Positions 1 through 64,000 of a stretch of DNA of 64,000 nt are shown one piece after another. The notes beneath the pieces were generated by a model. The model was given only the letters and a program-made list of their open reading frames with translations. It ran no database searches and had not been told where the DNA came from. Position 1 is the stretch's first letter, and every line of letters begins with the position of its first letter. The position numbers were made by a program, and so were the translations under genes. Source of the stretch: Xenophilus sp. Marseille-Q4582 (GTDB lineage Bacteria > Pseudomonadota > Gammaproteobacteria > Burkholderiales > Burkholderiaceae_C); the NCBI RefSeq assembly GCF_916700565.1, contig NZ_CAKAKO010000003.1, forward strand, positions 744,001 through 808,000. Direction: 5' to 3'.

Positions 1-164
1 GACTTCACGTCGGCCAGAAACTTCGAAAAGGCCCCAGCTTCGATCACGTCGCCATAGGCGTCCACGTTCCCGAATACGGCGCCGTACCCGCTGAAGCTCA
101 TGACCTGGTCGCCTTCGCCCGGGTCGAACTTCAGCTCCTTCAGGCTACAGATCAGACTGTCCAT
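1..164 (-). CDS. HK97-type prohead protease, N-terminal part (cut by window edge)
   Basis: The reading frame enters from the portal gene on the minus strand and runs off the left edge, so only about 54 N-terminal residues are visible. They contain FSGYGAVFGNVDAYGDVIEAG, which is the conserved opening of the HK97-family (peptidase U35/S78) prohead maturation protease: Gly-Tyr, then Phe-Gly-Asn-x-Asp, then Gly-Asp-Val and Gly-Ala-Phe. The protein would cleave scaffold and capsid precursors during head assembly. Three tandem ATGs occur at 170-162. The innermost is best spaced from the GAAGGAAG ribosome site. The frame overlaps the 3' end of the portal gene, the usual late-operon arrangement. Capsid genes should follow outside the window. 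Confidence 0.8.
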   Translation of the reverse strand, partial: MDSLICSLKELKFDPGEGDQVMSFSGYGAVFGNVDAYGDVIEAGAFSKFLADVK

Positions 165-1383
165 CATCATCTTCCTTCGGCTTCGCGCCGGCTACGTTCG
201 TCGGCTTCGGCAGCACCGCCGCTTCGCCCCCCATCGGGTTCAGCTCTTCCAGGCCACGAATCTCATCCTGCGTCATCCATCCCGGCGCACCGCCAGCACC
301 CAGGGCTTTGGCGTAGTACTCGGCCCGATCCTTATGAGAGCCGCGCATGAGCCCGGCGGCGTTGAACTTGATGAAGTAGTTCTGGTCCCGCTCACGCTCA
401 CTGAGCAGCTGACATTCGCCGGACTGCTCAATGCGCGTGTACCAGGGGGCCAGGGTGTGCACGACGTGCGCCAGGAACATCTGCTCCGCGCTCGCATAGG
501 TAGCGGCCTTGTCCGAGTAGCCGACCATGATCGGCATGACCCGGAACGCTCGGCAGATTTCCTCTACCTGCTGCTTTCGCGTCTCCAGCAACTGGGCATC
601 CACCGCCGTCATGCTGGTGGGCGTGTACTTCGCCCCGCGATCCAGTAGCTTCGTGCGCCCGACATTCTGCGGGCCGTCGAAGTTCTTGTCGATGAACTCC
701 CGCAGCGCCTTGTACTGGTCGGAGTTGAGCTTTTCCTCGACCGAGTAGAGCCCAGACATTGATGCGCCCGACTTTGTCATCCTGGCCTGCGACTCTTCCG
801 TTGCCATTGCCAGGCCAATCGACTCTCGCGCCAGCTTGACCACATCCATCCCGCACACGCCGTCCCAGCTCGGGCCGCGCCAGTGCCAGATGGCCTCCTG
901 CGGGAAGTCCTGACTCTGGCCGTTCGGCGCCTGGAGCCGGTACGTCATGCGGTAGTCGTTCTCCTGCTTGATCGTGACGTTCGCCGGGGCGAAGGGGATG
1001 ATCTCCTTCACCTCGCCGCGAACCCGATTCACGAAAGCCACTGCATCGCCCGTCAGGACAGCATGCAGCGCCATCGTCTCCCGAAGGTCGAAGCTGGTCA
1101 TCCAGCTATTCGGGCGACGGTGCAGGATGGTGTACAGCGGATGATCGACGGCAGGCAACACCTTGTCGCCTTCTGCCCGGTAGAGCTTGAACGGGACTTG
1201 CGCAATGCCCTCCGAAATCACCCGGGCGCACGCCAGCACCACTGACACCTCCAGCGCCGACTTGTGGCTGACAGACGCCCCGCTTTTCGTCGCCATCCAG
1301 CCGTACAGCAGCCGGAACAGGTCGAGCGAGTGACGAACCGAGCCGTCCTCGTTCGACTTGCGGCTGAAAGGCCAGAGTTTCAT
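145..1383 (-). CDS. Phage portal protein (HK97 family)
   Basis: This 412-residue protein forms the dodecameric portal at the capsid vertex through which DNA is packaged and ejected. The N-terminus (MKLWPFSRK), the VSHKSALEVSVVLACARVIS segment and the downstream RPNSWMTSFDLRETM segment match the HK97-type portal family, and the length is normal for it. It overlaps the end of the large terminase gene by four bases, which suggests translational coupling, and it is followed by the prohead protease. The order small terminase, large terminase, portal, protease is the canonical siphovirus head module. Function is inferred from family resemblance and context. Confidence 0.93.
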   Translation of the reverse strand: MKLWPFSRKSNEDGSVRHSLDLFRLLYGWMATKSGASVSHKSALEVSVVLACARVISEGIAQVPFKLYRAEGDKVLPAVDHPLYTILHRRPNSWMTSFDLRETMALHAVLTGDAVAFVNRVRGEVKEIIPFAPANVTIKQENDYRMTYRLQAPNGQSQDFPQEAIWHWRGPSWDGVCGMDVVKLARESIGLAMATEESQARMTKSGASMSGLYSVEEKLNSDQYKALREFIDKNFDGPQNVGRTKLLDRGAKYTPTSMTAVDAQLLETRKQQVEEICRAFRVMPIMVGYSDKAATYASAEQMFLAHVVHTLAPWYTRIEQSGECQLLSERERDQNYFIKFNAAGLMRGSHKDRAEYYAKALGAGGAPGWMTQDEIRGLEELNPMGGEAAVLPKPTNVAGAKPKEDDDGQSDL

Positions 1384-2873
1384 GCGGTTTCCCAGAATGA
1401 TTTTTCGGTGCTGACAGCCTCAGGCATCACGCCGACCGCCATGGCGAGGGCCTGGATCCCATCAATCCGGCCACTGGCTTTCGCTTTCGTGAATTTGCGG
1501 TTCTCGGCCGGGTCTTTGACTACCACCGCGTTGTTCGCGCACATGGACAGCACAGGGTGATTCCCATGCCTCATCTTTCGCGTCAGGATTCGCTCTTCCA
1601 GTGCCCGAATCGCCGGAGACATGCTCACAAAACCCTGGCCGAAGTCGATGAAGCGCTCCAGTTCCTCTTCAGTGAACCCAGATTTCACCAACCACGGCCG
1701 AAGATGACGCATCCCCCAACGGTCAAATGCCAGCGCTCGCACATTGCAGCGGTCAAACACGCCGCGAAGGTGCTCCGCGACAAATTCATACTCGATGGCC
1801 CGGCCAGGCGTCGTCTGCAGCAGGCCCTGAGCTTCCCAAAGGTCATACGGAACACGGTCCTTGCGCGACTTCTCGGACAATCCATCGCCGGGGAGCCAGA
1901 AGGTCGGATGCACGTCGCCCCTTTCCGATACCAGCACCAAGGCTGTCAAGTCACTGACCGACGATAGGTCAAGCCCCCCGTAGACATCTTGGCCATCAAT
2001 GGGATCAGGCTGATCCCCGCACTCCTGCCACACCGAGCGCGTGATGAATGGAGTCTTGGCTTCCACGCGCTGATTCAGGATCAAATTCCGATACCCAGCC
2101 TCCTGAGTCGGAAGCCGCTTCGCATCTGCCGCCTGCTTGCGCACCTCTTCGCGGTTCATGAACACGTCGAAGTGCGGATTCGCAGCCCGGATGGCTTGAT
2201 CCGAGAACGGGTCCATGTCCATCGGCGCCGTGTGCAATGCCACTTTGATGCGCGGATCCGTGCCAGTCAAAGCATCGTCAATCAGGACGCTCAGTAGGTC
2301 CGCATCCGTGGGCGACTGTGTGCTGATGATGATCGACAGCGGCTGCTCATGCGCTGCCGAGGCGGTTTCAATCGCCTCATACAACTCCGAACGCGGCCCC
2401 CGAACCTGCCCCAACTCGTCATGCACAGAGAAGACCGGCGACAACCCGTATGCCGTCGATGCATCTGCTGACAGCGCCCGATACACCGTACCCAGCTCAG
2501 GGCACACCAACGTCTTCGCGGACTCCTTCGGAATCACGTATTCGCTCAGCTCCGGCGACATACGAACCACCTTGGACGCATATCCGTACAGGATGGCGGC
2601 CTGGTCACGGGACTGCGCCGCGCTGTAAAGCTGGCTGTTCGGCTTCGCCTCCGGTCCGCACAGGTGCAGGAGCAACAGGAATGCGCTGGTCGCGGTCTTC
2701 GCGTTCTTGCGTGCCATCGACAAGATGAACGTGCGCGTCGGCGTGTCGTAAATCTGCCTGATCCAGCCCTTTTGCGCGTCCGTCAACCGAACAGGCTTGC
2801 CGACCAACTTCCCATCTGGAATTCGGCACATGCTCTCGATCCAGCGGATGTTCCTCTCGCCTCGGCTAACCAT
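1380..2873 (-). CDS. Phage terminase large subunit
   Basis: This is the 497-residue motor of DNA packaging, with an N-terminal ATPase and a C-terminal RNase H-like nuclease. A Walker A-like SMARKNAKT lies at residues 52-60. A Walker B/catalytic HDE follows at 151-153, and an STQ coupling-like segment at 184-186. The nuclease domain begins near GGLDLSSVSDLT, where Asp302 is the likely first metal ligand. These features place it in the Terminase_1-like family used by HK97-type phages. It overlaps the small terminase gene by 8 bases and the portal gene by 4, so it lies in the middle of a coupled packaging operon. Confidence 0.94.
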   Translation of the reverse strand: MVSRGERNIRWIESMCRIPDGKLVGKPVRLTDAQKGWIRQIYDTPTRTFILSMARKNAKTATSAFLLLLHLCGPEAKPNSQLYSAAQSRDQAAILYGYASKVVRMSPELSEYVIPKESAKTLVCPELGTVYRALSADASTAYGLSPVFSVHDELGQVRGPRSELYEAIETASAAHEQPLSIIISTQSPTDADLLSVLIDDALTGTDPRIKVALHTAPMDMDPFSDQAIRAANPHFDVFMNREEVRKQAADAKRLPTQEAGYRNLILNQRVEAKTPFITRSVWQECGDQPDPIDGQDVYGGLDLSSVSDLTALVLVSERGDVHPTFWLPGDGLSEKSRKDRVPYDLWEAQGLLQTTPGRAIEYEFVAEHLRGVFDRCNVRALAFDRWGMRHLRPWLVKSGFTEEELERFIDFGQGFVSMSPAIRALEERILTRKMRHGNHPVLSMCANNAVVVKDPAENRKFTKAKASGRIDGIQALAMAVGVMPEAVSTEKSFWETA

Positions 2874-3312
2874 CTACCACTTCCCACGGCTTGCGAGAGC
2901 GGCCCATCGCACTGTGCGCACGGCCTACAGTCTTGGGGTCTGCCGTCGCCTGGCGCGTGATGCGCAAACGTGTCGCCAGGGACGACGCAGAGCGGACTTC
3001 ACGCTCCCGCATCGCTAGCAGGCGGTCATAGCGCTTCAGGCCATCGTCATCGCGCAGCCATTCGCGGTCGAACGCCTTGATCTCGTCGTCCAGCACCTGG
3101 GCCGTCACGATATGCTGGCAATACAGGTCCAACAGGTCGCGGTGAGTCTCTGTAAACGCGGATGCCGGATGGTCATTGACCAGGCGCGCCCACACGATCT
3201 GCTCAGCATCACTCAGATGCGGAGACGCGCGCAGCCGGTTTTCCGCCAAAACAGGCCCAAGCTGGGCCGCCACTGCGACGCTCGCAGCGGACTTGCGGCC
3301 CCTTTGTGCCAT
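2866..3312 (-). CDS. Phage terminase small subunit (P27-like)
   Basis: This 148-residue protein would recognise the packaging start site on phage DNA and recruit the large subunit. It has a basic, Arg/Lys-Ala-rich N-terminus (MAQRGRKSAAS) followed by a mostly helical body with the AEQIVWARLV and TETHRDLLDLYC segments typical of P27-family small terminases. The start at 3312 has an AGGTGA ribosome site seven bases upstream. It directly precedes and overlaps the large subunit gene. About 120 bases without a gene separate it from the HNH gene upstream. Confidence 0.85.
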   Translation of the reverse strand: MAQRGRKSAASVAVAAQLGPVLAENRLRASPHLSDAEQIVWARLVNDHPASAFTETHRDLLDLYCQHIVTAQVLDDEIKAFDREWLRDDDGLKRYDRLLAMREREVRSASSLATRLRITRQATADPKTVGRAHSAMGRSRKPWEVVDG

Positions 3313-3436
3313 TTATGTCACCTTTTTTCTGGACGTTTAGGAAAGTAAGAGGAACCGGGCGGTCAGGGCGACGAAGGCCGCAGACTTTGATGGCCCCCCC
3401 CTGTCACGCCAGCACGACGGTCCATCGGCGAGACGG

Positions 3437-3754
3437 TCAGGCATCGGTGGGCCAGCCATCGGGGCCGACCACCCTGCGCTTCCGCCCCTTCTCTTCCGCC
3501 TGCTTGTCAGAGTCGTGATGCCTCTTGCACAACGGCTGCCAGTTCGTCTGATCCCACATCAGGACTTCATCGCCTTTGTGCGGGACGATGTGATCCACCA
3601 CCGTGGCGATGGTCACCCGGCGCTCAGCACTGCACATCACACACAGCACGTTCTCCGGCCTGGCCAGGAACGCCTTGCGCTCTCTCTGCCATCTGCCGCC
3701 GTACCCACGCTCTGCTGTCTTGCGTCGGTCCTGGCGCCAGCTGGGTTGCTTCAT
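3437..3754 (-). CDS. HNH endonuclease associated with packaging
   Basis: This 105-residue protein has the compact HNH fold. Two zinc-type CxxC positions (CVMC near residue 38) precede a VDHIVPHKGDEVLMWDQTNWQPLCKRHHDSD segment, which I give by its key parts: Asp-His, Asn-Trp-Gln and the terminal His-His. A single HNH nuclease directly upstream of the terminase genes is standard in HK97-type phages, where it helps terminase cut DNA. Its ATG overlaps the stop of the upstream HNH gene (ATGA). The packaging role is inferred from position. Confidence 0.88.
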   Translation of the reverse strand: MKQPSWRQDRRKTAERGYGGRWQRERKAFLARPENVLCVMCSAERRVTIATVVDHIVPHKGDEVLMWDQTNWQPLCKRHHDSDKQAEEKGRKRRVVGPDGWPTDA

Positions 3755-4326
3755 AGGAGAGTCAGAACCTTTCCACCCTTGGACAGATTCTCTCGGCCCC
3801 AGAGCGGCCGTAGGTTGGTGTGATGCGTCAGCCTTACCACATCCTCAGCACTGACAGCAGTTGCCAACGGGACGATGTGGTCGATGTGCCAATCGCCCCT
3901 GTTCTCCCATGACATGCCACGGGCGAACTGCTTCTCGATGTGGGCCACGAACTCCTGCATCGTGCACCCCAATATCTGCTCAACGCGCTCCGACTTCTTG
4001 GCTCCGCGTGAGGCCAGCGCCTTGAAGATGGCCGCTCGGATCGAGTTCCGAAGCGCGTATGCCGGATCATTCGCCAGCCTTTGCCTATCCTTGGCGTTCC
4101 TGGCGGCTCGGTTCTGTGCCTTGTACTGCCGATCGTAGGCAGCCCGGCGATCTGCATTGCTTTCGCGCCATGCCTGACTGCGGGCCTTGCTGCAATCCTT
4201 GCAAGAGGGCTTGTAGCTGCCTGGGCGGGACAGGTAGAAGTGCGTCAGGGGCAGAAGCCGGTCACATGTCGCACACGCTTTGCAAGCTACGGCATCAGAC
4301 GCAGCCATAGAATCACTCTCAGCCAT
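3751..4326 (-). CDS. HNH endonuclease with N-terminal zinc finger, probable homing type
   Basis: The protein is about 191 residues. It starts with a CKACATC ... CKDCSK zinc-finger pair, continues through a long Arg/Ala-rich helical linker, and ends in an HNH core with WHIDHIVPLATA and a downstream HTNLRPLW. A start at 4326 has an AGAGG site, whereas the ATG at 4338 has none. It overlaps the next HNH gene by four bases. A related architecture recurs at 7416-7988. It sits just after a large hairpin (4355-4388) and the phage tRNA, which fits a mobile gene inserted between the late regulator and the terminase genes. Confidence 0.85.
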   Translation of the reverse strand: MAESDSMAASDAVACKACATCDRLLPLTHFYLSRPGSYKPSCKDCSKARSQAWRESNADRRAAYDRQYKAQNRAARNAKDRQRLANDPAYALRNSIRAAIFKALASRGAKKSERVEQILGCTMQEFVAHIEKQFARGMSWENRGDWHIDHIVPLATAVSAEDVVRLTHHTNLRPLWGRENLSKGGKVLTLL

Positions 4327-4354
4327 GAAGCCTCTCATACAGGTTGACTGGTTA

Positions 4355-4388
4355 GAGCCCGCACAGGATTGCCGTCCTATGTGGGCTC
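4355..4388 (-). other. Long hairpin in front of the HNH gene
   Basis: Arms at 4355-4368 and 4375-4388 pair over 14 positions with one mismatch and one G-T pair around a 6-base loop. The hairpin lies about 30 bases upstream of the HNH start. The following bases are not a T-run on either strand, so it is not a plain terminator. It may control translation of the nuclease or mark the edge of an inserted segment. The rest of 4389-4563 shows nothing I can support. Confidence 0.5.
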
Positions 4389-4563
4389 GCTTACTTTAGC
4401 TTCCTCTTTGCCTTTGGTCCACGATCCTCGGCGCCTGCTGCATCCTGGTGGACTGGGCCATCTGGATGCGCTGGGGTGCAGCGGGGATGCGGGGGCGTTG
4501 CGTCATAGGGCGCCGGGCTCAGTCCTTGGGTACAGGTGACCGATGGGATGCGGACCGGCCCGG

Positions 4564-4598
4564 CAAAAGAAAACCCGCCGAGGCTTTCACCTGGCGGG
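4564..4598 (-). terminator. Intrinsic terminator after the phage tRNA
   Basis: On the minus strand CCCGCCAGG and CCTCGGCGGG pair around a short loop and are followed by TTTTCTTTT. It lies only a few bases beyond the CCA end of the tRNA gene and between the late regulator gene and the terminase genes. That is where lambdoid phages keep the terminator their antiterminator overrides. Confidence 0.75.
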
Positions 4599-4605
4599 CT
4601 GTGTG

Positions 4606-4683
4606 TGGTTGCGGTGGCGGGCTTCGATCCCGCGCCCTTTGGGGTATGAACCCAACGCTCTGACCAGGCTGAGCTACACCGCT
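4606..4683 (-). tRNA. Phage-borne tRNA-Met (CAT), initiator-like
   Basis: A 78-base cloverleaf with encoded CCA lies on the minus strand. The anticodon loop TTCATAC reads CAT. Three features resemble initiator tRNAs: three G-C pairs (GGG/CCC) at the bottom of the anticodon stem, an unpaired first acceptor position (A1 against A72), and A instead of T at the first T-loop position. The D-stem keeps the elongator-type C11-G24 pair. It lies between the late-regulator gene and the late structural genes. A lysidine-modified isoleucine tRNA is the alternative, but the GGG/CCC stem argues against it. Confidence 0.85.
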
Positions 4684-4908
4684 GTTGATCTCGGCCCCTT
4701 ACGGGAGCCACTCGGCGCCTCGCTAATTTTCTGCGCCCGTCACCGCAGTTGAGGATTGCGGCTCCTGCTCACACCCATGTACGGGGCTCGCAACCTGCGA
4801 TTTCTACCGACACCGGCGCCTCCGTTTCTGGATGCTCTTGCCTTAGTGCTCGACAGCTCACAAGTCCTCCCGTTTGTATCACAAGTTTTTCGGGTTCTCA
4901 AGGGGTTT

Positions 4909-5295
4909 TCATACAGCCCGATTGATGAGCATCTGCCGGGCGTCTCGGACGTGCCGGGCCAGCCCTTCCATGGACAACCCCAGCTCACGGCAAGCCTTGG
5001 CCGGCGCAGTCGGCCGGACGTATGACCAGTGAATGGCTTTGCGATGTTTCTCCGGCAGGGCTTGAACTCCCTTGGCGATCTTGGCGGCATCGGCCCCATC
5101 CACCACATCGGCCACGAGTGACACGTCCCCACGTACACGCGGCGGCGGTGGGACGAGGCGGAACATCGGCGACACAGACGCGCCTCCCCAGCTCCGGCCG
5201 TTGCACCATGCCGCCCAGTTGGCAAGGCGCCGGTCCATCTCACGCTGGTGAGGCTCCACGGCGTGGAAATCGACGGCTTTCACTTTCATCAGCAT
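4909..5295 (-). CDS. Probable late-gene regulator (antiterminator Q / sigma region 4-like)
   Basis: This 128-residue protein ends in a helix-turn-helix of the sigma region 4 type: LPEKHRKAIHWSYVRPTAPA leads into KACRELGLSMEGLARHVRDAR. Proteins of this size and arrangement, last gene before the tRNA and terminase block, are usually called Q-type antitermination or late transcription regulators. The start at 5295 has an AAGGAG site. An intrinsic terminator lies downstream at 4564-4598, before the late genes. The HTH is visible in sequence; the antitermination role is inferred from position. Confidence 0.65.
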   Translation of the reverse strand: MLMKVKAVDFHAVEPHQREMDRRLANWAAWCNGRSWGGASVSPMFRLVPPPPRVRGDVSLVADVVDGADAAKIAKGVQALPEKHRKAIHWSYVRPTAPAKACRELGLSMEGLARHVRDARQMLINRAV

Positions 5296-5398
5296 CTGTG
5301 CTCCTTGAAATCTTCTCAGTTCGCTATTCGCGAATGGGCTTTATTTGTTTGGTGGCGGGGACTTAGGCGCGGGGGATCGCATCGGGAATCGCCTCAGA

Positions 5399-5608
5399 TC
5401 AGCCCCGCTCGCCTCCGCATGTGATGCGGTATGGCGGCTGCCATGGATTGGGCGCTGTCATCGGCTCTACTGGCCCGGGCGTGCCAACCCTCGGCGTGCC
5501 GACGAAATAGGGCGGGATGTAGGTTCTGCCGCCCTCAAGGCATGCCACTCGCTCGCGGAGCTTTGCGATCTCTTCTCGGAGCGCCTGGATCTCTTGGTCT
5601 GTTGTCAC
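5399..5608 (-). CDS. Small phage protein with N-terminal coiled coil
   Basis: The 69-residue frame starts at a GTG whose TGA overlap with the upstream gene and AAGGAG ribosome site both fit. The first 30 residues (TTDQEIQALREEIAKLRERV) form a clear heptad coiled coil. A Pro/Gly-rich tail follows. I do not recognise the family. A longer in-frame reading to 5719 exists, but it would overlap the upstream gene heavily and has no ribosome site. Confidence 0.55.
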   Translation of the reverse strand: MTTDQEIQALREEIAKLRERVACLEGGRTYIPPYFVGTPRVGTPGPVEPMTAPNPWQPPYRITCGGERG

Positions 5609-5880
5609 CCCTGCTCCTTGCGGTTGCGGATGGCGGCGGCGCACAGCGAGCCAATCTCGCGTGCGTCGCTCTGCTTCATATGCAGATCCATGCCTGTATT
5701 CCACGCAGTAACAGCACACGCCTCCCGCTCAGCCCTCTGCCCAGCGGCGTAGGCGGCTTGCCAGACGGTCCAGCCCGTTGCGGCCGTCGACAGCTTGTAC
5801 TCAGCGCCGGTCTTCTCGACCGCTGCCGGCCACTGGCCTTCATCAGACATCCACTGCTCGAACTCCTCTCGCATCGTCAT
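5605..5880 (-). CDS. Phage hypothetical protein
   Basis: A 91-residue protein in the leftward early operon. It begins MTMREEFEQWMSDEG and contains the WTVWQAAYAAGQRAERE segment seen in many small phage proteins of the Ea22/Eaa type that carry a tryptophan-rich motif. Its ATG overlaps the stop of the upstream HTH gene (ATGA), and its stop overlaps the next start (GTGA), so it is firmly in the operon. No catalytic motif is visible. Confidence 0.65.
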   Translation of the reverse strand: MTMREEFEQWMSDEGQWPAAVEKTGAEYKLSTAATGWTVWQAAYAAGQRAEREACAVTAWNTGMDLHMKQSDAREIGSLCAAAIRNRKEQG

Positions 5881-6083
5881 CCCGCACTCCTTTGCTCATA
5901 AACCACCCGCGCCACGAGCCCCGCATCCGCCAGCAGGATTGGCGACGGGTGCGGATGGCCGTTGAGCGACTGGCAAAGGGTTGATGGGTCGATGCCCAGC
6001 GCCTTGGCGGCCTCCTTCTGGGTGCCGTACTTCTGCTGCACGTGCTGGCGCAGTACCTGGCTGATGTTGTTGCGGTCGATCAC
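5877..6083 (-). CDS. Small helix-turn-helix protein
   Basis: This 68-residue protein contains a Cro/C1-type helix-turn-helix: KEAAKALGIDPSTLCQSLNG at about residues 24-43. The GTG start overlaps the TGA of the upstream HNH gene, and the ATG of the next gene overlaps its stop. It probably binds DNA, but nothing shows which operator. Longer readings of this frame lie over the HNH gene and are not coding. Confidence 0.6.
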   Translation of the reverse strand: MIDRNNISQVLRQHVQQKYGTQKEAAKALGIDPSTLCQSLNGHPHPSPILLADAGLVARVVYEQRSAG

Positions 6084-6580
6084 GCTGCCAGCCTCCAGAA
6101 TGGGTTCTGGGTGTCGGCCCATGCCTCGCCGCGCCGGATGCGCCCGACCACGCTGCGGGTGATGCCGTAGCGCTCGGCCAGGACGGGCCCGGGCTCCGGC
6201 GACAGGCGAATCTCGCGGGCGATCTCGATGGTGATCTTGGCTTTCGTCGCCCGAGCGTGTTGCGTCAGCTTGAGGCGGCGTCCCGGACCCTTGGAGTCGA
6301 CCTTCCGGCCCATCTTGGCCATGTGCTGGGCCTGGGTGTACTGGCCGATGTGTTCGGGATTCACGCAATCCGCGCAGCCGCACTTCGGGGCGAAGTACCG
6401 CGCTCGCTCGACTCGGATGCCCAGCAGGTCCACCATCACCGCGCGGACCGGCATCATCTTGCCGCCGTGGCTCACTGCCGGCACTCCGTTGCCGAAGTAG
6501 CCCTGCCACAGCCAGCACTCGCCCTCTTCAATGCAGCGGTTGCGCAGGCTGGTCATCGTTTGGAGCGTCTTGACTCTCAT
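6080..6580 (-). CDS. HNH_3-type endonuclease with C-terminal HTH
   Basis: This 166-residue protein has the HNH_3 layout: CWLWQGYFGNGVPAVS near the N-terminus, a CGCADCVNPEH core with the paired cysteines and the Asn-Pro-Glu-His, and a C-terminal AERYGITRSVVGRIRRG helix-turn-helix for target binding. The same architecture recurs at 23746-24267. It is coupled to its neighbours by four-base overlaps on both sides. A homing-type mobile nuclease in the early operon is the simplest reading. Confidence 0.82.
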   Translation of the reverse strand: MRVKTLQTMTSLRNRCIEEGECWLWQGYFGNGVPAVSHGGKMMPVRAVMVDLLGIRVERARYFAPKCGCADCVNPEHIGQYTQAQHMAKMGRKVDSKGPGRRLKLTQHARATKAKITIEIAREIRLSPEPGPVLAERYGITRSVVGRIRRGEAWADTQNPFWRLAA

Positions 6581-6855
6581 GCGCGCTCCAGAAGCTCGGG
6601 CTGGATGGCGGGCAGCGGGACGGGCTTCCAGGCGAGGGTTTCGTCCACGGCGTCGTCACCGGGGTCGCGGAGGGGTCGAAGCACGCTGTCATGGACCATG
6701 CTCCAGACGACGCCTGGGCGCCCAGCCATGCGCAGCTCGGGCGACACTTCCCACCATCCGTCATGTGACCACACGCATCGGACGATCTTCCCGTGGTGCT
6801 CGGGAGCCGCACGAGTCCATCGGACAACAGCTAGATCCCCAGGCTTGCAGTTCAC
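6577..6855 (-). CDS. Phage hypothetical protein, SH3-like
   Basis: A 92-residue protein starting MNCKPGDLAVVRW. The KPGDLA(V/I)V start and the following short beta-rich stretch (KIVRCVW, WWEVSPEL) resemble small SH3-barrel phage proteins that have no assigned function. It overlaps the downstream HNH gene by four bases. The sequence ends in a Pro/Leu-rich tail. No function can be assigned. Confidence 0.65.
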   Translation of the reverse strand: MNCKPGDLAVVRWTRAAPEHHGKIVRCVWSHDGWWEVSPELRMAGRPGVVWSMVHDSVLRPLRDPGDDAVDETLAWKPVPLPAIQPELLERA

Positions 6856-6882
6856 GATTCCTTCTCCTTCCTCAGTTCGCGC

Positions 6883-7149
6883 TCAGACCAGCGCGGCGAT
6901 GGTGTTGTTGAGCACGGCCAGTTCATCCAGGCGCTTGACCTTCCATATGCGCTGCTGGCCGTGGATGCCGTTGAAACTGCCTCGATGGCAGTCGGCGCAC
7001 AGAGGAATGGACGTGTGCCACTCACCCTGGCGCAGTTCGTGGGCCTCGGACGGGCCTGGCGCTTCGCAGACGCCGCACGGCATCTCTTTGATGCGGACGA
7101 TGTGCTCGCGCTCGGCCTTGGTCGGGGCGGCCTTGTTCTTAGACTGCAT
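6883..7149 (-). CDS. Ref-like RecA-dependent nuclease (HNH fold)
   Basis: The 88-residue frame begins MQSKNKAAPTKAEREHIVRI and continues MPCGVCEAPGPSEAHELRQG, then IPLCADCHRG. This is the core of the phage Ref family, known from P1 as a RecA-dependent HNH nuclease: a Cys-x-x-Cys, a histidine in EAHELR and the final CxxCHRG. It is shorter than P1 Ref and lacks its long basic N-terminal tail. It overlaps the VRR-NUC-like gene upstream by 11 bases. The family call is good; dependence on RecA here is inference. Confidence 0.7.
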   Translation of the reverse strand: MQSKNKAAPTKAEREHIVRIKEMPCGVCEAPGPSEAHELRQGEWHTSIPLCADCHRGSFNGIHGQQRIWKVKRLDELAVLNNTIAALV

Positions 7150-7432
7150 GGATCGCTCCAATCGCCTGCAACGCCTCGTCCACGCTGTTGACCACATGGA
7201 CCGGGGCGCCCCACGCCGCATGCCAGCGCACCTGATCGGGCGTGAGCGCACGAGCCGAAGGCGGCTTGCTGCCGTCCTTGACCTCCAGCAGGAACAGATC
7301 CGACCGGAAGGCCACAAGCAGATCCGGCACTCCGTCGCCCGCAGCGGCCAAGCTCTGCACAGTGGCGCCGGCCTTGCGCAGAGCAGCCACCACGGCGGGC
7401 TGGTTGGCGTCAACCCTAGCTTTCTTTCGCAT
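7139..7432 (-). CDS. VRR-NUC / resolvase-like nuclease
   Basis: The 97-residue protein has the PD-(D/E)XK signature of small phage VRR-NUC proteins: GDGVPDLLVAF followed by LFLLEVKDGSKPPSARALTP. The Asp of GVPDLL and the Glu-x-Lys of LEVKDG form the active site, and the trailing LTPDQVRWH is typical. Such proteins act on branched DNA. The start at 7432 has a GGAGGAAG site. A longer frame to 7519 would sit inside the upstream HNH gene. Confidence 0.82.
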   Translation of the reverse strand: MRKKARVDANQPAVVAALRKAGATVQSLAAAGDGVPDLLVAFRSDLFLLEVKDGSKPPSARALTPDQVRWHAAWGAPVHVVNSVDEALQAIGAIHAV

Positions 7433-7988
7433 GCTTCCTCCGGTTCTGCTCAGCCGTGAGCCATTGATGGTTCGTAGGGTGAAAAGCGGCACGGACCTGC
7501 TCAGGATCGGAGAAGTCAAAGCTGCACAGGGGCTTGATGTGGTCGATCTCCCATTCGCCCAGCGGGCCAGGACATGGGCCTAGATGCCGGATGATTGCCA
7601 TGAAGTCCGCGTACTCGGAAGACGCTGCCTGCTTACCGGACACCGAGAAAGCGACGAACGCCTTCCGAAGCCGGTTGCGAAGGCGCGTCAACAGGACTTC
7701 TCGTCGATAGCGATCTCGGCCGCGCTCTCTCGCCAACACGGGGTTGAGTGCGCGCCTTTCCCGCGCCCACTCGCGCTGGTAGGCCCGCGCGGCATCGCGG
7801 TCGCGGGCAGCCATGGATGCGGCAGGGTTGAGGCGATATGCCGCTCTGGCCTTTTCTCGGCAGCACACCACACAACTGCGGTCTGACAGCTTCCGAAGAC
7901 TTTGCCCTGTGCCATCGTGGTCGTGCCCACGCTTGCAGAGGGCGCCCAGATACTTTGGTGCGTCGATCTTCGCGGCGCGACGCATCAT
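7416..7988 (-). CDS. HNH endonuclease with zinc-finger N-terminus
   Basis: A protein of about 190 residues. The N-terminus has CKRGHDHDGTGQSLRKLS followed by CVVC (a treble-clef zinc finger), then a long Arg-rich linker, and an HNH core with EWEIDHIKPL and HPTNHQWLTAEQN. It resembles the HNH gene at 3751-4326 in domain order. The ATG at 7988 overlaps the stop of a 43-residue membrane protein and has a GAGGGGCGA site. It is likely a homing-type endonuclease. Confidence 0.85.
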   Translation of the reverse strand: MMRRAAKIDAPKYLGALCKRGHDHDGTGQSLRKLSDRSCVVCCREKARAAYRLNPAASMAARDRDAARAYQREWARERRALNPVLARERGRDRYRREVLLTRLRNRLRKAFVAFSVSGKQAASSEYADFMAIIRHLGPCPGPLGEWEIDHIKPLCSFDFSDPEQVRAAFHPTNHQWLTAEQNRRKHAKES

Positions 7989-8116
7989 TCGCCCCTCGCC
8001 GCAATCCACATCGCCGCAAGTCCCCATGCGAGCACTGCGCCCAAAGCAAATTCCCGCGACAGATGAGGCGCCGCCAGCACAGCCGCCACGAGCGTGTAGC
8101 AATGCCACGTCTTCAT
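7985..8116 (-). CDS. 43-residue membrane protein
   Basis: This tiny frame (MKTWHCYTLVAAVLAAPHLS then a second hydrophobic run) has four-base ATGA overlaps with both the upstream NinB-like gene and the downstream HNH gene, which is strong evidence that it is translated. It has one or two membrane-spanning stretches. It resembles the 42-residue protein at 20769-20897: both start MKT and carry an APHL motif after the first hydrophobic stretch. Confidence 0.6.
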   Translation of the reverse strand: MKTWHCYTLVAAVLAAPHLSREFALGAVLAWGLAAMWIAARGE

Positions 8117-8520
8117 GCAGCCTCCATGTAGTGCAGATCCACATCACGCGCCGCAGCGGTCGCATGCAAGAACTCGATGAACTCGCTCATCTCGCGCACG
8201 CTGAACTTGCTGGTGCGACTGCCGAGCATCACCATGCCGCCGTCCATGCCCATGGCGACCCGGACGGACTCGCGCTTGAAGGCTGCGGACAACACGTCCT
8301 TCCACTCGTCGGCAGTCATCCAGACCATCTGGCCATTGACCGGCCATTGCAGTTGGTCGGCGAAGGCTTGCAGCAGGGGCCACATCGCCGCGTTCTGCTC
8401 CAGGCTGCGCGTGGGCTCCGAAATAGTGACGCAGTACCCCTCCGGCGCCATGTCGATGGCGTCATGTGCACGCATGCGGCGCTCGTGGTCGATCAGGCGG
8501 ATGACGCGCTTTTCAGCCAC
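8113..8520 (-). CDS. NinB-like recombination protein
   Basis: This protein of about 135 residues matches the lambda NinB (Orf) family: a TRSLEQNAAMWPLLQAFADQ motif, WMTADEWKDVL and a C-terminal TSKFSVREMSEFIEFL. In lambda this protein acts with SSB and the Red functions as a recombination mediator. I prefer the GTG at 8520, which has an AAGGAG site seven bases upstream. An ATG at 8547 would add nine residues without a ribosome site. It overlaps the upstream gene by 8 bases and the small membrane gene by 4. Confidence 0.87.
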   Translation of the reverse strand: MAEKRVIRLIDHERRMRAHDAIDMAPEGYCVTISEPTRSLEQNAAMWPLLQAFADQLQWPVNGQMVWMTADEWKDVLSAAFKRESVRVAMGMDGGMVMLGSRTSKFSVREMSEFIEFLHATAAARDVDLHYMEAA

Positions 8521-8968
8521 GGCCAGACTCCTTGCGCGCCCCATCATCCGGGGCGGCCAGGGATATGCCTCCGATCAACTGCTGGAGTTGCTCGATGTAT
8601 TCGCGCTTGCTCCAGCCCTCAATATCGCAAACCTGCAGGTCAACCAGGATGTCGGAGAGCAGTCGCCGCTTGAAGCGGGCGCGGGCCAGATCGTTGAAGG
8701 CCTTTGCAGAGCCCGCATCAAAGACCGAATCTCCAGCCCCACTCTTAGGTGCGCTGGGCACTGGCACGACCAACTCCGGCCGCCTTCCAACTGCCGCCTG
8801 CGCATCCCCCTTCGGGCGTACCGGGACAAGCACGCGGCGTTGCCCAGTCAGCGGACTCTTGCCGTTCGTCGCGAACACATGCCCAGCCAGCGGAGAGCCG
8901 CAGGTTCTGTCGATGACCCATCCGTCAGGCAACTCATCAAGGACTGCCCAGTACTGGTAGGTTTTCAT
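8513..8968 (-). CDS. Phage hypothetical protein
   Basis: A 151-residue protein with no family I recognise. The first half (YQYWAVLDELPDGWVIDRT and RRVLVPVRPKG) looks like a small beta domain. The second half is helical, with AFNDLARARFKRRLLSDILVD and SKREYIEQLQQLIGGI. It is packed between a DUF6378-like gene and the NinB-like gene with overlaps of 4 and 8 bases, so it belongs to the replication/recombination part of the early operon. Confidence 0.6.
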   Translation of the reverse strand: MKTYQYWAVLDELPDGWVIDRTCGSPLAGHVFATNGKSPLTGQRRVLVPVRPKGDAQAAVGRRPELVVPVPSAPKSGAGDSVFDAGSAKAFNDLARARFKRRLLSDILVDLQVCDIEGWSKREYIEQLQQLIGGISLAAPDDGARKESGRG

Positions 8969-9261
8969 CGCTCCACGCCCTCCAGCCGGTCAGCCACCAG
9001 CTTTGCGTAGCCGGCGATGTCCACCCACGAATCGGCGTAGTTGGGATCGCCGTTGAGGATGCGCGAGATCTTGTGCGCGATCATCTCCAGGGCCTCGCGT
9101 TGGTCGTATGTGAGTCGGTCCCAGCCTTCGCAGATGCGCATGGTTCCGGTCAGCGTCTGGCTGATGGCCGCGTGCTCAGCGAAAACGCCGTACCGCTTGC
9201 CGCGCTCGTCCAGTACGGCGTCGATGCCGCCCGCTTGGGTGTCTTGGGGGGTCATGCGCAC
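8965..9261 (-). CDS. DUF6378-like phage protein
   Basis: The 98-residue protein carries the segments of the DUF6378 family: RGKRYGVFAEHAAISQ, LTYDQREALEMIAHKISRIL and NYADSWVDIAGYAKLV, each widely conserved in phages of Proteobacteria. The function of the family is not known to me. It overlaps the next gene by four bases. A four-base overlap is absent upstream, where the Cys-rich gene ends five bases later. Confidence 0.8.
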   Translation of the reverse strand: MRMTPQDTQAGGIDAVLDERGKRYGVFAEHAAISQTLTGTMRICEGWDRLTYDQREALEMIAHKISRILNGDPNYADSWVDIAGYAKLVADRLEGVER

Positions 9262-9265
9262 TCCT

Positions 9266-9469
9266 TCAGAGGTTGTTGCTGGGCTTCCGGTCCAGCCACT
9301 TCACACGAGCCGCAATCACGTCCGCAGGGGCCTTCACCGCCCGCTCGCACGTCCCGCTCGGCGACTTGAACTGCCAGGGCTTCCCGTGGGCACACAGCCC
9401 GAATCCGTGCTTTCCCATGTCCTTCGCGTCCTTCAGCCGCCAGTTGTTGCATCCCACACATCGCGTCAT
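9266..9469 (-). CDS. Small cysteine-rich zinc-ribbon-like protein
   Basis: A 67-residue protein that starts MTRCVGCNNWRLKDAKDMG and continues with GLCAHGKPWQF and GTCERA. The CVGC, CAHG and TC positions would bind one zinc. Short proteins of this kind are frequent in phages next to DUF6378-type genes, with unknown function. It is the first gene after a 250-base gap that follows the primase gene. Confidence 0.65.
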   Translation of the reverse strand: MTRCVGCNNWRLKDAKDMGKHGFGLCAHGKPWQFKSPSGTCERAVKAPADVIAARVKWLDRKPSNNL

Positions 9470-9718
9470 TCCTCTTCCTATGGATACGTCGCTAGAAATC
9501 CCCTAAGACCTGGCTTGGTGGGCAGACCTAGCCCATCCTGGGAAGGCCTTCACATGTGTCCTGTCTCGGAGCCGCATGACCCGTCAGCCGTTCGATGCAA
9601 GGGCGCTAACTTCGCCACCCTCTCCCCTGTTTCAGCACCTGATCCAACAGTAGGGGACTCACCCTGCGCCGCTGCCGTTAAACCATGTCCAACCAGCGCA
9701 GTGAAGACATAAGAAGCG
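9470..9718. other. 250-base stretch without a gene
   Basis: No reading frame on either strand has a ribosome site and a credible composition here. It separates the primase gene from the following minus-strand genes and is the longest break in the leftward early operon. It may hold a secondary promoter or a processing site, but I see no clear motif. Confidence 0.4.
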
Positions 9719-10582
9719 CTAACGCATGGCGCGCACCCTCATCAACTTCCCCGCCACCGCGAACAGCCCAGCACGTAGGTGCAGATCGTTCGCGTCTTCG
9801 CCCACCACATCACTCATGCAATACGGCACACCCGCATTGATCGCGGCTTTCTCTCCAGTGCCCGATGCGTCGTTGTCAGCGAAGGCCATCACGCGGCCTT
9901 TAACCATCCGAGCCACGTGCTCCATGTTGTTTGCACTGAAGCACACCAGAATGGCCGCAGATAGGCCCACAGCGCGCGCTGCTGCCTCAATTGATAGTCC
10001 GGTGGCATACCCCTCGCACAGGAACGTCTCGCGTGCGTAGCGGTCGCCGATACGAAACACCGCCGCCTTGGCCTTCATGCCTGGCAGCATCTTTTTCTGG
10101 AACTTGCGCTCGTCCTCAATCCAACGGATGACTTGCAGCCCGTTGAGGTTGTTCGTGAACACGTCGCGCATCGGGATCAGCAATGCGCCGTCATCTGCCA
10201 CGAGGCCCTGATGCGACGGGAATCCCTTGCGGTGCAAGTAGTCATGCTCAGAGGGCTTCGCGCCGCGCAGCATTTCTTGGGCGCGTCTTGCGGCACGCTG
10301 GTGGTCGGCGTCCTGGCTGGCCTGGGCCGCATTGCGCTTCGCGCGCCACGCCGCCTTTTCTTCTTCCGTCCACGGGCGCGCATTGGGGTCGCTGAACCAC
10401 TGGACGCGCGCCTCTGCGGCCCAGTTGAAGACCCAGCCGCGCTCGCCATCAAAAAAGTAGGCGCCGTTGGTGCTCTTTGGCTTGTCAACCGTGCCACAGC
10501 GACGAATTCGGCTGCCAGGCTGAAAGCGCGACGGATCGATTTCCACGCCGTGGGCACGTGCGAAGGTGATGAAGTCAGTCAT
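9719..10582 (-). CDS. Toprim-domain primase (phage/P4-like)
   Basis: The 287-residue protein has an N-terminal region with RRCGTVDKPKSTNGAYFF, then a Toprim domain with the catalytic Glu190 in FLCEGYATGLS and the Asp-x-Asp at 236-238 in MAFADNDASG. It would synthesise primers for phage DNA replication. It overlaps the helicase gene by four bases, and the two together form the replication module. There is no helicase domain in the primase itself, so priming and unwinding are split between two genes. Confidence 0.88.
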   Translation of the reverse strand: MTDFITFARAHGVEIDPSRFQPGSRIRRCGTVDKPKSTNGAYFFDGERGWVFNWAAEARVQWFSDPNARPWTEEEKAAWRAKRNAAQASQDADHQRAARRAQEMLRGAKPSEHDYLHRKGFPSHQGLVADDGALLIPMRDVFTNNLNGLQVIRWIEDERKFQKKMLPGMKAKAAVFRIGDRYARETFLCEGYATGLSIEAAARAVGLSAAILVCFSANNMEHVARMVKGRVMAFADNDASGTGEKAAINAGVPYCMSDVVGEDANDLHLRAGLFAVAGKLMRVRAMR

Positions 10583-12123
10583 GCGCGCACCGCCTTCAGG
10601 TAGGCCAAATCAAGGCTCTTGATCTTGTTGCGCACGTTCGCGGTGATCTCAGCGTTAGGCGTGCAATCGAAGCGCCACTCACGCGGCGGCGCGAAACCAG
10701 TGATCTTCTTGAACAGGTTCCATGCGCGGCCTGCCTGACGCTCAGGCGCGCTGTGCCCGCGCGCATAGCTGCAAAGCTGCTCCCACAGGTGGCGGTGATC
10801 GTCTGCCAGCTTCTTCTTGCCTGCCATCACCACTTCTTGCATCACGCCTGCTGCAGCCTCTTGCATCGAGGGCGATTGCTTCTCAAACCCGCAGGACATG
10901 CAGCGCTTCGCAAAGGGCTTGTAGCCGCACGATGGGCACCCTTTGCTGTTCTTTTCCTCGTCCTCTTCCCGGCGAATCTTTTTGTCCAGCTTCTCGCCCA
11001 TGTCCAGAGCGCTCAAGCCGTCATAGAAGATGCTGGTGAAGTCCTCAGCGAAGCGGATGATGTTTCCGCTGTGGTCCAGCAAGATGCAGTCCTTCTTGCC
11101 TGTGTCAGGACTCGCGCGCAGCCCACGGCCCCACATCTGGATTGCCGTGGAAAGGGACTTGCGAAGGGGGCGGCAATCCACGACACACCCGACGTCAGGC
11201 ACATCAAACCCCTTTGCAAGTGCCTCAACACTGATCAGGACGCGCAGCGATGAATCGCGCTTGCTGTACTCCTTGACCAGCAGCTCACGCTCTGCCGCAG
11301 TGGTCTCGCTCGTGAAAACGGCGGCCATCACGCCCGCGTCAAGGAACTGGCGAGCCAATTCCTGGCAGTGCTTGATCGTGGCGCCAAACACAATGGTCTT
11401 GCGGCCTTCGCCATGCGCGATCCACTCTTTGACCACATCGCCGACGATGCCCATGCCGCGCTCTTCGGCGGCTGCATCCGTCCATTCGCCACCAGATGTG
11501 GCCGCGCCGGTCATATCCATGCGCTTGCACGAAAGGATGCGCATCGGCACCAGCACCCCCGATTGGGTCAGCTCGTGCATCGTGGTGGCGTTGATCAGAT
11601 TCGTGAAAATCTTGCCCAGGCCCGACGAGAACGGGGTGGCCGACAAGCCAATGAATGCTGCTTTGCTTTGCGCTGAGAATTCGGTCCACACCTTCATTTG
11701 GGTGTGCGCCTCATCAACGATCACCACATCAGCCGCAGGCCAGTAACCACGCTTGGCAATGGTCTGAGCACTGGCGATCTGATAGGGCATCTCGGTGGCC
11801 CGGCGCCAGTGATTCGCCTGCACGATGCCGTGCGCCGACAGCCCATAGGAGTCAGCCGTCTTGCTGGTCTGGTTGATCAGCGTGGTGCGGTCGCAAAGAA
11901 ACACCACGCGACGGCCTTTGAGTAGCGCTTCGTGCGCGATGCGGTGGCCCAGGTAGGTCTTGCCTGCGCCTGTCGGGGCCATGATGAGTTGATTCTTGTG
12001 GCCGTCGCGGAAGCCCTGGCGCAGAGCTTCATGTGCTGCCTGTTGAAACGGGCGCGGCGGTGGAAAAGTCGTGCTGGCGTAGTTGGGCTTGTCTTCAAAC
12101 AAGCGGGCAGTGACGAGGCTCAT
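10579..12123 (-). CDS. DEAH-box superfamily 2 helicase
   Basis: A 514-residue SF2 helicase. Walker A is APTGAGKT at residues 49-56, the DEAH box is at 137-140 and motif III SAT at 161-163. A motif VI-like QMWGRGLRASPD lies near residue 335. A C-terminal CPSCGYKPFAKRCMSCGFEK forms a zinc ribbon near residue 400. This is the usual stand-alone replicative helicase of phages with a Toprim primase, or a recombination helicase. It overlaps the ParB-like gene by four bases. Confidence 0.9.
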   Translation of the reverse strand: MSLVTARLFEDKPNYASTTFPPPRPFQQAAHEALRQGFRDGHKNQLIMAPTGAGKTYLGHRIAHEALLKGRRVVFLCDRTTLINQTSKTADSYGLSAHGIVQANHWRRATEMPYQIASAQTIAKRGYWPAADVVIVDEAHTQMKVWTEFSAQSKAAFIGLSATPFSSGLGKIFTNLINATTMHELTQSGVLVPMRILSCKRMDMTGAATSGGEWTDAAAEERGMGIVGDVVKEWIAHGEGRKTIVFGATIKHCQELARQFLDAGVMAAVFTSETTAAERELLVKEYSKRDSSLRVLISVEALAKGFDVPDVGCVVDCRPLRKSLSTAIQMWGRGLRASPDTGKKDCILLDHSGNIIRFAEDFTSIFYDGLSALDMGEKLDKKIRREEDEEKNSKGCPSCGYKPFAKRCMSCGFEKQSPSMQEAAAGVMQEVVMAGKKKLADDHRHLWEQLCSYARGHSAPERQAGRAWNLFKKITGFAPPREWRFDCTPNAEITANVRNKIKSLDLAYLKAVRA

Positions 12124-12947
12124 GCGGCCACCTTGTCCAGCTTGCGCTGCAGGCTCTTGACCATGCGAATGGCCTCGTTCTTCTCGTTCATGAGACCCTG
12201 CAGGCGGCTCTCAAGCGCAGCGTTCACTGCGTTGAGGCGCTTGATCTCGGCATAGGCGGCGGCGAGCTTGTCATCCGACTCCATCAGCTTGTCGAGGGCC
12301 TCACGGTCAGCCTGCTCCTGCAGGGCATGGGCGCGCAGCTCCTCTTCGCTGGGGCCGTCGTATTCGGGGGCATCGTTGACAGCCACCGGTTCAGACTTCG
12401 GCGCGGGCTTGTGGATGGCGGCGGCCTGCTCCTCCTTGGGCAGCTTGGCGATGGCAGCGGCCTTGGGCAGACCAATATCGCCGCGCTTCACAGCCTCTTG
12501 GACTTCGGGCGCAGCTTTCGTCTGTACGGTCTTCGCCTGGGTGATCGTGTTCGGGTGAACGCCTGCGATGGCGGCCAGTTCCGCGTTGGACTTGGGGGGG
12601 GTCACATTCAGTGTGACCCCCCCTCTTTGGGCCGCCCCGTCAGCCGGGAACCAGGCAAACACAGCGGTGGTCGCCAGCGCCAACTGAGCCTGCGTGGTGT
12701 GGCGACGCGCCTTGTTCTGCGCCATCACGAAGTCGCGCGGGTCAACGTCTGCCAGCTCTACCGACGGGCAATCCACACCAACTTCGTTCGCTGCCGTGTA
12801 GCGATGCCAACCGTCCAGCACCATGCCCTCGAAGACGGTGATGGGGTTGAGCACGCCGTTCACGGTGATGCTGTCAACAAGCCCCTGGTACTCCTCGGCG
12901 CTCATGGCCGGGAATGCGGCCGACAAAGGATGCTGCTTCAGTGCCAC
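12120..12947 (-). CDS. ParB-domain protein
   Basis: A phage ParB/Srx-fold protein of about 275 residues. Residues starting HPLSAAFPAMSAEEYQGLV and the VLDGWHRYTAANE motif define the N-terminal ParB domain. A middle segment, SNAELAAIAGVHPNTITQAK, is a helix-turn-helix. The C-terminus is a long coiled coil (EIKRLNAVNAALESRLQGL). I prefer the GTG at 12947, which has a GAGG site and lines up with family members. An ATG at 13004 lengthens it by 19 residues. A 12-bp perfect hairpin lies inside the coding sequence at 12595-12623, between the ParB and HTH domains. Confidence 0.82.
   Translation of the reverse strand: MALKQHPLSAAFPAMSAEEYQGLVDSITVNGVLNPITVFEGMVLDGWHRYTAANEVGVDCPSVELADVDPRDFVMAQNKARRHTTQAQLALATTAVFAWFPADGAAQRGGVTLNVTPPKSNAELAAIAGVHPNTITQAKTVQTKAAPEVQEAVKRGDIGLPKAAAIAKLPKEEQAAAIHKPAPKSEPVAVNDAPEYDGPSEEELRAHALQEQADREALDKLMESDDKLAAAYAEIKRLNAVNAALESRLQGLMNEKNEAIRMVKSLQRKLDKVAA
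12595..12623. repeat. 12-bp perfect inverted repeat with G/C homopolymers inside the ParB-like gene
   Basis: GGGGGGGTCACA at 12595-12606 and its exact complement at 12612-12623 are separated by TTCAG. The left arm is extended by one more G. It encodes the linker between the ParB and HTH domains. Homopolymers of seven or eight bases within a palindrome are unusual in this gene set and could act as a slip site or as an RNA or DNA structure. Confidence 0.85.
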
Positions 12948-13045
12948 TTCTTGCCCTCGTGTTGGATGCACCACACCGCGCTCGACCACGACCTGTGAAT
13001 CCACAGGTAGCGCAGGAAGGCTGCGATGTAGGCCAGCTTGTTCAT
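12938..13045 (-). CDS. Possible 35-residue protein upstream of the ParB-like gene
   Basis: The frame MNKLAYIAAFLRYLWIHRSW continues to a stop that overlaps the proposed GTG start of the ParB-like gene by 10 bases. It begins a few bases after the previous gene ends, which fits the tight operon. The ribosome site is weak and I know no homologue. It exists only if the ParB gene starts at 12947. Confidence 0.35.
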   Translation of the reverse strand: MNKLAYIAAFLRYLWIHRSWSSAVWCIQHEGKKWH

Positions 13046-13052
13046 GGATTGC

Positions 13053-13241
13053 TCAGGCCTGAGTGATTGCCTGCGACGGAAGCCGACCGATAGGAGCCAG
13101 CGTGTACGGCCCAGCCTTCACGGTGGTCGTGATGAGCTTGCGGGTGCGACGACGGCGCGATGCCAGCGAGAGATTCGAGCGGCGCAACTGCGTGTCAGTG
13201 CGCGCGATGCTGGGGCCGGTGGTGTTCTGGAAGGCGTTCAT
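13053..13241 (-). CDS. Small basic phage protein
   Basis: A 62-residue protein rich in Arg, Thr and Ser, with LRRSNLSLASRRRRTRKLITTT in the middle. It has a strong GAGGAGG ribosome site, and its ATG overlaps the stop of the gene upstream (ATGA). The basic composition suggests nucleic-acid binding, but no fold is recognisable. Confidence 0.55.
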   Translation of the reverse strand: MNAFQNTTGPSIARTDTQLRRSNLSLASRRRRTRKLITTTVKAGPYTLAPIGRLPSQAITQA

Positions 13242-13504
13242 GCGGCCTCCTCAAATGCCACGGCGCGCTCCAACTGCTCAATCAAGTAGTTGTGCCCAAC
13301 ACCGGCGGCCGCGCAGTAACTCTTGAGGCCATTGACGAAGAATCCCCTCCGGAAGTCGGGGGTCCTTTTTTGATTTTCCGCATCCGATTGCTCGTCAGCG
13401 ATGGCCTGCGCCATGACGGCCAACAGAAGATTTCTTTCCGCCGACTCGGGCATGTCCGACCACCGACGAAGCAACTTCTCCCATGTGTCTCTGCGCAACC
13501 TCAT
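13238..13504 (-). CDS. Phage hypothetical protein
   Basis: An 88-residue, mainly helical protein (MRLRRDTWEKLLRRWSDMPES, LLLAVMAQAIADEQ, YLIEQLERAVAFEEAA). It overlaps its neighbours on both sides by four bases within the leftward early operon. I recognise no family or catalytic motif. Its position between the CII-like gene and the small basic protein suggests an early regulatory or accessory role. Confidence 0.6.
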   Translation of the reverse strand: MRLRRDTWEKLLRRWSDMPESAERNLLLAVMAQAIADEQSDAENQKRTPDFRRGFFVNGLKSYCAAAGVGHNYLIEQLERAVAFEEAA

Positions 13505-13890
13505 GCGGCCCCCAGCGATTCGAGTTGCCGCATCATTTCGATCATCTGGTCCTTGATGACCTGCACTTGCTTGGCGTTCTTCGGGCGGGCATCTGGCGCC
13601 AAGAACTTCTCGACCAGATACATCACGGGCGTCGTGTCCCCGGTCTTCTCGATGTACCGTTCAAGGGAGTCCACCGAGAAGTTGCGGGACGGGTCCTCGC
13701 TCAACTGCACGGAAAGGTTTCCGGGGGCCTGATTCAGATCGATGGCGACGCGCCCGAGCCCACGCTGGTAGACGCCCGCCGCGATGCAGTCGCGCAGCGA
13801 CAGGTGACGATCCGTCAGCCCAGGCGTGAAGTCCAGCGTAAGTTGGTCCTTCTTCTCGGCGCGGAGGGCAGTGATAACGGTTGATGCCAT
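13501..13890 (-). CDS. Putative phage regulator (CII-like)
   Basis: A 129-residue protein. The middle segment, GLGRVAIDLNQAPGNLSVQL, followed by FSVDSLERYIEKTGDTTPVM, resembles phage CII-type or HTH regulators found just after Cro-like genes: a probable helix-turn-helix and a helical dimerisation tail. It is read leftward from the repressor-controlled promoter, two or three genes downstream of the Cro-like gene, where lambda keeps cII. The family assignment is tentative. Confidence 0.5.
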   Translation of the reverse strand: MASTVITALRAEKKDQLTLDFTPGLTDRHLSLRDCIAAGVYQRGLGRVAIDLNQAPGNLSVQLSEDPSRNFSVDSLERYIEKTGDTTPVMYLVEKFLAPDARPKNAKQVQVIKDQMIEMMRQLESLGAA

Positions 13891-13967
13891 CTGCTATCAG
13901 TCCTTATCTGGAGTTATCAATGGGAGGCAAAAAAATAGAGGCCATGAAACACGTACATGCCTCAGCC

Positions 13968-14075
13968 CTACTCAGCCTCTCCCTCGTTGGGCTCGCGCCT
14001 GACTTGGATAGCCAGGTCGATCAGGGCGGCGACGGCCAAGGCAGTCAGCAAGGCGGTGGCGATGAAGGCGGCCAT
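13968..14075 (-). CDS. 35-residue single-span membrane protein
   Basis: The frame MAAFIATALLTALAVAALID is followed by LAIQVRREPNEGEAE, so it has one hydrophobic helix and a charged C-terminal tail. It lies in the gap between two larger leftward genes, on the same strand. The ribosome site is only GGAA. Similar tiny membrane proteins occur at 7985, 20769 and 22366 in this phage. Confidence 0.45.
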   Translation of the reverse strand: MAAFIATALLTALAVAALIDLAIQVRREPNEGEAE

Positions 14076-14157
14076 GGGTCAGATTCCGGTGTGGGTGCCC
14101 GCGCCCTCCAGGGGCAGAATGGCGTCACCACAACAACCATCCCCTGGAGGGGCGAAC

Positions 14158-14346
14158 ATGAACGACATGGAATTCACTCGCGTGCCTCTTGCGCCGAACC
14201 CACTGAAGGACTTCCCGGAGTTCGCACGGACGGTGACAGCGAATCAACGCGAGCTAGGTCTAACCCTGAAGCGGTTGATCGAGCTGCAAGAGCAGTCGAA
14301 TGCGCTTCTTGCGCAGCTTGTGCAGGGTCAAGCTGCGAAGGACTGA
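14158..14346 (+). CDS. 62-residue protein on the opposite strand to the early operon
   Basis: It has a good GGAGGGG ribosome site seven bases before ATG. It encodes MNDMEFTRVPLAPNPLKDFP followed by a helical stretch, LKRLIELQEQSNALLAQLVQ, that looks like a coiled coil. It runs toward, and overlaps by 173 bases, the 3' end of a minus-strand gene. I do not recognise it. It is isolated on the plus strand within the leftward operon. Confidence 0.5.
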   Translation: MNDMEFTRVPLAPNPLKDFPEFARTVTANQRELGLTLKRLIELQEQSNALLAQLVQGQAAKD

Positions 14347-14890
14347 ACGGGTCGCGCTGGAGAAGTTGGGACCATGCCAGCACGGCGGTCTGGCGCTCCA
14401 GTAGCGCGCGGGCCGCCCGCAGTTCTGCGAGCACGTCAGCGAGCGTGGGCACTTGGTCTGCCGGGATGGATGCGCCTGCGCTCGGATCGATCTCGGCCGC
14501 CTCACTGCGTCCCTGTTCAACGCGAGACTGGATCGCGGCCAACTCCTGCCGTGCCCGCCTGATGTCGGCGATCAGTTCGCCCTTGCTGTACAGCCTGGAG
14601 GGCGCCGTCGCCTCAAGCTCGGGGCCTTTCTCGCCAAAGACGCGCATGTTTCTCACCCCGCCGAAGATCGGCGGCGGCGTGCTCGGGTCCGTTGCGGCAG
14701 GCTGGTCAGCGTCGCCATCGGCGCAGCGCACAAACACGCGCGTGCCATCGGCAAAGGTCAGCGACTCGCCGGGGCGCAGCTCGATGGAACGCTCACCCAG
14801 AGGCTCGGACGCACCAGACAGTTGGTCCACCGCTTTTTGCAAGGAGTACACGGCGTCGCGCAAATCAGCCAGCGTGCGGATGTCACCCAT
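14174..14890 (-). CDS. Phage hypothetical protein
   Basis: A 238-residue protein when begun at the ATG at 14890, which has an AAGGAGG site. A longer start at 14953 is possible but has none. The N-terminal half, MGDIRTLADLRDAVYSLQKA and ELRPGESLTFADGTRVFVRC, looks like a structured domain. The middle is coiled coil (ELIADIRRARQELAAIQSRV, LADVLAELRAARALLERQ). The last 60 residues are low-complexity and overlap the convergent plus-strand gene. The true end may be shorter in relatives. Confidence 0.5.
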   Translation of the reverse strand: MGDIRTLADLRDAVYSLQKAVDQLSGASEPLGERSIELRPGESLTFADGTRVFVRCADGDADQPAATDPSTPPPIFGGVRNMRVFGEKGPELEATAPSRLYSKGELIADIRRARQELAAIQSRVEQGRSEAAEIDPSAGASIPADQVPTLADVLAELRAARALLERQTAVLAWSQLLQRDPFSPSQLDPAQAAQEAHSTALAARSTASGLDLARVDSLSPSVRTPGSPSVGSAQEARE

Positions 14891-14952
14891 GGCTCGCCTC
14901 CTTCTCGGGGGAGAGAATCTGCTGGCCCAACTCAACACCGGAGAGCCGACCA

Positions 14953-15327
14953 ATGAAGCGAGACATGGACTTGATCCGGCGCATCGCGCTGGAGACTGCG
15001 GCGCTGCCGTATGGCGAGCAGCTGACGGCCTTGGAAGGGGTCGCAGAGGAAGACTTTGTGACGCACGTCATATGGCTGCAGGAAGCGGGGCTGATCAAAG
15101 CAATTGCGCAGGATGGCGTGGGCACCTCCGAAGCGAGGTATGCCTTTGTGTTCAGGCTGACCTGGGCGGGGTGCGAGTTCACGGATGCGATCCGCGACGA
15201 CACGCTCTGGAAGAAGGCGAAGGCCAACGTACTCAAGCCAGGCATGTCATTCACCTTCGATGTGCTCAAGGAATGGCTGAAAACCGAAATCACGCAGGGC
15301 CTGCCGACCTTGCGGGCTTTGGGCTAG
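14953..15327 (+). CDS. DUF2513-like phage protein
   Basis: A 124-residue protein with the hallmarks of DUF2513: the opening MKRDMDLIRRIALETAALP, then THVIWLQEAGLIKAI, and LTWAGCEFTDAIRDDTLWKK. The family is common in prophages and of unknown function. It lies on the plus strand, facing the leftward operon, and its last 81 bases overlap the end of the convergent minus-strand gene at 15247. A weak GGAGA site precedes the ATG. Confidence 0.82.
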   Translation: MKRDMDLIRRIALETAALPYGEQLTALEGVAEEDFVTHVIWLQEAGLIKAIAQDGVGTSEARYAFVFRLTWAGCEFTDAIRDDTLWKKAKANVLKPGMSFTFDVLKEWLKTEITQGLPTLRALG

Positions 15328-15543
15328 CAATTCGCGGAGCTCGACCGCAGCAGCAAGCAAGCTGCTGCCTGTGGGGTCAAGCTCCAGCAGCTCAGTCGGC
15401 CGAATGGGATGGCGAACACTGCGACCCGCGATCTGTCCCCAACGAAGGGTCAGGGCAATCGCCCCATCGAGAACTGCCCGGTTGTTTCCAGATCGAATGC
15501 GCGCCAAGGCGTCGCGCATGTCCGGGGAGCGGACCGTGCTCAT
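15247..15543 (-). CDS. Phage hypothetical protein
   Basis: A 98-residue protein in the first part of the leftward operon. It starts MSTVRSPDMRDALARIRSGN and includes a helical C-terminal half (LLAAAVELRELLAQSPQGRQ). Its ATG overlaps the stop of the Cro-like gene. It overlaps the convergent DUF2513 gene by 81 bases. No family is recognised. Upstream in-frame starts lie within the Cro-like gene and are less likely. Confidence 0.55.
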   Translation of the reverse strand: MSTVRSPDMRDALARIRSGNNRAVLDGAIALTLRWGQIAGRSVRHPIRPTELLELDPTGSSLLAAAVELRELLAQSPQGRQALRDFGFQPFLEHIEGE

Positions 15544-15779
15544 GCGCCCTCCTTCTCGGTGGCCAGCTCGGGCCACTTCGCCGGATAGGTGTCGGGGAAC
15601 ATGTCACGCCGGCTGCACTCGCCATTCGACTCACGCTCGATGGCGACGGCCAACTCGGTCGATGGCTCGCGATAGCCGTATGCGACGTTTCGCATGTGCC
15701 CCAGCGTGGTGCCGCATCTGCTCGCGAAAGACTCACGGCTTTCAGGCGACATCGCGAAGAAGTAGAGCTTCAGTTCCAT
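15540..15779 (-). CDS. Cro-like repressor, YdaS-antitoxin-type HTH
   Basis: A 79-residue protein: MELKLYFFAMSPESRESFAS, then RCGTTLGHMRNVAYGYREPS and ELAVAIERESNG. This is the YdaS-type helix-turn-helix that many phages use as Cro. It is divergent from the CI-like gene across the operator region. The ATG at 15779 has no ribosome site and falls where the promoter with -10 TGTAAT at 15786-15791 should start transcription, so the mRNA is probably leaderless. A GTG at 15818 lies inside the promoter and cannot be used from it. Confidence 0.8.
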   Translation of the reverse strand: MELKLYFFAMSPESRESFASRCGTTLGHMRNVAYGYREPSTELAVAIERESNGECSRRDMFPDTYPAKWPELATEKEGA

Positions 15780-15785
15780 GCGCGA

Positions 15786-15815
15786 ATTACACCATCGGGT
15801 GACATTCGCTGTCAA
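15786..15815 (-). promoter_or_regulatory. Leftward early promoter (PR-like)
   Basis: On the minus strand the -35 TTGACA (15815-15810) and -10 TGTAAT (15791-15786) are 18 bases apart, close to the sigma70 consensus. The predicted start is at about 15779, the first base of the Cro-like ATG. Its core is nearly identical to the rightward promoter at 19125-19153, which supports both being real. Confidence 0.85.
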
Positions 15816-15827
15816 CACCGTTTAGTG
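15790..15827. promoter_or_regulatory. Repressor operator pair between cro-like and cI-like genes
   Basis: Two half-palindromic sites, CACC-ATCG-GGTG at 15790-15801 and CACC-GTTT-AGTG at 15816-15827, lie 26 bases apart and bracket the spacer of the leftward promoter. The same CACC-N4-GGTG pair, 25 bases apart, occurs at 19113-19149. Binding there would block polymerase. The binding protein is inferred to be the CI-like repressor and/or the Cro-like protein. Confidence 0.75.
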
Positions 15828-15851
15828 ACATTGGGTTGATGTACTCGCCCC

Positions 15852-16499
15852 ATGAAGACGGAAGCCAGAGCCAGAGTGGACAGGCTCAATGCCTATATGG
15901 TTGCCCAAGGCTGGACCAGCCGGAAGTCTGCGGAGCGTGGTTCGCCATCCGAACTAGAGCGCAGGCTGCCAAAGGGCAGCAGTTTCTGGAGCGACCTGCT
16001 GCGCGGCGATAAGTCGTTTTCGGCTGATCTAGCGCGGGAGATCGAGGAGGCCTTTGGGCTTGAAAAGTACTACTTGGACAATGACCACGGCATTGACCCA
16101 TTCGTGGCGGTCGAGAGAGTCAACGTCCGGGTATCTGCTGGGCCGGGCGCTCACCCTGAGGTGGTCGAAGCAGATGGCGCCCTGCAGTTCCGGCGTGACT
16201 TTTTGATGTCTTGCGGCGCCTCAAGCGCGAGCGCCAAGATCGTGACAGTCACGGGGACCAGCATGGAGCCCACCATCACGGACGGCGCTGTGCTGCTGAT
16301 CAATATCGCGAACAAGGAGCCCAAGAACAACGCGATCTATGCATTGGCGACGTCTGACGGTTTGCTCGTCAAGCGGCTGATAAGGGTCGGCGAAGCATGG
16401 ATTGCCAGATCGGACAACCCGGACGGGAACCCGGACCGACCTCTCGAGGATGGCGACCGGGTTATAGGCCGGGCCGTATGGATGGGCGCCAAGCTGTGA
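15852..16499 (+). CDS. CI/LexA-like prophage repressor (S24 peptidase)
   Basis: A 215-residue protein. The N-terminal half should bind DNA, although its helix-turn-helix is divergent. The C-terminal half is a LexA/S24 domain with the catalytic Ser137 in GTSMEPTITDG and Lys174 in GLLVKRLIR, and a plausible Ala-Gly cleavage site at 96-97. It should maintain lysogeny and be removed by RecA-dependent self-cleavage. It is divergent from the Cro-like gene, with the operator pair between them. A lipoprotein gene follows on the same strand. Confidence 0.9.
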   Translation: MKTEARARVDRLNAYMVAQGWTSRKSAERGSPSELERRLPKGSSFWSDLLRGDKSFSADLAREIEEAFGLEKYYLDNDHGIDPFVAVERVNVRVSAGPGAHPEVVEADGALQFRRDFLMSCGASSASAKIVTVTGTSMEPTITDGAVLLINIANKEPKNNAIYALATSDGLLVKRLIRVGEAWIARSDNPDGNPDRPLEDGDRVIGRAVWMGAKL

Positions 16500-16562
16500 G
16501 CATTGACAGGTTGCACGACCCCTACGAGTGCGTAACATCGAGTTTCAACTACGGAGATGGGA

Positions 16563-17141
16563 ATGATTCGATTGGTCGTCTTGGCTTTCGGGGCACTGGC
16601 CCTGAGCGGCTGCGTGGGGATGATGAAGCCCCCGCCGCCCCCTGTCGCTAAAGTCGACGTGACGGAGAACTGCCTCACCGAGCTGCACCAAGCACCCAAA
16701 TACGAGCCCCTGCGCAGCAAGGTTTCGCTCAGCAAGTTCCCTCAGCGCGCAACCCTCGCGATGTTTGCGGATCAGACCAAGCCCACCGAAGCGGAAAAGG
16801 CCCTGCTTTCACAGCTGGACGCAGATCGGAATGCATGCTTCGAAGCCGGGCGAGAGTTCCGCAACTACTACGTTGCCGGGAACATCTCTGCCGAGTATCA
16901 GCGCGAGTACTCGGAGGTGACTCGCCTCACCGCTCAGATCTACAACGGTGAGCTGACGTACGGGCAATACAACACGAAGCGCGCCGAGATCGCTGACGCA
17001 GCGGATGCGCGAAGGGGTGCGCTACTGGAATCGAATCGCAAAGCCGTTCAGGAGCTTCAGGACCGCATCGACTCCATCGGTCAAAAGTCGCGCACCTCCT
17101 GCCGCCGAGTCCGCGGCGGCTTCGACTGCGAAACGGATTGA
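16563..17141 (+). CDS. Prophage lipoprotein downstream of the repressor
   Basis: A 192-residue protein with a lipoprotein signal: a short basic start, hydrophobic LVVLAFGALALSGC with the lipobox LSGC at about residues 14-17, then a proline-rich linker (MMKPPPPPV) and a helical, charged body. The start at 16563 has a GGAG site; the ATG at 16557 does not. It sits behind the cI-like gene and is likely expressed in the lysogen. A lipoprotein in that position could alter the cell surface, as in superinfection exclusion. That role is inference. Confidence 0.7.
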   Translation: MIRLVVLAFGALALSGCVGMMKPPPPPVAKVDVTENCLTELHQAPKYEPLRSKVSLSKFPQRATLAMFADQTKPTEAEKALLSQLDADRNACFEAGREFRNYYVAGNISAEYQREYSEVTRLTAQIYNGELTYGQYNTKRAEIADAADARRGALLESNRKAVQELQDRIDSIGQKSRTSCRRVRGGFDCETD

Positions 17142-17221
17142 GGCAGCGCATGAGCTACCCCAAGGGCGGGAAGGTGGCGGGGTGAGGCTGGTTGTGCCGG
17201 AGTCGTTTAGGTAGGCAAAGA

Positions 17222-17245
17222 AAAGGCCCCTAGGAGGCCTTAGAA
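17222..17245 (-). terminator. Terminator after hicA-like gene
   Basis: AAGGCC and GGCCTT pair around CCTAGGA. On the minus strand the stem is followed by TTCTTT, just past the stop of the toxin gene. It also faces transcription from the lipoprotein gene on the other strand, so it may act in both directions. Confidence 0.6.
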
Positions 17246-17428
17246 CTTGTGCGTGATGCCCGCGTCTCTCATGATGCCGTTGGCGGTGTGGCGAGAGTAG
17301 CAGTTGTATGAAACCATCACCCTGATTGCGCCCTTGCGATAGAACTCGTGGGAGCCTTTGCCTGCCCCATCAAAAGAAAAGCCATGCTCCTTGAGCATGG
17401 CTATAACTTGAGGGTAGTAGCTCCTCAT
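17240..17428 (-). CDS. HicA-like mRNA interferase toxin
   Basis: A 62-residue double-stranded RNA-binding-fold toxin. It opens MRSYYPQVIAMLKEHGFSFD and has GKGSHEFY with the catalytic His27, then NGIMRDAGI, all standard for HicA. It would cut mRNA in the absence of its antitoxin. Its ATG overlaps the stop of the hicB-like gene by four bases, so the antitoxin gene comes first. A longer start at 17452 has no support. Confidence 0.85.
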   Translation of the reverse strand: MRSYYPQVIAMLKEHGFSFDGAGKGSHEFYRKGAIRVMVSYNCYSRHTANGIMRDAGITHKF

Positions 17429-17694
17429 GCGGGGCAGAACTCTCCACTCCAAGCCAGCCTGGCCTCGGATTTGGCACGCCCGTGCACTTGTTCGGTGATA
17501 AGCGCGTCAGCGCCTAGGCGCACCTCATGGAACAGTTCTTCAAGGGTGGCTGCTTCGGCCACAAGGCCCCGCAAATCAGGGCTAGTCGCCACAAAGACCC
17601 CTGCCTCTTCATCCTTCAACACTTCAATGTTGAAAACGAGCGGCCTACCAAAGCGAGCCGCCAGCTTCCATCCCGGAAACCCAACTCGATACAT
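17425..17694 (-). CDS. HicB-like antitoxin (DUF1902 type)
   Basis: An 89-residue protein. The FNIEVLKDEEAGVFVATSPD and ATLEELFHEVRLGADALI segments form the partial RNase H fold of HicB and DUF1902 antitoxins. It lacks an obvious C-terminal DNA-binding domain, so DNA binding may reside elsewhere or be weak. The ATG at 17694 has an AGGAG site; the in-frame start at 17754 does not. It is co-transcribed with the toxin. Two palindromes in the upstream region (17711-17726 and 17760-17782) are candidate operators. Confidence 0.8.
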   Translation of the reverse strand: MYRVGFPGWKLAARFGRPLVFNIEVLKDEEAGVFVATSPDLRGLVAEAATLEELFHEVRLGADALITEQVHGRAKSEARLAWSGEFCPA

Positions 17695-17710
17695 ATCAGA
17701 CTCCTGTTCT

Positions 17711-17782
17711 CGACTCTCACGAGTCGTTTGAAAGACAGTCTCAGGACGCTTCACAGCGTGTGCTTACAGTGCCTGTAAACAC
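17711..17782. promoter_or_regulatory. Two palindromes upstream of the hicB-like gene
   Basis: CGACTC-TCAC-GAGTCG lies at 17711-17726, about 20 bases before the ATG. GTG-C-TTACAG-TGC-CTGTAA-A-CAC lies at 17760-17782, with one mismatch. Either could be the site at which the antitoxin complex represses its own promoter. Confidence 0.5.
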
Positions 17783-17884
17783 CTGATTTTGCCCCATTCG
17801 GTAGGCCCGAACGTAGGACCTACCCGAACAACCGTGCTGCGCTGCGGCAAATACAACTGATCGTTCGTCCAGCCATGCCCCACA

Positions 17885-17911
17885 CAGCCCGCTTCGGCGG
17901 GCTTTTTTGCG
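17885..17911 (+). terminator. Strong intrinsic terminator on the plus strand
   Basis: AGCCCGC-TTCG-GCGGGCT is followed by a TTTTTT run. It would end plus-strand transcription from the repressor/lipoprotein side and so insulates the downstream minus-strand genes. Confidence 0.8.
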
Positions 17912-17916
17912 CCCGC

Positions 17917-18159
17917 TCAGTCCGTGTCCATGTCGTACTCAAGCTGCATCTGCTTGATGACCCGGGCCACGTCCAGGCGGTAGTCATCCCTCTGCGGCCC
18001 GCGCGGCACGTACCAATTCGGCTCCCCTGGGCCGGCGTCTACCCACCGGATTCCGAGCGTGTGCACGTCCGTGACCTGGCCGGACATGCCTGGCAAGGCC
18101 TCGATGCGCTCGATCAGCAGGGCTTGCAGTTTCCGGGGCGAGAGGGATGGGCGGGGCAT
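17917..18159 (-). CDS. Phage hypothetical protein
   Basis: An 80-residue protein, MPRPSLSPRKLQALLIERIE then a GEPNWYVPRGPQRDDYRLDVARVI segment of which the Asn-Trp and Tyr are notable. It is similar to small phage proteins of unknown function that have a Trp-rich core. It ends just before a strong terminator on the opposite strand. It follows the 257-residue gene at 18166 with only a few bases between, so the two are likely co-transcribed. Confidence 0.55.
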   Translation of the reverse strand: MPRPSLSPRKLQALLIERIEALPGMSGQVTDVHTLGIRWVDAGPGEPNWYVPRGPQRDDYRLDVARVIKQMQLEYDMDTD

Positions 18160-18165
18160 GGAGGG

Positions 18166-18939
18166 TCAATCCATTAGGAATCGGTCGTGCAGCCCGATGA
18201 TCTTGTACATGGCCGGCTTGCCATTTACCGTCTCCACGACAACGTCCACCACGAAAGCCTCCTGAAACGGGTTGACTTCGGACAGCACCATCCTGGCCTT
18301 AAGCGAGTCAGTTGCGCAGACCGTCTTCACCGGCTTCTTGCTGATCGTCTCGATGATCGCCCGATCACCAACCTTGCTAGATGAGTCGGCGCGGGCCTGG
18401 AACCAGTGCATCAGGACCTTCTCCTGAATGCCGCTGCTGGCCTGACGCTGGCTATCAATGAAGCGCCGGGCTGTGTTCTGCACGGTATTGGCGTCGGAGA
18501 AGTTGATGTTGATGACCCCGCCGTTGCTCGCCGTCAGGCTGCCGATGTTCAGTTGCGAGCCCGCATCCTTGGCGATTGGCTCGACGATCTGCGACAGATT
18601 GCTGGCCGTCGACGGCTCGCCGGCCTTCTCAGTCCGGCCGAGCAGCCAGTCGAAGCCGTTGCGTAAGTGCTCCGCGAAGTCACCGACCGTGACCGCATAG
18701 CTCAGCCCCTGCATCAGCGTGGGCGACAAGGCAGCCAATGTCGCGATCACGCTGCCAGCCCGCACCTCGTGGACATACAGCTTCACATCAGCCGCATCCA
18801 CCTCCGGATGGTGCTTGGCGATGTACTCCCCAAACTCGACAGTGAGGGCACTGAGGCTGTTGGTCAGGTCCAGCAGTTCGATGGGCCGGACGTTCTTGAT
18901 CTCGACCTGCAGTTCCGGGGTGATTTCTTGAGGGTCCAT
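18166..18939 (-). CDS. Unknown prophage accessory protein, 257 residues
   Basis: I do not recognise this protein. The first third, MDPQEITPELQVEIKNVRPI and ELLDLTNSLSALTVEFGEYI, followed by DVKLYVHEVRAGSVIATLAAL, looks like an alpha/beta regulatory domain. The last third, VLMHWFQARADSSSKVGDRA, PVKTVCATDSLKARM and AFVVDVVVETVNGKPAMYKI, looks like a small beta barrel. It sits in the lysogeny region beside HicAB, so it is a candidate lysogenic conversion or defence gene. Starts upstream of 18939 are poor; even this one has no clear ribosome site. Confidence 0.6.
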   Translation of the reverse strand: MDPQEITPELQVEIKNVRPIELLDLTNSLSALTVEFGEYIAKHHPEVDAADVKLYVHEVRAGSVIATLAALSPTLMQGLSYAVTVGDFAEHLRNGFDWLLGRTEKAGEPSTASNLSQIVEPIAKDAGSQLNIGSLTASNGGVININFSDANTVQNTARRFIDSQRQASSGIQEKVLMHWFQARADSSSKVGDRAIIETISKKPVKTVCATDSLKARMVLSEVNPFQEAFVVDVVVETVNGKPAMYKIIGLHDRFLMD

Positions 18940-19112
18940 GCTTTGATTGTCGGTCCGGCTCACTTCTGCGACCACCCCCAGCGTCCCAAACGGCGGCGCT
19001 GTCGTTCGTCCAGCCCTCGCGCGCGGGTGGGGTGCGGGGCATGGAGGGAGGGTAGCGCATCCTTGCTGCCGACGGCACAAACGCGTCAGTTACAAAAATC
19101 TTCCTCGAATCA

Positions 19113-19149
19113 CACCATGTGGTGTTGACAGCTATGTCACCGCTTGGTG
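19113..19149. promoter_or_regulatory. Second repressor operator pair
   Basis: CACC-ATGT-GGTG at 19113-19124 and CACC-GCTT-GGTG at 19138-19149 match the pair at 15790-15827 in sequence and spacing (25 against 26 bases), in the opposite orientation. They overlap the -35 and -10 boxes of the rightward promoter, so one repressor can silence both early promoters. Confidence 0.75.
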
Positions 19150-19153
19150 TAAT
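19125..19153 (+). promoter_or_regulatory. Rightward early promoter (PL-like)
   Basis: TTGACA at 19125-19130 and TGTAAT at 19148-19153 with a 17-base spacer is a near-consensus sigma70 promoter. Aligned with the leftward promoter at 15786-15815, the sequence from GGTGTTGACAGC to GGTGTAATTC is almost identical. It should drive the recombination and integrase operon to the right. Confidence 0.85.
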
Positions 19154-19159
19154 TCACCC

Positions 19160-19951
19160 ATCGACACACAAACCCCATCCCACCAGGCGGGGCTAGTCCG
19201 GAAGGGCGCAGTCGATGGGCACCAGGGATCGGCCGGTGTTCTTGGATCGTTAACAGGCTGATGGATTGAGAGAGGCGGCGCTGTGATGGCGCAGCAGGCT
19301 TCAGCGGGCAGCGGGTGGCCGAAACCACCCGCCCCACTAGGTCACAGCATCATGGACAGGATGATGGCGATTGCCCGAAGGCATGCCGCCACATCCACCA
19401 CGATGCTCACCTTCACTAGGCAGCGCATAGGGTTTCCTATGTGATGCCCGTGGCCACGGGACGTTGATGTGCCCGATGAACTTGTTGCGCGCCCTTGCTA
19501 GCGCGTCCGACGGCTTACCGCGAATAGGCCATCGGAAGCGGCCCAGGCCATGCGGGCTTGTCCCAGCAAAGGGGGCCGGCGGTCCCTGGACCTTGAACGG
19601 CCCCGCAAAGGGTCGTCCTGGCTGTTTGCGCAGCCAGAGCAAGTATCGCTGTCGCCGCCTCCCTCAATCCATTCGCCAAAACCTGACATCCTGGGCCTCT
19701 GATGGCAAGGCGCGGACCACGGCGAGAGAGTGAGTTGAGGCGGCATGCGCCAAGAACAGGAAGCAGCCAAACCGCTGTTGCCCCGGGTGGGGATTGGAAG
19801 CAGCGGAACACGGCGCTGATGTTGATCAGCAAAGCGATGCCAGATCGCAGCGGGAGCCCGGTACGCCGGGGAGATGTCCGCACAGCCCTTGGCAACAGGG
19901 GCGAAATCTGAGCGCATTCGCGGAGTGCTCTCAGGTTTACATGAGAACAGC
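19160..19951 (+). other. Structured untranslated leader of the rightward operon
   Basis: About 790 bases with no convincing plus-strand gene follow the rightward promoter. They contain several perfect hairpins: GCGGGTGG/CCACCCGC (19311-19332), CATAGG/CCTATG (19426-19441) and the 14-bp palindrome CCCGTGGCCACGGG (19447-19460). None is followed by a T-run. This could be an antitermination leader or hold a small RNA. A minus-strand ORF of 28 residues (19342-19428) is listed separately. Confidence 0.5.
19342..19428 (-). CDS. Possible 28-residue hydrophobic peptide
   Basis: The frame reads MRCLVKVSIVVDVAACLRAI and ends in a hydrophobic AIILSMML. An AGGAAA site lies four bases before the ATG. It lies antisense in the leader of the rightward operon. 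Its composition recalls small membrane toxins, but I have no family match and it may be chance. Confidence 0.25.
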   Translation of the reverse strand: MRCLVKVSIVVDVAACLRAIAIILSMML

Positions 19952-20272
19952 ATGGACGCAGAAAAGATCGCCGCCCTGGCCGAGCTGATGGGCCGCAAGC
20001 CCTCGGAGGTCGAGGATTACGTGATCGGACTGAGCATCTTCGTCAATCGTGGATTCACGTTGGAAGAGGCGATCCACAAGCTCAACGCGATGTGGGGGAA
20101 TGTGCTGACGGCCGTCACTACGGCGGCCAGCAATGCCGAGCGCGTGCCTTCGTGGGGCGAGGCCCTGAACGGCTATGTGCAAACACTCGCCGAAGACGCA
20201 TGGGACACGGTGGATCAGGCCCGGCAAGGGCCGAAGCTGCCCAAGCCCCGCCGCGAGTGGGCGCTGATCTGA
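19952..20272 (+). CDS. First protein of the rightward operon, unknown
   Basis: The 106-residue frame starts MDAEKIAALAELMGRKPSEV and continues DYVIGLSIFVNRGFTLEEAI with a helical body. It probably starts at 19952, although the ribosome site is weak. An in-frame ATG at 19874 would lengthen it to 132 residues. It is the first open frame after the structured leader, the position of early antitermination or kil-type genes, but I recognise no such motif. Confidence 0.5.
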   Translation: MDAEKIAALAELMGRKPSEVEDYVIGLSIFVNRGFTLEEAIHKLNAMWGNVLTAVTTAASNAERVPSWGEALNGYVQTLAEDAWDTVDQARQGPKLPKPRREWALI

Positions 20273-20487
20273 TCCCTGCGAGCCATTCGCAAGAGTGGAC
20301 TCATTGAAGCGGCGGCGTGGAGAGCAGACACGCAAATTCTGGAAGCAAATCCGTGCGGGCGCCAACAGGCGGTATGGAGCCACTTAATGTTCCGCCAAAC
20401 AGCAAGCAGGCGTAGCGCCCTGCCCGCTTCAATGAGCCCACCCCCAACCAGGACCAATCTCGGTCCCTCTGTTTATAGGAGAGAGTG

Positions 20488-20745
20488 ATGAGCTGGACAG
20501 ACGACAGCGCCGCATGGATAGCTGAGCAGGTCAAGGCTCATCCCGATATGAGCAAGGCCGAACTGGAAAAGCACTGCCGCAAGAACTACCCGTTCTGCGA
20601 GCGACGTGGCTGGGCCTACAAAGCTTGGCTCAAGGCGATGCGCACCTACTTCCGGCCTCAGTCTATGCGGCCCGTGCGCGCCGGCAAGACCGAACCAAGC
20701 CCCGAAGAACTGGAACGGCGCGGTCAACAGAGGCTGATCGCCTAA
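20488..20745 (+). CDS. Phage hypothetical protein
   Basis: An 85-residue protein with an AGGAGAG site before the start at 20488 (GTG at 20485 is possible). MSWTDDSAAWIAEQVKAHPD followed by KHCRKNYPFCERRGWAYKAW looks like a helical DNA-binding type of small phage protein: Lys/Arg-rich with a paired Cys. A similar architecture is frequent near RecT operons. No function is assignable. About 215 bases before it, 20273-20487, hold only a possible 27-residue Lys/Arg-rich frame. Confidence 0.55.
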   Translation: MSWTDDSAAWIAEQVKAHPDMSKAELEKHCRKNYPFCERRGWAYKAWLKAMRTYFRPQSMRPVRAGKTEPSPEELERRGQQRLIA

Positions 20746-20768
20746 CCCCACCGCCCTGCAAAGCAAGC

Positions 20769-20897
20769 ATGAAAACGGGCGAGTTCCTTTTGCTTGCGGC
20801 GCTGATCTTCATCGCGCCGCACCTGCGCCCAATCTACGGCGCATGTATCACCGTCTGCCTCGCGCTTCTGTGCGCGATCTGGGTCATCTACGCATGA
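20769..20897 (+). CDS. 42-residue membrane protein
   Basis: MKTGEFLLLAALIFIAPHLR is followed by a second hydrophobic stretch ending IWVIYA, so it has two predicted membrane spans. It resembles the 43-residue protein encoded at 7985-8116 in the leftward operon (MKT start, APHL after the first span). It sits between the small basic protein and a stretch, 20898-21138, with no gene I trust. Confidence 0.5.
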   Translation: MKTGEFLLLAALIFIAPHLRPIYGACITVCLALLCAIWVIYA

Positions 20898-21138
20898 CCT
20901 CACCGAATTGCCGAAAGCGGATAGCTGGCCTCTGGCTTTTCCGGGGGAGCGCACCAGCCGCAGCGATTAGGCATTCATCTTCACGGGAGCCAGCAACTCC
21001 TCCAGCCGCGACCCCGGACCCGCGCGGCAACAAGCCCCTGAATGAGCCCACGCCCTTCCCGAGCACAAGGGGTGTGGTGCTTACGCGCGCGCTGGCAGCA
21101 AGAGATAGCGCGATTTGGGGGAAGTGGCCGATCAATCA

Positions 21139-21168
21139 ACTAGCCCGCCGTCGCGGGCTTCGTCTTTT
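21139..21168 (+). terminator. Hairpin with T-run directly before the HNH ribosome site
   Basis: AGCCCGC-CGTC-GCGGGCT is followed by TCGTCTTTTCTGGAG, where TGGAG is also the ribosome site of the HNH gene at 21181. A similar element occurs at 25205-25235. It may attenuate or process the transcript between cistrons. Confidence 0.55.
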
Positions 21169-21180
21169 CTGGAGCAGAGC

Positions 21181-21630
21181 ATGGAAGCAAAGCACACGCC
21201 GGGCTACGAAGTGGAGCGCGATGGCCGCGTATTCTCGGTATCGTCCAACTGGAGAGGGTTGGGGCGAAGAGAACTGAGCCAAGACTTGAACGATGACGGC
21301 TATCCATCCGTTCGACTGACCATAGGCGGAAAGAGGACGCGCTATGCGGTTCACAAACTGGTGGCGATTCATCACCTCCCACCAAGGCCCAGCGAAGAGC
21401 ATGAGGTCCGCCATCTTGATGGAAACAAGTTGAACCCCCACGCCGACAACTTGGCATGGGGCACGCGGAAAGAAAACGCCGATGACCGCGAACGGCATGG
21501 AAGAACTTCACGCGGTGCGTCGCACAGCAATGCAATCAAGTCGAGCAATCACTCCAATCGTGTTGCACGCGGTGACAGCCATTACAAACGTCGCGCCGCC
21601 ATCGCGAAGGCTCTCGGGAGTGCCGCATGA
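21181..21630 (+). CDS. HNH endonuclease (NUMOD4-type)
   Basis: A 149-residue protein. The N-terminal GYEVERDGRVFSVSSNWRG is a NUMOD4-like domain. The HNH part has VHKLVAIHHLPPRPSEEHEV, then HLDGNKLNPHADNLAWGTRK, that is, the His-Leu-Asp-Gly-Asn and Asn-Leu-x-Trp-Gly-Thr motifs. This is the usual homing endonuclease layout. A TGGAG ribosome site precedes it. It overlaps the next gene by four bases. Confidence 0.85.
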   Translation: MEAKHTPGYEVERDGRVFSVSSNWRGLGRRELSQDLNDDGYPSVRLTIGGKRTRYAVHKLVAIHHLPPRPSEEHEVRHLDGNKLNPHADNLAWGTRKENADDRERHGRTSRGASHSNAIKSSNHSNRVARGDSHYKRRAAIAKALGSAA

Positions 21631-22094
21631 CCGCCGCCCTCCCTCTGCCCGCGTTCGACGCGATGGGCGAGCAGCTGGCGGCGCTGCGCAGTGCACAGGC
21701 CCCGCTGCAGAACAAGCGCCGCGCGCTGATCGACCAGAAGATGTGCCTCGCAGTGGGCGCGACGGATGACGCGTTCAGCGCCGACCTGTCGTACCGCGAG
21801 TACGTGGCCGACGCGCTGCACTTCGCGGCTTCGCAGTGGCGCAAGGACGAGCCCGAGCGCCGCGGCCTGTACGAGTACCGCTACGACGCGGAGGCGCCGG
21901 CGGACCTGCTGTGCTTCATGGAGGTGGACGACGTGGGCGGCATGTACCTCGAGCGCGCCTACCTGGGCCCGTTCGACGTGACCGAGCTGGTCTTCCCCAT
22001 CAAGAAGCAGATCGAGGAAGCGGCCGAGCGGCACCACCGCATCGAGGCTGCGCGCGCCCGCACGGACAACCGCATCCCTTCGGAGGCTTGCTGA
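21627..22094 (+). CDS. Phage hypothetical protein
   Basis: A 155-residue, strongly acidic protein. It has two helical segments (FDAMGEQLAALRSAQAPLQN and LVFPIKKQIEEAAERHHRIE) around a beta-rich middle with RRGLYEYRYDAEAPADLLCF. No catalytic motif is visible and I recognise no family. It overlaps both neighbours, so it is firmly in the operon, and its base composition is more GC-rich than that of the HNH gene before it. Confidence 0.6.
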   Translation: MTAALPLPAFDAMGEQLAALRSAQAPLQNKRRALIDQKMCLAVGATDDAFSADLSYREYVADALHFAASQWRKDEPERRGLYEYRYDAEAPADLLCFMEVDDVGGMYLERAYLGPFDVTELVFPIKKQIEEAAERHHRIEAARARTDNRIPSEAC

Positions 22095-22369
22095 TGACCG
22101 AGAAGCACTCTCCAGCGCCGTGGCGCGTCCAAGAATCGGCGACGTCCATCAGCGTTGTCGCTGCCAATAACGAGACCATCTTTCACGATGACAAGCGCAT
22201 TCCTTCGGTGATTGATGACGCCCGCCTGATCGCCGCCGCGCCTGAGCTGCTGGCCTTCGCTATCCGCCAGATCAAGCGCAAACACCGTGGACAGGTTTTG
22301 CTGGATCACGAAGACGTGATCGATCTGGAGAACCTGATCGCCAAAGCCACCGGGGAGGCGCAACCGTGA
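22094..22369 (+). CDS. Ea22/Ead-like phage protein
   Basis: A 91-residue protein. It starts MTEKHSPAPWRVQESATSIS and has the DARLIAAAPELLAFAIRQIK motif that marks the Ea22/Ead-type accessory proteins of Proteobacteria phages. It is read from an ATG that overlaps the previous stop. Function in phage biology is unknown to me. Confidence 0.75.
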   Translation: MTEKHSPAPWRVQESATSISVVAANNETIFHDDKRIPSVIDDARLIAAAPELLAFAIRQIKRKHRGQVLLDHEDVIDLENLIAKATGEAQP

Positions 22370-22443
22370 ACTACCAAGCCCACGACTGGGCGCTGTTCGC
22401 ATGCGCCCCTCTTGCCCTGTTCGTCATCTGGAGGTTTGCATGA
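22366..22443 (+). CDS. 25-residue membrane peptide
   Basis: GTG start overlapping the previous stop (GTGA), and its own stop overlaps the next ATG (ATGA). It encodes MNYQAHDWALFACAPLALFV with a final IWRFA: a single short membrane helix. The exact overlaps on both sides argue that it is translated. It is the smallest of the tiny membrane proteins in this phage. Confidence 0.5.
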   Translation: MNYQAHDWALFACAPLALFVIWRFA

Positions 22444-22604
22444 AGCCCGCCCGACGCCTGCGCGCAGTGACCAAGCCCGAGCCGAAGCCCATCGGCGGAC
22501 TGATGGATCCGCGCTTCCAGTACGTGCCCGCAGCGGCTACCAACATCCGCGCCACCTTTGAGCGCATCCGTGAACAGCAGGCCAAGCAAGCGAGGACGAT
22601 GTGA
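22440..22604 (+). CDS. Small basic phage protein
   Basis: A 54-residue protein with a GGAGG site. It is Lys/Arg-rich at the N-terminus (MKPARRLRAVTKPEPKPIGG) and helical at the C-terminus (ATFERIREQQAKQARTM). Unknown family. It is followed, with a GTGA overlap, by a membrane protein and then recT, so it lies inside the recombination operon. Confidence 0.55.
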   Translation: MKPARRLRAVTKPEPKPIGGLMDPRFQYVPAAATNIRATFERIREQQAKQARTM

Positions 22605-22819
22605 GACGCGATCTCTCCCCAACCGCCCTGGCCGAGCTTGAGATCGGCAGCCAGCAGGACCACAACGCGCGGCACGAGCGGCACACAGCGATGTTGCAGG
22701 CGGCGTACGAGCCCGTGTCCTGGGTCACCTTCGCCGTCATCGTCATGGTGGCTTTCGGCATCAGCTTGGCCATCGGGCTTGTGCTGGGCCACATCGTTTT
22801 CAACCCGTTTGCGAGGTGA
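22601..22819 (+). CDS. Small membrane protein upstream of recT
   Basis: A 72-residue protein with a GTG start overlapping the previous stop. The N-terminal half is hydrophilic (LAELEIGSQQDHNARHERHT). The C-terminal half is one strong membrane helix, VTFAVIVMVAFGISLAIGLV. It ends three bases before the recT start. No recognised family. The presence of a membrane protein immediately before recT is noted without a functional claim. Confidence 0.55.
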   Translation: MRRDLSPTALAELEIGSQQDHNARHERHTAMLQAAYEPVSWVTFAVIVMVAFGISLAIGLVLGHIVFNPFAR

Positions 22820-22822
22820 TGC

Positions 22823-23749
22823 ATGAACGCCATCCAGACGATCTCCAACTACGTCTACGGAGCCGAGGACAGCTTCCAGAACGTGCTGGCCGACCGCTCG
22901 ATGAACTTCGAGCGCGAGGCCGGGTTCGCCATCCAGATCCTCACCGCGAATGACTACGTGGCAAAGCTGGCCGCGAACGACCGGCAGTCCGTGGTCAACG
23001 CAGTGACCAACATTGCCGCCATCGGCATCAGCCTGAACCCTGCCAAAAAGCAGGCCTACCTGGTGCCGCGCAAGGGCAAGATTTGCCTTGACATCAGCTA
23101 CATGGGCCTGATCGACCTGGCCATCCAGTCGGGCTCGATCATGTGGGCGCAGGCGGACCTGGTCTACTCCAGCGATGCGTTCACCCTGAACGGTTTCGAC
23201 AAGCCACCCACCCACTCATTCAACCCGTTCTCCAAGGACCGGGGCGACATCGTCGGCGCCTACGTGGTCGTGAAGACGCACAGCGGCGACTACCTGACCG
23301 AGTGCATGAGCCGCGAAGACATCGACGCCATCAAGAACCGCTCCGAGTCGGTGAAGGCCGGCAAGTCGTCACCCTGGGACACCGACTACGGCGAGATGGC
23401 GAAGAAGACGGTCGTGAAGCGCGCCTACAAGTACTGGCCGAAGTCAGATCGTCTGGATGAGGCGATCCACCACCTGAACACCGAAGGCGGCGAAGGGCTG
23501 GCAGTGGTTGCCAAGCCGGCCACGATTGACCCTCAGCCCATCATTGACGGCGCGCGCAACACCAAGACGGTCGAGGAACTGAACGCCTACTGGGCCGAGC
23601 ACAACGGCAAGCTGGCGAACAACCTGCCCGCTCACGACGCGCTGAAGGCCGCATGCAAGGCGCACAAGGCTCGCCTGCAAGCGCAGCGGGCTAAGGATGA
23701 GGCAACCGACGTAGAGGTGAAAGAAGATGCCGTGGAGGTGGCGCAATGA
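22823..23749 (+). CDS. recT: RecT single-strand annealing protein
   Basis: A 308-residue RecT-family protein. Segments VNAVTNIAAIGISLNPAKKQAYLVPR (given here by Gly-Ile-Ser-Leu-Asn-Pro), ICLDISYMGLIDLA, IVGAYVVVKTHSGDYLTECM and KKTVVKRAYKYWPKSD are diagnostic. It anneals complementary single strands during phage recombination. A Lys/Ala-rich C-terminal tail follows the core. It is paired with the YqaJ exonuclease gene at 24264, but an HNH gene lies between them. Confidence 0.95.
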   Translation: MNAIQTISNYVYGAEDSFQNVLADRSMNFEREAGFAIQILTANDYVAKLAANDRQSVVNAVTNIAAIGISLNPAKKQAYLVPRKGKICLDISYMGLIDLAIQSGSIMWAQADLVYSSDAFTLNGFDKPPTHSFNPFSKDRGDIVGAYVVVKTHSGDYLTECMSREDIDAIKNRSESVKAGKSSPWDTDYGEMAKKTVVKRAYKYWPKSDRLDEAIHHLNTEGGEGLAVVAKPATIDPQPIIDGARNTKTVEELNAYWAEHNGKLANNLPAHDALKAACKAHKARLQAQRAKDEATDVEVKEDAVEVAQ

Positions 23750-24267
23750 ACCGGGCGGAAGCTGCACGTATCGCTCGCGCGGCCAAAGCCGCAAAGACAC
23801 CTCCTCTCTCGGACCGATTCTGGTCCAAGGTAGATAGACGAGGCGCCGACGAATGCTGGCCCTGGACCGCCTCTGTACGTCGCAAAGAAGAGGGTTATGG
23901 CGCGTTCTGGCTGGACGGGAGACACCAGCCCTCCAATCGGGTTGCCTTGCTTCTCTCCGGCATCGATGTTCCCGCTGGGATGGCGGTCTGCCATCGCTGT
24001 GACAACCCAGCATGTTGCAACCCCAGTCACTTGTTTGTCGCCACCCACAAGCAAAACAACGACGACAAGGTTGCGAAGCGAAGACAGGCGGCAGGCGAGA
24101 AGCACGGCGGCGCAAAGCTGACAGCAGCAGCGGTCTCAGAAATCAGGTCGTACCGCGGGCCTGGAGTAAAGCAGTTAAGAAAAGGTGTGGCCGCGGAGCT
24201 TGCGGCGAAATTTGGCGTCTCTGTGCCTTACATCTCGGAGCTGCAAACCAGAGGCTGGGGGAAATGA
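23746..24267 (+). CDS. HNH_3-type endonuclease between recT and exonuclease
   Basis: A 173-residue protein. DECWPWTASVRRKEEGYGAF, then AVCHRCDNPACCNPSHLFVA, form the HNH_3 core with its Cys pairs and Asn-Pro-Ser-His-Leu-Phe. The C-terminus, AAELAAKFGVSVPYISELQT, is a helix-turn-helix. The layout matches the gene at 6080-6580. It overlaps recT and the exonuclease gene by four bases each, so it is inserted into the operon without breaking coupling. Confidence 0.86.
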   Translation: MNRAEAARIARAAKAAKTPPLSDRFWSKVDRRGADECWPWTASVRRKEEGYGAFWLDGRHQPSNRVALLLSGIDVPAGMAVCHRCDNPACCNPSHLFVATHKQNNDDKVAKRRQAAGEKHGGAKLTAAAVSEIRSYRGPGVKQLRKGVAAELAAKFGVSVPYISELQTRGWGK

Positions 24268-24917
24268 TGGTCAACTTCTTCAATCATCCGCAGGGTTCTG
24301 ACGAATGGCATGAGGCGCGACGCGGTGTCATCACGGGAAGCCGGTTCCGCGACGCTCGCGACAAGCTGAAGAGCGGCCACCCGAGCAAAGCATGCCTCGA
24401 CTATGCCCGGGACCTAGCACGTGAACGGCTGGGCGGCAGCGCTCCAAGCAAGCCACAGAGCGCCGCAATGCGTGTTGGGACAGAACAGGAGCCCGTCGCG
24501 CGCGCGCGATACGAAGCGAAAACGGGCTACATGGTCGAAGAGGTCGGCTTCTTCTCAACGGCCGACGGTCTCTTCGGCGGATCGGTTGACGGCCTGATCG
24601 ACGAAGACGGCGTGCTGGAGATCAAAACAATGGTCAGCAGCGACACGCTGTTCACAGCCGTCGCCGAGCACGACTTGAGTGCATACCGGGACCAGTGCCT
24701 GGGCTATCTCTGGTTGCTTGGCCGCAAGTGGGTCGATCTGGTGCTGTGGTGCCCCGACCTGAAGCACATGGTCATCCACCGGATCGAACGCGACGAAGAA
24801 GCCATCGAAGCGCTCGAGTCCGACATGCTCGCCTTCGCCAAGAAGGTCGATGAGTACGAGTTCGCGCTGAGCATGGCTCTGGCAGCGAACGAACACAACC
24901 AACTGGAACCAGCATGA
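24264..24917 (+). CDS. YqaJ-type exonuclease
   Basis: A 217-residue nuclease of the lambda exonuclease/YqaJ family. The N-terminal GSDEWHEARRGVITGS and AAMRVGTEQEPVARARY, then Asp109 in GGSVDGLI and Glu119-x-Lys121 in LEIKTM, are the PD-(D/E)XK active site. It degrades one strand of double-stranded ends to expose the single strand that RecT anneals. ATG at 24264 overlaps the HNH stop; a second ATG follows directly. Confidence 0.94.
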   Translation: MMVNFFNHPQGSDEWHEARRGVITGSRFRDARDKLKSGHPSKACLDYARDLARERLGGSAPSKPQSAAMRVGTEQEPVARARYEAKTGYMVEEVGFFSTADGLFGGSVDGLIDEDGVLEIKTMVSSDTLFTAVAEHDLSAYRDQCLGYLWLLGRKWVDLVLWCPDLKHMVIHRIERDEEAIEALESDMLAFAKKVDEYEFALSMALAANEHNQLEPA

Positions 24918-25180
24918 GCAAGAAGTACGACGTGACCGCCGTGACCGGCAAATACACCGACCGTGACGGCAACGAGAAGAGCCGCTACATGACCATCGGC
25001 GCAATCATCGAGACGCGCAACGGCCCCATGCTCAAGCTGGAGGGCGTGCCTGTGGGCTGGGATGGCTGGGCCTACCTCAACGAGCCCAAGGAGCGCGAGG
25101 GCGGGCAGCCGCAGCAACGTCAACAGAGCAAGCCGCAGAACCGGCGCCAAGACGCCGATTTCGAGGACCCGCCGTTCTGA
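24914..25180 (+). CDS. Small SSB-like protein with SSB-type C-terminal tip
   Basis: An 88-residue protein. The first 60 residues are beta-rich, YDVTAVTGKYTDRDGNEKSR and MTIGAIIETRNGPMLKLEGV, consistent with an OB-like fold. They are followed by a Gln/Arg-rich linker and the acidic tip DADFEDPPF, which resembles the SSB C-terminal tip that recruits partner proteins. It follows the exonuclease gene with a four-base overlap. It may serve as the phage single-strand binding protein. The fold is not proven. Confidence 0.65.
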   Translation: MSKKYDVTAVTGKYTDRDGNEKSRYMTIGAIIETRNGPMLKLEGVPVGWDGWAYLNEPKEREGGQPQQRQQSKPQNRRQDADFEDPPF

Positions 25181-25204
25181 CCCCCGCCCTCCCCCGACAA
25201 CAGC

Positions 25205-25235
25205 CCGCTAGTCGGGCTTTTCCATTTCTGGAGAT
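25205..25235 (+). terminator. Hairpin with T-run directly before a ribosome site
   Basis: AGCCCGC-TAGT-CGGGCT is followed by TTTCCATTTCTGGAG, where CTGGAG is the ribosome site of the gene at 25240. It is the same arrangement as at 21139-21168. Confidence 0.55.
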
Positions 25236-25239
25236 GACC

Positions 25240-25656
25240 ATGCTGACCGCCCCCGAACATGAAGCGCTGATGCGGCTGATCGAAGCGTACGCCGACGCCC
25301 GGCACGAGCACGGAGCACCCGAGTACAACGCGCACACGATGGAAGCGCGCAACGCGCTGTACACGGCACTGCTGCACGCCCTCACGCAGACGGGCGGGTG
25401 GGTCAGCGTGGATGAGCGGCTGCCTGACCTGCCTACTGACGCCGAAGACGATGGCGTGAAGGTCTGGACCTGGGACGGCTCATTCGTCACGGAAGACGAG
25501 TTCATGCCTGCCTATGAGCAGCCCGCAGGCCCCGCCGTTGGTGGCTGGTTGCGCACTGGCGAATGGTTTGCCGGCGACACCCTGCAGCGCGTGACGCACT
25601 GGATGCTGCGCAAGTCGCCTCTCCCTCCCTCGCCAGCCGCAGGAGCACCCGCATGA
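25240..25656 (+). CDS. DUF551-domain accessory protein
   Basis: A 138-residue protein. The N-terminus is helical (LTAPEHEALMRLIEAYADAR). The rest is a DUF551 domain: GGWVSVDERLPDL, a run with GVKVWTWDG, and the closing RVTHWMLRKSPLPPSPAAG. DUF551 proteins are common in phage ea-type accessory operons, with no known activity. The GGAG site favours the ATG at 25240 rather than that at 25234. Confidence 0.78.
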   Translation: MLTAPEHEALMRLIEAYADARHEHGAPEYNAHTMEARNALYTALLHALTQTGGWVSVDERLPDLPTDAEDDGVKVWTWDGSFVTEDEFMPAYEQPAGPAVGGWLRTGEWFAGDTLQRVTHWMLRKSPLPPSPAAGAPA

Positions 25657-26573
25657 ACCCCCAACACGCCGAGGCGCTGCCAAGCGTCATTGCCGAGCTT
25701 CGCCACCTCTACGCCAACATGGTGAATGGTGCGGTCAAGGACGGCGCACAGGCCAAGCGAATCGCCGAAGGCCTCCTGTCTCGGCAGATCGAGCGGCTGG
25801 AGCGTCTCGCCGCGCCCCATGCAACTGCCGAGCAATCCGAGGCAGTTGCCGGGTGGAAGATGGTGCCCTACGCCTTCTACACCGCTGACCAGATGCGCGC
25901 CTACGCTGACGCCGACCGCAAGGCCCGCGCCACGCAAGCTGGCGTGAGCGATGCCTTCGAGGCGGCGATGAAGCAGACGTGGCAGATGATCGACCCGCTG
26001 CGCCCGCCCGCCGCTGGCACCTACGCACTCGGCGAGCACAACGGCATCGCTGCGGCCCTGAAGACCGTGCGGCAGAACTTCGAGCGTGCACTGGCCCAGA
26101 CCGAGCAGCCCGAGGCGGCAGAGTCCATCACGATCCAGGAAGCCTGGAACGCATCGGGCGGCAACCAAGCGTACAGGCCCACCAAGGAAGAGTTGCTGCA
26201 CAGCCTGCGCATCCTGGATCAGGTGTGCGAAGAAGCTGCGGCCACCCCATCCGCCCCTCCCTCCATCGAACATGAGCCGGGCGACGTGTCAAAGAAAGCG
26301 CCGGAAGCGAACATGAGCACTGCCCCGGCCCGAATCTACCTCGACATCGGCGACCGGTTTGCGCTGGAGCGCGTGCAGGATGGCACGCTGCCGTGGGACA
26401 AGCTGGCAGAGGTGACGTGGAGCGCAGACAACGCGACAGGCCACGGCATCGAGTACGTGCGGGCCGATGTCGCCGCCTCGCCAGCCGCTCCTGCGCCCTG
26501 TGCGACCAAGCCCGCCGAACCATTCACGCCGTGGCCGAACAGCTACCGCGCAGACAACGAGAGCCAGCCATGA
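25653..26573 (+). CDS. Mosaic Ea-type accessory protein
   Basis: A 306-residue protein starting MNPQHAEALPSVIAELRHLY. It contains VAGWKMVPYAFYTADQMRAY, a helical stretch (AMKQTWQMIDPLRPPAAGTY) and a C-terminal MSTAPARIYLDIGDRFALER segment that resembles the start of separate small phage proteins. It looks like a fusion of two or more Ea-type modules through Ala/Pro linkers. A GGAG site precedes the ATG. No enzymatic motif. It overlaps both neighbours by four bases. Confidence 0.6.
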   Translation: MNPQHAEALPSVIAELRHLYANMVNGAVKDGAQAKRIAEGLLSRQIERLERLAAPHATAEQSEAVAGWKMVPYAFYTADQMRAYADADRKARATQAGVSDAFEAAMKQTWQMIDPLRPPAAGTYALGEHNGIAAALKTVRQNFERALAQTEQPEAAESITIQEAWNASGGNQAYRPTKEELLHSLRILDQVCEEAAATPSAPPSIEHEPGDVSKKAPEANMSTAPARIYLDIGDRFALERVQDGTLPWDKLAEVTWSADNATGHGIEYVRADVAASPAAPAPCATKPAEPFTPWPNSYRADNESQP

Positions 26574-27301
26574 CCGACAAAGCCTACCCTGAGCCCAGCC
26601 CTTTGATGCGCGCCTTCCAGGCGTTCATGGCCGACTACGAACTGCGCGGCGAGGATGACGATGGCCGCGAAGGCTGTTACAGGCAGTACGAGACCGAGCG
26701 GCCCCTGATCGAGGACTTCGTGTGGGGCCTCATGGAAGACGACGACTGGATTGCCGCCTCACGCAACGCTGCGGGGTCGGGGATCAGTGATGAGCAGATC
26801 GCCGCCCTGCGCGACAAGCACGGCATCACATCCAGTGGTCGCGGCATCCGGGCATTCGATCAGATACGCAACTTCGTGCATGCAGTGCTCGCCATGGCGC
26901 CTGCCCCCACGCAGGCACAGGAGCCGGTGGCCGAAGTCGAGAACGACTACAACGCCGACGGCATGTCCTCGCGCATTACTACGAGGCTGCCAGCAGGCAC
27001 AAAGCTGTTCGCCGCGCCCCAGCACTCCACAGCCGAGCCCTTTGGGTACTTCCGCGCGGATTCGTTCGGCTGGACGGACTGCGCCGCGACAGACGATGGG
27101 GCCGTGGCGCTCTACGAGGCCGCGCCCCAGCAGGCGCCGCTGACGGATGAGCAGATTGAGGCCATCGGCCTGAAAGTTCTCTTGAAGGAAAGCGACGGAC
27201 TCAAGAAGGACCGCCCCGCGTTCGGGTTTTCGACCGTGGAGGGAATCATCCGGGCTGCCGAGGAGATCCACGGCATCGGCGCCGCCAAGGAGACGAGATG
27301 A
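26570..27301 (+). CDS. Ea-type accessory protein
   Basis: A 243-residue, acidic protein. It has GVSDEQIAALRDKHG-like repeats: GSGISDEQIAALRDKHG in the middle and LTDEQIEAIGLKVLLKES near the end. The TRLPAGTKLFAAPQH and GAVALYEAAPQQAP segments are recurring motifs of phage proteins in which short modules are shuffled. I cannot assign a function. It is read directly after the previous gene with ATGA overlap and precedes another Ea22-like gene. Confidence 0.6.
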   Translation: MTDKAYPEPSPLMRAFQAFMADYELRGEDDDGREGCYRQYETERPLIEDFVWGLMEDDDWIAASRNAAGSGISDEQIAALRDKHGITSSGRGIRAFDQIRNFVHAVLAMAPAPTQAQEPVAEVENDYNADGMSSRITTRLPAGTKLFAAPQHSTAEPFGYFRADSFGWTDCAATDDGAVALYEAAPQQAPLTDEQIEAIGLKVLLKESDGLKKDRPAFGFSTVEGIIRAAEEIHGIGAAKETR

Positions 27302-27726
27302 CGGACAAGTTCAAGGCGCTGCGGGATGCGCTGGCTGGCGTCGAACACGCAGGCACGTTCAGCAAATCCGGCCGCACGGTTCAGGTTGCAGAGACCGACG
27401 AATGGGCGGCCATCCACGTCGAGGTGCGCGCGAACAAGCTGATAGCGCCCAAGCTGGCCCGGTACATCGCCGAGGCAAATCCCGACACCATCCGCGCCCT
27501 GCTGGCCGAAGTGGAAGCGCTGCGCAAGAAGGCGGCGCGCTACGAATGGCTGCGGGCAAATTGGGGCTACGTGACCGAGACATACGACGGCACGCGCTGC
27601 GAGTCCGTGTACCTCGTCAGCAAAGACGACGGCTGGGACACCGATCCGGACAGCCTCGACGCCGCAATCGATGTCGCCCTGTCCGGCCCCACCACCAAGA
27701 GAGAAGACCGTGCTGCTGACCGCTGA
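27298..27726 (+). CDS. Ea22-like accessory protein
   Basis: A 142-residue protein carrying the ARYIAEANPDTIRALLAEVE and ALRKKAARYEWLRANWGY segments that define the Ea22-like group, together with a coiled-coil linker. The N-terminus (FKALRDALAGVEHAGTFSKS) is specific. It overlaps its neighbours by 4 and 17 bases. Its job in the phage is unknown. The alternating modules in this and nearby genes suggest frequent recombination. Confidence 0.68.
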   Translation: MTDKFKALRDALAGVEHAGTFSKSGRTVQVAETDEWAAIHVEVRANKLIAPKLARYIAEANPDTIRALLAEVEALRKKAARYEWLRANWGYVTETYDGTRCESVYLVSKDDGWDTDPDSLDAAIDVALSGPTTKREDRAADR

Positions 27727-28075
27727 ACACTACGAGCTGATGACCATGTTCGAGCGCACGCGCCGTGGCGCCCGCCTGGACAAAGAGACAAAGGACCTCT
27801 GGCCGCGCGGGATCATCTACCAAGACGGCCAAGTCAACGAGCAGTTCTCGGCCTACCGGCAGGGCTACGCCTACGCCCAGTGCGACATGCGCAGCGATAT
27901 CCAGAACCTCGAAGCGAGCCGAGACGGCTATCGCGACGACGCCCGGGTACTGCACGCCGCCCTGTCGCGAATGGCCGCGCTGCACGTCCCAGACGGCGAG
28001 ACGCCTGATTGGCTGAGCGATGCGCTGGCTCGCACGAATGCCTTGGACGACGGCCCCACCGGAGCGTCAGCATGA
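27710..28075 (+). CDS. Phage hypothetical protein
   Basis: A 121-residue protein with a GTG start and a GAGAAG site. Segments LLTAEHYELMTMFERTRRGA, KDLWPRGIIYQDGQVNEQFS and AYRQGYAYAQCDMRSDIQNL form a mainly helical protein without a known motif. It overlaps the Ea22-like gene by 17 bases and the next small gene by four. Unknown function. Confidence 0.55.
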   Translation: MLLTAEHYELMTMFERTRRGARLDKETKDLWPRGIIYQDGQVNEQFSAYRQGYAYAQCDMRSDIQNLEASRDGYRDDARVLHAALSRMAALHVPDGETPDWLSDALARTNALDDGPTGASA

Positions 28076-28197
28076 CCCCCATCGAACGACTGCGGGCGCT
28101 GGCCCGCGATGCACGCGCACAGTACGGCACCGAGGCGGCCTTGGTTTCTGGCGAAGCGATCGACGCTGCCCGTCAGGGCGAAGGGGGTGCGGAATGA
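28072..28197 (+). CDS. 41-residue phage protein
   Basis: A short helical protein, MTPIERLRALARDARAQYGT continuing to EAIDAARQGEGGAE, with four-base overlaps on both sides. No family is known to me. The exact overlaps support translation. Confidence 0.5.
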   Translation: MTPIERLRALARDARAQYGTEAALVSGEAIDAARQGEGGAE

Positions 28198-28685
28198 AGA
28201 TGGCACGCGCAGACGAGAACGATCTGAAGGCGGCGCTCGATGTGTCACGCATCATCGAGGATCTGGAGCGTGGGTACATGCCTGGCCAGGACGACGAGGG
28301 AGTCGAATTTTTCGACCGAGACGACGCCGATCAGTGCCGGCGTGCATTGGCGGCGATCCTCGATGCAGCCGACCAGGGCAGCATGTTTCGAGTCACGTTC
28401 GGCATGACCGTGGTGCTGGACCCGCGCAACAAGGTCGTCGATCCTGACGCCGACACGTTGGAAATCCACCCGGACCACGAGCGCAATGCGGAAGACGCGG
28501 CGCGGTGGCGATACATCCGCCGCAAGCTGTGCCTGACCGGCAACGGCGACGGGACATGCGCTATGCAGGCAATCAATCTTCCTGCGGCCATCCAAGGTTG
28601 GCCGGAGCCGGAACAAGTGGCCGAGTTTTGCGACGCCGCAATCGACGCCGCACTGCGCGCAAACATCGGGGAGAAGATGCCATGA
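28194..28685 (+). CDS. Ea-type accessory protein
   Basis: A 163-residue acidic protein. MKMARADENDLKAALDVSRI and EFFDRDDADQCRRALAAILD form helices, and EDAARWRYIRRKLCLTGNGD with EPEQVAEFCDAAIDAALRAN resemble the AARY(E/R)WLR modules of Ea22-like proteins. It overlaps both neighbours by four bases. No function is known. Confidence 0.6.
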   Translation: MKMARADENDLKAALDVSRIIEDLERGYMPGQDDEGVEFFDRDDADQCRRALAAILDAADQGSMFRVTFGMTVVLDPRNKVVDPDADTLEIHPDHERNAEDAARWRYIRRKLCLTGNGDGTCAMQAINLPAAIQGWPEPEQVAEFCDAAIDAALRANIGEKMP

Positions 28686-28888
28686 CGGACGCCACCACCC
28701 CCGTCGCATGGCGCTGGCGCTGGAAGGATTTGCCGGACGCCGGATGGCAATTGAGCAGCGTGGGCGGATGGCGCGAAACCGAGCACATCGACGCGCAACC
28801 GCTGTACCTGCATCCGCCACATCAGCCAAAACGCACCGTCACCTACGTCTGCCCGGTGTGCGCGGCCAGCCTGGAGCGCCAGGAATGA
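28682..28888 (+). CDS. Small phage protein with C-terminal CxxC
   Basis: A 68-residue protein. MTDATTPVAWRWRWKDLPDA and EHIDAQPLYLHPPHQP are the AWR..DA..WQL and QPLY motifs common in Ea-type proteins. The end, TYVCPVCAASLERQE, adds a Cys-x-x-Cys that may bind metal. It overlaps the interrupted gene downstream by four bases. Confidence 0.6.
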   Translation: MTDATTPVAWRWRWKDLPDAGWQLSSVGGWRETEHIDAQPLYLHPPHQPKRTVTYVCPVCAASLERQE

Positions 28889-29316
28889 CACCTGACATTC
28901 GCGCGGCCAGCAGGCTCACCAGCGACCCCACGCGCGTGATGTGGTTCGACGTTGGCCAGGTGCCCGAATACTCTGCTGATCGCCCCGTCGACGCAGAGCG
29001 GTTGATGCATCCACCGTTCGACCGTTGCGCCATCTGTGGGCGGGATGCGGACGGAGATCTATTCGTGCTGACAACCACAGCAGGCCACAACAGCCTGGCC
29101 ATCGCGGGACTGACAAGGGCGCGCGCCGGCATCGTCTACATGGATGCGTTCGCCATCATGCGGTTGGAAGATGGATCACTCGCGCTGCATCGAGCGAGTG
29201 ACGAAACCCAGGCCCGTGCCGCCGTGGTGATGGTGGATGAATGGCTCACACGCCTGGACACATCGGGCCTCAGTGGTTATCAGCCCGTGATATTGATTCG
29301 GCCCTTGTGCACTTGA
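28885..29316 (+). pseudogene. Phage gene interrupted by an IS630-family element (5' part)
   Basis: The first 136 codons (28885-29292) belong to a phage protein that starts MTPDIRAASRLTSDPTRVMW and contains CAICGRDADGDLFVL. The frame then runs into the element and stops at 29316. After removing 29293-30406 and one TA, the reading frame continues exactly into 30409-30696, giving a 231-residue protein. So the present product is a truncated 143-residue form. The intact family, with the GGTHASPRAHDRRGHWRRHP-type segment in its second half, is widespread in phages. Function unknown. Confidence 0.8.
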
Positions 29317-30406
29317 ATTTATCTGCACCGCCCCCAACTCGGATTCATGCAAGCAACTGACATGAGATCGTTGAGCCACGAAGCGCGGCATGAGCGCCGG
29401 GTTCAGGTCATCCGGCTACGCAAGGCCGGCAACACCTACGACAAGATCGCCGCGCTCACCGGCCTGAGTCGCACAGGCGTCTTCAACATCTGCAAACGCC
29501 ATGAGGCGCTCGGTGCCAAGGCGCTGCACGACGCCATTGGCGGGCGCAAGCTCGGCGAAAACCGCTTGCTCGACCCCGCCCAGGAGGCCCTGGTGCGCAA
29601 GCTCATCGCCGACAAGACGCCCGATCAGCTCAAGATGCCCTACGCGCTGTGGACCCGCGCCGCTGTGGCCCAACTCATCGAACAGCGCTTTGGGCTGCGA
29701 CTGCAAGTGCGCACCATGGGCAAGTACCTGGCGCGCTGGGGCTTCACGCCGCAAAAGCCGATGAAGAAGGCCTACGAGCAGTCACCGGCGGCGGTCAAGA
29801 AGTGGCTCGACGAGGACTACCCCGCCATTGCCGCGCGGGCCAAGGCCGAGGGAGCCGAAATTCACTGGGGCGACGAGAGTGGACTGCGCAGCGACGATGT
29901 ACGCGGCCGTGGTTTTGCGCCCAAGGGCCAGACGCCGGTGGTGCGGGTCCACAACAAGCGCCACAACCTGTCGGTCATCTCCACCGTGACCAACAAAGGG
30001 CAGATGCGCTGGCGCATCTTTGACGGGGCGCTCAACACCACAATCCTGATCGACTTCCTGCGCCGGCTGATCAAGGGACAGACCAAGAAGGTGTTCCTGA
30101 TCCTGGACAACCTGCGGGTGCATCATGCCAAACCGGTCAAGGCCTGGCTGGCCGAGCATGCCGATGCCATCGAGGTGTTCTACCTACCGAGCTATAGCCC
30201 GGAGTTGAACCCGGATGAGATGGCCAATGCGGATATCAAGCAGGCGGTCACGAAGCTGGCACCGGCGCGAACGAAGCTGCAACTGGCCAAAGCCACAGCC
30301 AAGCACCTTCGCAGCGTGCAACGCCAGCCCGAGCGCATCCGCAAGTACTTCGAGCACGCCACGGTACGCTATGCGGCTTGAGTCAAGTTCATTGAGGCCG
30401 GATCAA
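29293..30406 (+). mobile_element. IS630-family insertion sequence, 1,114 bp
   Basis: The element starts TTGATTCGGCC and ends GGCCGGATCAA. The left end and the complement of the right end match at about 20 of 27 positions, so they are terminal inverted repeats. A TA dinucleotide flanks it on each side (29291-29292 and 30407-30408), the target duplication of the IS630/Tc1 group. It carries one transposase gene. Both ends are intact, so it may still be mobile. Confidence 0.9.
29347..30381 (+). CDS. IS630-family transposase
   Basis: A 344-residue DDE transposase. The N-terminus has winged-helix parts, RRVQVIRLRKAGNTYDKIAA and GLSRTGVFNICKRHEALGAK. The catalytic domain carries the first Asp in IHWGDESGLR, the second in FLILDNLRVHHAKPV and the third acidic residue (Glu) in LPSYSPELNPDEMANADIK. 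It is full length for the family. It fills nearly all of the insertion element and has no frameshift. Confidence 0.93.
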   Translation: MQATDMRSLSHEARHERRVQVIRLRKAGNTYDKIAALTGLSRTGVFNICKRHEALGAKALHDAIGGRKLGENRLLDPAQEALVRKLIADKTPDQLKMPYALWTRAAVAQLIEQRFGLRLQVRTMGKYLARWGFTPQKPMKKAYEQSPAAVKKWLDEDYPAIAARAKAEGAEIHWGDESGLRSDDVRGRGFAPKGQTPVVRVHNKRHNLSVISTVTNKGQMRWRIFDGALNTTILIDFLRRLIKGQTKKVFLILDNLRVHHAKPVKAWLAEHADAIEVFYLPSYSPELNPDEMANADIKQAVTKLAPARTKLQLAKATAKHLRSVQRQPERIRKYFEHATVRYAA

Positions 30407-30408
30407 TA

Positions 30409-30696
30409 ACAGAGCACCCCATCAACCGCGAGCGCATGCGCAAGGGCAAGCGCCCGATTCACTACACATGGCGCACTGTCGTCGTGCAGCCCAGCAGGCC
30501 ATCAACCCCGCAGGGCGGAACGCACGCAAGTCCGCGCGCACACGACCGGCGCGGGCACTGGCGCAGGCATCCGGGCGGGAAGTTGGTGTGGGTCAAGTCA
30601 TGCCGCGTCGGCGACGAGAGCGCGGGCGCGGTTTTCAAGGACTACAGGATTTCACATGGCAGTGATACTCACAAAACACCCGCCAGCCACCATTGA
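30409..30696 (+). pseudogene. 3' part of the IS630-interrupted phage gene
   Basis: This 95-codon remnant continues the frame of 28885-29292 after excision of the element. It encodes MRKGKRPIHYTWRTVVVQP and GGTHASPRAHDRRGHWRRHP, then GAVFKDYRISH, a pattern of paired basic and aromatic residues. An internal ATG at 30436 could start an 86-residue fragment, but it has no ribosome site. It overlaps the next gene by 41 bases. Confidence 0.75.
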
Positions 30697-31096
30697 ATGC
30701 ATCACTGCATTCTCGAGATGGTTTGGTCTCTCTCCGCTCGATTCTGACATCGACATTCAGACCGATGTGGCGTGGGACCACTGGCAGCACGCATGGCACG
30801 CCGCGAAGCGCGACAGTGACCGCGAGCAGGCCGAGAACGCCACGCTACAAGCGGCATGGCGCATTGCGGACGAAGCAAGCCGCGAATTGGTAGAGGGCCA
30901 CGGCATGCGCGTCGATCACGTCACGATCAGCTTGGATGCTGATGAGATCGCATCCGCGCCAGCGCTGGAGGAGGCCATCGACTACCTCGAGAACCGTGGC
31001 ATTGCCACTCGGATGGATGCGCCGGACGAGGTGCTGGTGATTTTCGAAAACGTGGCGCCCGGCGCGGGAGGGGGTGGGAATGCCAATCAAGCCTGA
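30656..31096 (+). CDS. Phage hypothetical protein
   Basis: A 146-residue protein whose N-terminal part, IECITAFSRWFGLSPLDSDI and HWQHAWHAAKRDSDREQAEN, looks like Ea-type modules. The C-terminal half, ISLDADEIASAPALEEAIDY and RMDAPDEVLVIFENVAPGAG, is a separate alpha/beta part. It overlaps the interrupted gene by 41 bases and the HNH gene by 17. No function is assignable. Confidence 0.55.
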   Translation: MAVILTKHPPATIECITAFSRWFGLSPLDSDIDIQTDVAWDHWQHAWHAAKRDSDREQAENATLQAAWRIADEASRELVEGHGMRVDHVTISLDADEIASAPALEEAIDYLENRGIATRMDAPDEVLVIFENVAPGAGGGGNANQA

Positions 31097-31565
31097 GAAC
31101 CGGGCGCGATACCCGGCCGACTGGCCGGCCATCCGCGAGCGCATCCTGGCGCGCGCTGGCGGCCGCTGCGAGCACCCCGGCTGCACGGCGCGCCAGTACG
31201 CCGTCGGCCGCTGGCTCGACCAGGGGGCGCGGCACAACTGGTACGAGCTGGACGATCCCCAGGCGACCTATCAACAGGCGCGCCAGCGCGCGGCCGAGAT
31301 CTCCTTCGACCTGAACGGCGACGGGCCGGCCTGCGCCAAGGTCATCGTGATCGTGCTGACCATCGCCCATTTGGACCACCAGCCCGAGAACTGCGCCGAG
31401 GACAACCTGCGGGCGTTGTGCCAGCGGCATCACCTGGCGCACGACCACCAGCACCACATCGCCACCGCCCAGGCTACGCGCCGGGCCTGCCGGGCGATGG
31501 GGGACCTGTTCGCAACATCTGGCGCTGTGGCGCCGCTGGAGGGAGAGGGACATGAAATGCCCTGA
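31080..31565 (+). CDS. HNH endonuclease
   Basis: A 161-residue protein. PADWPAIRERILARAGGRCE leads into a CEHPGC zinc position. The HNH core is VIVIVLTIAHLDHQPENCAE with the Asp-His, then DNLRALCQRHHLAHD with the final His-His. The ATG at 31080 follows a GGGAGGGGG site. It lies third from the right end of the prophage, just before the zinc-ribbon and integrase genes. It may be a stand-alone phage nuclease rather than a homing type, because no specificity domain is attached. Confidence 0.83.
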   Translation: MPIKPENRARYPADWPAIRERILARAGGRCEHPGCTARQYAVGRWLDQGARHNWYELDDPQATYQQARQRAAEISFDLNGDGPACAKVIVIVLTIAHLDHQPENCAEDNLRALCQRHHLAHDHQHHIATAQATRRACRAMGDLFATSGAVAPLEGEGHEMP

Positions 31566-31776
31566 CTGCAACAGCGACGATGGCCGCGTTATGTCCACGC
31601 GACAGGGGCCGATCAAGGTCACTCGCCTGCGGTGCTGCAATGCGTGCGGCCGGCGCTGGAACACCATCGAGGTGGACGCGCAGAATCTAGCTCGCATGGA
31701 ATCGGCCGTCGAGGCTGTTCGAACCTTCACGAACCTGTCGAGGGAACTGGAGAATGTCGCGTCCGCGCACGGTTAA
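31552..31776 (+). CDS. NrdR-like zinc-ribbon phage protein
   Basis: A 74-residue protein with a clear zinc ribbon, MKCPDCNSDDGRVMSTRQGP and LRCCNACGRRWNTIEV: two CxxC pairs spaced as in the NrdR N-terminus. It lacks the ATP-cone that full NrdR has. Phage proteins of this kind are thought to be small regulators. A strong GGAGGGAGAGG site precedes the ATG. It overlaps the integrase gene by 23 bases and so may control its expression. Confidence 0.72.
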   Translation: MKCPDCNSDDGRVMSTRQGPIKVTRLRCCNACGRRWNTIEVDAQNLARMESAVEAVRTFTNLSRELENVASAHG

Positions 31777-32890
31777 CAACAAGATCCCGGACTTGCCCCG
31801 GGGCATGCGCAAGGTCGATGGGCTATGGTACTGGCGCGGGACCGACGAGCTGACTCGAGAAGTTGAGAGGAAGTTGCGCGAGGCCGGCATCCGCGGAAGC
31901 ATCGGCAAGACGCCGAACCAGGCTCGCGTCTGGTGGGAGCGCAACGTCTCCCCAGCCCTGATTGCTGCCATGCCCGATGACGACATCGTGGGCACTGTGG
32001 AAGAGCTGCTGCGCCAGTACGAAGCCGACGAGTTGCCGACGAAGACCCGCGCGGCGACACAGGCCGAGTACCGCGGGCGCGTGGGCCGACTGCGAGAGGC
32101 CTTCGGGAAGATCAAATACGCGAAGACCGAGGCCCAGGCGCTTGTCCCCGGGCATCTCAGCGCGGTCACCATCACCAGGCACTTGCACGAGAACCGGCAT
32201 CGGGCTTCGTCCGCAAACAAGGACATCCAGACCCTGTCGCGCACGTTCCGCCTGGCGCGCATCCGCTGGGGTCTGACGACGTTCAACCCGTGCGAGGCCA
32301 TCGAGTACCTGCCCGAGGCGCCGCGGGACCAGTACGTCAGCGACGTGAAGTACGTGGAGATCTACGAGGCTGCTCCGCCTGTGTTGCAGTGCATGCTGGA
32401 GATCAGCACCCAGACTGGCGCGAGACAGGGGATGATCCTGGATATCCGGGTGGGCGACTTCGATGCGCAGTGGCTGGAGTTGCGGGTGACGAAGAAGCGG
32501 AACGCGGCCGGCTACGAGGCCAAGCGCTACGCCATGACGCCCGACCTGAAACAGGCGCTGGACCGGGCGCTGGAGCTGCGCAAGAAGAACCGAGGCGGAG
32601 CGACTAGCCTGCCGAGCGATTTCCTGTTCATCACGCGCAATGGCAAGCAGTACACGAAGGAGTCTTTCAAGAGCCTGTGGCGAACCGTGCGCACACGCCT
32701 GGGCATAGGTCCTCGGGAGTTCACTTTCCACGACATGCGGGCCAAGGCTGGTAGCGACGCCGAATCCGATGTGGCTGCGCAGGAGCTGCTGCACCACGCA
32801 GACCCCAAGATCACGAAGCGCGTCTACCGGCGCAAGGTGCCTTCGTCGATCCCCCTGCCGTCTGCCGTGAAGGGTCGGAACGCGGCCTGA
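31754..32890 (+). CDS. int: Tyrosine-type site-specific integrase
   Basis: A 378-residue phage integrase. The N-terminal part, PDLPRGMRKVDGLWYWRGTD, is the arm-binding-like domain seen in this integrase group. The catalytic domain has Arg224 in TQTGARQGMI, His326 and Arg329 in FHDMRAKAG, His347/348 in ELLHHADPK and the nucleophile Tyr358 in KRVYRRK. It inserts the phage into and excises it from the tRNA-Pro 3' end about 100 bases downstream. It is the last gene of the rightward operon. Confidence 0.94.
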   Translation: MSRPRTVNNKIPDLPRGMRKVDGLWYWRGTDELTREVERKLREAGIRGSIGKTPNQARVWWERNVSPALIAAMPDDDIVGTVEELLRQYEADELPTKTRAATQAEYRGRVGRLREAFGKIKYAKTEAQALVPGHLSAVTITRHLHENRHRASSANKDIQTLSRTFRLARIRWGLTTFNPCEAIEYLPEAPRDQYVSDVKYVEIYEAAPPVLQCMLEISTQTGARQGMILDIRVGDFDAQWLELRVTKKRNAAGYEAKRYAMTPDLKQALDRALELRKKNRGGATSLPSDFLFITRNGKQYTKESFKSLWRTVRTRLGIGPREFTFHDMRAKAGSDAESDVAAQELLHHADPKITKRVYRRKVPSSIPLPSAVKGRNAA

Positions 32891-32898
32891 TGGCATGG

Positions 32899-32927
32899 AT
32901 TTGTCAGAAACCTGGGGAATTTGTCAG
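32899..32927. repeat. Direct repeats ATTTGTCAG, possible integrase arm sites
   Basis: ATTTGTCAG occurs at 32899-32907 and 32919-32927, 20 bases apart, between the integrase stop and the tRNA. Repeats at two-turn spacing next to the attachment site are typical of integrase arm-type sites. Binding is inferred. Confidence 0.45.
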
Positions 32928-32934
32928 TCAGAAC

Positions 32935-32968
32935 GAAAAACGGGCTACGCTTTTTGAGCGTAACCCGT
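32935..32968 (-). terminator. Intrinsic terminator downstream of tRNA-Pro
   Basis: On the minus strand an 11-bp stem (one G-T pair) at 32940-32950/32958-32968 is followed by TTTTT. It terminates transcription from the tRNA-Pro gene. On the plus strand the stem has a mismatch and no T-run, so it is directional. It lies on the phage side of the attachment site. Confidence 0.75.
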
Positions 32969-32987
32969 TGATCTACCTACTTATTTT

Positions 32988-33064
32988 TGGTCGGTGTGAA
33001 AGGATTCGAACCTTCGACCCCTTGCACCCCATGCAAGTGCGCTACCAGGCTGCGCCACACACCG
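32988..33064 (-). tRNA. tRNA-Pro (GGG), prophage attachment target
   Basis: A 77-base cloverleaf on the minus strand with encoded CCA, anticodon loop ATGGGGT reading GGG, a 7-bp acceptor stem (CGGTGTG/CACACCG) and a TTCGAAT T-loop. Its 3' end faces the prophage and integrase, so the right attachment site lies in its 3' half. A -10-like TATACT sits about ten bases upstream. The intact gene shows the phage restores the tRNA end on integration. Confidence 0.95.
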
Positions 33065-33087
33065 AAGCCCACGAGTATAGCGGGAAA

Positions 33088-33594
33088 TTAAAAGCTCTCC
33101 GAAAGAATCGCACGAATTTCTTGAAGCTCCTGGCGCAGCTGGACGAGGTCGCGCAGTTCCAGCGGCGAATGAGCGTGCGAGGACGATGGCCAGCCGGTCA
33201 TGCCCCCCGCGGGTGCACCATCGCCCGCCCTTTCCTCGGCCGGCAGTTCATCGTCCAGTTCGGCCAGGGACGGCTCGACGGCCTCGCCGTCGCGGCCGCC
33301 AGCCTTGCGGCGCTCGCGTTCGAGCTGCGCCATTTCCTGAAGCCGGTTGCGCGCGCCGCTGATGGTGAAACCCTGGTCGTAGAGCAGGTCGCGGATGCGG
33401 CGGATCATCAGCACTTCATGGTGCTGGTAGTAGCGCCGGTTGCCGCGGCGCTTCATGGGCCGCAGTTGCGTGAATTCCTGCTCCCAGTAGCGCAGCACGT
33501 GCGGCTTCACGCCACACAATTCCGCCACCTCACCGATGGTGAAGTAGCGTTTGACAGGGATCGGGGGCAGCCCCGTCTCGGGCGGTTTCTCCAT
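33088..33594 (-). CDS. MerR-family transcriptional regulator
   Basis: A 168-residue protein with an N-terminal MerR winged helix: VKRYFTIGEVAELCGVKPHV, LRYWEQEF and KRRGNRRYYQHHEVLMIRRI. The C-terminal part is variable and Glu/Arg-rich, ending in a coiled coil LRQELQEIRAILSESF. In Burkholderiales a gene of this type regularly follows ihfA, as here. The ligand or target is unknown. I used the ATG at 33594; a start 24 bases upstream is possible. Confidence 0.88.
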   Translation of the reverse strand: MEKPPETGLPPIPVKRYFTIGEVAELCGVKPHVLRYWEQEFTQLRPMKRRGNRRYYQHHEVLMIRRIRDLLYDQGFTISGARNRLQEMAQLERERRKAGGRDGEAVEPSLAELDDELPAEERAGDGAPAGGMTGWPSSSHAHSPLELRDLVQLRQELQEIRAILSESF

Positions 33595-33658
33595 TGAAAT
33601 CAAGAGCGTGCGCGGCAAACGTCAGAGGTTACTCCAGCGGCCTGTGCAGCGCCAGCAT

Positions 33659-34027
33659 TCATTGGGCGTCAGCGCCCACGGTCCATGCCACGGGCGGCTC
33701 GTGCGCGGCTTCGGGCACGCCGTGGATCTGCTCCTTGAGCTTGGCACTGGCATGGAAGGTGGCCACGCGGCGCTCGCCGATCGGAATGTGCTCGCCGGTG
33801 CGCGGGTTACGGCCCGGCCGCGGCGCCTTCACGCGGATCTGGAAGTTGCCGAAGCCCGAGATCTTCACGTCCTCCCCTTCGATCAGGCGTGCGGCAATCA
33901 GGTCGAAGAAGGCTTCGACCATGTCCTTGGCCTCGCGCTTGTTCAGGCCGATCTGCTCGAACAGCAGGTCCGCCAGCTGGGCTTTGGTCAGAGCAGGCGT
34001 TTCGATCGCCTCGATGGTGAATTCCAT
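33659..34027 (-). CDS. ihfA: Integration host factor subunit alpha
   Basis: A 122-residue DNA-bending protein of the HU/IHF family. [32 protein letters not shown] and [15 protein letters not shown] contain the conserved GNF and the RNPxTG arm tip. It is longer at the C-terminus than E. coli IHF alpha, by about 20 residues. It follows pheT in the same operon, as in most proteobacteria. IHF may also serve the prophage integrase nearby. An ATG further upstream in frame exists, but the GAGG site fits this one. Confidence 0.93.
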
Positions 34028-34078
34028 GGAAGGGCCTCGGGGGGATTCTGTGAGGTTCAGCACGGCAGGAAGCGCTCG

Positions 34079-36502
34079 TCAGGCCCGCAGGCGTGCACCA
34101 ACCTTCGCCGCGCATTGCGCCACGACGGCCTGCACGACGCCATCGACTTGCTCGTCGGTCAAGGTGCCGGCCTCGCTTTGCAGCAACAGGCGCACGGCCA
34201 GGCTCTTTTCGCCCGCCGCCAGGCCGCCGGCCGCCGCGCCGGGCGCGGGCCGGTAGATGTCGAACAGCTGCACGTCGCGCAGCAGGCCCTGGCTGGGTGC
34301 GCTGCGGATCGCCTCGACCAGCGCGGCGAAGCTCACCGATTCGGCCAGCACCAGGGCCAGGTCGCGCTCCACGGCCTGGTGGCGCGGCACAGGCTGCGCC
34401 ACGGGCACGGGGCGCGCGGTCACGGCATCCAGCGCGAGCTCGAACAGCACGGGCGCATGCGCCAGCTCCCACTGCTGGCGCCAGCGGGGATGGAGCTCGC
34501 CGATCACGCCCACGGACTGGCCGTTGACGATCACCGACGCCGCGCGGCCCGGGTGCAGCGCGGGGTGGTCCACGCGCTCGAAGCTCGGGCGCAGCGGCGC
34601 CAGCAGTGCCTCCACATCGCCCTTCACCTCGAAGAAGTCCACACGCGCGGGCTTGCTGTCCCAACGCGCCGCCTCGGCATCGCCCCAGGCGAGGCCGGCC
34701 ACGCGCATGGGCTGATGCACGCCCTTCACGGTGCTGTCGGTGGTGGCCACCGACGGATCGCGCAGGAACACGCGGCCCACTTCGAACACGCGCACGCGCG
34801 GCGCCTTGCGATCCAGGTTGAACTTGAGCACCTGCAGCAGCGAGCCGATCAGTGACGAGCGCATCACGCTCATCTGGCTGGCGATCGGATTCAGCAGCTT
34901 CACCGGGTCGGCGTTGCCGGCCAGGTCGCGTTCCCACGCAGCTTCGACGAAGCTGAAGTTGATGGTTTCCTGGTAGCCCAGCGCCGCCAGGCGGTGGCGC
35001 ACGGCGAAGCGGCTGCGCTCAGCCTCGGGCCGCAGGCGGGCGCGGATGGGCGCCAGCGGCGGCGTGGTGGGCAGGTTGCCGTAGCCGACCAGGCGCGCCA
35101 CTTCCTCGATCAGGTCTTCCTCGATGGCAAGGTCGAAGCGATGCGGCGGCGGCGTCACGGTGATCGTGCCCTCGCCTTCCTGCAGCGCGAAGCCCAGGCG
35201 TCCCAGCGCCTCGGCGCATTGCGCCTGCGTCAGCGGCATGCCGATCACGCGCGCGGCGCGGGCCACGCGCAAGGTCACCGGCTTGGCGTCGGGCAGCTTC
35301 AGCACCTGGTCGTCCATCGGGCCGGCGGTGCCGCCGCAGATCTCCTGCACCAGTTGCGTGATGCGCTCGATGATCTGCACCGTGCGGCTCGGGTCCACGC
35401 CGCGTTCGTAGCGGTGGCCGGCGTCGGTCGAGAAATTGAAGCGGCGCGAACGGCCCTGGATGGCTTCGGGCCACCAGAAGGCGGCTTCGATGTAGATGTT
35501 GCGCGTGTCGTCGGACACGGCCGTGGCGTCGCCACCCATGATGCCGGCCAGCGACTCCACTTCGCGCGCGTCGGCGATCACGCCCACTTTCTCGTCGACG
35601 GTGACGGTGTTGCCGTTGAGCAGCTTCAGTTGCTCGCCCTGGCGGCCCCAGCGCACCGTGAGGCCGCCATGGATCTTGTCCAGGTCGAAGATGTGGCTGG
35701 GCTGGCCGTACTCGAACATCACGTAGTTCGAGATGTCCACCAGCGCCGTGACGCTGCGCTGGCCGCAACGGGCCAGGCGATCCACCATCCAGGCCGGGGT
35801 GGCGGCCTTCGTGTTCACGCCGCGCACCACGCGACCCGAAAAACGGCCGCACAAATCGGGCGCTTCCACCGTCACGGGCAGCTTGGCGTCATGCGAGACG
35901 GGCGCCGGCTCGATCACGGGCTTGAGCAGCGGCGCACCGGTCAGGGCCGACAGCTCGCGCGCGATGCCGTACACCGACAGGCCATGCGCCAGATTGGGCG
36001 TGAGCTTGAGCGTGAGCAGCGAGTCGTCGAGCTGCAGCCATTCGCGGACGTCGGTGCCCACGGGCGCCTCGGCGCCCAGCTCGAGCAGCCCGCCGTGGTC
36101 TTCGCTGAGCTGGAGTTCGCGCGCCGAGCACAGCATGCCCTGGCTTTCCACGCCGCGCAGCTTGCCCAGCTTGATGTGGAAGGGCTTGCCGTCTTCGCCC
36201 GGCGGCAGCTCGGCGCCGACCAGGGCCGTGGGCACCTTGATGCCCACACGCGCGTTCGGCGCGCCGCAGACGATGTTGAGCAGGGCGCCCTGCCCCACGT
36301 CCACCTGGCACACGCGCAGGCGGTCGGCGTTGGGGTGCTGCACGGCTTCCTTGATCTCGCCGACGACGATCTTCGTGAACGGCGGCGCAGCGGGGCGGCG
36401 CTCCTCGACCTCGAAGCCGCCCATGGTCAGGGTTTCGGCCAGTTCCTCACTGCTGAGCGACGGATTGCAGAAGCTGCGCAACCAGGACTCGGGAAATTGC
36501 AT
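34079..36502 (-). CDS. pheT: Phenylalanine-tRNA ligase subunit beta
   Basis: An 807-residue PheRS beta chain. The order is an N-terminal B1 region with SWLRSFCNPSLSSEELAETL, a tRNA-binding OB domain with IVCGAPNARVGIKVPTALVG, the B3/B4 editing domain, B5 with FNFSTDAGHRYERGVDPSRT, and the C-terminal FDX anticodon-binding domain (PRHQAVERDLALVLAESVSF). With PheS it forms the alpha2-beta2 enzyme. It is co-transcribed with pheS, 28 bases apart, and precedes ihfA. Confidence 0.96.
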   Translation of the reverse strand: MQFPESWLRSFCNPSLSSEELAETLTMGGFEVEERRPAAPPFTKIVVGEIKEAVQHPNADRLRVCQVDVGQGALLNIVCGAPNARVGIKVPTALVGAELPPGEDGKPFHIKLGKLRGVESQGMLCSARELQLSEDHGGLLELGAEAPVGTDVREWLQLDDSLLTLKLTPNLAHGLSVYGIARELSALTGAPLLKPVIEPAPVSHDAKLPVTVEAPDLCGRFSGRVVRGVNTKAATPAWMVDRLARCGQRSVTALVDISNYVMFEYGQPSHIFDLDKIHGGLTVRWGRQGEQLKLLNGNTVTVDEKVGVIADAREVESLAGIMGGDATAVSDDTRNIYIEAAFWWPEAIQGRSRRFNFSTDAGHRYERGVDPSRTVQIIERITQLVQEICGGTAGPMDDQVLKLPDAKPVTLRVARAARVIGMPLTQAQCAEALGRLGFALQEGEGTITVTPPPHRFDLAIEEDLIEEVARLVGYGNLPTTPPLAPIRARLRPEAERSRFAVRHRLAALGYQETINFSFVEAAWERDLAGNADPVKLLNPIASQMSVMRSSLIGSLLQVLKFNLDRKAPRVRVFEVGRVFLRDPSVATTDSTVKGVHQPMRVAGLAWGDAEAARWDSKPARVDFFEVKGDVEALLAPLRPSFERVDHPALHPGRAASVIVNGQSVGVIGELHPRWRQQWELAHAPVLFELALDAVTARPVPVAQPVPRHQAVERDLALVLAESVSFAALVEAIRSAPSQGLLRDVQLFDIYRPAPGAAAGGLAAGEKSLAVRLLLQSEAGTLTDEQVDGVVQAVVAQCAAKVGARLRA

Positions 36503-36530
36503 GGCGGGGTTCTCGTCTCTTCTTGCAGGA

Positions 36531-37601
36531 TTACTGGAATTGGCTCAGGAAGCGCAGGTCGCCATCGAAGAACAGGCGCAGGTCGTTCACGCCGTAGCGC
36601 AGCATGGTCAGGCGGTCGGGGCCCATGCCGAAGGCAAAGCCGATGTAGCGCTCGGGGTCCAGCCCCATGTTGCGCACGACGTTGGGATGCACCTGGCCGG
36701 AGCCGGCCACTTCCAGCCAGCGCCCGGCCAGCGGGCCGCTCTGGAACTGGATGTCGATCTCGGCGCTGGGTTCGGTGAAGGGGAAGAAACTGGGCCGGAA
36801 ACGCAGCACCAGGTCATCGCTTTCGAAGAAGGTGCGGCAGAAATCCGTGAAGACGACCTTCAGGTCCTTGAAGCTCACGTTCGCACCCAGCCAGAGGCCT
36901 TCGCACTGGTGGAACATGGGCGAATGGGTGGCGTCGCTGTCCACGCGGTAGGTGCGGCCCGGCGCGATCACGCGAATCTCGGGCGCGCTCGCGTTCGGGT
37001 CGCGCTCGGCGGCCTCGAACTGCGCCGCCAGCTTCTTCACCTGCTGATGCGCATAGCGCACCTGCATCGGGCTGGTGTGCGGTCGCAGGTTGTAGGGCGT
37101 GCCGTCCTCGCCGTTCAGGTCCACGTAGAAGGTGTCCTGCATCGAGCGCGCCGGGTGGTTCGGCGGGTTGTTCAGCGAGGTGAAGCTGTGCCAGTCGCTC
37201 TCGACTTCGGGGCCGTCCGCCACGTCGAAGCCCATGCTGGCGAAGATGGCCTCGATGCGTTCGAGGGTGCGGCTCACCGGATGCAGCCCCCCGCCCGCCC
37301 GACGGCGTCCGGGCAGGCTCACGTCCAGGGCTTCGGCGCGCAATTGCGCTTCCAGCTCGGCGTCGGCCAGCGCCTGGCGGCGCGCGTTCAGGGCCGCTTC
37401 GATGGCCTGCTTGGCCACGTTGATGGCCGCGCCCCGGGCCTTTTTTTCTTCCACCGGCAGTTGGGCCATGCCCTTCATGAGTTCGGTCACGCGACCGGAC
37501 TTGCCGAGGAACAGCGCCTTGGCGTTCTCGAGATCCGCAGGCGTGGCGGCCTGCGCAAAGGCCGTGCGGGCGTGGTCGACCAGGGTGTCCAACTCGTTCA
37601 T
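36531..37601 (-). CDS. pheS: Phenylalanine-tRNA ligase subunit alpha
   Basis: A 356-residue class II catalytic subunit. Motif 2 is in [20 protein letters not shown] through [10 protein letters not shown], and motif 3 in [19 protein letters not shown]. It attaches phenylalanine to tRNA-Phe with PheT. There is no ribosome site before the ATG at 37601. The frame stays open upstream to 37721 but crosses the terminator at 37641-37675, so the short form is the sensible one. Confidence 0.96.
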
Positions 37602-37640
37602 GGGCGGGGCAGATGCGGTGGGGGGCAAAAAGCGAAAAGC

Positions 37641-37675
37641 AAAAAAGGGCTGGTGCCTTGCGAGCGCCAGCCCTT
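37641..37675 (-). terminator. Intrinsic terminator between rplT and pheS
   Basis: On the minus strand AGGGCTGG and CCAGCCCT pair around a 13-base loop, followed by TTTTTT. It partly separates the ribosomal-protein operon from pheST, so pheST probably also has its own input of transcription. Confidence 0.8.
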
Positions 37676-37730
37676 CGAGCGTGGACGCATGCCCTCCGCC
37701 GCAAGAGCGAGCGGAAGACATGCGGCAGGA

Positions 37731-38090
37731 TCAAGCAGCCAGCTTGGCCTTGACCTGCTCCACGATGCCGGCAAAAGCGGCCTTGTCGTGCACGGCGATA
37801 TCGGCCAGGACCTTGCGGTCGATCTCAATACCGGCCTTGCGGATGCCATTGGCGAACTGGCTGTAGGTCAGGCCCAGTTCACGCGAGGCGGCGTTGATAC
37901 GCGCGATCCACAGCTGACGGAACACACGCTTCTTGGTACGGCGGTCACGGTAGGCGTATTGGCCTGCCTTCATCACCGCCTGCTTGGCGACGCGGAAGAC
38001 ATTGCCGCGGCGGCCGCGGAAGCCCTTGGCAAGGGCGAGAACCTTCTTGTGGCGAGCGCGGGCGGTGACACCACGTTTGACGCGAGGCAT
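37731..38090 (-). CDS. rplT: 50S ribosomal protein L20
   Basis: A 119-residue highly basic protein. [40 protein letters not shown] and [21 protein letters not shown] form the conserved L20 body that binds 23S rRNA and, in many bacteria, its own operon leader. It follows rpmI, as in nearly all bacteria. Length is standard. Confidence 0.97.
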
Positions 38091-38116
38091 ATGAGTACTC
38101 CTTGTCCGTCAGTTGA

Positions 38117-38320
38117 TCAAATGCCTTGGCCGGGCAGCATGGCGGCCATCGAAACCATGTTGGTTTCATGAACCGACACCGCACCGCGCAGGTGGCGCTT
38201 GTTCTTGGTGGTCTTCTTGGTCAGGATGTGACGCTTGAAGGCTTGACCGCGCTTGACGGTGCCACCGGGACGAACGCGAAAACGCTTCTTCGCGCTGCTC
38301 TTGGTCTTCATTTTGGGCAT
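38117..38320 (-). CDS. rpmI: 50S ribosomal protein L35
   Basis: A 67-residue basic protein, [20 protein letters not shown], with [20 protein letters not shown], the full L35 signature. It lies between infC and rplT in the conserved order. The ATG at 38320 gives the standard length. A longer start at 38398 overlaps a hairpin and is not used. Confidence 0.97.
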
Positions 38321-38400
38321 GTGACTGCTCCTTAGTTTGTGCTCGCAAGGCGCCGTGATGCTTTCACGGACTTGCCGGCCTTCGAGGCACTTCTTCATCC

Positions 38401-38469
38401 CGCGGCCGCACGCACTGGCGTGCGGCCGCGAAATCCCTTGGATTCCTGGACGGTTCGGCGGGGCCGAAC
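38401..38469. other. Hairpins between infC and rpmI
   Basis: A perfect 13-bp hairpin with ACTG loop lies at 38401-38430, and GTTCGGC-GGG-GCCGAAC at 38453-38469. Neither has a T-run. They sit in the infC-rpmI gap, where L20 autoregulation structures lie in other bacteria. A processing or translational control role is likely but unproven. Confidence 0.55.
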
Positions 38470-38492
38470 GGGTTCGCCGTCCGGCGGTCCGC

Positions 38493-39098
38493 TCAGGCAG
38501 CCGTCGCCGGCTGCTCGTTCGCTGCGGGCTTGGCGCCTCCGCCGCCTCCGGCCTTCTTGCGGCCCGGCGCGATCATCATGATCATCTGCCGGCCTTCCAG
38601 CTTGGGGAACTGCTCGACGATGATGCTGTCGGCCAGTTCGTCGCGGATGCGGTTCAGCAGCGCCAAACCGAGTTCCTGGTGCGTGATCTCGCGACCGCGG
38701 AAGCGCAAGGTGATCTTGCACTTGTCGCCGTCTTCCAGGAAGCGCCGGATGTTGCGCATCTTGATGTTGTAGTCACCGTCGTCGGTCCCGGGCCGGAACT
38801 TGACTTCCTTGACCTCGATGACCTTCTGCTTCGACTTGGCCTCGGCCGCCTTCTTCTGCTCGAGGAACTTGAACTTGCCGTACTCGATCAGGCGGCACAC
38901 CGGCGGATTGGCCGCCGCCACCACCTCGACCAGGTCGACATCGTGCTCACCGGCCAGGCGCAGGGCCTCCGACAGGCTGACGACGCCCAGAGCCTCGTTG
39001 TCGGGTCCGAACAGACGAACTTCCGGGGCCATGATTTCCCGGTTCAGGCGATGTTGGCGTTCCTCGCGTTGGCGACGGTCGCGGAATCCAGTAGCGAT
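38493..39098 (-). CDS. infC: Translation initiation factor IF-3, AUC start
   Basis: IF-3 keeps ribosomal subunits apart and checks the initiator tRNA and start codon. The visible core, [20 protein letters not shown] and the C-terminal [20 protein letters not shown], is conserved. The first ATG, at 39032, would remove the N-terminal [20 protein letters not shown] segment. That segment is in frame, begins with ATC at 39098 and has AAGGA about eight bases upstream. infC of E. coli starts at AUU, so a rare start that IF-3 itself discriminates against is expected. I therefore annotate 201 residues. The C-terminus has a Gly/Ala-rich tail. Confidence 0.88.
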
Positions 39099-39112
39099 GG
39101 TGACTGTCCTTC

Positions 39113-39135
39113 AAAAAACGCTGCGAATTGCAGCA
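39113..39135 (-). terminator. Terminator-like hairpin just upstream of infC
   Basis: GCTGC-AATTC-GCAGC followed by GTTTTTT on the minus strand, ending about 15 bases before the infC start. A second perfect hairpin, GGCCCGAA/TTCGGGCC, lies upstream near 39172-39191, just after thrS. Together they may reduce read-through from thrS into infC. Confidence 0.6.
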
Positions 39136-39199
39136 CAAGCCTTCACGGCGCACGCACCAAGGTCGACAAGGGGCCCGAATGCCTTCGGGCCACCACGGC

Positions 39200-41107
39200 T
39201 CAACGCTTGTGAGAGATGTCGTCGGCGATCTTTTGCGAGAACGCTTCCAACGACATGACACCGAGGTCGATGTTGCCCCGGGCGCGCACTGCGACGGCGC
39301 CAGCTTCCTTCTCCTTGTCACCCACGACGAGGATGTAGGGGAGCTTTTGCAACGAATGCTTCCGTATTTTATACGTGATCTTCTCGTTGTGCAGGTCCAG
39401 CGCCACCCTAAGGCCTTGATTCCGCAGCGTTTTCGCAACTTCCGCCGCGTAATCGGCCTGTCCCTCGCTGATATTGAGCACCGCGACATGCACCGGCGCC
39501 AGCCAGGCGGGCATCGCTCCGGCATGGTGCTCAATCAGCATGCCGATGAAGCGCTCCAGGCTGCCGACGATGGCGCGGTGCAGCATCACGGGGTGCGCCC
39601 GGCCGCTCGTTTCCGTCACGTATTCGGCCCCCAGACGCTCGGCCATGTTGAAGTCCACCTGCATCGTGCCGCACTGCCATTGGCGGCCCAGCGCGTCACG
39701 CAACGTGTACTCGATCTTGGGCCCGTAGAAGGCGCCATCGCCCGGCGCGATGACGAACTCCACGCCCGAACGGCGCAGCGCCTCCATCAGCGCCCCTTCC
39801 GCCTTGTCCCACAGCGCGTCGGAGCCGATGCGGCTCTCCGGACGCGTGGCGACCTTGTACAGGATGTCCGTGAAGCCGAAGTCCTGGTAGACCTTGAGCA
39901 ACTGTGCCGTGTAATCCACGCATTCCTGCAGGATCTGGTCTTCCGTGCAGAAGATGTGCCCATCGTCCTGCGTGAAGCCGCGCACGCGCATGATGCCGTG
40001 CAGGCCGCCCGAGGGCTCGTTGCGGTGGCACTGGCCGAATTCACCGTAGCGGATCGGCAGGTCGCGGTAGCTGCGCAGGTCGCTCTTGAAGATCAGCACG
40101 TGGCCCGGGCAGTTCATCGGCTTGAGCGCGTAGTCGCGCTTTTCCGATTCCGTGACGAACATGTTCTCGCGGTAGTTCTGCCAGTGGCCCGTCTTCTCCC
40201 ACAGGCTCTTGTCCAGGATCTGCGGCCCCTTGACTTCGCTGTAGCCCGTGTCGCGGTAGACCTGGCGCATGTACTGCTCCACGGCCTGCCACAGCGCCCA
40301 GCCCTTGGGATGCCAGAACACCACGCCAGGCGCCACATCGTCGATGTGGAACAGGTCCAGCTCCTTGCCCAGCTTGCGGTGGTCGCGCTTCTCGGCCTCC
40401 TCGATGCGCTGGATGTAGGCGTCGAGCTGCTTCTTGTCGGCCCAGGCCGTGCCGTAGATGCGCTGCAGCTGCTCGTTCTTGGCGTCCCCGCGCCAGTAGG
40501 CGCCGGCCAGCTTCGTGAGCTTGAACACCTTCAGGAAGCGCGTGTTGGGCACGTGCGGGCCGCGGCACATGTCCACGTACTCCTGGTGGTAGTACAGGCC
40601 CATGGCCTTCTCGTCGGGCATGTCCTCGACCAGGCGCAGCTTGTAGTCCTCGCCGCGCGACTTGAACACCTCGATCACCTCGGCGCGCGGCGTCATCTTC
40701 TTGATGACGTCGTAGTCCTGCGCGATCAGCTCCTTCATGCGCTGTTCGATGGCGGCCATGTCCTCGGGCGTGAAGGGGCGCTCGTAGGCGATGTCGTAGT
40801 AGAAGCCCTCTTCGATCACCGGGCCGATCACCATCTTGGCCGTCGGGTAGAGCTGCTTGACCGCATGGCCGACCAGGTGGGCCGTCGAGTGGCGGATGAT
40901 CTCCAGGCCCTCCTCGTCCTTGGGCGTGATGATCTGCAGCTTCGCGTCGTGGTCGATGATGTCGCTGGCATCGACCAGCTTGCCGTCCACCTTGCCGGCG
41001 ACCGTCATCTTGGCCAGGCCGGGGCCGATGGCCTGGGCCACCTCGGCCACGGACACGGGGCCTGGGAACTCGCGGCGGGAGTTGTCGGGGAGCGTGATCT
41101 GAATCAT
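39200..41107 (-). CDS. thrS: Threonine-tRNA ligase
   Basis: A 635-residue ThrRS. It has the N-terminal TGS domain ([20 protein letters not shown]), the editing/SAD domain with [20 protein letters not shown], the class II core with the zinc-binding CPGHVLIF and [20 protein letters not shown], and the C-terminal anticodon domain. It charges tRNA-Thr and edits mischarged serine. It heads the conserved thrS-infC-rpmI-rplT block. Its leader has a threonine-rich ORF and a terminator (see those entries). Confidence 0.97.
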
Positions 41108-41130
41108 GGAAAGAACCTTGGGGCAGAAAC

Positions 41131-41160
41131 GAAAAAGCGCGGACCGAAGCCGCGCTTTTG
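41131..41160 (-). terminator. Intrinsic terminator in the thrS leader
   Basis: A 10-bp perfect stem at 41133-41142/41150-41159 with a seven-base loop, followed on the minus strand by TTTTT, ends about 25 bases before the thrS start. It lies within the leader of thrS rather than after an upstream gene, so it is a candidate attenuator. Confidence 0.8.
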
Positions 41161-41202
41161 GAAAGAGTCCGGAATCCGACCGGCGCGCGGGCTACCGGCC
41201 CT

Positions 41203-41250
41203 TCATGGATGAGGGCCGCCGAAAGCGGTGCCGGTAGTTCGCGGTGTCAT
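41203..41250 (-). CDS. Threonine-rich leader peptide of thrS
   Basis: A 15-codon ORF, MTPRTTGTAFGGPHP, with four Thr codons among the first eight (ACA, ACT, ACC, ACC), lies upstream of thrS and of the leader terminator. The stretch CTACCGGC within it (41237-41230) is complementary over 8 bases to GCCGGTAG (41199-41192) downstream. Another segment (41191-41184) can pair with the first arm of the terminator. This matches the 1:2, 2:3, 3:4 plan of classical attenuation, in which stalling at Thr codons allows read-through. A weak AAAGG-like ribosome site precedes it. Confidence 0.65.
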   Translation of the reverse strand: MTPRTTGTAFGGPHP

Positions 41251-41389
41251 AACCAGGATGCCTTTCTCGCCCTTGTTGACCGTGGATGCGAGGATTGTAA
41301 GCGGCGCCCGCGCGCAGGGCCGTCTTCACGCCACTTCGCACGGTGCATGTGCGCAAACAAACAACGGCCGAGCGGCGTCGCAGCGCAAA

Positions 41390-41412
41390 AAAGCCCGGCG
41401 ATGCCGGGCATG
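41390..41412 (-). terminator. Terminator after aceA
   Basis: GCCCGGC-ATC-GCCGGGC followed by TTTTTT on the minus strand, about 50 bases beyond the aceA stop. It separates aceA from the thrS leader. Confidence 0.88.
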
Positions 41413-41464
41413 AAAACCGTCTCTGCCGGGGCCGGGCCGCAGGCGGCCCGTTCATCCCCCGGAC

Positions 41465-42796
<1,332 letters not shown>

Positions 42797-42882
42797 GGTC
42801 ACTCCAGAGTTGCGGAAGGTTGGGAAGGCATCGATGGGCCGGAGCCCTTGGACATGACTGTACCGCCGCCATCAACTCTTAT

Positions 42883-42974
42883 GTCTTATACAAGACCAGA
42901 ATTTTTTATTTATAAATCAACGATTTATTCATTAGTTTTCTCAATACGGCATTGAATTTCTTGCATTGAGAAAA
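42883..42974. promoter_or_regulatory. Palindromes upstream of aceA
   Basis: GTCTT-ATAC-AAGAC at 42883-42896 lies about 90 bases upstream of the aceA start in an AT-rich stretch. TTTTCTCAAT (42936-42945) and ATTGAGAAAA (42965-42974) form a 10-bp inverted repeat with a 19-base gap. Either may bind a regulator of aceA. The remainder of 42797-43093 shows no gene. Confidence 0.5.
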
Positions 42975-43093
42975 AATGCGGCGCCGCAGCAGTCTGGTTT
43001 TTCAGATTGCGGGAGACGAATCTCTGCCCGTGAAAATCACGAGGCGACGTCCGGGCGCATTGCGCGGGCGACACGCGCGCGACAGAGCCCGGG

Positions 43094-43534
43094 TCAAGCG
43101 GCATCCGTATCTGTCCTGCTCATTCCCAGGCGCATCGCGCCCGGGCGGCAGAGCCAGTCGCCGCATTCGATGCAGGGCCTGCCGGGCAGGCGCGACGGGT
43201 GGATCTCGTAGGCCAGGCACCAGAGAACCCGGCCTTGCACACGCACGGGCACCTCGCGCCGCCGGTACTCGCCCTCGCCGTCGGCCTGCACCCCTTCCAG
43301 CGCATCCAGCAGTGCCTCCACGGCCGGCGTGACGCGGTACACCTCGCCCACCACCCGCGCGCTGCCGCCGAAAACCGCACCGGGGTAAGGCCCCAGGTGG
43401 TACAGCGTGCCCTGCGTTTCACCTTCGCCCACATGAATGGGCGCAGGCGCATAGCGCGTGATGTCGTTGCATTCGCCGCGCCGCAGCGTGCCGTACACGA
43501 ACACCAGACGCGTGGTTCCACGGCCTTCGGGCAT
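43094..43534 (-). CDS. Gamma-glutamylcyclotransferase-like protein
   Basis: A 146-residue protein with the GGCT/AIG2-like fold. LVFVYGTLRRGE is the glycine-rich loop that binds the substrate gamma-glutamyl group, then LYHLGPYPGAVFGG, and a Glu in LLDALEGVQADGEGEYRRRE that is the usual acid/base. It likely releases 5-oxoproline from gamma-glutamyl amines or amino acids. The C-terminus has a Cys-rich extension, IECGDWLCRPGAM. The start at 43534 has AAGGAG. The gene is divergent from the EamA transporter, with starts nearly touching. Confidence 0.82.
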   Translation of the reverse strand: MPEGRGTTRLVFVYGTLRRGECNDITRYAPAPIHVGEGETQGTLYHLGPYPGAVFGGSARVVGEVYRVTPAVEALLDALEGVQADGEGEYRRREVPVRVQGRVLWCLAYEIHPSRLPGRPCIECGDWLCRPGAMRLGMSRTDTDAA

Positions 43535-44537
43535 GATCCGCACTCCTTTTGTCGTCCATGCCGGCAGTCTATTGAGCCCCGCCCACGCCCCTTCGCGCAT
43601 CACCGCCTGTGCCTGCCTGGCGCTCAGCATGTCGCTGGTGGGCAGCTACGTGGCCCTGTCCAAGCCGCTGGCGGCCGCCTTTCCGGTGCTGCTGCTGGCC
43701 TGGCTGCGCTTCGGCATCGCCGCGCTGGCCATGCCGCACTGGCTGCGCAAGCCGGCCGACGAGCCGCCGATGACCCGGCGCACGCGCGGGCTGGTGTTCC
43801 TGGAGTCCTTCCTGGGCAACTTCCTCTTTTCCATCTGCATGCTGTTCGGTGTGAGCCTGACCAGCGCCGTATCGGCCGGCGTCATCATGGCCTCGATCCC
43901 GGCCATGGTCGCCATCGCCAGCGCGGTGTTCCTGCGTGAACGCATCACCCCGCGCGTGGCGGCCGCCATCGCCTGCGCGGCGGGCGGCATCGGCCTGCTG
44001 GCGCTGGCGCCCGGCGCGGGGGCGCATGGCGCCTCCGCGGCAACGGAGCCGGCCCCGCCGTCGTCCCTGGCCTGGCTGGGCAACCTGCTCGTCTTCGGCG
44101 CGGTGATCTGCGAAGCGGCCTATGCGGTGATCGGCAAGTCGCTCACCGGCAAGCTGGGCCCGCGGCGCATCTGTGCGCTGATCAACCTCTGGGGCTTCGT
44201 CCTGTCCACGCCCTTCGGCGTCTGGTTCGCGCTGCGTTTCGACTTCGGCAGCGTGCATGCCGGCCATTGGGCGCTGCTGGTGGCGTATGCGATGGCGGCC
44301 AGCATCTGGACCGTGTGGCTCTGGATGACCGGGCTGCGCAGCGTGCCGGCCTCGCAGGCCGGCGTGTTCACCGTGATGCTGCCGGTCAGCGCCGCCCTGG
44401 TGGGCGTTCTGGTGCTCGGCGAATCGCTGGGCACGATGCAGACGGGGGCCTTCGGACTCGCGCTCCTGGGGGTGGTGCTGGCCACCTGGCCCGGCCGCCG
44501 AAGGGGCCCGAACGAGCCCGCGCGAACGGCGCTTTGA
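43533..44537 (+). CDS. EamA-family (DMT) transporter
   Basis: A membrane protein of about 334 residues with ten predicted hydrophobic helices in two EamA repeats (LVGSYVALSKPLAAAFPVLL and later WLGNLLVFGAVICEAAYAVI). Transporters of this family export metabolites or amino acids. The substrate is not clear. The start is uncertain: the ATG at 43533 lacks a ribosome site, and a TTG at 43572 is an alternative. It is divergent from the cyclotransferase gene. Confidence 0.82.
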   Translation: MIRTPFVVHAGSLLSPAHAPSRITACACLALSMSLVGSYVALSKPLAAAFPVLLLAWLRFGIAALAMPHWLRKPADEPPMTRRTRGLVFLESFLGNFLFSICMLFGVSLTSAVSAGVIMASIPAMVAIASAVFLRERITPRVAAAIACAAGGIGLLALAPGAGAHGASAATEPAPPSSLAWLGNLLVFGAVICEAAYAVIGKSLTGKLGPRRICALINLWGFVLSTPFGVWFALRFDFGSVHAGHWALLVAYAMAASIWTVWLWMTGLRSVPASQAGVFTVMLPVSAALVGVLVLGESLGTMQTGAFGLALLGVVLATWPGRRRGPNEPARTAL

Positions 44538-44717
44538 CGCCCGGGCGCGCCCCGGGTGCCGGAAGCCTGAAAAAAAGCAACAGCTCCCAATGAAAAATGC
44601 GTTCGCTCGCTTGGAGCGCTCTGCCTTTCTCCTTTAGCATGCGCCTTGCCACTGAAGACAGCGATTTCCTGCGTTTTCATTGGTAGAACGTTCTCTCCAA
44701 AGCACAAGGAATCAACC

Positions 44718-45113
44718 ATGGCAACTGCAAAGAAAGCACCGGCGAAGGCACCGGCCAAGAAGGCGGCCGCTCCTGCCAAGAAGGCAGCAGCACCCGCGAA
44801 GAAGGCCGCTGCGCCGGCCAAGAAGGCGGCGCCGGCCAAAAAGGCCGCGGCACCGGCCAAGAAGCGCACGCCCAATGCAGCCTTCATGAAGGCGCTGACC
44901 CCCAGCCCCGCGCTGGCCGCCGTCGTGGGCAGCACGCCCCTTCCGCGCACGGCCATCGTCAGCAAGCTGTGGGACTACATCAAGAAGAACAACCTGCAGG
45001 ACAAGGCCAACAAGCGCAACATCAACGCCGACGCCAAGCTGAAGGAAATCTTCGGCAAGCCTCAGGTCTCGATGTTCGAGCTGGCGGCCCTGATCGGCAA
45101 GCACGTCAAGTAA
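44718..45113 (+). CDS. SWIB/MDM2-domain protein with H1-like repeat tail
   Basis: A 131-residue protein. The N-terminal 50 residues are repeats of AAPAKK (histone H1-like, basic and unstructured). The C-terminal 80 form a SWIB/MDM2 domain with STPLPRTAIVSKLWDYIKKN, LQDKANKRNINADAKLKEIF and GKPQVSMFELAALIGKHVK. A clear AAGGAA site precedes the ATG. It probably coats or organises DNA as a nucleoid protein. Bacterial proteins that join H1-like tails to SWIB are known from beta-proteobacteria and chlamydiae. Confidence 0.9.
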   Translation: MATAKKAPAKAPAKKAAAPAKKAAAPAKKAAAPAKKAAPAKKAAAPAKKRTPNAAFMKALTPSPALAAVVGSTPLPRTAIVSKLWDYIKKNNLQDKANKRNINADAKLKEIFGKPQVSMFELAALIGKHVK

Positions 45114-45140
45114 GCCAGTTCCCTGGCGCTTGCGCTCGGA

Positions 45141-45166
45141 AGCCGGTGCGATGCACCGGCTTTTTC
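45141..45166 (+). terminator. Terminator after the SWIB gene
   Basis: AGCCGGTGC-GAT-GCACCGGCT followed by TTTT on the plus strand, 25 bases after the stop. Confidence 0.9.
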
Positions 45167-45231
45167 GTTTCCGGGACCCTGGGCCTGCGGAACGCGCGGC
45201 AGGCCCGTTCGCGCCAGCCGGCCGCCCCGCG

Positions 45232-46938
45232 TCAAGCCTGCGACAGGCCCTGCTTCGCCTGCGCGCTCTGCCGGATCGCGCTCAGCGTCCCGCGGGTGGT
45301 GATCACCTCGGGGTCCAGCGGAATCTCGATCAGCGTGCCGGTGTCGGCCGCCAGCGCGCGCAGCAGTGCGGCCTCGAACTGCGCCGTCTCCGGCACCCGC
45401 TCGGCCGCGTAGCCATAGGCGCGAGCCAGCGCGCAGAAGTCGGGGTTGCGCAGCGCGGTGCCGCTCACGCGCGCGGGATGCTCGCGTTCCTGATGCATGC
45501 GGATGGTGCCGTACATGCCGTTGTTGAGCAGCACGACGATGCTTTTCGCGCCGTGCTGCACAGCGGTCGCGAGTTCCTGCCCGTTCATGAGGAAGTCGCC
45601 GTCGCCGGCCATCGTGAGCGCGACGCGGCCCGTCAGCAGGTTGGCCGCGATGCCGGCCGGCACGCCATAGCCCATGGCGCCCGCGGTGGGCGCCAGCTGC
45701 GTCTTGTGGCCCCTGGCCAGCCCCGGGTGGCGGAAGAAGCGATGCACCCAGCTCGCGAAGTTGCCCGCACCGTTGGTCAGCACCGCGTCGGCGGGCAGGT
45801 GCCGCTGCAGGCAGGCCACGATGGCCGGCATGTCGATGGGCCCGGGCAGCGCTTGCGGCTGCAGCTGGGCTTCGTAGTCCGCATGCACGGCCGCCGTCCA
45901 GCCGGCCCAGGGCAGTTCCGGCGGCGCGCTGAGCACCTCCAGCGCCCGCGCCGCCGCATTCATGGTGGTGTTGAACACCAGGTCGGCCTGATAGACGCGG
46001 TTCAGTTCCTCCGCGCTGGCATGGAAATGCACCAGCTTCTGCCTCGGCTTCGGCGCTTGCAGCAGTTCGTAGCCCCCCGTCGTCATCTCGCCCAGCCGCG
46101 GGCCGAGCGCGATCACCAGGTCGGCCTCGCGCACGCGCTGCGCCAGCCGCGGATTGATGCCGATGCCCACGTCGCCCGCGTACAGCGGGTGGTGGTTGTC
46201 GAAGGTGTCCTGGAAGCGGAAGGCGTTGCCCACGGGCAGCTGCCAGTTCTCGGCAAAGCGCTGCAGCGCCTGCGCGGCCTGCGGCGTCCAGCCTCCGCCG
46301 CCCGCGATGACGAAGGGCCGCCGCGCGGCCAGCAGCATCTGGCGCAGTTCGCGCAGGCCGCCCGGGTCGGCCCATGCCAGCGCGGCCTCGACGCGCGGCA
46401 GCGGCTGCGCCGCCGTGAAGGCGCGCAGCATGTCCTCGGGCAGCACCAGCACCACCGGCCCCGGCCGGCCGTTCATGGCCGTGGCAAAGGCGCGCGCCAC
46501 ATACTCAGGCAGGCGCTGCGGCGCGTCCACGCGCTCGACGCGCTTGGCGAAACCCTTGGTGCTCGGGCCGAAGAAGCTGGCGAAATCCACTTCCTGGAAG
46601 GCTTCGCGGTCGCGGTGGTCGCCCCCCACGTCGCCGACCAGCAGCACCAGGGGGGTCGAATCCTGGAAGGCCGTGTGCACGCCGATCGAGGCATTGGTGG
46701 CCCCCGGTCCGCGGGTGACGAAGCACACGCCGGGCCGTTCCGTGAGCTTGCCCTGGGCTTCCGCCATGAAGGCAGCGCCGCCCTCCTGGCGGCAGGTGAC
46801 GAAGCGGATGCGGTCCGCGTGGCGATGGAAGCCATCGAGCGCCGCCAGGAAGCTCTCGCCGGGAACGCCGAACACATGGCTCACCCCCTGTGCCACAAGA
46901 CAATCGACGAGAAGGTGGCCGGCAAGCTGGGAGGTCAT
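45232..46938 (-). CDS. Thiamine diphosphate-dependent enzyme (acetolactate synthase-like)
   Basis: A 568-residue protein with three domains: an N-terminal pyrimidine-binding domain with the catalytic Glu52 in CRQEGGAAFMAEA, a central nucleotide-like domain, and a C-terminal pyrophosphate domain with AGDGDFLMNGQELATAVQ and the closing LNN. This is the general acetolactate synthase/benzoylformate decarboxylase fold. The substrate cannot be read from the sequence, and it lacks a regulatory partner gene. It is divergent from tetR, with a TetR-type operator between them, so it belongs to the catabolic cluster. No ribosome site is seen before the ATG. Confidence 0.85.
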   Translation of the reverse strand: MTSQLAGHLLVDCLVAQGVSHVFGVPGESFLAALDGFHRHADRIRFVTCRQEGGAAFMAEAQGKLTERPGVCFVTRGPGATNASIGVHTAFQDSTPLVLLVGDVGGDHRDREAFQEVDFASFFGPSTKGFAKRVERVDAPQRLPEYVARAFATAMNGRPGPVVLVLPEDMLRAFTAAQPLPRVEAALAWADPGGLRELRQMLLAARRPFVIAGGGGWTPQAAQALQRFAENWQLPVGNAFRFQDTFDNHHPLYAGDVGIGINPRLAQRVREADLVIALGPRLGEMTTGGYELLQAPKPRQKLVHFHASAEELNRVYQADLVFNTTMNAAARALEVLSAPPELPWAGWTAAVHADYEAQLQPQALPGPIDMPAIVACLQRHLPADAVLTNGAGNFASWVHRFFRHPGLARGHKTQLAPTAGAMGYGVPAGIAANLLTGRVALTMAGDGDFLMNGQELATAVQHGAKSIVVLLNNGMYGTIRMHQEREHPARVSGTALRNPDFCALARAYGYAAERVPETAQFEAALLRALAADTGTLIEIPLDPEVITTRGTLSAIRQSAQAKQGLSQA

Positions 46939-46983
46939 GATGCGTGAGTGACTGAGGCGGTCGGCGATTATGTGCAGCCCCGG

Positions 46984-47018
46984 ATTGCGGCGCGCCGCAA
47001 TTAACCATACAGTGAATT
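46984..47018. promoter_or_regulatory. TetR-type operator A and 18-bp palindrome in the divergent promoter
   Basis: AATTAAC at 46999-47005 and GTGAATT at 47012-47018, six bases apart, form the AATTMAC-N6-GTKAATT palindrome also found at 47714, 53338 and 53509. It is joined on the left by a perfect 18-bp palindrome, ATTGCGGCG/CGCCGCAAT, at 46984-47001. The site lies between the TPP enzyme gene and tetR and so could repress both. Confidence 0.72.
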
Positions 47019-47026
47019 AAAACGAA

Positions 47027-47674
47027 ATGAGTGCCCTGCCCACCGTGACCGAAACCCGCCTGCGCGACGCCGAGCGCTCCCAGGCGGCCATCCTGCTGGC
47101 GGCGCGCGACGAGTTCGCCGGCCACGGCCTCGCGGGCGCGCGCGTGGACCGCATCGCCGAACGCGCCCAGGTCAACAAGCGGCTCATCTACTACTACTTC
47201 CACAGCAAGGACGACCTCTTCCTCGCGGTGCTCGAACAGGCCTATGCCGACATCCGCGCGGCCGAGCGCGAGTTGCACCTCACGGACATGCCCCCGGCCC
47301 AGGCCATCCGCCGCCTGACCGAGTTCACCTGGGAGTACTACCTCGCGCATCCCGAGTTCCTGACCTTGCTCAACAGCGAGAACCTGCACCAGGGCCGGCA
47401 TGTCGCCAGGTCGGCGCGGGCGCGGGAAATGAACTCTCCGCTGATCGATACGCTCGCGCAGATCCTCGAGCGCGGGCGCGCCGAAGGCATCTTCCGCGGC
47501 GGCATCGATCCGGTGCAGCTCTACGTGTCCATCGCGGGCATGGCCTATTTCTACCTGTCCAACAACCACACGCTGTCGGCCATCTTCGGCCGCAGCCTCA
47601 TGACGCCCAAGGCCCAACACGAGCGCATCTCCCACATGTGCGACGTGATCCTCGGGTATGTCCTGAAAGGCTGA
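47027..47674 (+). CDS. TetR-family transcriptional regulator
   Basis: A 215-residue protein. The N-terminal TetR helix-turn-helix is clear: AAILLAARDEFAGHGLAGAR and VDRIAERAQVNKRLIYYYFH. The C-terminal half (LTLLNSENLHQGRHVARSAR) is a ligand-binding domain with no recognisable specificity. There is no ribosome site, and the operator is only nine bases before the ATG. The mRNA may therefore be leaderless. By position it controls the divergent TPP enzyme gene and the TctC operon to the right. Confidence 0.9.
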   Translation: MSALPTVTETRLRDAERSQAAILLAARDEFAGHGLAGARVDRIAERAQVNKRLIYYYFHSKDDLFLAVLEQAYADIRAAERELHLTDMPPAQAIRRLTEFTWEYYLAHPEFLTLLNSENLHQGRHVARSARAREMNSPLIDTLAQILERGRAEGIFRGGIDPVQLYVSIAGMAYFYLSNNHTLSAIFGRSLMTPKAQHERISHMCDVILGYVLKG

Positions 47675-47713
47675 GCGTCTCCATGCGTTGACGCCGCCGG
47701 GCGGGGGCGCCAG

Positions 47714-47733
47714 AATTAACTCGACAGTTAATT
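47714..47733. promoter_or_regulatory. TetR-type operator B before the first TctC
   Basis: AATTAAC-TCGACA-GTTAATT is a perfect palindrome of 7-bp arms. It lies 20 bases before the TctC start and between it and tetR. It matches sites A, C and D. Confidence 0.75.
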
Positions 47734-47753
47734 ACAACGCACAGAGACACTGT

Positions 47754-48770
47754 ATGAGCAAGCCCTCCTTCGCGGGCCTCGCCCGCCGCGCCGCCGTTCT
47801 GGGGGCGCTGACCCTGGCCACCACCTGCGTGTTCGCGCAATGGAAGCCCACGCGCCCCATCAACCTGATCGTGCCCTGGGCCGCCGGCGGCTCCACCGAC
47901 CAGGTCACGCGCGTGGCGGCGCTGGAGATGGAAAAGGCGCTGGGCCAGACCATCGTGATCGTCAACCAGCCCGGCGCCTCGGGCGCCATCGGCACCAAGA
48001 GCGCGCTCGATGCGCCCAAGGACGGCTACACCTGGACGGCCGGTGCCGCGCAGGACCTGGGTGCCTACGAGACCCTGGGCAGCCTGAAGACCCGCATGGC
48101 GGACTGGCATCTGTTCCTGTCGGTCGCCAACATCCAGGTCATCGGCGTGAACCCCTCTTCGCCCTACAAGGACGCGAAGGAACTGATCGAGGCCATGAAG
48201 GCCAAGCCCGGCAAGATCACCGTCGCCACGGCCGGCGTCACGTCGGCGGGCCACAACGCAATGGACTTCATCTCCAAGGCCACGGGGGTGAAATACCGCG
48301 AGGTGTCCTATGACGGCGGCAACCCCGCCGTGGTGGCCACGGTGTCGGGAGAAACCGAAGTCACGACGCAACTGGCCGTGGAGCAGGCCGACATGATCCG
48401 CGGCAAGCGCCTGCGCGCATTGGCCACGGTCAGCGACAAGCCGCTGGAGCTGGAAGGCTACGGCACCATTCCTGCGCTCTCGACCCAGGTGCCGGGCTTC
48501 AGCGCACCGCCCAACTACTTCGGCATCTTCATCCCCAAGGGCGTGCCGGACGACGTGGTCAAGACCGTCACGAAGGTCTGGGACGAGCAGATCGCCAAGA
48601 GCGAGGCGCTGATGAAATACGCGCGCCAGCGCGGCGCGTTGTTCAACCCGCTGTCGGGCGAGGCCGCACAAGAGGCGGTCAAGCCCGCCGTGCAGGCCAA
48701 TGCCTGGAATCTGTTCGCCGCCGGCAAGGCCAAGGTGTCGCCTGACACGGTCGGCATTCCCAAGCCCTGA
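47754..48770 (+). CDS. Tripartite tricarboxylate transporter substrate-binding protein (TctC family)
   Basis: A 338-residue protein with an N-terminal signal (ARRAAVLGALTLATTCVFAQ) and the TctC/Bug fold: RPINLIVPWAAGGSTDQVTR, IVIVNQPGASGAIG and NYFGIFIPKGVPDD. It captures a carboxylate or similar anion in the periplasm and passes it to TctAB. The substrate is unknown. It is followed by tctB and tctA, so it is the cognate receptor of the membrane pair. Operator B overlaps its promoter region. Confidence 0.9.
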   Translation: MSKPSFAGLARRAAVLGALTLATTCVFAQWKPTRPINLIVPWAAGGSTDQVTRVAALEMEKALGQTIVIVNQPGASGAIGTKSALDAPKDGYTWTAGAAQDLGAYETLGSLKTRMADWHLFLSVANIQVIGVNPSSPYKDAKELIEAMKAKPGKITVATAGVTSAGHNAMDFISKATGVKYREVSYDGGNPAVVATVSGETEVTTQLAVEQADMIRGKRLRALATVSDKPLELEGYGTIPALSTQVPGFSAPPNYFGIFIPKGVPDDVVKTVTKVWDEQIAKSEALMKYARQRGALFNPLSGEAAQEAVKPAVQANAWNLFAAGKAKVSPDTVGIPKP

Positions 48771-48798
48771 GATGGATTCCCCTGCCAGGGAGGTCGAC

Positions 48799-49362
48799 AT
48801 GAGTTCGCCAGCCGGCGCGCAGGCGCAGGCCGCCGAGCCTGGTGGCACCGATGAAGCCGCGCATCCCCGCTCCGATTTCAAGGACGCCATCGGATGGGTG
48901 CTGCTGGGCGCGGTGACGCTGGCGGGCGCGCTGCGCATGGACCGGCTCGAAGACCAGGGCATCAACCCCTACACCGTGCCCGGCCTGCTGCCGGGCCTGC
49001 TGGGCATCGGGCTGATGCTGCTGGGCGCGTTGATGGCCGTTCGCAGCCTCCGCAAGGGCGCGCTGAGCGCGGCCCCGCCGGCCGCCTCGCCGCTGCGGGC
49101 ACAACAGCGCCGGCGCGTGGCCGTGGCCATTGCCATGTGCGTGGGCTACTCGGTGGTCCTGGTGGGGCATGGCCTGCCCTTCTGGGTAGCCTCTGCCATC
49201 TACATCACCGCCTCCATCCTGGTCTTCCAGCGCATGAGCCAGGATCCGGCCGAGCGCCGGCTGGACCTGCGCAGCGCGGTCAAGGCGCTGGCGATCGGCG
49301 TCGGCATGTCCGTGCTCGTCTGGTTGGTCTTCGAACAGGTCTTCCTGGTCCGGCTGCCCTGA
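48799..49362 (+). CDS. Tripartite tricarboxylate transporter small membrane subunit (TctB)
   Basis: A 187-residue protein. After a variable N-terminus it has four hydrophobic helices: IGWVLLGAVTLAGALRM, LLPGLLGIGLMLLGALMAVR, AIAMCVGYSVVLVGHGLPFW and ALAIGVGMSVLVWLVFEQVF. This is the TctB fold. With TctA it forms the membrane channel. The start at 48799 has GGGAGG; the one at 48772 lacks it. TctA follows after about 140 bases. Confidence 0.85.
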   Translation: MSSPAGAQAQAAEPGGTDEAAHPRSDFKDAIGWVLLGAVTLAGALRMDRLEDQGINPYTVPGLLPGLLGIGLMLLGALMAVRSLRKGALSAAPPAASPLRAQQRRRVAVAIAMCVGYSVVLVGHGLPFWVASAIYITASILVFQRMSQDPAERRLDLRSAVKALAIGVGMSVLVWLVFEQVFLVRLP

Positions 49363-49502
49363 CCCGCCTCCGCGCGCCGTCAGCGGCCCTCGCCAGCCAT
49401 CGCATGCAGCTCCGACGGCCTCCCGCGCTGCGCATCCCGCGCGCATCCCGCCCGCCTCCGCCCTCTCGCCCCCGAGCGGGCTCTTTCTGTCCAGGTTGAT
49501 CC

Positions 49503-51044
49503 ATGTTGCAAGGACTTTCCGATCTCGGCCAGGCCTATCTGAGCTTCCTCAATCCCATGACCTTGCTGTACGGGCTCGGCGGCGCGTTCGTGGGCATCGT
49601 GATGGGCATTCTTCCAGGCCTTTCGGCCACGCTGGCCATTGCCCTGCTGACCACGCTGACCATCAAACTCAGCCCCAACGACGCCATCCTGGTGCTGATC
49701 TGCTCCTACGTGGGCGCGCTGTACGGCGGCTCGCGCACGGCCATCCTGCTGAACATCCCGGGCACCGCCGCCAACGCGGCCTCCTGCGCCGACGGCCACG
49801 CGCTGGCCCTGAAGGGCCAGGCCGGCCGCGCCATCGGCATCGCCACCAGCGGCGCCTTCGTCAGCACGCTGATCGGCGTGATCTGCCTGGCACTGTTCAC
49901 GCCCCTACTGGCCGAGGTGGCGCTGAAGTTCGGCGCGTTCGAGTTCTTCTGGCTGGCCCTGTTCGGCGTGACCATGTCGGGCAGCATCGTGGGAAGCGAC
50001 CCACTCAAGGGCTGGCTGATGGGGCTGCTGGGCCTGCTGCTTGCGCAGGTGGGCCAGGAGAGCCTGTACGCCTACGACCGCTTCACCTTCGGCTGGGACG
50101 AGCTCGCCGGCGGCATCGGCCTCATCCCGGCACTGGTCGGCGCCTTCGGGCTGGCGGAAGTGCTGACCACGCTGGCCGACCCCATCGAGCGCAAGATCGC
50201 CGACCTGAAGGACTCCGTGCTGCCACGCTGGCGCGAGGTGATCCAGTACCGCTGGACCGTGCTGCGCTCCGGGATCATCGGCGTCGCCACGGGTCTGCTG
50301 CCCGGCGTGGGCGAGGATGCCGGCGCCTGGATGTCCTATGCCTCGGCCAAGGCGTTGAGCAAGAACAAGGAAGAGTTCGGCAAGGGCTCCATCGACGGGC
50401 TGATGGCCGCCGAAACGGGCGACATGTCTTCCATCCCGGGCCACATCATTCCCTCGCTGGCACTGGGCATCCCGGGCTCGGCCCCCTCGGCCGTGCTGAT
50501 GGCCGCCATGATCATCCACGGCGTGCAGCCGGGCCCGATGCTCATGATCGACAACCCGCACTTCATCTATCACGTGGTGGCCATGACCACGCTGGCCTCC
50601 GTCACCATCCTGCTGTTCGGCCTGTTCGGCGTGCGGCCGCTGCTGAAGGTGCTGAAGATCCGCCGCGGCATCCTGATGCCGATCGTCTTCGTGCTGTGCA
50701 CGGTGGGCGCCTTCGCCACGGCTTCGCGCCTGTTCGACGTGTACGTGATGCTCGCGATCGGCATCGGCGCCTTCTTCCTGCGGCGGCGCGGCTACGAGAT
50801 GGCCCCGCTGGTCCTGGGCCTGGTGCTGGGCCACCTGCTGGACAAGAGCCTGCGTCGCGGCCTGGTGCTCTCCGATGGCAGCCTGCTGCCCTTCATCACC
50901 CGGCCCATCTGCATTGTGTTCGCGCTGGTCACGGTGTTCACCATCCTGATGTACGTGCCGGCCTTCAAGGCGGCCGTGAAAGCCGCCGTCGCTGCCGTCG
51001 GCGGCCGCGTGGCGGCCCTGCTCGGGCGCGGAGCGCGCGCATGA
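49503..51044 (+). CDS. Tripartite tricarboxylate transporter large membrane subunit (TctA)
   Basis: A 513-residue protein of about twelve helices. The conserved TctA segments PGLSATLAIALLTTLT, SRTAILLNIPGTAANAASCA, VGTGLLPGVGEDAGAW-like (here ATGLLPGVGEDAGAWMSYAS) and IIPSLALGIPGSAPSAVLMA are all present. Driven by an ion gradient, it carries the substrate delivered by TctC. A four-base ATGA overlap links it to the isomerase gene downstream. Confidence 0.95.
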   Translation: MLQGLSDLGQAYLSFLNPMTLLYGLGGAFVGIVMGILPGLSATLAIALLTTLTIKLSPNDAILVLICSYVGALYGGSRTAILLNIPGTAANAASCADGHALALKGQAGRAIGIATSGAFVSTLIGVICLALFTPLLAEVALKFGAFEFFWLALFGVTMSGSIVGSDPLKGWLMGLLGLLLAQVGQESLYAYDRFTFGWDELAGGIGLIPALVGAFGLAEVLTTLADPIERKIADLKDSVLPRWREVIQYRWTVLRSGIIGVATGLLPGVGEDAGAWMSYASAKALSKNKEEFGKGSIDGLMAAETGDMSSIPGHIIPSLALGIPGSAPSAVLMAAMIIHGVQPGPMLMIDNPHFIYHVVAMTTLASVTILLFGLFGVRPLLKVLKIRRGILMPIVFVLCTVGAFATASRLFDVYVMLAIGIGAFFLRRRGYEMAPLVLGLVLGHLLDKSLRRGLVLSDGSLLPFITRPICIVFALVTVFTILMYVPAFKAAVKAAVAAVGGRVAALLGRGARA

Positions 51045-51874
51045 GGATCGGCCTTTGCAACGAGGTGCTGGCCGGGCTGCCGCTGGCGCGCCAATGTGAA
51101 ACCGCAGCCCAACTGGGCTATGACGGACTGGAGATCGCGCCGTTCACGCTGTCGGACACGCCCGAGCGCATCGGCAGCGCACAGGCGGCGCGCATCCGCG
51201 CCACCGTCGAATCCTTCGGCCTGGTGGTGACCGGCCTGCACTGGCTGCTGGTCAAGCCCGAGGGCCTGTCGCTCACCAGCCCCGACGCCGCCCTGCGCGA
51301 GCGCACGGCGCAGGTGATGGAACGGCTGGTGGGACTGTGCGCCGAACTGGGCGGCGCCGTGCTGGTGCACGGCTCGCCGCGCCAGCGCGCCATCGCCGAG
51401 GGTGACAGCCACGCCACCGCGCTCGCACGCCTGCACGAAGGCCTGGCGCGCGCCGCCCGCGCCGCCGCACGCCAGGGCGTCATCTACTGCATCGAGCCGC
51501 TGTCGCCACGCGAGACATCCTTGATCAACACCCTGGCCGACGGCGCCCGGGTCGTGCGGGCCGTGAACGAGCCGGCGCTCAAGACCATGCTCGACTGCAG
51601 CGCCGCCGGCCTGAGCGAAACACAGGACGTGCCCGCCCTGATCGACCAGTGGCTGCCCACCGGCCTCATCGGCCACGTGCAGCTCAACGACCCCAACCGG
51701 CGCGGCCCCGGCCAGGGCGCGATGCGCTTCGCGCCCATCCTCTCAGCGCTGCATCGGCACGGCTACGCGGGCGCCATCGGCGTCGAACCCTTCGACTACC
51801 TGCCGGACGGTCCCGGCTGCGCCGCCTTCGCGGCTGGCTATCTGCGCGGCCTGCGCGAGGCCCTCGGGTGCTGA
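51041..51874 (+). CDS. Sugar phosphate isomerase/epimerase-like protein (AP endonuclease 2 family)
   Basis: A 277-residue TIM-barrel protein. GYDGLEIAPFTLSDTPERIG, YCIEPLSPRETSLINTLADG and GHVQLNDPNRRGPGQGAMRF, with IGVEPFDY near the end, match the xylose isomerase-like/sugar epimerase fold, in which Glu, Asp, His and a final Glu bind a metal. The substrate is unknown, probably a keto-sugar or a lactone-derived sugar. It is the gene directly behind tctA and part of the cluster. Confidence 0.85.
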   Translation: MRIGLCNEVLAGLPLARQCETAAQLGYDGLEIAPFTLSDTPERIGSAQAARIRATVESFGLVVTGLHWLLVKPEGLSLTSPDAALRERTAQVMERLVGLCAELGGAVLVHGSPRQRAIAEGDSHATALARLHEGLARAARAAARQGVIYCIEPLSPRETSLINTLADGARVVRAVNEPALKTMLDCSAAGLSETQDVPALIDQWLPTGLIGHVQLNDPNRRGPGQGAMRFAPILSALHRHGYAGAIGVEPFDYLPDGPGCAAFAAGYLRGLREALGC

Positions 51875-51914
51875 ACGCATTCACGGCCTGAACGGCAAAC
51901 GGCACAAGGCGACC

Positions 51915-53339
51915 ATGTCCATCCCCTTTCGCATCACCGACATCCAGCTCTACGAGCGCGGCGTCCACATGCGCCTGCCCTTTCGCTTCGGCGTGGTCAC
52001 GCTCACCGCCTGCCCCCAGGCCTTCGTGCGCGTGCGCATCGAAACGGCCGACGGCCGCACCGCCGAAGGCGCCTCGGCCGAGCTGCTGGCGCCCAAATGG
52101 TTCGACAAGAACCTGGCGCTGAGCAACGAAGACAACTTCGAGCAGTTGCGCCAGGCGCTGCGGCTGGCCCGCCAGGCCTACCTGGGCGATGCGAGCGCGC
52201 GCGACGCTTTCGGCCACTTCAGCGCGCACTACCAGCCGCAGATCGACGCGGCCGCCCGCCAGGGGCTGAACCCGCTGATCGCGTGCTTCGGCCCGGCCCA
52301 GATCGACAAGGCCGTGCTGGATGCGCTGTGCCGGGCCGAGGGCCTGCCTTTTCACGCCGTGCTGCAGCGCAACCTGCCGGGCATCGATGCGCGCCTCACG
52401 CCCGACCTGGCCGGCTTCGACCTGGACGCTTTTCTGGCCGGCCTGGCGCCCGTTCCCGCCATCGCCGTGCGGCACACGGTGGGCATGCTGGACCCGATCA
52501 CCCGCGCCGACATCGCGCAGCGGCTGGACGACGGCCTGCCCGAGAGCCTGGAAGAAGTGGTGGCCGCCACCGGCTGCCGGCACTTCAAGCTCAAGGTGGC
52601 GGGCGATGCGGGTCCGGACCTCGCGCGCCTGACGCGCATCGCACAGGTGCTGGACACGCTGCCCGACTACCGGATCACGCTCGATGGCAACGAGCAGTTC
52701 GCCGACGCCACGGCCGCCGGGGCCTTCTGGCAGCGCGTGCAGGACACGCCCGCCCTGCACCGCCTGGCGCGGGCCACGCTCTACATCGAACAGCCGCTGC
52801 CGCGTGCCCTGGCGCTGGGCAGCGATGTGCGCCCACTGGCCGCGATGCGGCCGGTGCTGATCGACGAGTCCGATGCCACGCTGGACGCCTTCCCGCGTGC
52901 GCTGGCCTGCGGCTACACGGGCGTATCGAGCAAGGCCTGCAAGGGCCTTTACCGCTCGATCCTCAACGCGGCGCGCTGCCGCCAGCGCAACGAACAGGCC
53001 CGGCGCGACGGCCGCGAAGCCGTGTACTTCATGTCGGCGGAAGACCTGACCACGCAGGCCGGGCTGGCCGTGCAGCAGGATCTGGCGCTGGTCGGCCTGA
53101 TCGGGCTGGGCCATGTGGAGCGCAATGGCCATCACTACGTCGATGGCTTCGGCACCGCGCCAGCCGCCGAAGTGCAGGCCTTCGCGAGCGCCCATGCCGA
53201 CCTGTACCAGCCCGCCAGCCACCCGCGTCTGCACATCCGCGCCGGCCAACTGGCGCTGGACAGCCTCAATGCGGCGGCAGGCTTCGCCACGGCTGCCCAT
53301 CCGCACTGGGACACGCTGCAGCCCATGGCGTCGGCATAA
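51915..53339 (+). CDS. Enolase-superfamily (mandelate racemase-like) enzyme
   Basis: A 474-residue protein. The N-terminal capping domain is followed by a beta/alpha barrel with the KxK pair Lys225-x-Lys227 in HFKLKV, metal ligands Asp257 (TLDGNE), Glu292 (YIEQP) and Asp317 (LIDESD), and Lys339 in GVSSKACKG on the opposite side. Such enzymes abstract a proton next to a carboxylate, often as acid sugar dehydratases or lactonising enzymes. It is larger than usual, with insertions after the capping domain. Operator D follows its stop. Confidence 0.85.
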   Translation: MSIPFRITDIQLYERGVHMRLPFRFGVVTLTACPQAFVRVRIETADGRTAEGASAELLAPKWFDKNLALSNEDNFEQLRQALRLARQAYLGDASARDAFGHFSAHYQPQIDAAARQGLNPLIACFGPAQIDKAVLDALCRAEGLPFHAVLQRNLPGIDARLTPDLAGFDLDAFLAGLAPVPAIAVRHTVGMLDPITRADIAQRLDDGLPESLEEVVAATGCRHFKLKVAGDAGPDLARLTRIAQVLDTLPDYRITLDGNEQFADATAAGAFWQRVQDTPALHRLARATLYIEQPLPRALALGSDVRPLAAMRPVLIDESDATLDAFPRALACGYTGVSSKACKGLYRSILNAARCRQRNEQARRDGREAVYFMSAEDLTTQAGLAVQQDLALVGLIGLGHVERNGHHYVDGFGTAPAAEVQAFASAHADLYQPASHPRLHIRAGQLALDSLNAAAGFATAAHPHWDTLQPMASA

Positions 53340-53357
53340 ATCACCATTTGGTTAATT
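53338..53357. promoter_or_regulatory. TetR-type operator D
   Basis: AAATCAC-CATTTG-GTTAATT, one mismatch from the consensus in its left arm. It lies right after the enolase-family stop and 171 bases before operator C, upstream of the second TctC gene. Confidence 0.55.
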
Positions 53358-53508
53358 CAGGCCGCTGCGCACGCGGCTTGTGCGGAGCCTCGGGCCCGCG
53401 CGCACAGCTTCTTGACTGCGCCACACCCCGATTACTGGGGAAAACCATCACGCGCACGCCATCGACGGCGCTTGGCGCCTGCGGACGCTCACCCTAAAAT
53501 CCACCCTC

Positions 53509-53528
53509 AATTCACCAAACAGTGAATT
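53509..53528. promoter_or_regulatory. TetR-type operator C before the second TctC
   Basis: AATTCAC-CAAACA-GTGAATT is a perfect palindrome of 7-bp arms, 48 bases upstream of the second TctC start. It is the same pattern as sites A and B and marks the start of the second transcription unit of the cluster. Confidence 0.75.
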
Positions 53529-53575
53529 AAAAGCCCTCAGGCTCCTTCAGGGCCTGGACAGACACGGAGACCCTC

Positions 53576-54544
53576 ATGAAGTTCGCAACCCTTCTTCCCG
53601 CGTTGGCCGCACTGAGCCTGAGCACCGCCGCCTTCGCGCAGGACGGCTATCCCAACAAGCCGATCCGCGTGGTCGTGCCCTTCGCGGCCGGCAGCACCAC
53701 CGACATCATTGCGCGCGCGATCGCCGACAAGATGGGCCAGAGCATGGGCCAGACGCTGGTGGTGGACAACCGCGGCGGCGCCAGCGGCACCATCGGCCAG
53801 CAGGCCGTGGCCACGGCCGCGCCGGACGGCTACACGATCATGATCCACTCGTCGTCGCACACGGTGAGTCCGTCCACCTTCGCCAAGCTGCCCTTCGACA
53901 CGGTGGCCGACTTCGCCCCCATCACGCCCATCAGCACCACGCCCAACGTGCTGGTGATCTCGCCGAGCAAGAACATCAAGTCGGTGCAGGAGCTGGTGGC
54001 CAGGGCCAAGGCCGAACCGGGCAAGATGAACTTCGCCTCCGCAGGCCAGGGCAGCGCCACGCACCTGAACGCCGAGAAATTCAAGATGGCCGCCAAGATC
54101 GACGCGACCAACATTCCGTTCAAGGGCTCCGGGGAGGCCGTGAGCGAAGTGCTCTCGGGCCGCGTCGACTACTACTTCTCGCCCATCTCGCCGGTCATCG
54201 GCCAGATCAAGGAAGGCCAGTTGCTGGCCCTGGCGGTGGGCTCGCCCAAGCGCGCCACCGCCCTGCCCGACGTGCCCACCACCGCCGAAGCCGGCGTGCC
54301 GGGTTCCGAATTCAACTTCTGGATCGGCATGATGGCCCCGGCCAAGACGCCGAAGGCCATCGTCAACCGCCTGCACGACGAGGTGGTCAAGGCCTTGGCC
54401 ACGCCCGAAGTCAAGGAGCGCTTCCTCAAGCTGGGCGCCGACGCCTGGACGCTCAAGCCCGAGCAGTTCGACGCCTACATCCGCGACGAGATCAAGAGCA
54501 ACGCCGCACTCGTGAAGGCCGCCGGCCTGTCGCCCACGCAATAA
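53576..54544 (+). CDS. Second TctC-family substrate-binding protein
   Basis: A 322-residue protein with a clean signal peptide (LLPALAALSLSTAAFAQ) and the Bug fold: KPIRVVVPFAAGSTTDIIAR, LVVDNRGGASGTIGQ and FNFWIGMMAPAKTPKAIVNR. There is no second TctAB in the window, so it may share the TctAB encoded at 48799-51044 or act as a sensor. It heads the downstream unit with the dehydrogenase, DUF993 and isomerase genes. Confidence 0.92.
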   Translation: MKFATLLPALAALSLSTAAFAQDGYPNKPIRVVVPFAAGSTTDIIARAIADKMGQSMGQTLVVDNRGGASGTIGQQAVATAAPDGYTIMIHSSSHTVSPSTFAKLPFDTVADFAPITPISTTPNVLVISPSKNIKSVQELVARAKAEPGKMNFASAGQGSATHLNAEKFKMAAKIDATNIPFKGSGEAVSEVLSGRVDYYFSPISPVIGQIKEGQLLALAVGSPKRATALPDVPTTAEAGVPGSEFNFWIGMMAPAKTPKAIVNRLHDEVVKALATPEVKERFLKLGADAWTLKPEQFDAYIRDEIKSNAALVKAAGLSPTQ

Positions 54545-54586
54545 GTTTTCCGCCCACTCTCCCTTTCCCTTCAGTCAGGCACACAC

Positions 54587-55762
54587 ATGGCAACCCAACG
54601 ACTCGGCCTCATCATGCACGGCGTCACCGGCCGCATGGGCATGAACCAGCACTTGATCCGCTCCATCGTGGCGATCCGCGCGCAAGGCGGCGTCACGCTT
54701 TCCAACGGCGACAAGGTGATGCCCGACCCGATCCTGATCGGCCGCAACGCCGAGAAGATCGAAGCGCTGGCCAAGGCGCATGGCATCGCGCGCTGGGGCA
54801 CCGACCTGGATGCCGCGCTGGCCAACAAGGACGACACCGTCTTCTTCGACGCCGGCACCACGCAGATGCGCCCCACCCTGCTGGCCAAGGCCATCCGCGC
54901 GGGCAAGCATGTGTATTGCGAGAAGCCCATCGCCACCAACCTCAACGAAGCGGTGGAGATCGCGCGCCTGGCCGAAGAGGCCGGCAAGGCCACGGGCCTC
55001 AAGCACGGCGCCGTGCAGGACAAGCTCTTCCTGCCCGGCCTGCGCAAGCTGGACATGCTGCGCCGCGCCGGCTTCTTCGGCCGCATGCTCAGCGTGCGCC
55101 TGGAGTTCGGCTACTGGGTCTTCGAAGGCGACCTGCAGCCCATCCAGCGCCCGAGCTGGAACTACCGCAGCGAAGACGGCGGCGGCATGATCCTGGACAT
55201 GATGTGCCACTGGCGCTACGTGCTGGACAACCTGTTCGGCGAAGTGCAGTCCATCTCCTGCCTGGGCGCCACGCACATCCCCAAGCGCTGGGACGAGAAC
55301 GGCAAGGAGTACGTGGCGACGGCCGACGACGCCGCCTACGCCACGGCCGAACTCAAGGGCCACAACGGCGAGCACGTGATCGCGCAGCTCAACATGAGCT
55401 GGGCCACGCGCGTGCGCCGCGACGACCTGGTCACCTTCCATGTGGACGGCACCGACGGCTCGGCCGTCGCCGGCCTGCAGAGCTGCCGCGCCCAGTCGCG
55501 CGTGGCCACGCCGCGCCCGGTGTGGAACCCGGACATCAAACAGAACATGAATTTCTTCGACCAGTGGCAGGAGATCCCGGACTCGCAGGTTTACGACAAC
55601 GGCTTCAAGATCCAGTGGGAACACTTCATCCGCCACGTGGTGGAAGACGCGCCCTACAAGTGGACGCTGCCCGAAGGCGCCAAGGGCGTGCAGCTGGTCG
55701 AGGCCGCGCTCGCGTCCTGGAAGGAACGCCGCTGGATCGACGTGCCGGCACTGAAGGTCTGA
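54587..55762 (+). CDS. Gfo/Idh/MocA-family oxidoreductase
   Basis: A 391-residue NAD(P)-dependent dehydrogenase. The N-terminal dinucleotide-binding fold begins LGLIMHGVTGRMGMNQHLIR. EKP at residues 112-114 is the family signature with the catalytic Lys. The C-terminal part, HWRYVLDNLFGEVQSISCLG, is the substrate domain. Family members oxidise sugars, inositols or sugar acids to keto forms. It probably generates the keto-sugar for the isomerase and DUF993 steps that follow. Confidence 0.9.
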   Translation: MATQRLGLIMHGVTGRMGMNQHLIRSIVAIRAQGGVTLSNGDKVMPDPILIGRNAEKIEALAKAHGIARWGTDLDAALANKDDTVFFDAGTTQMRPTLLAKAIRAGKHVYCEKPIATNLNEAVEIARLAEEAGKATGLKHGAVQDKLFLPGLRKLDMLRRAGFFGRMLSVRLEFGYWVFEGDLQPIQRPSWNYRSEDGGGMILDMMCHWRYVLDNLFGEVQSISCLGATHIPKRWDENGKEYVATADDAAYATAELKGHNGEHVIAQLNMSWATRVRRDDLVTFHVDGTDGSAVAGLQSCRAQSRVATPRPVWNPDIKQNMNFFDQWQEIPDSQVYDNGFKIQWEHFIRHVVEDAPYKWTLPEGAKGVQLVEAALASWKERRWIDVPALKV

Positions 55763-55773
55763 GGACGCACGCC

Positions 55774-56958
55774 ATGGCTCTCTCGATCCAGCTGCCCACG
55801 CCCACCGGCCTGGCGGACTACGCCCTGCGCGGCACGCCGCTGGCCAGGCCACCCGCCGGACTGAAGTTCAACCGCATCGCCTACTCCGCCGCGCACGTGG
55901 TGGCCGACCCGCTGGCCGCGGTCGACCCCTGGCTCACGGCCGCCGTGGACTGGGATGCCACCATCGCCTACCGCCAGCACCTGTGGTCGCTGGGCCTGGG
56001 CGTGGCCGAGGCCATGGACACGGCCCAGCGCGGCATGGGCCTGGACTGGCCCACCTCGCTGGAGCTGATCCGCCGCTCGCTGGACGCGGCCAAGGACCAT
56101 CCGGGCGCCTTCGTCGCCTCGGGCTGCGGCACCGACCACCTGGACATCGACGCCGTCAAGACGGTGGACGACGTGATCCGCGGCTATGAAGAGCAGATGG
56201 CGGCCATCGAGAAGCTCGGCGGCAAGCTCATCATCATGGCCAGCCGCGCGCTGGCCCGCGTGGCGAAGAGCCCGGCCGACTACGAGCGCGTGTACGGCCG
56301 CATCCTGTCGCAGGCCAGGCAGCCCGTGGTGCTGCACTGGCTGGGCCCCATGTTCGACCCGGCGCTGGCGGGCTACTGGGGCAGCGACGCCGTCGATGCC
56401 GCCATGGACACGGCCCTGGCCGTGATCGCCGCGAACCCGTCCAAGGTGGACGGCATCAAGATCTCCCTGCTCGACAAGGACAAGGAAATCGCGATGCGCC
56501 GGCGCCTGCCTTCGGGCGTGCGCATGTACACGGGCGACGACTTCAACTACGCCGAGCTGATCGCGGGCGACGGCTTCGGCACCGAGCCCTTCCATGGCCA
56601 GAGCGACGCGCTGCTGGGCATCTTCGACGCCATCGCGCCGGCGGCCGCCGCGGCGCTGGGCGAACTCGCCCAGGGCCACACGCAGAAGTTCCACGACATC
56701 CTCGGCCCCACGGTGCCGCTGTCGCGCCACATCTTCGCGGCGCCCACGCGCTTCTACAAGACCGGCGTGGTGTTCATGGCCTGGCTCAACGGCCACCAGA
56801 AGCACTTCACGATGGTCGGCGGCCAGCAGAGCACGCGCTCGCTGCAGCACCTGGCCGAGCTCTTCCGCCTGGCCGACGTGGCGAACGTGCTGGAGAAACC
56901 CGAGCTGGCCGTGCAGCGCATGAAGTCGCTGCTGGCGGTGCACGGCATCGACGCTTGA
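55774..56958 (+). CDS. DUF993 / dihydrodipicolinate synthase-like family protein
   Basis: A 394-residue protein of the DUF993 family, distantly related to dihydrodipicolinate synthases. SAAHVVADPLAAVDPWLTAA, LGLGVAEAMDTAQRGMGLDW, VASGCGTDHLDIDAVKTVDD and KVDGIKISLLDKDKEIAMRR are conserved in it. Lys in GIKISLLD is a candidate Schiff-base residue, by analogy with class I aldolases. The substrate is unknown. It lies between the dehydrogenase and the second isomerase gene and overlaps the frame of the latter. Confidence 0.82.
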   Translation: MALSIQLPTPTGLADYALRGTPLARPPAGLKFNRIAYSAAHVVADPLAAVDPWLTAAVDWDATIAYRQHLWSLGLGVAEAMDTAQRGMGLDWPTSLELIRRSLDAAKDHPGAFVASGCGTDHLDIDAVKTVDDVIRGYEEQMAAIEKLGGKLIIMASRALARVAKSPADYERVYGRILSQARQPVVLHWLGPMFDPALAGYWGSDAVDAAMDTALAVIAANPSKVDGIKISLLDKDKEIAMRRRLPSGVRMYTGDDFNYAELIAGDGFGTEPFHGQSDALLGIFDAIAPAAAAALGELAQGHTQKFHDILGPTVPLSRHIFAAPTRFYKTGVVFMAWLNGHQKHFTMVGGQQSTRSLQHLAELFRLADVANVLEKPELAVQRMKSLLAVHGIDA

Positions 56959-56972
56959 ACAGGCAGCCTGCG

Positions 56973-57860
56973 ATGCGCGATTTCTCCGCCAACCACGACT
57001 GGCTGTCCATCAACACCGCCACGATCCGCAAGCAGCACGGCGCTGAAGTGCCGCTGGACCGCCTCATCGACCAGTGCGCCGCCGCCGGCGTGCGCGCGAT
57101 CAGCCCCTGGCGCGACCAGGTCGCGGCCGTGGGCCTGGACAGGATCGCGGCGCAACTGAAGGCGCTGGACATCGGCCTGTCGGGCTACTGCCGCGGCGGC
57201 TTCTTCCCGGCGCCCGATGCGGCCGGCCTGAAGGCCGCGCTGGAGGACAACCGCCGCGCCATCGACGAGGCCAAGACCTTGAACGCGCCCTGCCTGGTGC
57301 TGGTGGTGGGCGCGCTGCCCGGCGCGCTGGACGGCAAGGCCGCCTACACCGACATGGCCCGCGCCCGCGGCGAGGTGCGCGACGGCATCGCCGCGTCGCT
57401 GGAGTACGCGCGCGACGTCGGCATGCCGCTGGCCATCGAGCCGCTGCACCCCATGCAGGCCGCCGACCGCGCCTGCATCAACACGCTGGAGCAGTCGCTG
57501 GACCTGTGCGACGAGCTGGACCCGGGCCAGACCGGCCTGCTGGGCGTGGCGCTGGACGTCTATCACACCTGGTGGGACCCGAAGCTGGCGCAGCAGATCG
57601 CCCGCGCCGGCGATGCGAGGCACACGCGCATCCTGGCCTACCACGTGTGCGACTGGCTCACGCCCACGCGCGACCTGCTCAGCGACCGCGGAATGATGGG
57701 CGATGGCGTGATCGAGCTCAGGAAGATCCGCGGCTGGGTCGAGGCCGCCGGCTTCGCGGGCTTCAGCGAGGTCGAGATCTTCTCGTCGCTGGACTGGTGG
57801 CAGCGCAGCGGCGAAGAGACCCTGGCCACCTGCATCGCACGCTACCGCAGCGTGGTCTGA
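56973..57860 (+). CDS. Sugar phosphate isomerase/epimerase-like protein
   Basis: A 295-residue TIM-barrel protein. LSINTATIRKQHGAEVPLDR, ALDIGLSGYCRGGFFPAPDA, LAIEPLHPMQAADRACINTL and FSEVEIFSSLDWWQR are the metal-site regions, with Glu in IEPLHP and in EVEIFS. It is not closely similar to the first isomerase-like protein of the cluster. I used the ATG at 56973; a TTG at 56955 would add six residues. It is the last gene of the catabolic unit. Confidence 0.85.
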   Translation: MRDFSANHDWLSINTATIRKQHGAEVPLDRLIDQCAAAGVRAISPWRDQVAAVGLDRIAAQLKALDIGLSGYCRGGFFPAPDAAGLKAALEDNRRAIDEAKTLNAPCLVLVVGALPGALDGKAAYTDMARARGEVRDGIAASLEYARDVGMPLAIEPLHPMQAADRACINTLEQSLDLCDELDPGQTGLLGVALDVYHTWWDPKLAQQIARAGDARHTRILAYHVCDWLTPTRDLLSDRGMMGDGVIELRKIRGWVEAAGFAGFSEVEIFSSLDWWQRSGEETLATCIARYRSVV

Positions 57861-57936
57861 GAACGCGACAGGGCGCGGTGCCGCTTTGACCCACCGCGAG
57901 CGTGGGCCAGCGTGCAGCGCCTATGCTCGCGCCCGC

Positions 57937-58836
57937 ATGTCCGCTTCTTCCCCACCCCTGGCCGCTCCGGCATCCCCGCGCCCGCACGCCCTGCGGGCCG
58001 TGCTCATGACCATCGGCGCCTCGGGCTGCTTCGTGGCCAACGACGCACTGGCCAAGTACGTGAGCCAGACCCTTCCCGCCGGCCAGCTCATCGTGCTGCG
58101 CAGCGGCATCGTGGTGCTGCTGATGCTGCTGCTGGCCTGGCGCCAGGGCGTGCTGCGGCAGTTGCCGCAGGCCGCGCATCCGCGCGTGCTCGTGCGCAGC
58201 CTGGCCGACGCCTTCGGCACGGCGATGTACCTGCTGTCCCTGTTCCAGCTGCCCCTGGCCAATGCCACCGCCATCAACCAGGGCGCGCCGCTGTTCATGA
58301 CGCTGTTCGCTGTGCTCTTCCTGCGCGAGAAGGCTTCGGCGCTGCGCTGGGCCGCCGTGGGCATCGGCTTCGTCGGCGTGCTGCTGGTGGTGCGCCCGGC
58401 CGGCGAGGGCTTCAACGCCTGGGCCCTGCTGTGCCTGGCCGGCACCTTGCTGCATGCCCTGCGCGACCTGCTCACGCGCCGGCTCGATCCGCGATTGCCC
58501 TCGCTCGTCGCCACGCTGTCCAGCGCCCTGGCGCTGGGCCTGCTGGCCGCGCTGCTGCTGCCCTTCCAGGGCTGGCGACCCGTCGGCCTGCCCACCCTGG
58601 GTCTGATCAGTCTGGGCGCCACCTTCCTGTGCAGCGCTTTCCTGCTGCTCATCGGCGGCCTGCGCCTGGGCGAGATCTCGCTCGTCGCGCCTTTTCGCTA
58701 CAGCGGTTTGCTGTTCGCGGTGCTGCTGGGCTACGGGGTGTGGGGCCACCTGCCCGACGCCTGGGGCCTGTTCGGGATCGCGCTGCTTGTGATCTCGGGA
58801 CTGCTCGTGATGCAGGGCGAGCGCCGCGGGCGCTGA
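57937..58836 (+). CDS. EamA-family (DMT) transporter
   Basis: A 299-residue membrane protein with ten hydrophobic helices and two EamA repeats (IGASGCFVANDALAKYVSQT and LLCLAGTLLHALRDLLTRRL). It resembles S-adenosylmethionine uptake/permease-type members (NDALAKY, LPLANATAINQGAPLFM), but the substrate cannot be decided. It has its own start, 76 bases after the catabolic unit, and may be read from it. Confidence 0.88.
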   Translation: MSASSPPLAAPASPRPHALRAVLMTIGASGCFVANDALAKYVSQTLPAGQLIVLRSGIVVLLMLLLAWRQGVLRQLPQAAHPRVLVRSLADAFGTAMYLLSLFQLPLANATAINQGAPLFMTLFAVLFLREKASALRWAAVGIGFVGVLLVVRPAGEGFNAWALLCLAGTLLHALRDLLTRRLDPRLPSLVATLSSALALGLLAALLLPFQGWRPVGLPTLGLISLGATFLCSAFLLLIGGLRLGEISLVAPFRYSGLLFAVLLGYGVWGHLPDAWGLFGIALLVISGLLVMQGERRGR

Positions 58837-58908
58837 CCGCGCGCACGTGACAGCAGGGTTTGCAACCGCTGCCTAGAATGGCCGCGCCGCCGACTCCTTC
58901 GGCGGCAA

Positions 58909-59072
58909 GCGTTCTCAGGGCGGGGTGGAATTCCCCACCGGCGGTGATGGCCACGGGTGACCGTGGCATGAGCCCGCGAGCGGCCGCGACTCGGTTCTTC
59001 CGCAGTCGCGGTGTCAGCAGACCCGGTGTGACTCCGGGGCCGACGGTCACAGTCCGGATGAAAGAGAGCGCG
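58909..59072 (+). ncRNA. FMN riboswitch (RFN element)
   Basis: The conserved RFN parts are visible in order: TTCTCAGGGCGGGGTG with GAATTCCCCACCGGCGGT, ATGAGCCCGCGAGC, GTCAGCAGACCCGGTG and GACGGTCACAGTCCGGATGA with AAAGAGAG. It senses FMN and controls the lumazine synthase gene that follows. A hairpin after it (59093-59120) without T-run may be the expression platform. A TAGAAT -10-like box lies at 58874-58879. Confidence 0.96.
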
Positions 59073-59092
59073 ATCGCCCTGGCGGCCCGCAT

Positions 59093-59120
59093 GCCCTGCT
59101 TGGCAAAAGCGAGGCAGGGT
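59093..59120 (+). other. Hairpin between FMN riboswitch and ribH-like gene
   Basis: CCCTGCTT and AGGCAGGG (8 bp with a G-T pair) flank a short loop. It has no T-run, so switching may act on translation or Rho rather than on intrinsic termination. Confidence 0.5.
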
Positions 59121-59184
59121 CGCCATGCGCTCGTGCGTTCATGCGCCCTGATTCAGGCCAACCCTTTGATTCAAAAGGACCACC

Positions 59185-59688
59185 ATGAGTCAGCTCAACG
59201 ACCTTCCCCTCGCCTCCTTCATCGCTTCGGGCGACCAGCGCATCGCGCTCGTCGAGGCCCAGTGGCATTCCGACATCGTGCACCAGGCGCGCGACGCCTT
59301 CCTGGTCGAGCTCGAGCGCCAGGGCGTGCCGCGCGAGCGTGTCGACATCTTCGACGTGCCGGGCGCCTTCGAGATCCCGCTGCATGCCAAGCGCCTGGCG
59401 CGCTCGGGCCGCTACGCCGCCGTCGTGTGCTGCGCGCTGGTGGTCGACGGCGGCATCTACCGCCACGAGTTCGTGGCCAGCACGGTGGTCAATGCGCTGA
59501 TGACGCTGCAGCTGGACACGGGCGTGCCCATGATCTCGGCCGTGCTAACGCCGCACCACTTCCACGAGCATGTCGAGCACCGCAAGTACTTCCACCGGCA
59601 CTTCGCCGTCAAGGGCACCGAAGCGGCCGAAGCCTGCCTGAAGACCATTGCCGGCCTGCAGCAGGTGGACGCGCTGCTGGCGGCCTGA
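59185..59688 (+). CDS. ribH: 6,7-dimethyl-8-ribityllumazine synthase, type II-like
   Basis: A 167-residue protein making the riboflavin precursor from the ribityl-pyrimidine and butanone phosphate. WHSDIVHQARDAFLVEL, FDVPGAFEIPLHAKRLARSG and VDGGIYRHEFVASTVVNALM are lumazine synthase segments. The IYRHEFVA and HHFHEHVEHRKYFHRHF parts resemble the type II (RibH2) enzymes rather than the usual type I. It is controlled by the FMN riboswitch upstream. An AAAGGA site precedes the ATG. Confidence 0.9.
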   Translation: MSQLNDLPLASFIASGDQRIALVEAQWHSDIVHQARDAFLVELERQGVPRERVDIFDVPGAFEIPLHAKRLARSGRYAAVVCCALVVDGGIYRHEFVASTVVNALMTLQLDTGVPMISAVLTPHHFHEHVEHRKYFHRHFAVKGTEAAEACLKTIAGLQQVDALLAA

Positions 59689-59767
59689 GCCTGCCGCCCG
59701 CGAGCCCGGGCCCACTGTAGGAGCCTGGCCGATTGCGCGCCGCGCCGCGCACGGCCACACTGGCTGC

Positions 59768-60454
59768 ATGACCGATGCCGCCCCTCCTTGCTACACGCTC
59801 TACGGCGCGCCGGGCTCGGGCGCCACGCCGGTGCACGCCGCGCTCACGCTGATCGGCGCGCCGGTGCGCACGGTGGACATCGCCCCCTGGGAGGGCGAGG
59901 CCGAGCGCGAGCGCGCGGGCGAAGTGAACCCCGCGCGCCAGGTGCCCGCCCTGCGCACGCCCGAGGGTGAACTGCTCACCGAAAGCGCCGCGCTGCTGAT
60001 CTGGCTGGGCGACCGCCATCCGCAGGCCGGCCTGGCCCCTGCCCTCGACCATCCGCTGCGCGGCCAGTACCTGCGCTGGATGAGCTACGTGGCCACGCAG
60101 ATCTATGCGCTGTTCTGGGTGCGCGACGAGCCTTCACGGCTGGTGCCCGACGCTGCCGCGCAGCCCGCGATGCTCGAACGCAGCGCGGAACGCATCGCCC
60201 ATTGCTGGCAACTGATGGACACGCAGATGCGCGCCATCACGCCCGCTGGCGCGCCTTACCTGCTGGGCGACGCGATCAGCATGCTGGACCTGTATGTGGC
60301 CGTGGCTTCCCGCTGGACGCCGCGCCGCGCGCGTTTTGCGAAGGAGGCGCCGCACCTGATGGCCGCGGTGCGGCGCGTCGATGCCGAACCGCGCCTGCAG
60401 GCCTTCTGGGCCGAGCGTTTTCCCTTCACGGCCGACGACACCGTCGAACCCTGA
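59768..60454 (+). CDS. Glutathione S-transferase-like protein
   Basis: A 228-residue protein. The N-terminal thioredoxin-like domain has YTLYGAPGSGATPVHAALTL, then NPARQVPALRTPEGELLTES with the cis-proline and the Glu-Ser glutathione contacts. The C-terminal helical domain is standard. The active residue is probably Ser16 or nearby, since no Cys is in place. It probably conjugates or reduces small electrophiles. It is monocistronic and convergent with the methyltransferase gene. Confidence 0.85.
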   Translation: MTDAAPPCYTLYGAPGSGATPVHAALTLIGAPVRTVDIAPWEGEAERERAGEVNPARQVPALRTPEGELLTESAALLIWLGDRHPQAGLAPALDHPLRGQYLRWMSYVATQIYALFWVRDEPSRLVPDAAAQPAMLERSAERIAHCWQLMDTQMRAITPAGAPYLLGDAISMLDLYVAVASRWTPRRARFAKEAPHLMAAVRRVDAEPRLQAFWAERFPFTADDTVEP

Positions 60455-60483
60455 GACGGCAGGCGCGACCCGGTTGGCGCGAC

Positions 60484-61311
60484 TCAGGCGCCGCACTGCG
60501 CGTCCGCGGCGCGCGTGAAGCGGGTGCCCGCCGCCAGCCCGGCGGCGGCCGTCCTCACATCCAGCCCGCCATCGCGCCAGTGGAACGCCGCACGCGCGGG
60601 CCCGCCCACGGGCGCGGGCAGGTCGGCGCCGACGATGCGTCCCTGCCAGCGCTGGGCGGGCGCGCCCGGCGCGTCCAGCCGCACGCGGTACTGCTGGAAC
60701 TGCTGCTCGAAACGCAGCGCCGTGCCGCCTGCACACCACAGGCCCTCGACGGGGGCAGGCACGCGCCACAGGTGGATGCGGCTGAACTTCTCCAACCCCA
60801 CCTTCTTGTCGGGCACCTCCACCTTGACGGTGCGGTCGGGCTGCCAGTCGCCCATGTCCCAGTCGTGCGAGACGATGCGCGTGCCCGGCGCCATGCGCAG
60901 CAGGCGCGGGCGCAGTTGCAGGTTCACCTCGGGCAGCAGGTACATCGTGATCACGCTGGCCGCAGACAGATCGGTGTCGAAGATGTCCTGCGCGCGGAAC
61001 TCGGTCTTGTCCGCCACGCCGGCGCGGCGCGCGTTGGCGCGGCTCTTTTCGACCAGATCGGGCACGATCTCCACGCCCAGGCCCGTGGCGCCGAACTGCC
61101 GTGCCGCCGTGATGACGATGCGCCCGTCGCCCGAGCCCAGGTCGATCACATGGTCCTTCGCGCCCACGTCGGCGATGCGCAGCATCTCCAGCGTCACGTG
61201 GTCGGGGGTGGTGATGAAGGGCACTTCTTCGCCCAACTGGGCCTGGGCGCTGGCGGCTGCGGCGCAGAGGATGGCTGCGGCTGCGGTTCGGGAAACGGGG
61301 TGCAGGGTCAT
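60484..61311 (-). CDS. Exported class I SAM methyltransferase-like protein
   Basis: A 275-residue protein. The first 24 residues (SRTAAAAILCAAAASAQAQ) are a typical signal peptide ending in AQA. The next 130 form a class I methyltransferase domain with the SAM-binding VIDLGSGDGR at 55-64 and GVEIVPDLVEKSRANARR. A beta-rich C-terminal region with SRIHLWRVPAPVEGLWCAGG follows. A SAM enzyme with a signal peptide is unusual, because SAM is cytoplasmic. It could be a repurposed fold or use imported cofactor. Confidence 0.8.
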   Translation of the reverse strand: MTLHPVSRTAAAAILCAAAASAQAQLGEEVPFITTPDHVTLEMLRIADVGAKDHVIDLGSGDGRIVITAARQFGATGLGVEIVPDLVEKSRANARRAGVADKTEFRAQDIFDTDLSAASVITMYLLPEVNLQLRPRLLRMAPGTRIVSHDWDMGDWQPDRTVKVEVPDKKVGLEKFSRIHLWRVPAPVEGLWCAGGTALRFEQQFQQYRVRLDAPGAPAQRWQGRIVGADLPAPVGGPARAAFHWRDGGLDVRTAAAGLAAGTRFTRAADAQCGA

Positions 61312-61358
61312 GCCGGGAGTATGGCGTGCGCACCGCGCGCGCTCGCCACAATCGCCCC

Positions 61359-61736
61359 ATGAACACCCCTGCCGACTTCCCCACGACGATCTTCCACAAC
61401 CCCGCCTGCGGCACCTCGCGCAAGACGCTTGCGCTGCTGCGCGAACACGGCATCGAACCCACCGTGGTCGAGTACCTGAAGACCCCGCTCGACGAGGCCA
61501 GCCTGCGCGCCGTGATCGCCGAGATGGGCACCGGCGCCCGTGCGCTGCTGCGGGAGAAAGAGACGCTGGCCGAAGAGCTGGGCCTGCGCGACGCCGCGCG
61601 CAGCGACGACGAACTGGTCGCGGCCATGGCGAAGCACCCCATCCTGATGAACCGCCCGGTGGTGCGCACACCGCGCGGCACGCGGCTGTGCCGGCCGCAG
61701 GAGCTGGTGCTGGAGCTGCTGCCGGCCACGGCCTGA
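61359..61736 (+). CDS. ArsC-family arsenate reductase-like protein
   Basis: A 125-residue thioredoxin-fold protein. Cys17 in NPACGTSRKTLALLREHG is the catalytic Cys of glutaredoxin-dependent arsenate reductases. The EYLKTPLDEASLRAVIAEMG and HPILMNRPVVRTPRGTRLCR segments fit ArsC, including Arg residues of the substrate pocket. No ars genes are nearby. It is convergent with none and divergent from the methyltransferase gene. Confidence 0.9.
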   Translation: MNTPADFPTTIFHNPACGTSRKTLALLREHGIEPTVVEYLKTPLDEASLRAVIAEMGTGARALLREKETLAEELGLRDAARSDDELVAAMAKHPILMNRPVVRTPRGTRLCRPQELVLELLPATA

Positions 61737-61780
61737 TCCGCACAACAAGGCGCTGCGACGCGGCGCGGACAATGCCGCGC

Positions 61781-62437
61781 ATGCGCATCCAAGGCACCCT
61801 CACTTCCTGGCACGACGACCGCGGCTTCGGCTTCATCGAAGCGGCGCAGGGCGGACAGCCGGTCTTCGTCCACATCAAGGCCTTTCCGTCGGGCGCAGGC
61901 CGGCCGGTGGTCGGACAGGTGCTGAGCTTCGAAGTGGAGATGGCGCCCAACGGCAAGAAGCGCGCCGTGGCCGTGCAGCTGCCTTCGCGCATCCAGGCGC
62001 ACGCGCCCTCGCGCAGCCCGGCCCGCGCCGCGGCGCGCCCCCGCTTCGACGCACCTGCCAAATGGTCGCCACCGCGGCTGCTGGCCCTGCCCGCCTTCGC
62101 GGCCCTGCTGGCCTACGCAGCGCTGTTCTGGCGCATGCCGCTCTGGGTGCCCGCGCTGTACGCCGCGCTCAGCCTGCTGACCTTCTTCGTTTATGCCTTC
62201 GACAAGTCGGCCGCCATGGCCCAGCGCTGGCGCACGCCGGAAAACAAGCTCCATCTGCTGGCGCTGGTGGGCGGCTGGCCCGGCGCACTGATCGCCCAGC
62301 AGTGGCTGCGCCACAAGTCGTCCAAGCCCGGCTTCGTGGCCATGTTCTGGTTCACGGTGCTGCTCAATGTGGGCGCCTTCATCGCCTGGCACACGGGCAT
62401 GGTGGGCGATCTGGGCCTGCCCGCCCTGCCCCGCTGA
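61781..62437 (+). CDS. Cold-shock domain fused to DUF1294 membrane domain
   Basis: A 218-residue protein. Residues 1-65 form a cold-shock domain with RNP1 RGFGFIE (14-20) and RNP2 VFVHI (28-32), so it may bind RNA or single-stranded DNA. A basic linker follows, then a DUF1294 membrane part with about four hydrophobic helices (LPAFAALLAYAALFWRMPLW, SLLTFFVYAFDKSAAMAQRW, FVAMFWFTVLLNVGAFIAWH). This fusion is known in proteobacteria. Function unknown. The ATG at 61772 is a possible earlier start. Confidence 0.9.
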   Translation: MRIQGTLTSWHDDRGFGFIEAAQGGQPVFVHIKAFPSGAGRPVVGQVLSFEVEMAPNGKKRAVAVQLPSRIQAHAPSRSPARAAARPRFDAPAKWSPPRLLALPAFAALLAYAALFWRMPLWVPALYAALSLLTFFVYAFDKSAAMAQRWRTPENKLHLLALVGGWPGALIAQQWLRHKSSKPGFVAMFWFTVLLNVGAFIAWHTGMVGDLGLPALPR

Positions 62438-62446
62438 GCCCGGCCT

Positions 62447-62950
<504 letters not shown>

Positions 62951-62987
62951 GGGCGCCGATTCTGACGGCACGCGTGCGCCGAGGGAA

Positions 62988-63752
62988 TCAGAACCAGCGC
63001 GGAACCAGCACCGGCAGCGACGCCGCCAGCAGCACGACGCCCGAAGCCGTGAGCAGCCCCAGCACGATGCGGCGGAAGGCCAGGTCGCTGATGCCGATGT
63101 ACAGCCGCGCGCCCAGCAGCACGGGCACCAGGACGCAGGCAGCGACGATGCCCATCAGCGGCAGCATGCGCAGTGTGACGTTGCCCGTGCCCACATGGAT
63201 CGCGAAGGACACGAGCAGCATGGCCAGGTTGAAGTTCTGGATCACGGCGCGCGCGGCGTCGCGCGGCAGGCCGCGCAGCTGCGCCCACAGCGTGGGCACG
63301 GCGCCCGCGAAGCCGGCCACGCCGGCCATCACGCCGCCCATCAGGCCCGAGACGGCATCGCCCACGCGCGCGCCGCGGCGCACGCGCGGCAGCTTGTCGC
63401 TCAGCAGCATGGCCGGCGCCCAGATGACCAGCAGCAGGCCCAGGCAGAACTTGAACAGCGGCACGTCCAGCCGCGGCAGCAGCCACACGCCCAGCGGCAC
63501 GCCGGCCAGGCCGCCCAGCACGAAGGGCAGCAGCAGCGCCTTGTCGAAGGCGCGGCGCTGCGTGAAGGCGGCGATGAGCTGGCCCAGCAGCGCGCCGAAC
63601 ACGGCCAGCACGGCGGCCAGCATCGGGTCCACCGTCCAGGCCCAGACCGACATGGCCACCAGCCCGAACGCAAAGCCCGACAGGCCCTGCACGAAGCCGG
63701 CCAGGCCCGCGCCGAGCGCGATCAGCAGGTAGAGCGGGAGGCCGCTTGCCAA
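62988..63752 (-). CDS. TauE/SafE-family sulfite exporter-like permease
   Basis: A 254-residue membrane protein with eight hydrophobic helices in two repeats: GLAGFVQGLSGFAFGLVAMS is the first half-signature and GLMGGVMAGVAGFAGAVPTL the second. Family members export sulfite, organosulfonates or other anions. The true substrate is unclear. It lies between the EVE gene and the partial MFS gene on the same strand. Confidence 0.88.
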   Translation of the reverse strand: MASGLPLYLLIALGAGLAGFVQGLSGFAFGLVAMSVWAWTVDPMLAAVLAVFGALLGQLIAAFTQRRAFDKALLLPFVLGGLAGVPLGVWLLPRLDVPLFKFCLGLLLVIWAPAMLLSDKLPRVRRGARVGDAVSGLMGGVMAGVAGFAGAVPTLWAQLRGLPRDAARAVIQNFNLAMLLVSFAIHVGTGNVTLRMLPLMGIVAACVLVPVLLGARLYIGISDLAFRRIVLGLLTASGVVLLAASLPVLVPRWF

Positions 63753-63779
63753 GGCCGGCGAGTTGCGTGCGCCGCCGGA

Positions 63780-64000
63780 TCAGGCCGACGCGGAGGCCGC
63801 CGGCGTCGGCAGCAGCTCGCGCCGCGCGCGGCGCACGTTGAAGGCGCTGGCGATGAGCACGGCCTGCACCACGGCCAGGCCCAGGATCACGGCGCGGTGC
63901 TGGCCGTGGTCCATCAGGCGGCCGAAGACCAGCGGCGCCACGGCCTGGCCGATGTCCAGCCCCGCATACACCACGCCGTACACGCGGCCGCTGGCGTTGG
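63780..64000 (-). CDS. MFS transporter, C-terminal part (cut by window edge)
   Basis: The last 73 codons of a longer membrane protein. The frame is open to the window end, so the gene starts outside. ASGRVYGVVYAGLDIGQAVA and GRLMDHGQHRAVILGLAVVQ, with a hydrophobic helix between, are the loop and last helices of a major facilitator superfamily protein. The end is basic with an Ala/Ser tail. The substrate cannot be inferred. Confidence 0.75.
   Translation of the reverse strand, partial: NASGRVYGVVYAGLDIGQAVAPLVFGRLMDHGQHRAVILGLAVVQAVLIASAFNVRRARRELLPTPAASASA

Follow-up and report, generated by a model that had tools for sequence, protein, structure and literature searches.

The window analysed here, a 64,000-nucleotide stretch of the genome of Xenophilus sp. 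Marseille-Q4582, carries between positions 45232 and 57860 a cluster whose genes were confirmed with domain profiles and NCBIfam models (Table 1). An earlier note on this DNA had listed a TctABC transporter with an orphan TctC, a Gfo/Idh/MocA dehydrogenase, two isomerase-like proteins, an enolase-type enzyme, a DUF993 protein and a TPP-dependent enzyme, and the domain matches bear out every one of them. Four-base overlaps join tctA to SI1, GFO to DUF993 and DUF993 to SI2, the start of SI2 being uncertain (a TTG inside the overlap). The EamA-family gene that follows is a possible last member of the operon; its reading frame opens with a TTG, a later ATG being the likelier start, and such a gene also lies directly after SI2 in loci L005, L014, L018 and L021.

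Table 1. Genes and predicted operator sites of the cluster, in window coordinates.
Feature	Position	Strand	Evidence or remark
TPP-dependent enzyme, acetolactate-synthase-like, PRK08199 subfamily	45232..46938	-	three TPP domains
Predicted TetR-type operator 1, AATTAACCATACAGTGAATT	46999..47018		between TPP and TetR genes
TetR-family regulator	47027..47674	+	TetR_N 55.6 bits, TetR_C_29 160.9 bits
Predicted operator 2, AATTAACTCGACAGTTAATT	47714..47733		ahead of tctC1
TctC1, substrate-binding protein, divergent TctC	47754..48770	+	TctC 98 bits
TctB, small membrane subunit	48772..49362	+	TctB 58 bits; ORF opens at 48700, probable start 48772
TctA, large membrane subunit	49503..51044	+	TctA 439 bits
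SI1, xylose-isomerase-like TIM barrel	51041..51874	+	AP_endonuc_2 128 bits
ENO, enolase-superfamily enzyme, muconate-lactonizing-type residue pattern	51915..53339	+	
Operator-like site, one mismatch	53338..53357		at ENO stop codon
Predicted operator 3, AATTCACCAAACAGTGAATT	53509..53528		ahead of tctC2
TctC2, second substrate-binding protein	53576..54544	+	TctC 255 bits
GFO, Gfo/Idh/MocA NAD(P)-dependent dehydrogenase	54587..55762	+	Pfam, NCBIfam; 635 bits to structure 3oqb
DUF993, dihydrodipicolinate-synthase (DHDPS)-fold protein	55759..56958	+	PF06187 613 bits; 4dnh 518 bits
SI2, xylose-isomerase-like TIM barrel, SMc04130 family	56955..57860	+	AP_endonuc_2 112 bits
EamA-family transporter	57886..58836	+	EamA 72 bits; ORF start 25 bases past SI2 stop

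As the sequence lays it out, the TetR would govern two separable modules, module B (tctC1-tctB-tctA-SI1-ENO) and module A (tctC2-GFO-DUF993-SI2); the TPP gene faces the regulator gene. There is a single regulator gene, and one type of predicted operator stands ahead of three transcription units. In 15 of the 17 relatives listed, an operator site deviating at no more than one base lies between the TPP and TetR genes, and on this ground we rejected the idea that the TPP gene just happens to lie there; that idea is also contradicted by locus L177, where a PRK08199 gene lies just 5' of SI1-ENO on the same strand. A TPP gene is found in only 18 of the best 80 of 592 DUF993 candidate loci. In the genomes of 4 of 18 relatives, one operator-like place with a single mismatch occurs outside the DUF993 locus, no link being known for three of these places. 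The motif marks an unlinked enolase operon in Ramlibacter and Caenimonas, and in alphaproteobacterial loci only forms with two to four mismatches were detected.

All three subunits of a tripartite tricarboxylate transporter are present, as in known TctCBA systems with an expanded set of TctC receptors; what differs here from the known systems is that the lone second receptor sits within an enzyme operon and that the genome as a whole has 77 TctC matches against 6 for TctA. At the DUF993 loci of relatives the transporters vary (TctABC, NMT1/SsuBC ABC, CUT1 and CUT2 sugar ABC, MFS, TRAP), so that the transporter type points to no single substrate class.

GFO has the Rossmann and C-terminal domains of the Gfo/Idh/MocA family above the Pfam cut-offs and keeps the Lys and Asp/His residues K113, D204 and H208 (conserved in 98 sequences), which we take to be catalytic. 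SI1 is related to psicose/tagatose 3-epimerase and IolO, with a 68-bit match to structure 7x7w, and SI2 matches structures 3ju2 (339 bits) and 3qc0 (338 bits); a literature search for a paper on the isomerase structure found none. Both barrels conserve an E, D, H, E set, at positions 152, 185, 212 and 249 in SI1 (17 sequences) and 162, 201, 230 and 272 in SI2 (103 sequences). ENO combines the barrel and capping domain of the enolase superfamily and reaches no NCBIfam equivalog. Its residues K225, K227, D257, E292, D317 and K340, conserved in 55 sequences and invariant in 20, presumably form the KxK motif, the three acidic metal ligands and an additional lysine past the third ligand. Judged by this residue pattern, ENO is less likely to be an ordinary mandelate-racemase-type acid-sugar dehydratase; a fold search lists both MLE-type and mandelate-racemase-type enzymes. 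The TPP enzyme scores 792 bits against PRK08199 (cut-off 539), and its best match to an acetolactate synthase equivalog, among the 25 of 54 matches listed, is 309 bits, below the cut-off of 509.

Fold comparison places DUF993 among the DHDPS-type (beta/alpha)8 barrels. The Pfam DHDPS family (PF00701) does not match it, PF06187 alone doing so at E 0.01, which makes DUF993 a family of its own within the DHDPS fold; an hhalign comparison with a second DHDPS-family protein and a profile comparison with a KdgD likewise gave nothing significant. The candidate Schiff-base residue is lysine K234 of a GIK motif, which does not vary across 26 sequences and persists in at least 97% of 124; together with the fold, PF06187 and 4dnh it makes DUF993 a probable Schiff-base aldolase or dehydratase. 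Literature searches for DUF993, alone or with related terms, returned no paper and no assigned function. Relatives of two of the proteins stand together in Sinorhizobium meliloti, SMc04130 (3ju2) being related to SI2 and SMc04132 (4dnh) to DUF993. SMc04133 carries the name 'putative oxidoreductase' in PMC12542648, and in the accessible part of that paper it and SMc04132 appear solely within a long gene list; SMc04134, the next locus name, appears in PMC11387232. The literature searches turned up no functional description of SMc04130-SMc04133.

The earlier note suggested comparing DUF993 gene neighbourhoods; GFO upstream and SI2 downstream recur across loci more than by chance. Among the best 80 of the 592 candidates that were confirmed, a set biased to close relatives and with several stretches ending at contig ends, the gene immediately upstream encodes a GFO homologue in 72 loci and the one immediately downstream encodes SI2 in 68; ENO occurs within the stretch in 50 and TetR in 61. 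DUF993 is present in 36 of 398 Pseudomonadota genomes sampled. In the 32 of these 36 genomes whose loci were examined, GFO is next upstream in 14 and SI2 is present in 15, two further loci having a weak Gfo match (25-32% identity). Given these counts in both sets, the GFO-DUF993-SI2 architecture is common, not universal. A glycerate kinase lies at one of the best 80 of 592 loci (L043), elsewhere beside GFO-DUF993 only in L113, L130 and partly L119, and on a different contig in the genome studied here. It is encoded in 132 of the 398 genomes and, by comparison of two lists, in 35 of the 36 with DUF993; this co-occurrence is confounded by kinship, because all 12 listed members of the organism's own family have the kinase with or without DUF993.

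Common to many relatives of this soil-type bacterium and apparently co-regulated, this set of transport and enzyme genes probably degrades a sugar-acid-like compound. We give an even chance to the more specific reading that it is a catabolic regulon under TetR control that acts on a small polyhydroxylated carboxylate, with a sugar acid (an aldonate, uronate, keto- or anhydro-derivative, or lactone) as the likeliest candidate. TctC1 with TctBA, and TctC2, would import the acid; GFO would use NAD(P) to turn a secondary alcohol into a ketone; SI1 and SI2 would shift or epimerise the keto group or catalyse an elimination beta to it; and ENO would abstract the proton alpha to the carboxylate, leading to ring opening or cycloisomerisation, epimerisation or syn-elimination. 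DUF993 may then bind the 2-oxo acid so formed as a Schiff base on K234 and cleave or dehydrate it. The C3 products (hydroxypyruvate, tartronate semialdehyde or glycerate, and pyruvate) would pass to central metabolism, in some relatives through the adjoining glycerate kinase, while the TPP enzyme could decarboxylate or ligate one 2-oxo acid and TetR would be released by the substrate or an early intermediate. The order of these steps is a guess. Weighing against this reading are the changing transporters, the rarity of a neighbouring glycerate kinase, the bearers that lack ENO altogether, the non-significant hhalign result and the operator-like places outside the DUF993 locus. The earlier proposal of oxidation, isomerisation or dehydration and carbon-carbon cleavage of a sugar acid or cyclic polyol is supported in part. 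Oxidative hexuronate and aldarate routes employ a uronate dehydrogenase, a lactone cycloisomerase or glucarate dehydratase, a 5-keto-4-deoxyglucarate dehydratase or aldolase, tartronate semialdehyde reductase and glycerate kinase. The cluster resembles them in joining a dehydrogenase, an enolase-superfamily enzyme and a DHDPS-fold enzyme, with glycerate kinase at some loci of the wider DUF993 family, but has GFO in place of uronate dehydrogenase and DUF993 in place of KdgD/GarL, adds two isomerase-fold proteins and a TPP enzyme, and has an ENO that shares no more than 13% identity with glucarate dehydratase 1bqg.

A hydroaromatic or cyclitol carboxylate similar to quinate, shikimate or a polyhydroxycyclohexane carboxylate is an unlikely substrate. 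GFO or its substitutes would oxidise its ring hydroxyl; SI1 and SI2, which share the fold family of 3-dehydroshikimate dehydratase, would dehydrate or isomerise; ENO would work at the ring carboxylate in the manner of o-succinylbenzoate synthase (OSBS); and DUF993 would open or cleave the ring product. In L126 an AroE-like (shikimate-dehydrogenase family) protein replaces GFO next to DUF993-SI2 (69 bits to Shikimate_dh_N; top NCBIfam match 182 bits, below the cut-off of 252), and in L178 one lies near TctABC, SI1 and ENO, which speaks for hydroaromatic acids and counts against a sugar acid. In the same direction point the acyl-CoA dehydrogenase of a type-II DUF993 locus (374 bits to acryloyl-CoA reductase; 317 to cyclohexane-1-carbonyl-CoA dehydrogenase, below its cut-off), the PDB profile matches of ENO, which include muconate cycloisomerases, epimerases and OSBS, and a DUF993 homologue in a Streptomyces polyketide locus. 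None of the eleven cluster genes, however, codes for AroE, QuiC or a ring-cleavage enzyme; among the matches listed for the nine proteins scanned, only SI1 hits QuiC, at 20 bits against a cut-off of 1200. Sugar-type ABC transporters at several DUF993 loci and the ENO relatives adjoining polysaccharide and uronate enzymes also speak against such a substrate, as do GFO's top named families, the inositol and sugar dehydrogenases, all below cut-off. Those matches (inositol 2-dehydrogenase, the top NCBIfam hit, 61 bits; levoglucosan dehydrogenase 44; IolO for SI1 86) could instead suggest a variant of a known route, myo-inositol (iol) or 3-keto-glycoside/levoglucosan, the more so as the dehydrogenase, isomerase-fold and TPP enzymes of the iol pathway are IolG, IolE and IolD and the cluster likewise joins a Gfo/Idh dehydrogenase, AP_endonuc_2-fold enzymes and a TPP enzyme. 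We consider this quite improbable: among the matches listed, the scores lie far below the curated cut-offs of 355, 650 and 300, the TPP enzyme is of the ALS-like PRK08199 kind, IolB, IolC and IolJ are missing from the eleven genes, and to our knowledge ENO and DUF993 have no place in either route.

Modules A and B might also degrade two related compounds or stereoisomers that occur together, under one regulator, which we regard as rather doubtful. Each module has its own TctC, the two lie on separate contigs in two genomes, and in Ramlibacter and Caenimonas module B has its own NAD-dependent epimerase-family oxidoreductase and DHDPS-family protein under the operator. TctA accompanies SI1 in 16 of 17 loci (two sets), and SI1 never occurs with the NMT1 transporter (0 of 33, 0 of 9 and 0 of 1 in three sets). 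Moreover, of 11 genomes whose DUF993 locus lacks ENO, 4 have module A and no ENO anywhere, so that ENO is dispensable for some bearers. Against a division stands the presence of ENO with GFO-DUF993-SI2 even where SI1 and TctABC are missing, NMT1 loci having it in 33 of 33, 9 of 9 and 1 of 1 cases, which favours a single chain that includes ENO.

Beyond the sugar-acid reading of this locus, we advance, tentatively and as somewhat unlikely, that DUF993, in most cases together with SI2, forms a new module for carbon-carbon cleavage used in at least four pathway architectures to free a glycerate-yielding C3 unit from polyhydroxy compounds, the present cluster being the version for a TctCBA-imported carboxylate in a two-module TetR regulon. 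DUF993 is found with GFO, with an SDR, acyl-CoA dehydrogenase and CoA-transferase, with a choline-dehydrogenase-like GMC protein and glycerate kinase (without SI2), and with the AroE-like dehydrogenase; the weight of the proposal is reduced by the five glycerate-kinase loci in the random sample all coming from one family. If it is true, about one in eleven sampled Pseudomonadota genomes (36 of 398) would hold an unrecognised route. The predicted operator would delimit the boundaries of the regulon and flag unlinked pathway genes in related genomes, and the cluster's TetR may serve as a sensor on compound panels, making the substrate findable through the operator. The analysis offers a probable function class and a testable mechanism for DUF993, whose solved structure is deposited under the label of a hypothetical protein.

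All eleven genes of the catabolic cluster claimed in an earlier note were borne out by ORF and domain searches, and what is described here of gene content and synteny, of the operator, and of fold and conserved residues is directly established. The DUF993 gene is present as a single copy in the 5.54 Mb genome, and its nearest relatives, among the best 80 of 592 confirmed candidates, lie in Variovorax, Caenimonas and Xenophilus. An EamA-family transporter ORF opens 25 bases past the stop of SI2, the sugar-isomerase-like gene that ends the cluster, and also directly follows SI2 in four other loci (L005, L014, L018, L021); it may be the exporter of a pathway product, or the last gene of the operon. 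At the other end, a short ORF with Ala-Ala-Pro-Ala-Lys-Lys repeats adjoins the gene of the TPP (PRK08199) enzyme; it looks unrelated to the system, and our guess is that it may encode a SWIB-type domain bearing a histone-H1-like tail. The genome as a whole is rich in lone periplasmic receptors, with 77 TctC matches (some fragmentary) versus 6 for TctA.

Coordinates of the features discussed
Feature	Record	Positions
Window	Own genome (G000), C3	744001-808000
Short ORF with repeats	Window	44646-45113
Catabolic cluster	Window	45232-57860
EamA-family transporter ORF	Window	57886-58836
Oxidoreductase/DHDPS-family pair homologues	Own genome, L192 (C1:131001-151000)	about 9000-15400
DUF993 gene in type I polyketide locus	Streptomyces yangpuensis plasmid L133	8998-10188
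ENO homologue and its row	Rhizobium leguminosarum plasmid L112	5335-11389
Decayed second copy of locus start	Hydrogenophaga sp. NFH-34 L190	3667-6060

The proposed check of the DUF993 neighbourhood was run on the best 80 of 592 loci, counting within the stretches around DUF993 rather than in whole genomes. The Gfo/Idh/MocA dehydrogenase gene GFO lies directly upstream of DUF993 in 72 of these 80 loci and SI2 directly downstream in 68, while the enolase-superfamily gene ENO is present in 50, TetR in 61 and the TPP gene in 18. Transport is exchangeable, with TctA in 15 of the 80 and an NMT1-type binding protein in 33. The other sugar-isomerase-like gene, SI1, accompanies TctA in 14 of 15 loci and NMT1 in none, and ENO occurs in all 33 NMT1 loci. 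This co-occurrence indicates a set made of a GFO-DUF993-SI2 core, ENO and exchangeable transport, in which SI1 tracks TctABC.

A common imperfect palindrome, AATTMACn6GTKAATT, a predicted TetR-type operator, lies in the TPP/TetR gap, before tctC1 and before tctC2. Across the whole genome the pattern matches exactly at three places and with one mismatch at a fourth, each of them inside the cluster; five two-mismatch places all lie outside it, and the pattern read backwards gave one. Within the window, four matches at up to three mismatches compare with 1.03 expected, a count reached in 2 of 100 shuffles, so that the predicted operator draws its strength from the exact matches and from their conservation. 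Among the best 80 of 592 loci, 31 hold 55 sites (at most one mismatch), all within 350 bp upstream of a gene: TetR (23), TctC2 (20), TctC1 (9), GFO (2) and SsuC (1). The other 49, including Bradyrhizobium and other alphaproteobacterial loci and short contigs, have no such site, and many of the alphaproteobacterial ones carry two- or three-mismatch forms before SsuC. The genomes of 18 relatives have one to five places apiece, four of them (G410, G411, G412, G414) with one one-mismatch place outside the DUF993 locus; among these four, the place in G412 was examined further.

In eleven whole genomes whose DUF993 locus is without ENO, the gene was found elsewhere in seven and nowhere in four; it was also absent from the plasmid sequences of three further records. 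For Ramlibacter pallidus (L008) and Caenimonas sedimenti (L003), both among the seven, ENO lies at a distant locus that reads tctC1-tctB-tctA-SI1-ENO. The operator stands there directly ahead of tctC1 and a second time ahead of a further gene pair, which encodes an NAD-dependent epimerase-family oxidoreductase (48.7 bits to PF01370) and a DHDPS-family protein (26 bits to PF00701, where the cut-off is 22). Both loci of these genomes have exactly two operator places each, and there are none elsewhere. The same pair stands beside Gfo-SI-ENO in the actinobacterium Glaciihabitans (L122), and one genome bin of Ramlibacter (L032) has the pair along with the complete set. Its homologues in our genome lie away from the cluster, accompanied by another TetR (49% identical) and an NMT1/SsuBC-type ABC transporter, and that stretch has no operator even at up to three mismatches.

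Beyond the closest relatives we drew on 21 DUF993 plasmid loci, hand-picked from 147 annotated records, and on the 398-genome Pseudomonadota sample, in which 36 genomes have DUF993 and 32 loci were examined (the remaining four genomes being G000, G111, G159 and G335). By our own grouping, DUF993 occurs in at least four settings. Setting I is GFO-DUF993-SI2, as in the window. The enzymes of setting II are SDR, acyl-CoA dehydrogenase, CoA-transferase, enoyl-CoA hydratase, GMC and aldehyde dehydrogenases, glycerate kinase, SI2 and ETF; most are present in Sinorhizobium pSymA (L123) and Paracoccus (L125), fewer in Sagittula (L116), Janthinobacterium (L114) and Rhodococcus (L120), and Paraburkholderia caribensis (L126) has a CoA-transferase and an AroE-like protein. 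Settings III and IV are without SI2: the former combines SDR, GMC, DUF993 and glycerate kinase (L157, L159, L160, with a sugar-type ABC transporter, L163, L132), the latter aldehyde dehydrogenase, enoyl-CoA hydratase, CoA-transferase and mostly a Gfo-type protein (for example L115, L143, L147, L150, L151, L153). The Streptomyces DUF993 protein, 43% identical, neighbours a mycofactocin-coupled SDR and a FAD monooxygenase, and a biosynthetic use is possible there. ENO occurs apart from DUF993 in the R. leguminosarum plasmid, where genes for GH39, KduI/IolB, an isomerase-like protein, a 2-hydroxyacid dehydrogenase and a peptide-type ABC transporter stand with it in an operon-like arrangement; this plasmid is the one inspected of 92 Rhizobium plasmid records with ENO matches.

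The individual parts are members of known superfamilies, and DUF993, the family of SI2 and this ENO family received no functional name at or above the cut-off in the domain and profile libraries used. Literature searches limited to open-licence papers turned up no characterised pathway that has this set. We lean, with about even confidence, to the breakdown of a sugar-acid-like carboxylate by oxidation, isomerisation, alpha-proton chemistry and Schiff-base cleavage; each chemical step, the direction of flow and the roles of TPP and TctC2 are what we infer. That the cluster serves two pathways is rather unlikely, and is retained because the modules separate; a hydroaromatic substrate is unlikely, and is kept in consideration because of the AroE-like proteins.

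A class II glycerate kinase homologue occurs in 5 of the 32 sample loci, against about 0.1 expected by chance, by our arithmetic from 34 PF13660 matches in these 32 genomes and 20-kb stretches; the five are not independent, since all belong to one family (f55, three genera). The kinase is also found in 8 of the 21 hand-picked plasmid loci (Erwinia, Arthrobacter with a partial match, Rhodococcus, Sinorhizobium, Paracoccus, Qingshengfaniella, Octadecabacter and Roseibium) and in one of the best 80 of 592; GFO-bearing loci with it are L043, L113, L130 and, partly, L119 only. In the decayed Hydrogenophaga copy, a glycerate kinase, a TetR 70% identical to that of the window, two sites resembling the operator and a short remnant of tctC1 follow one another. 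These kinase findings make it plausible, though not proven, that the pathway of the window has a glycerate-yielding product.
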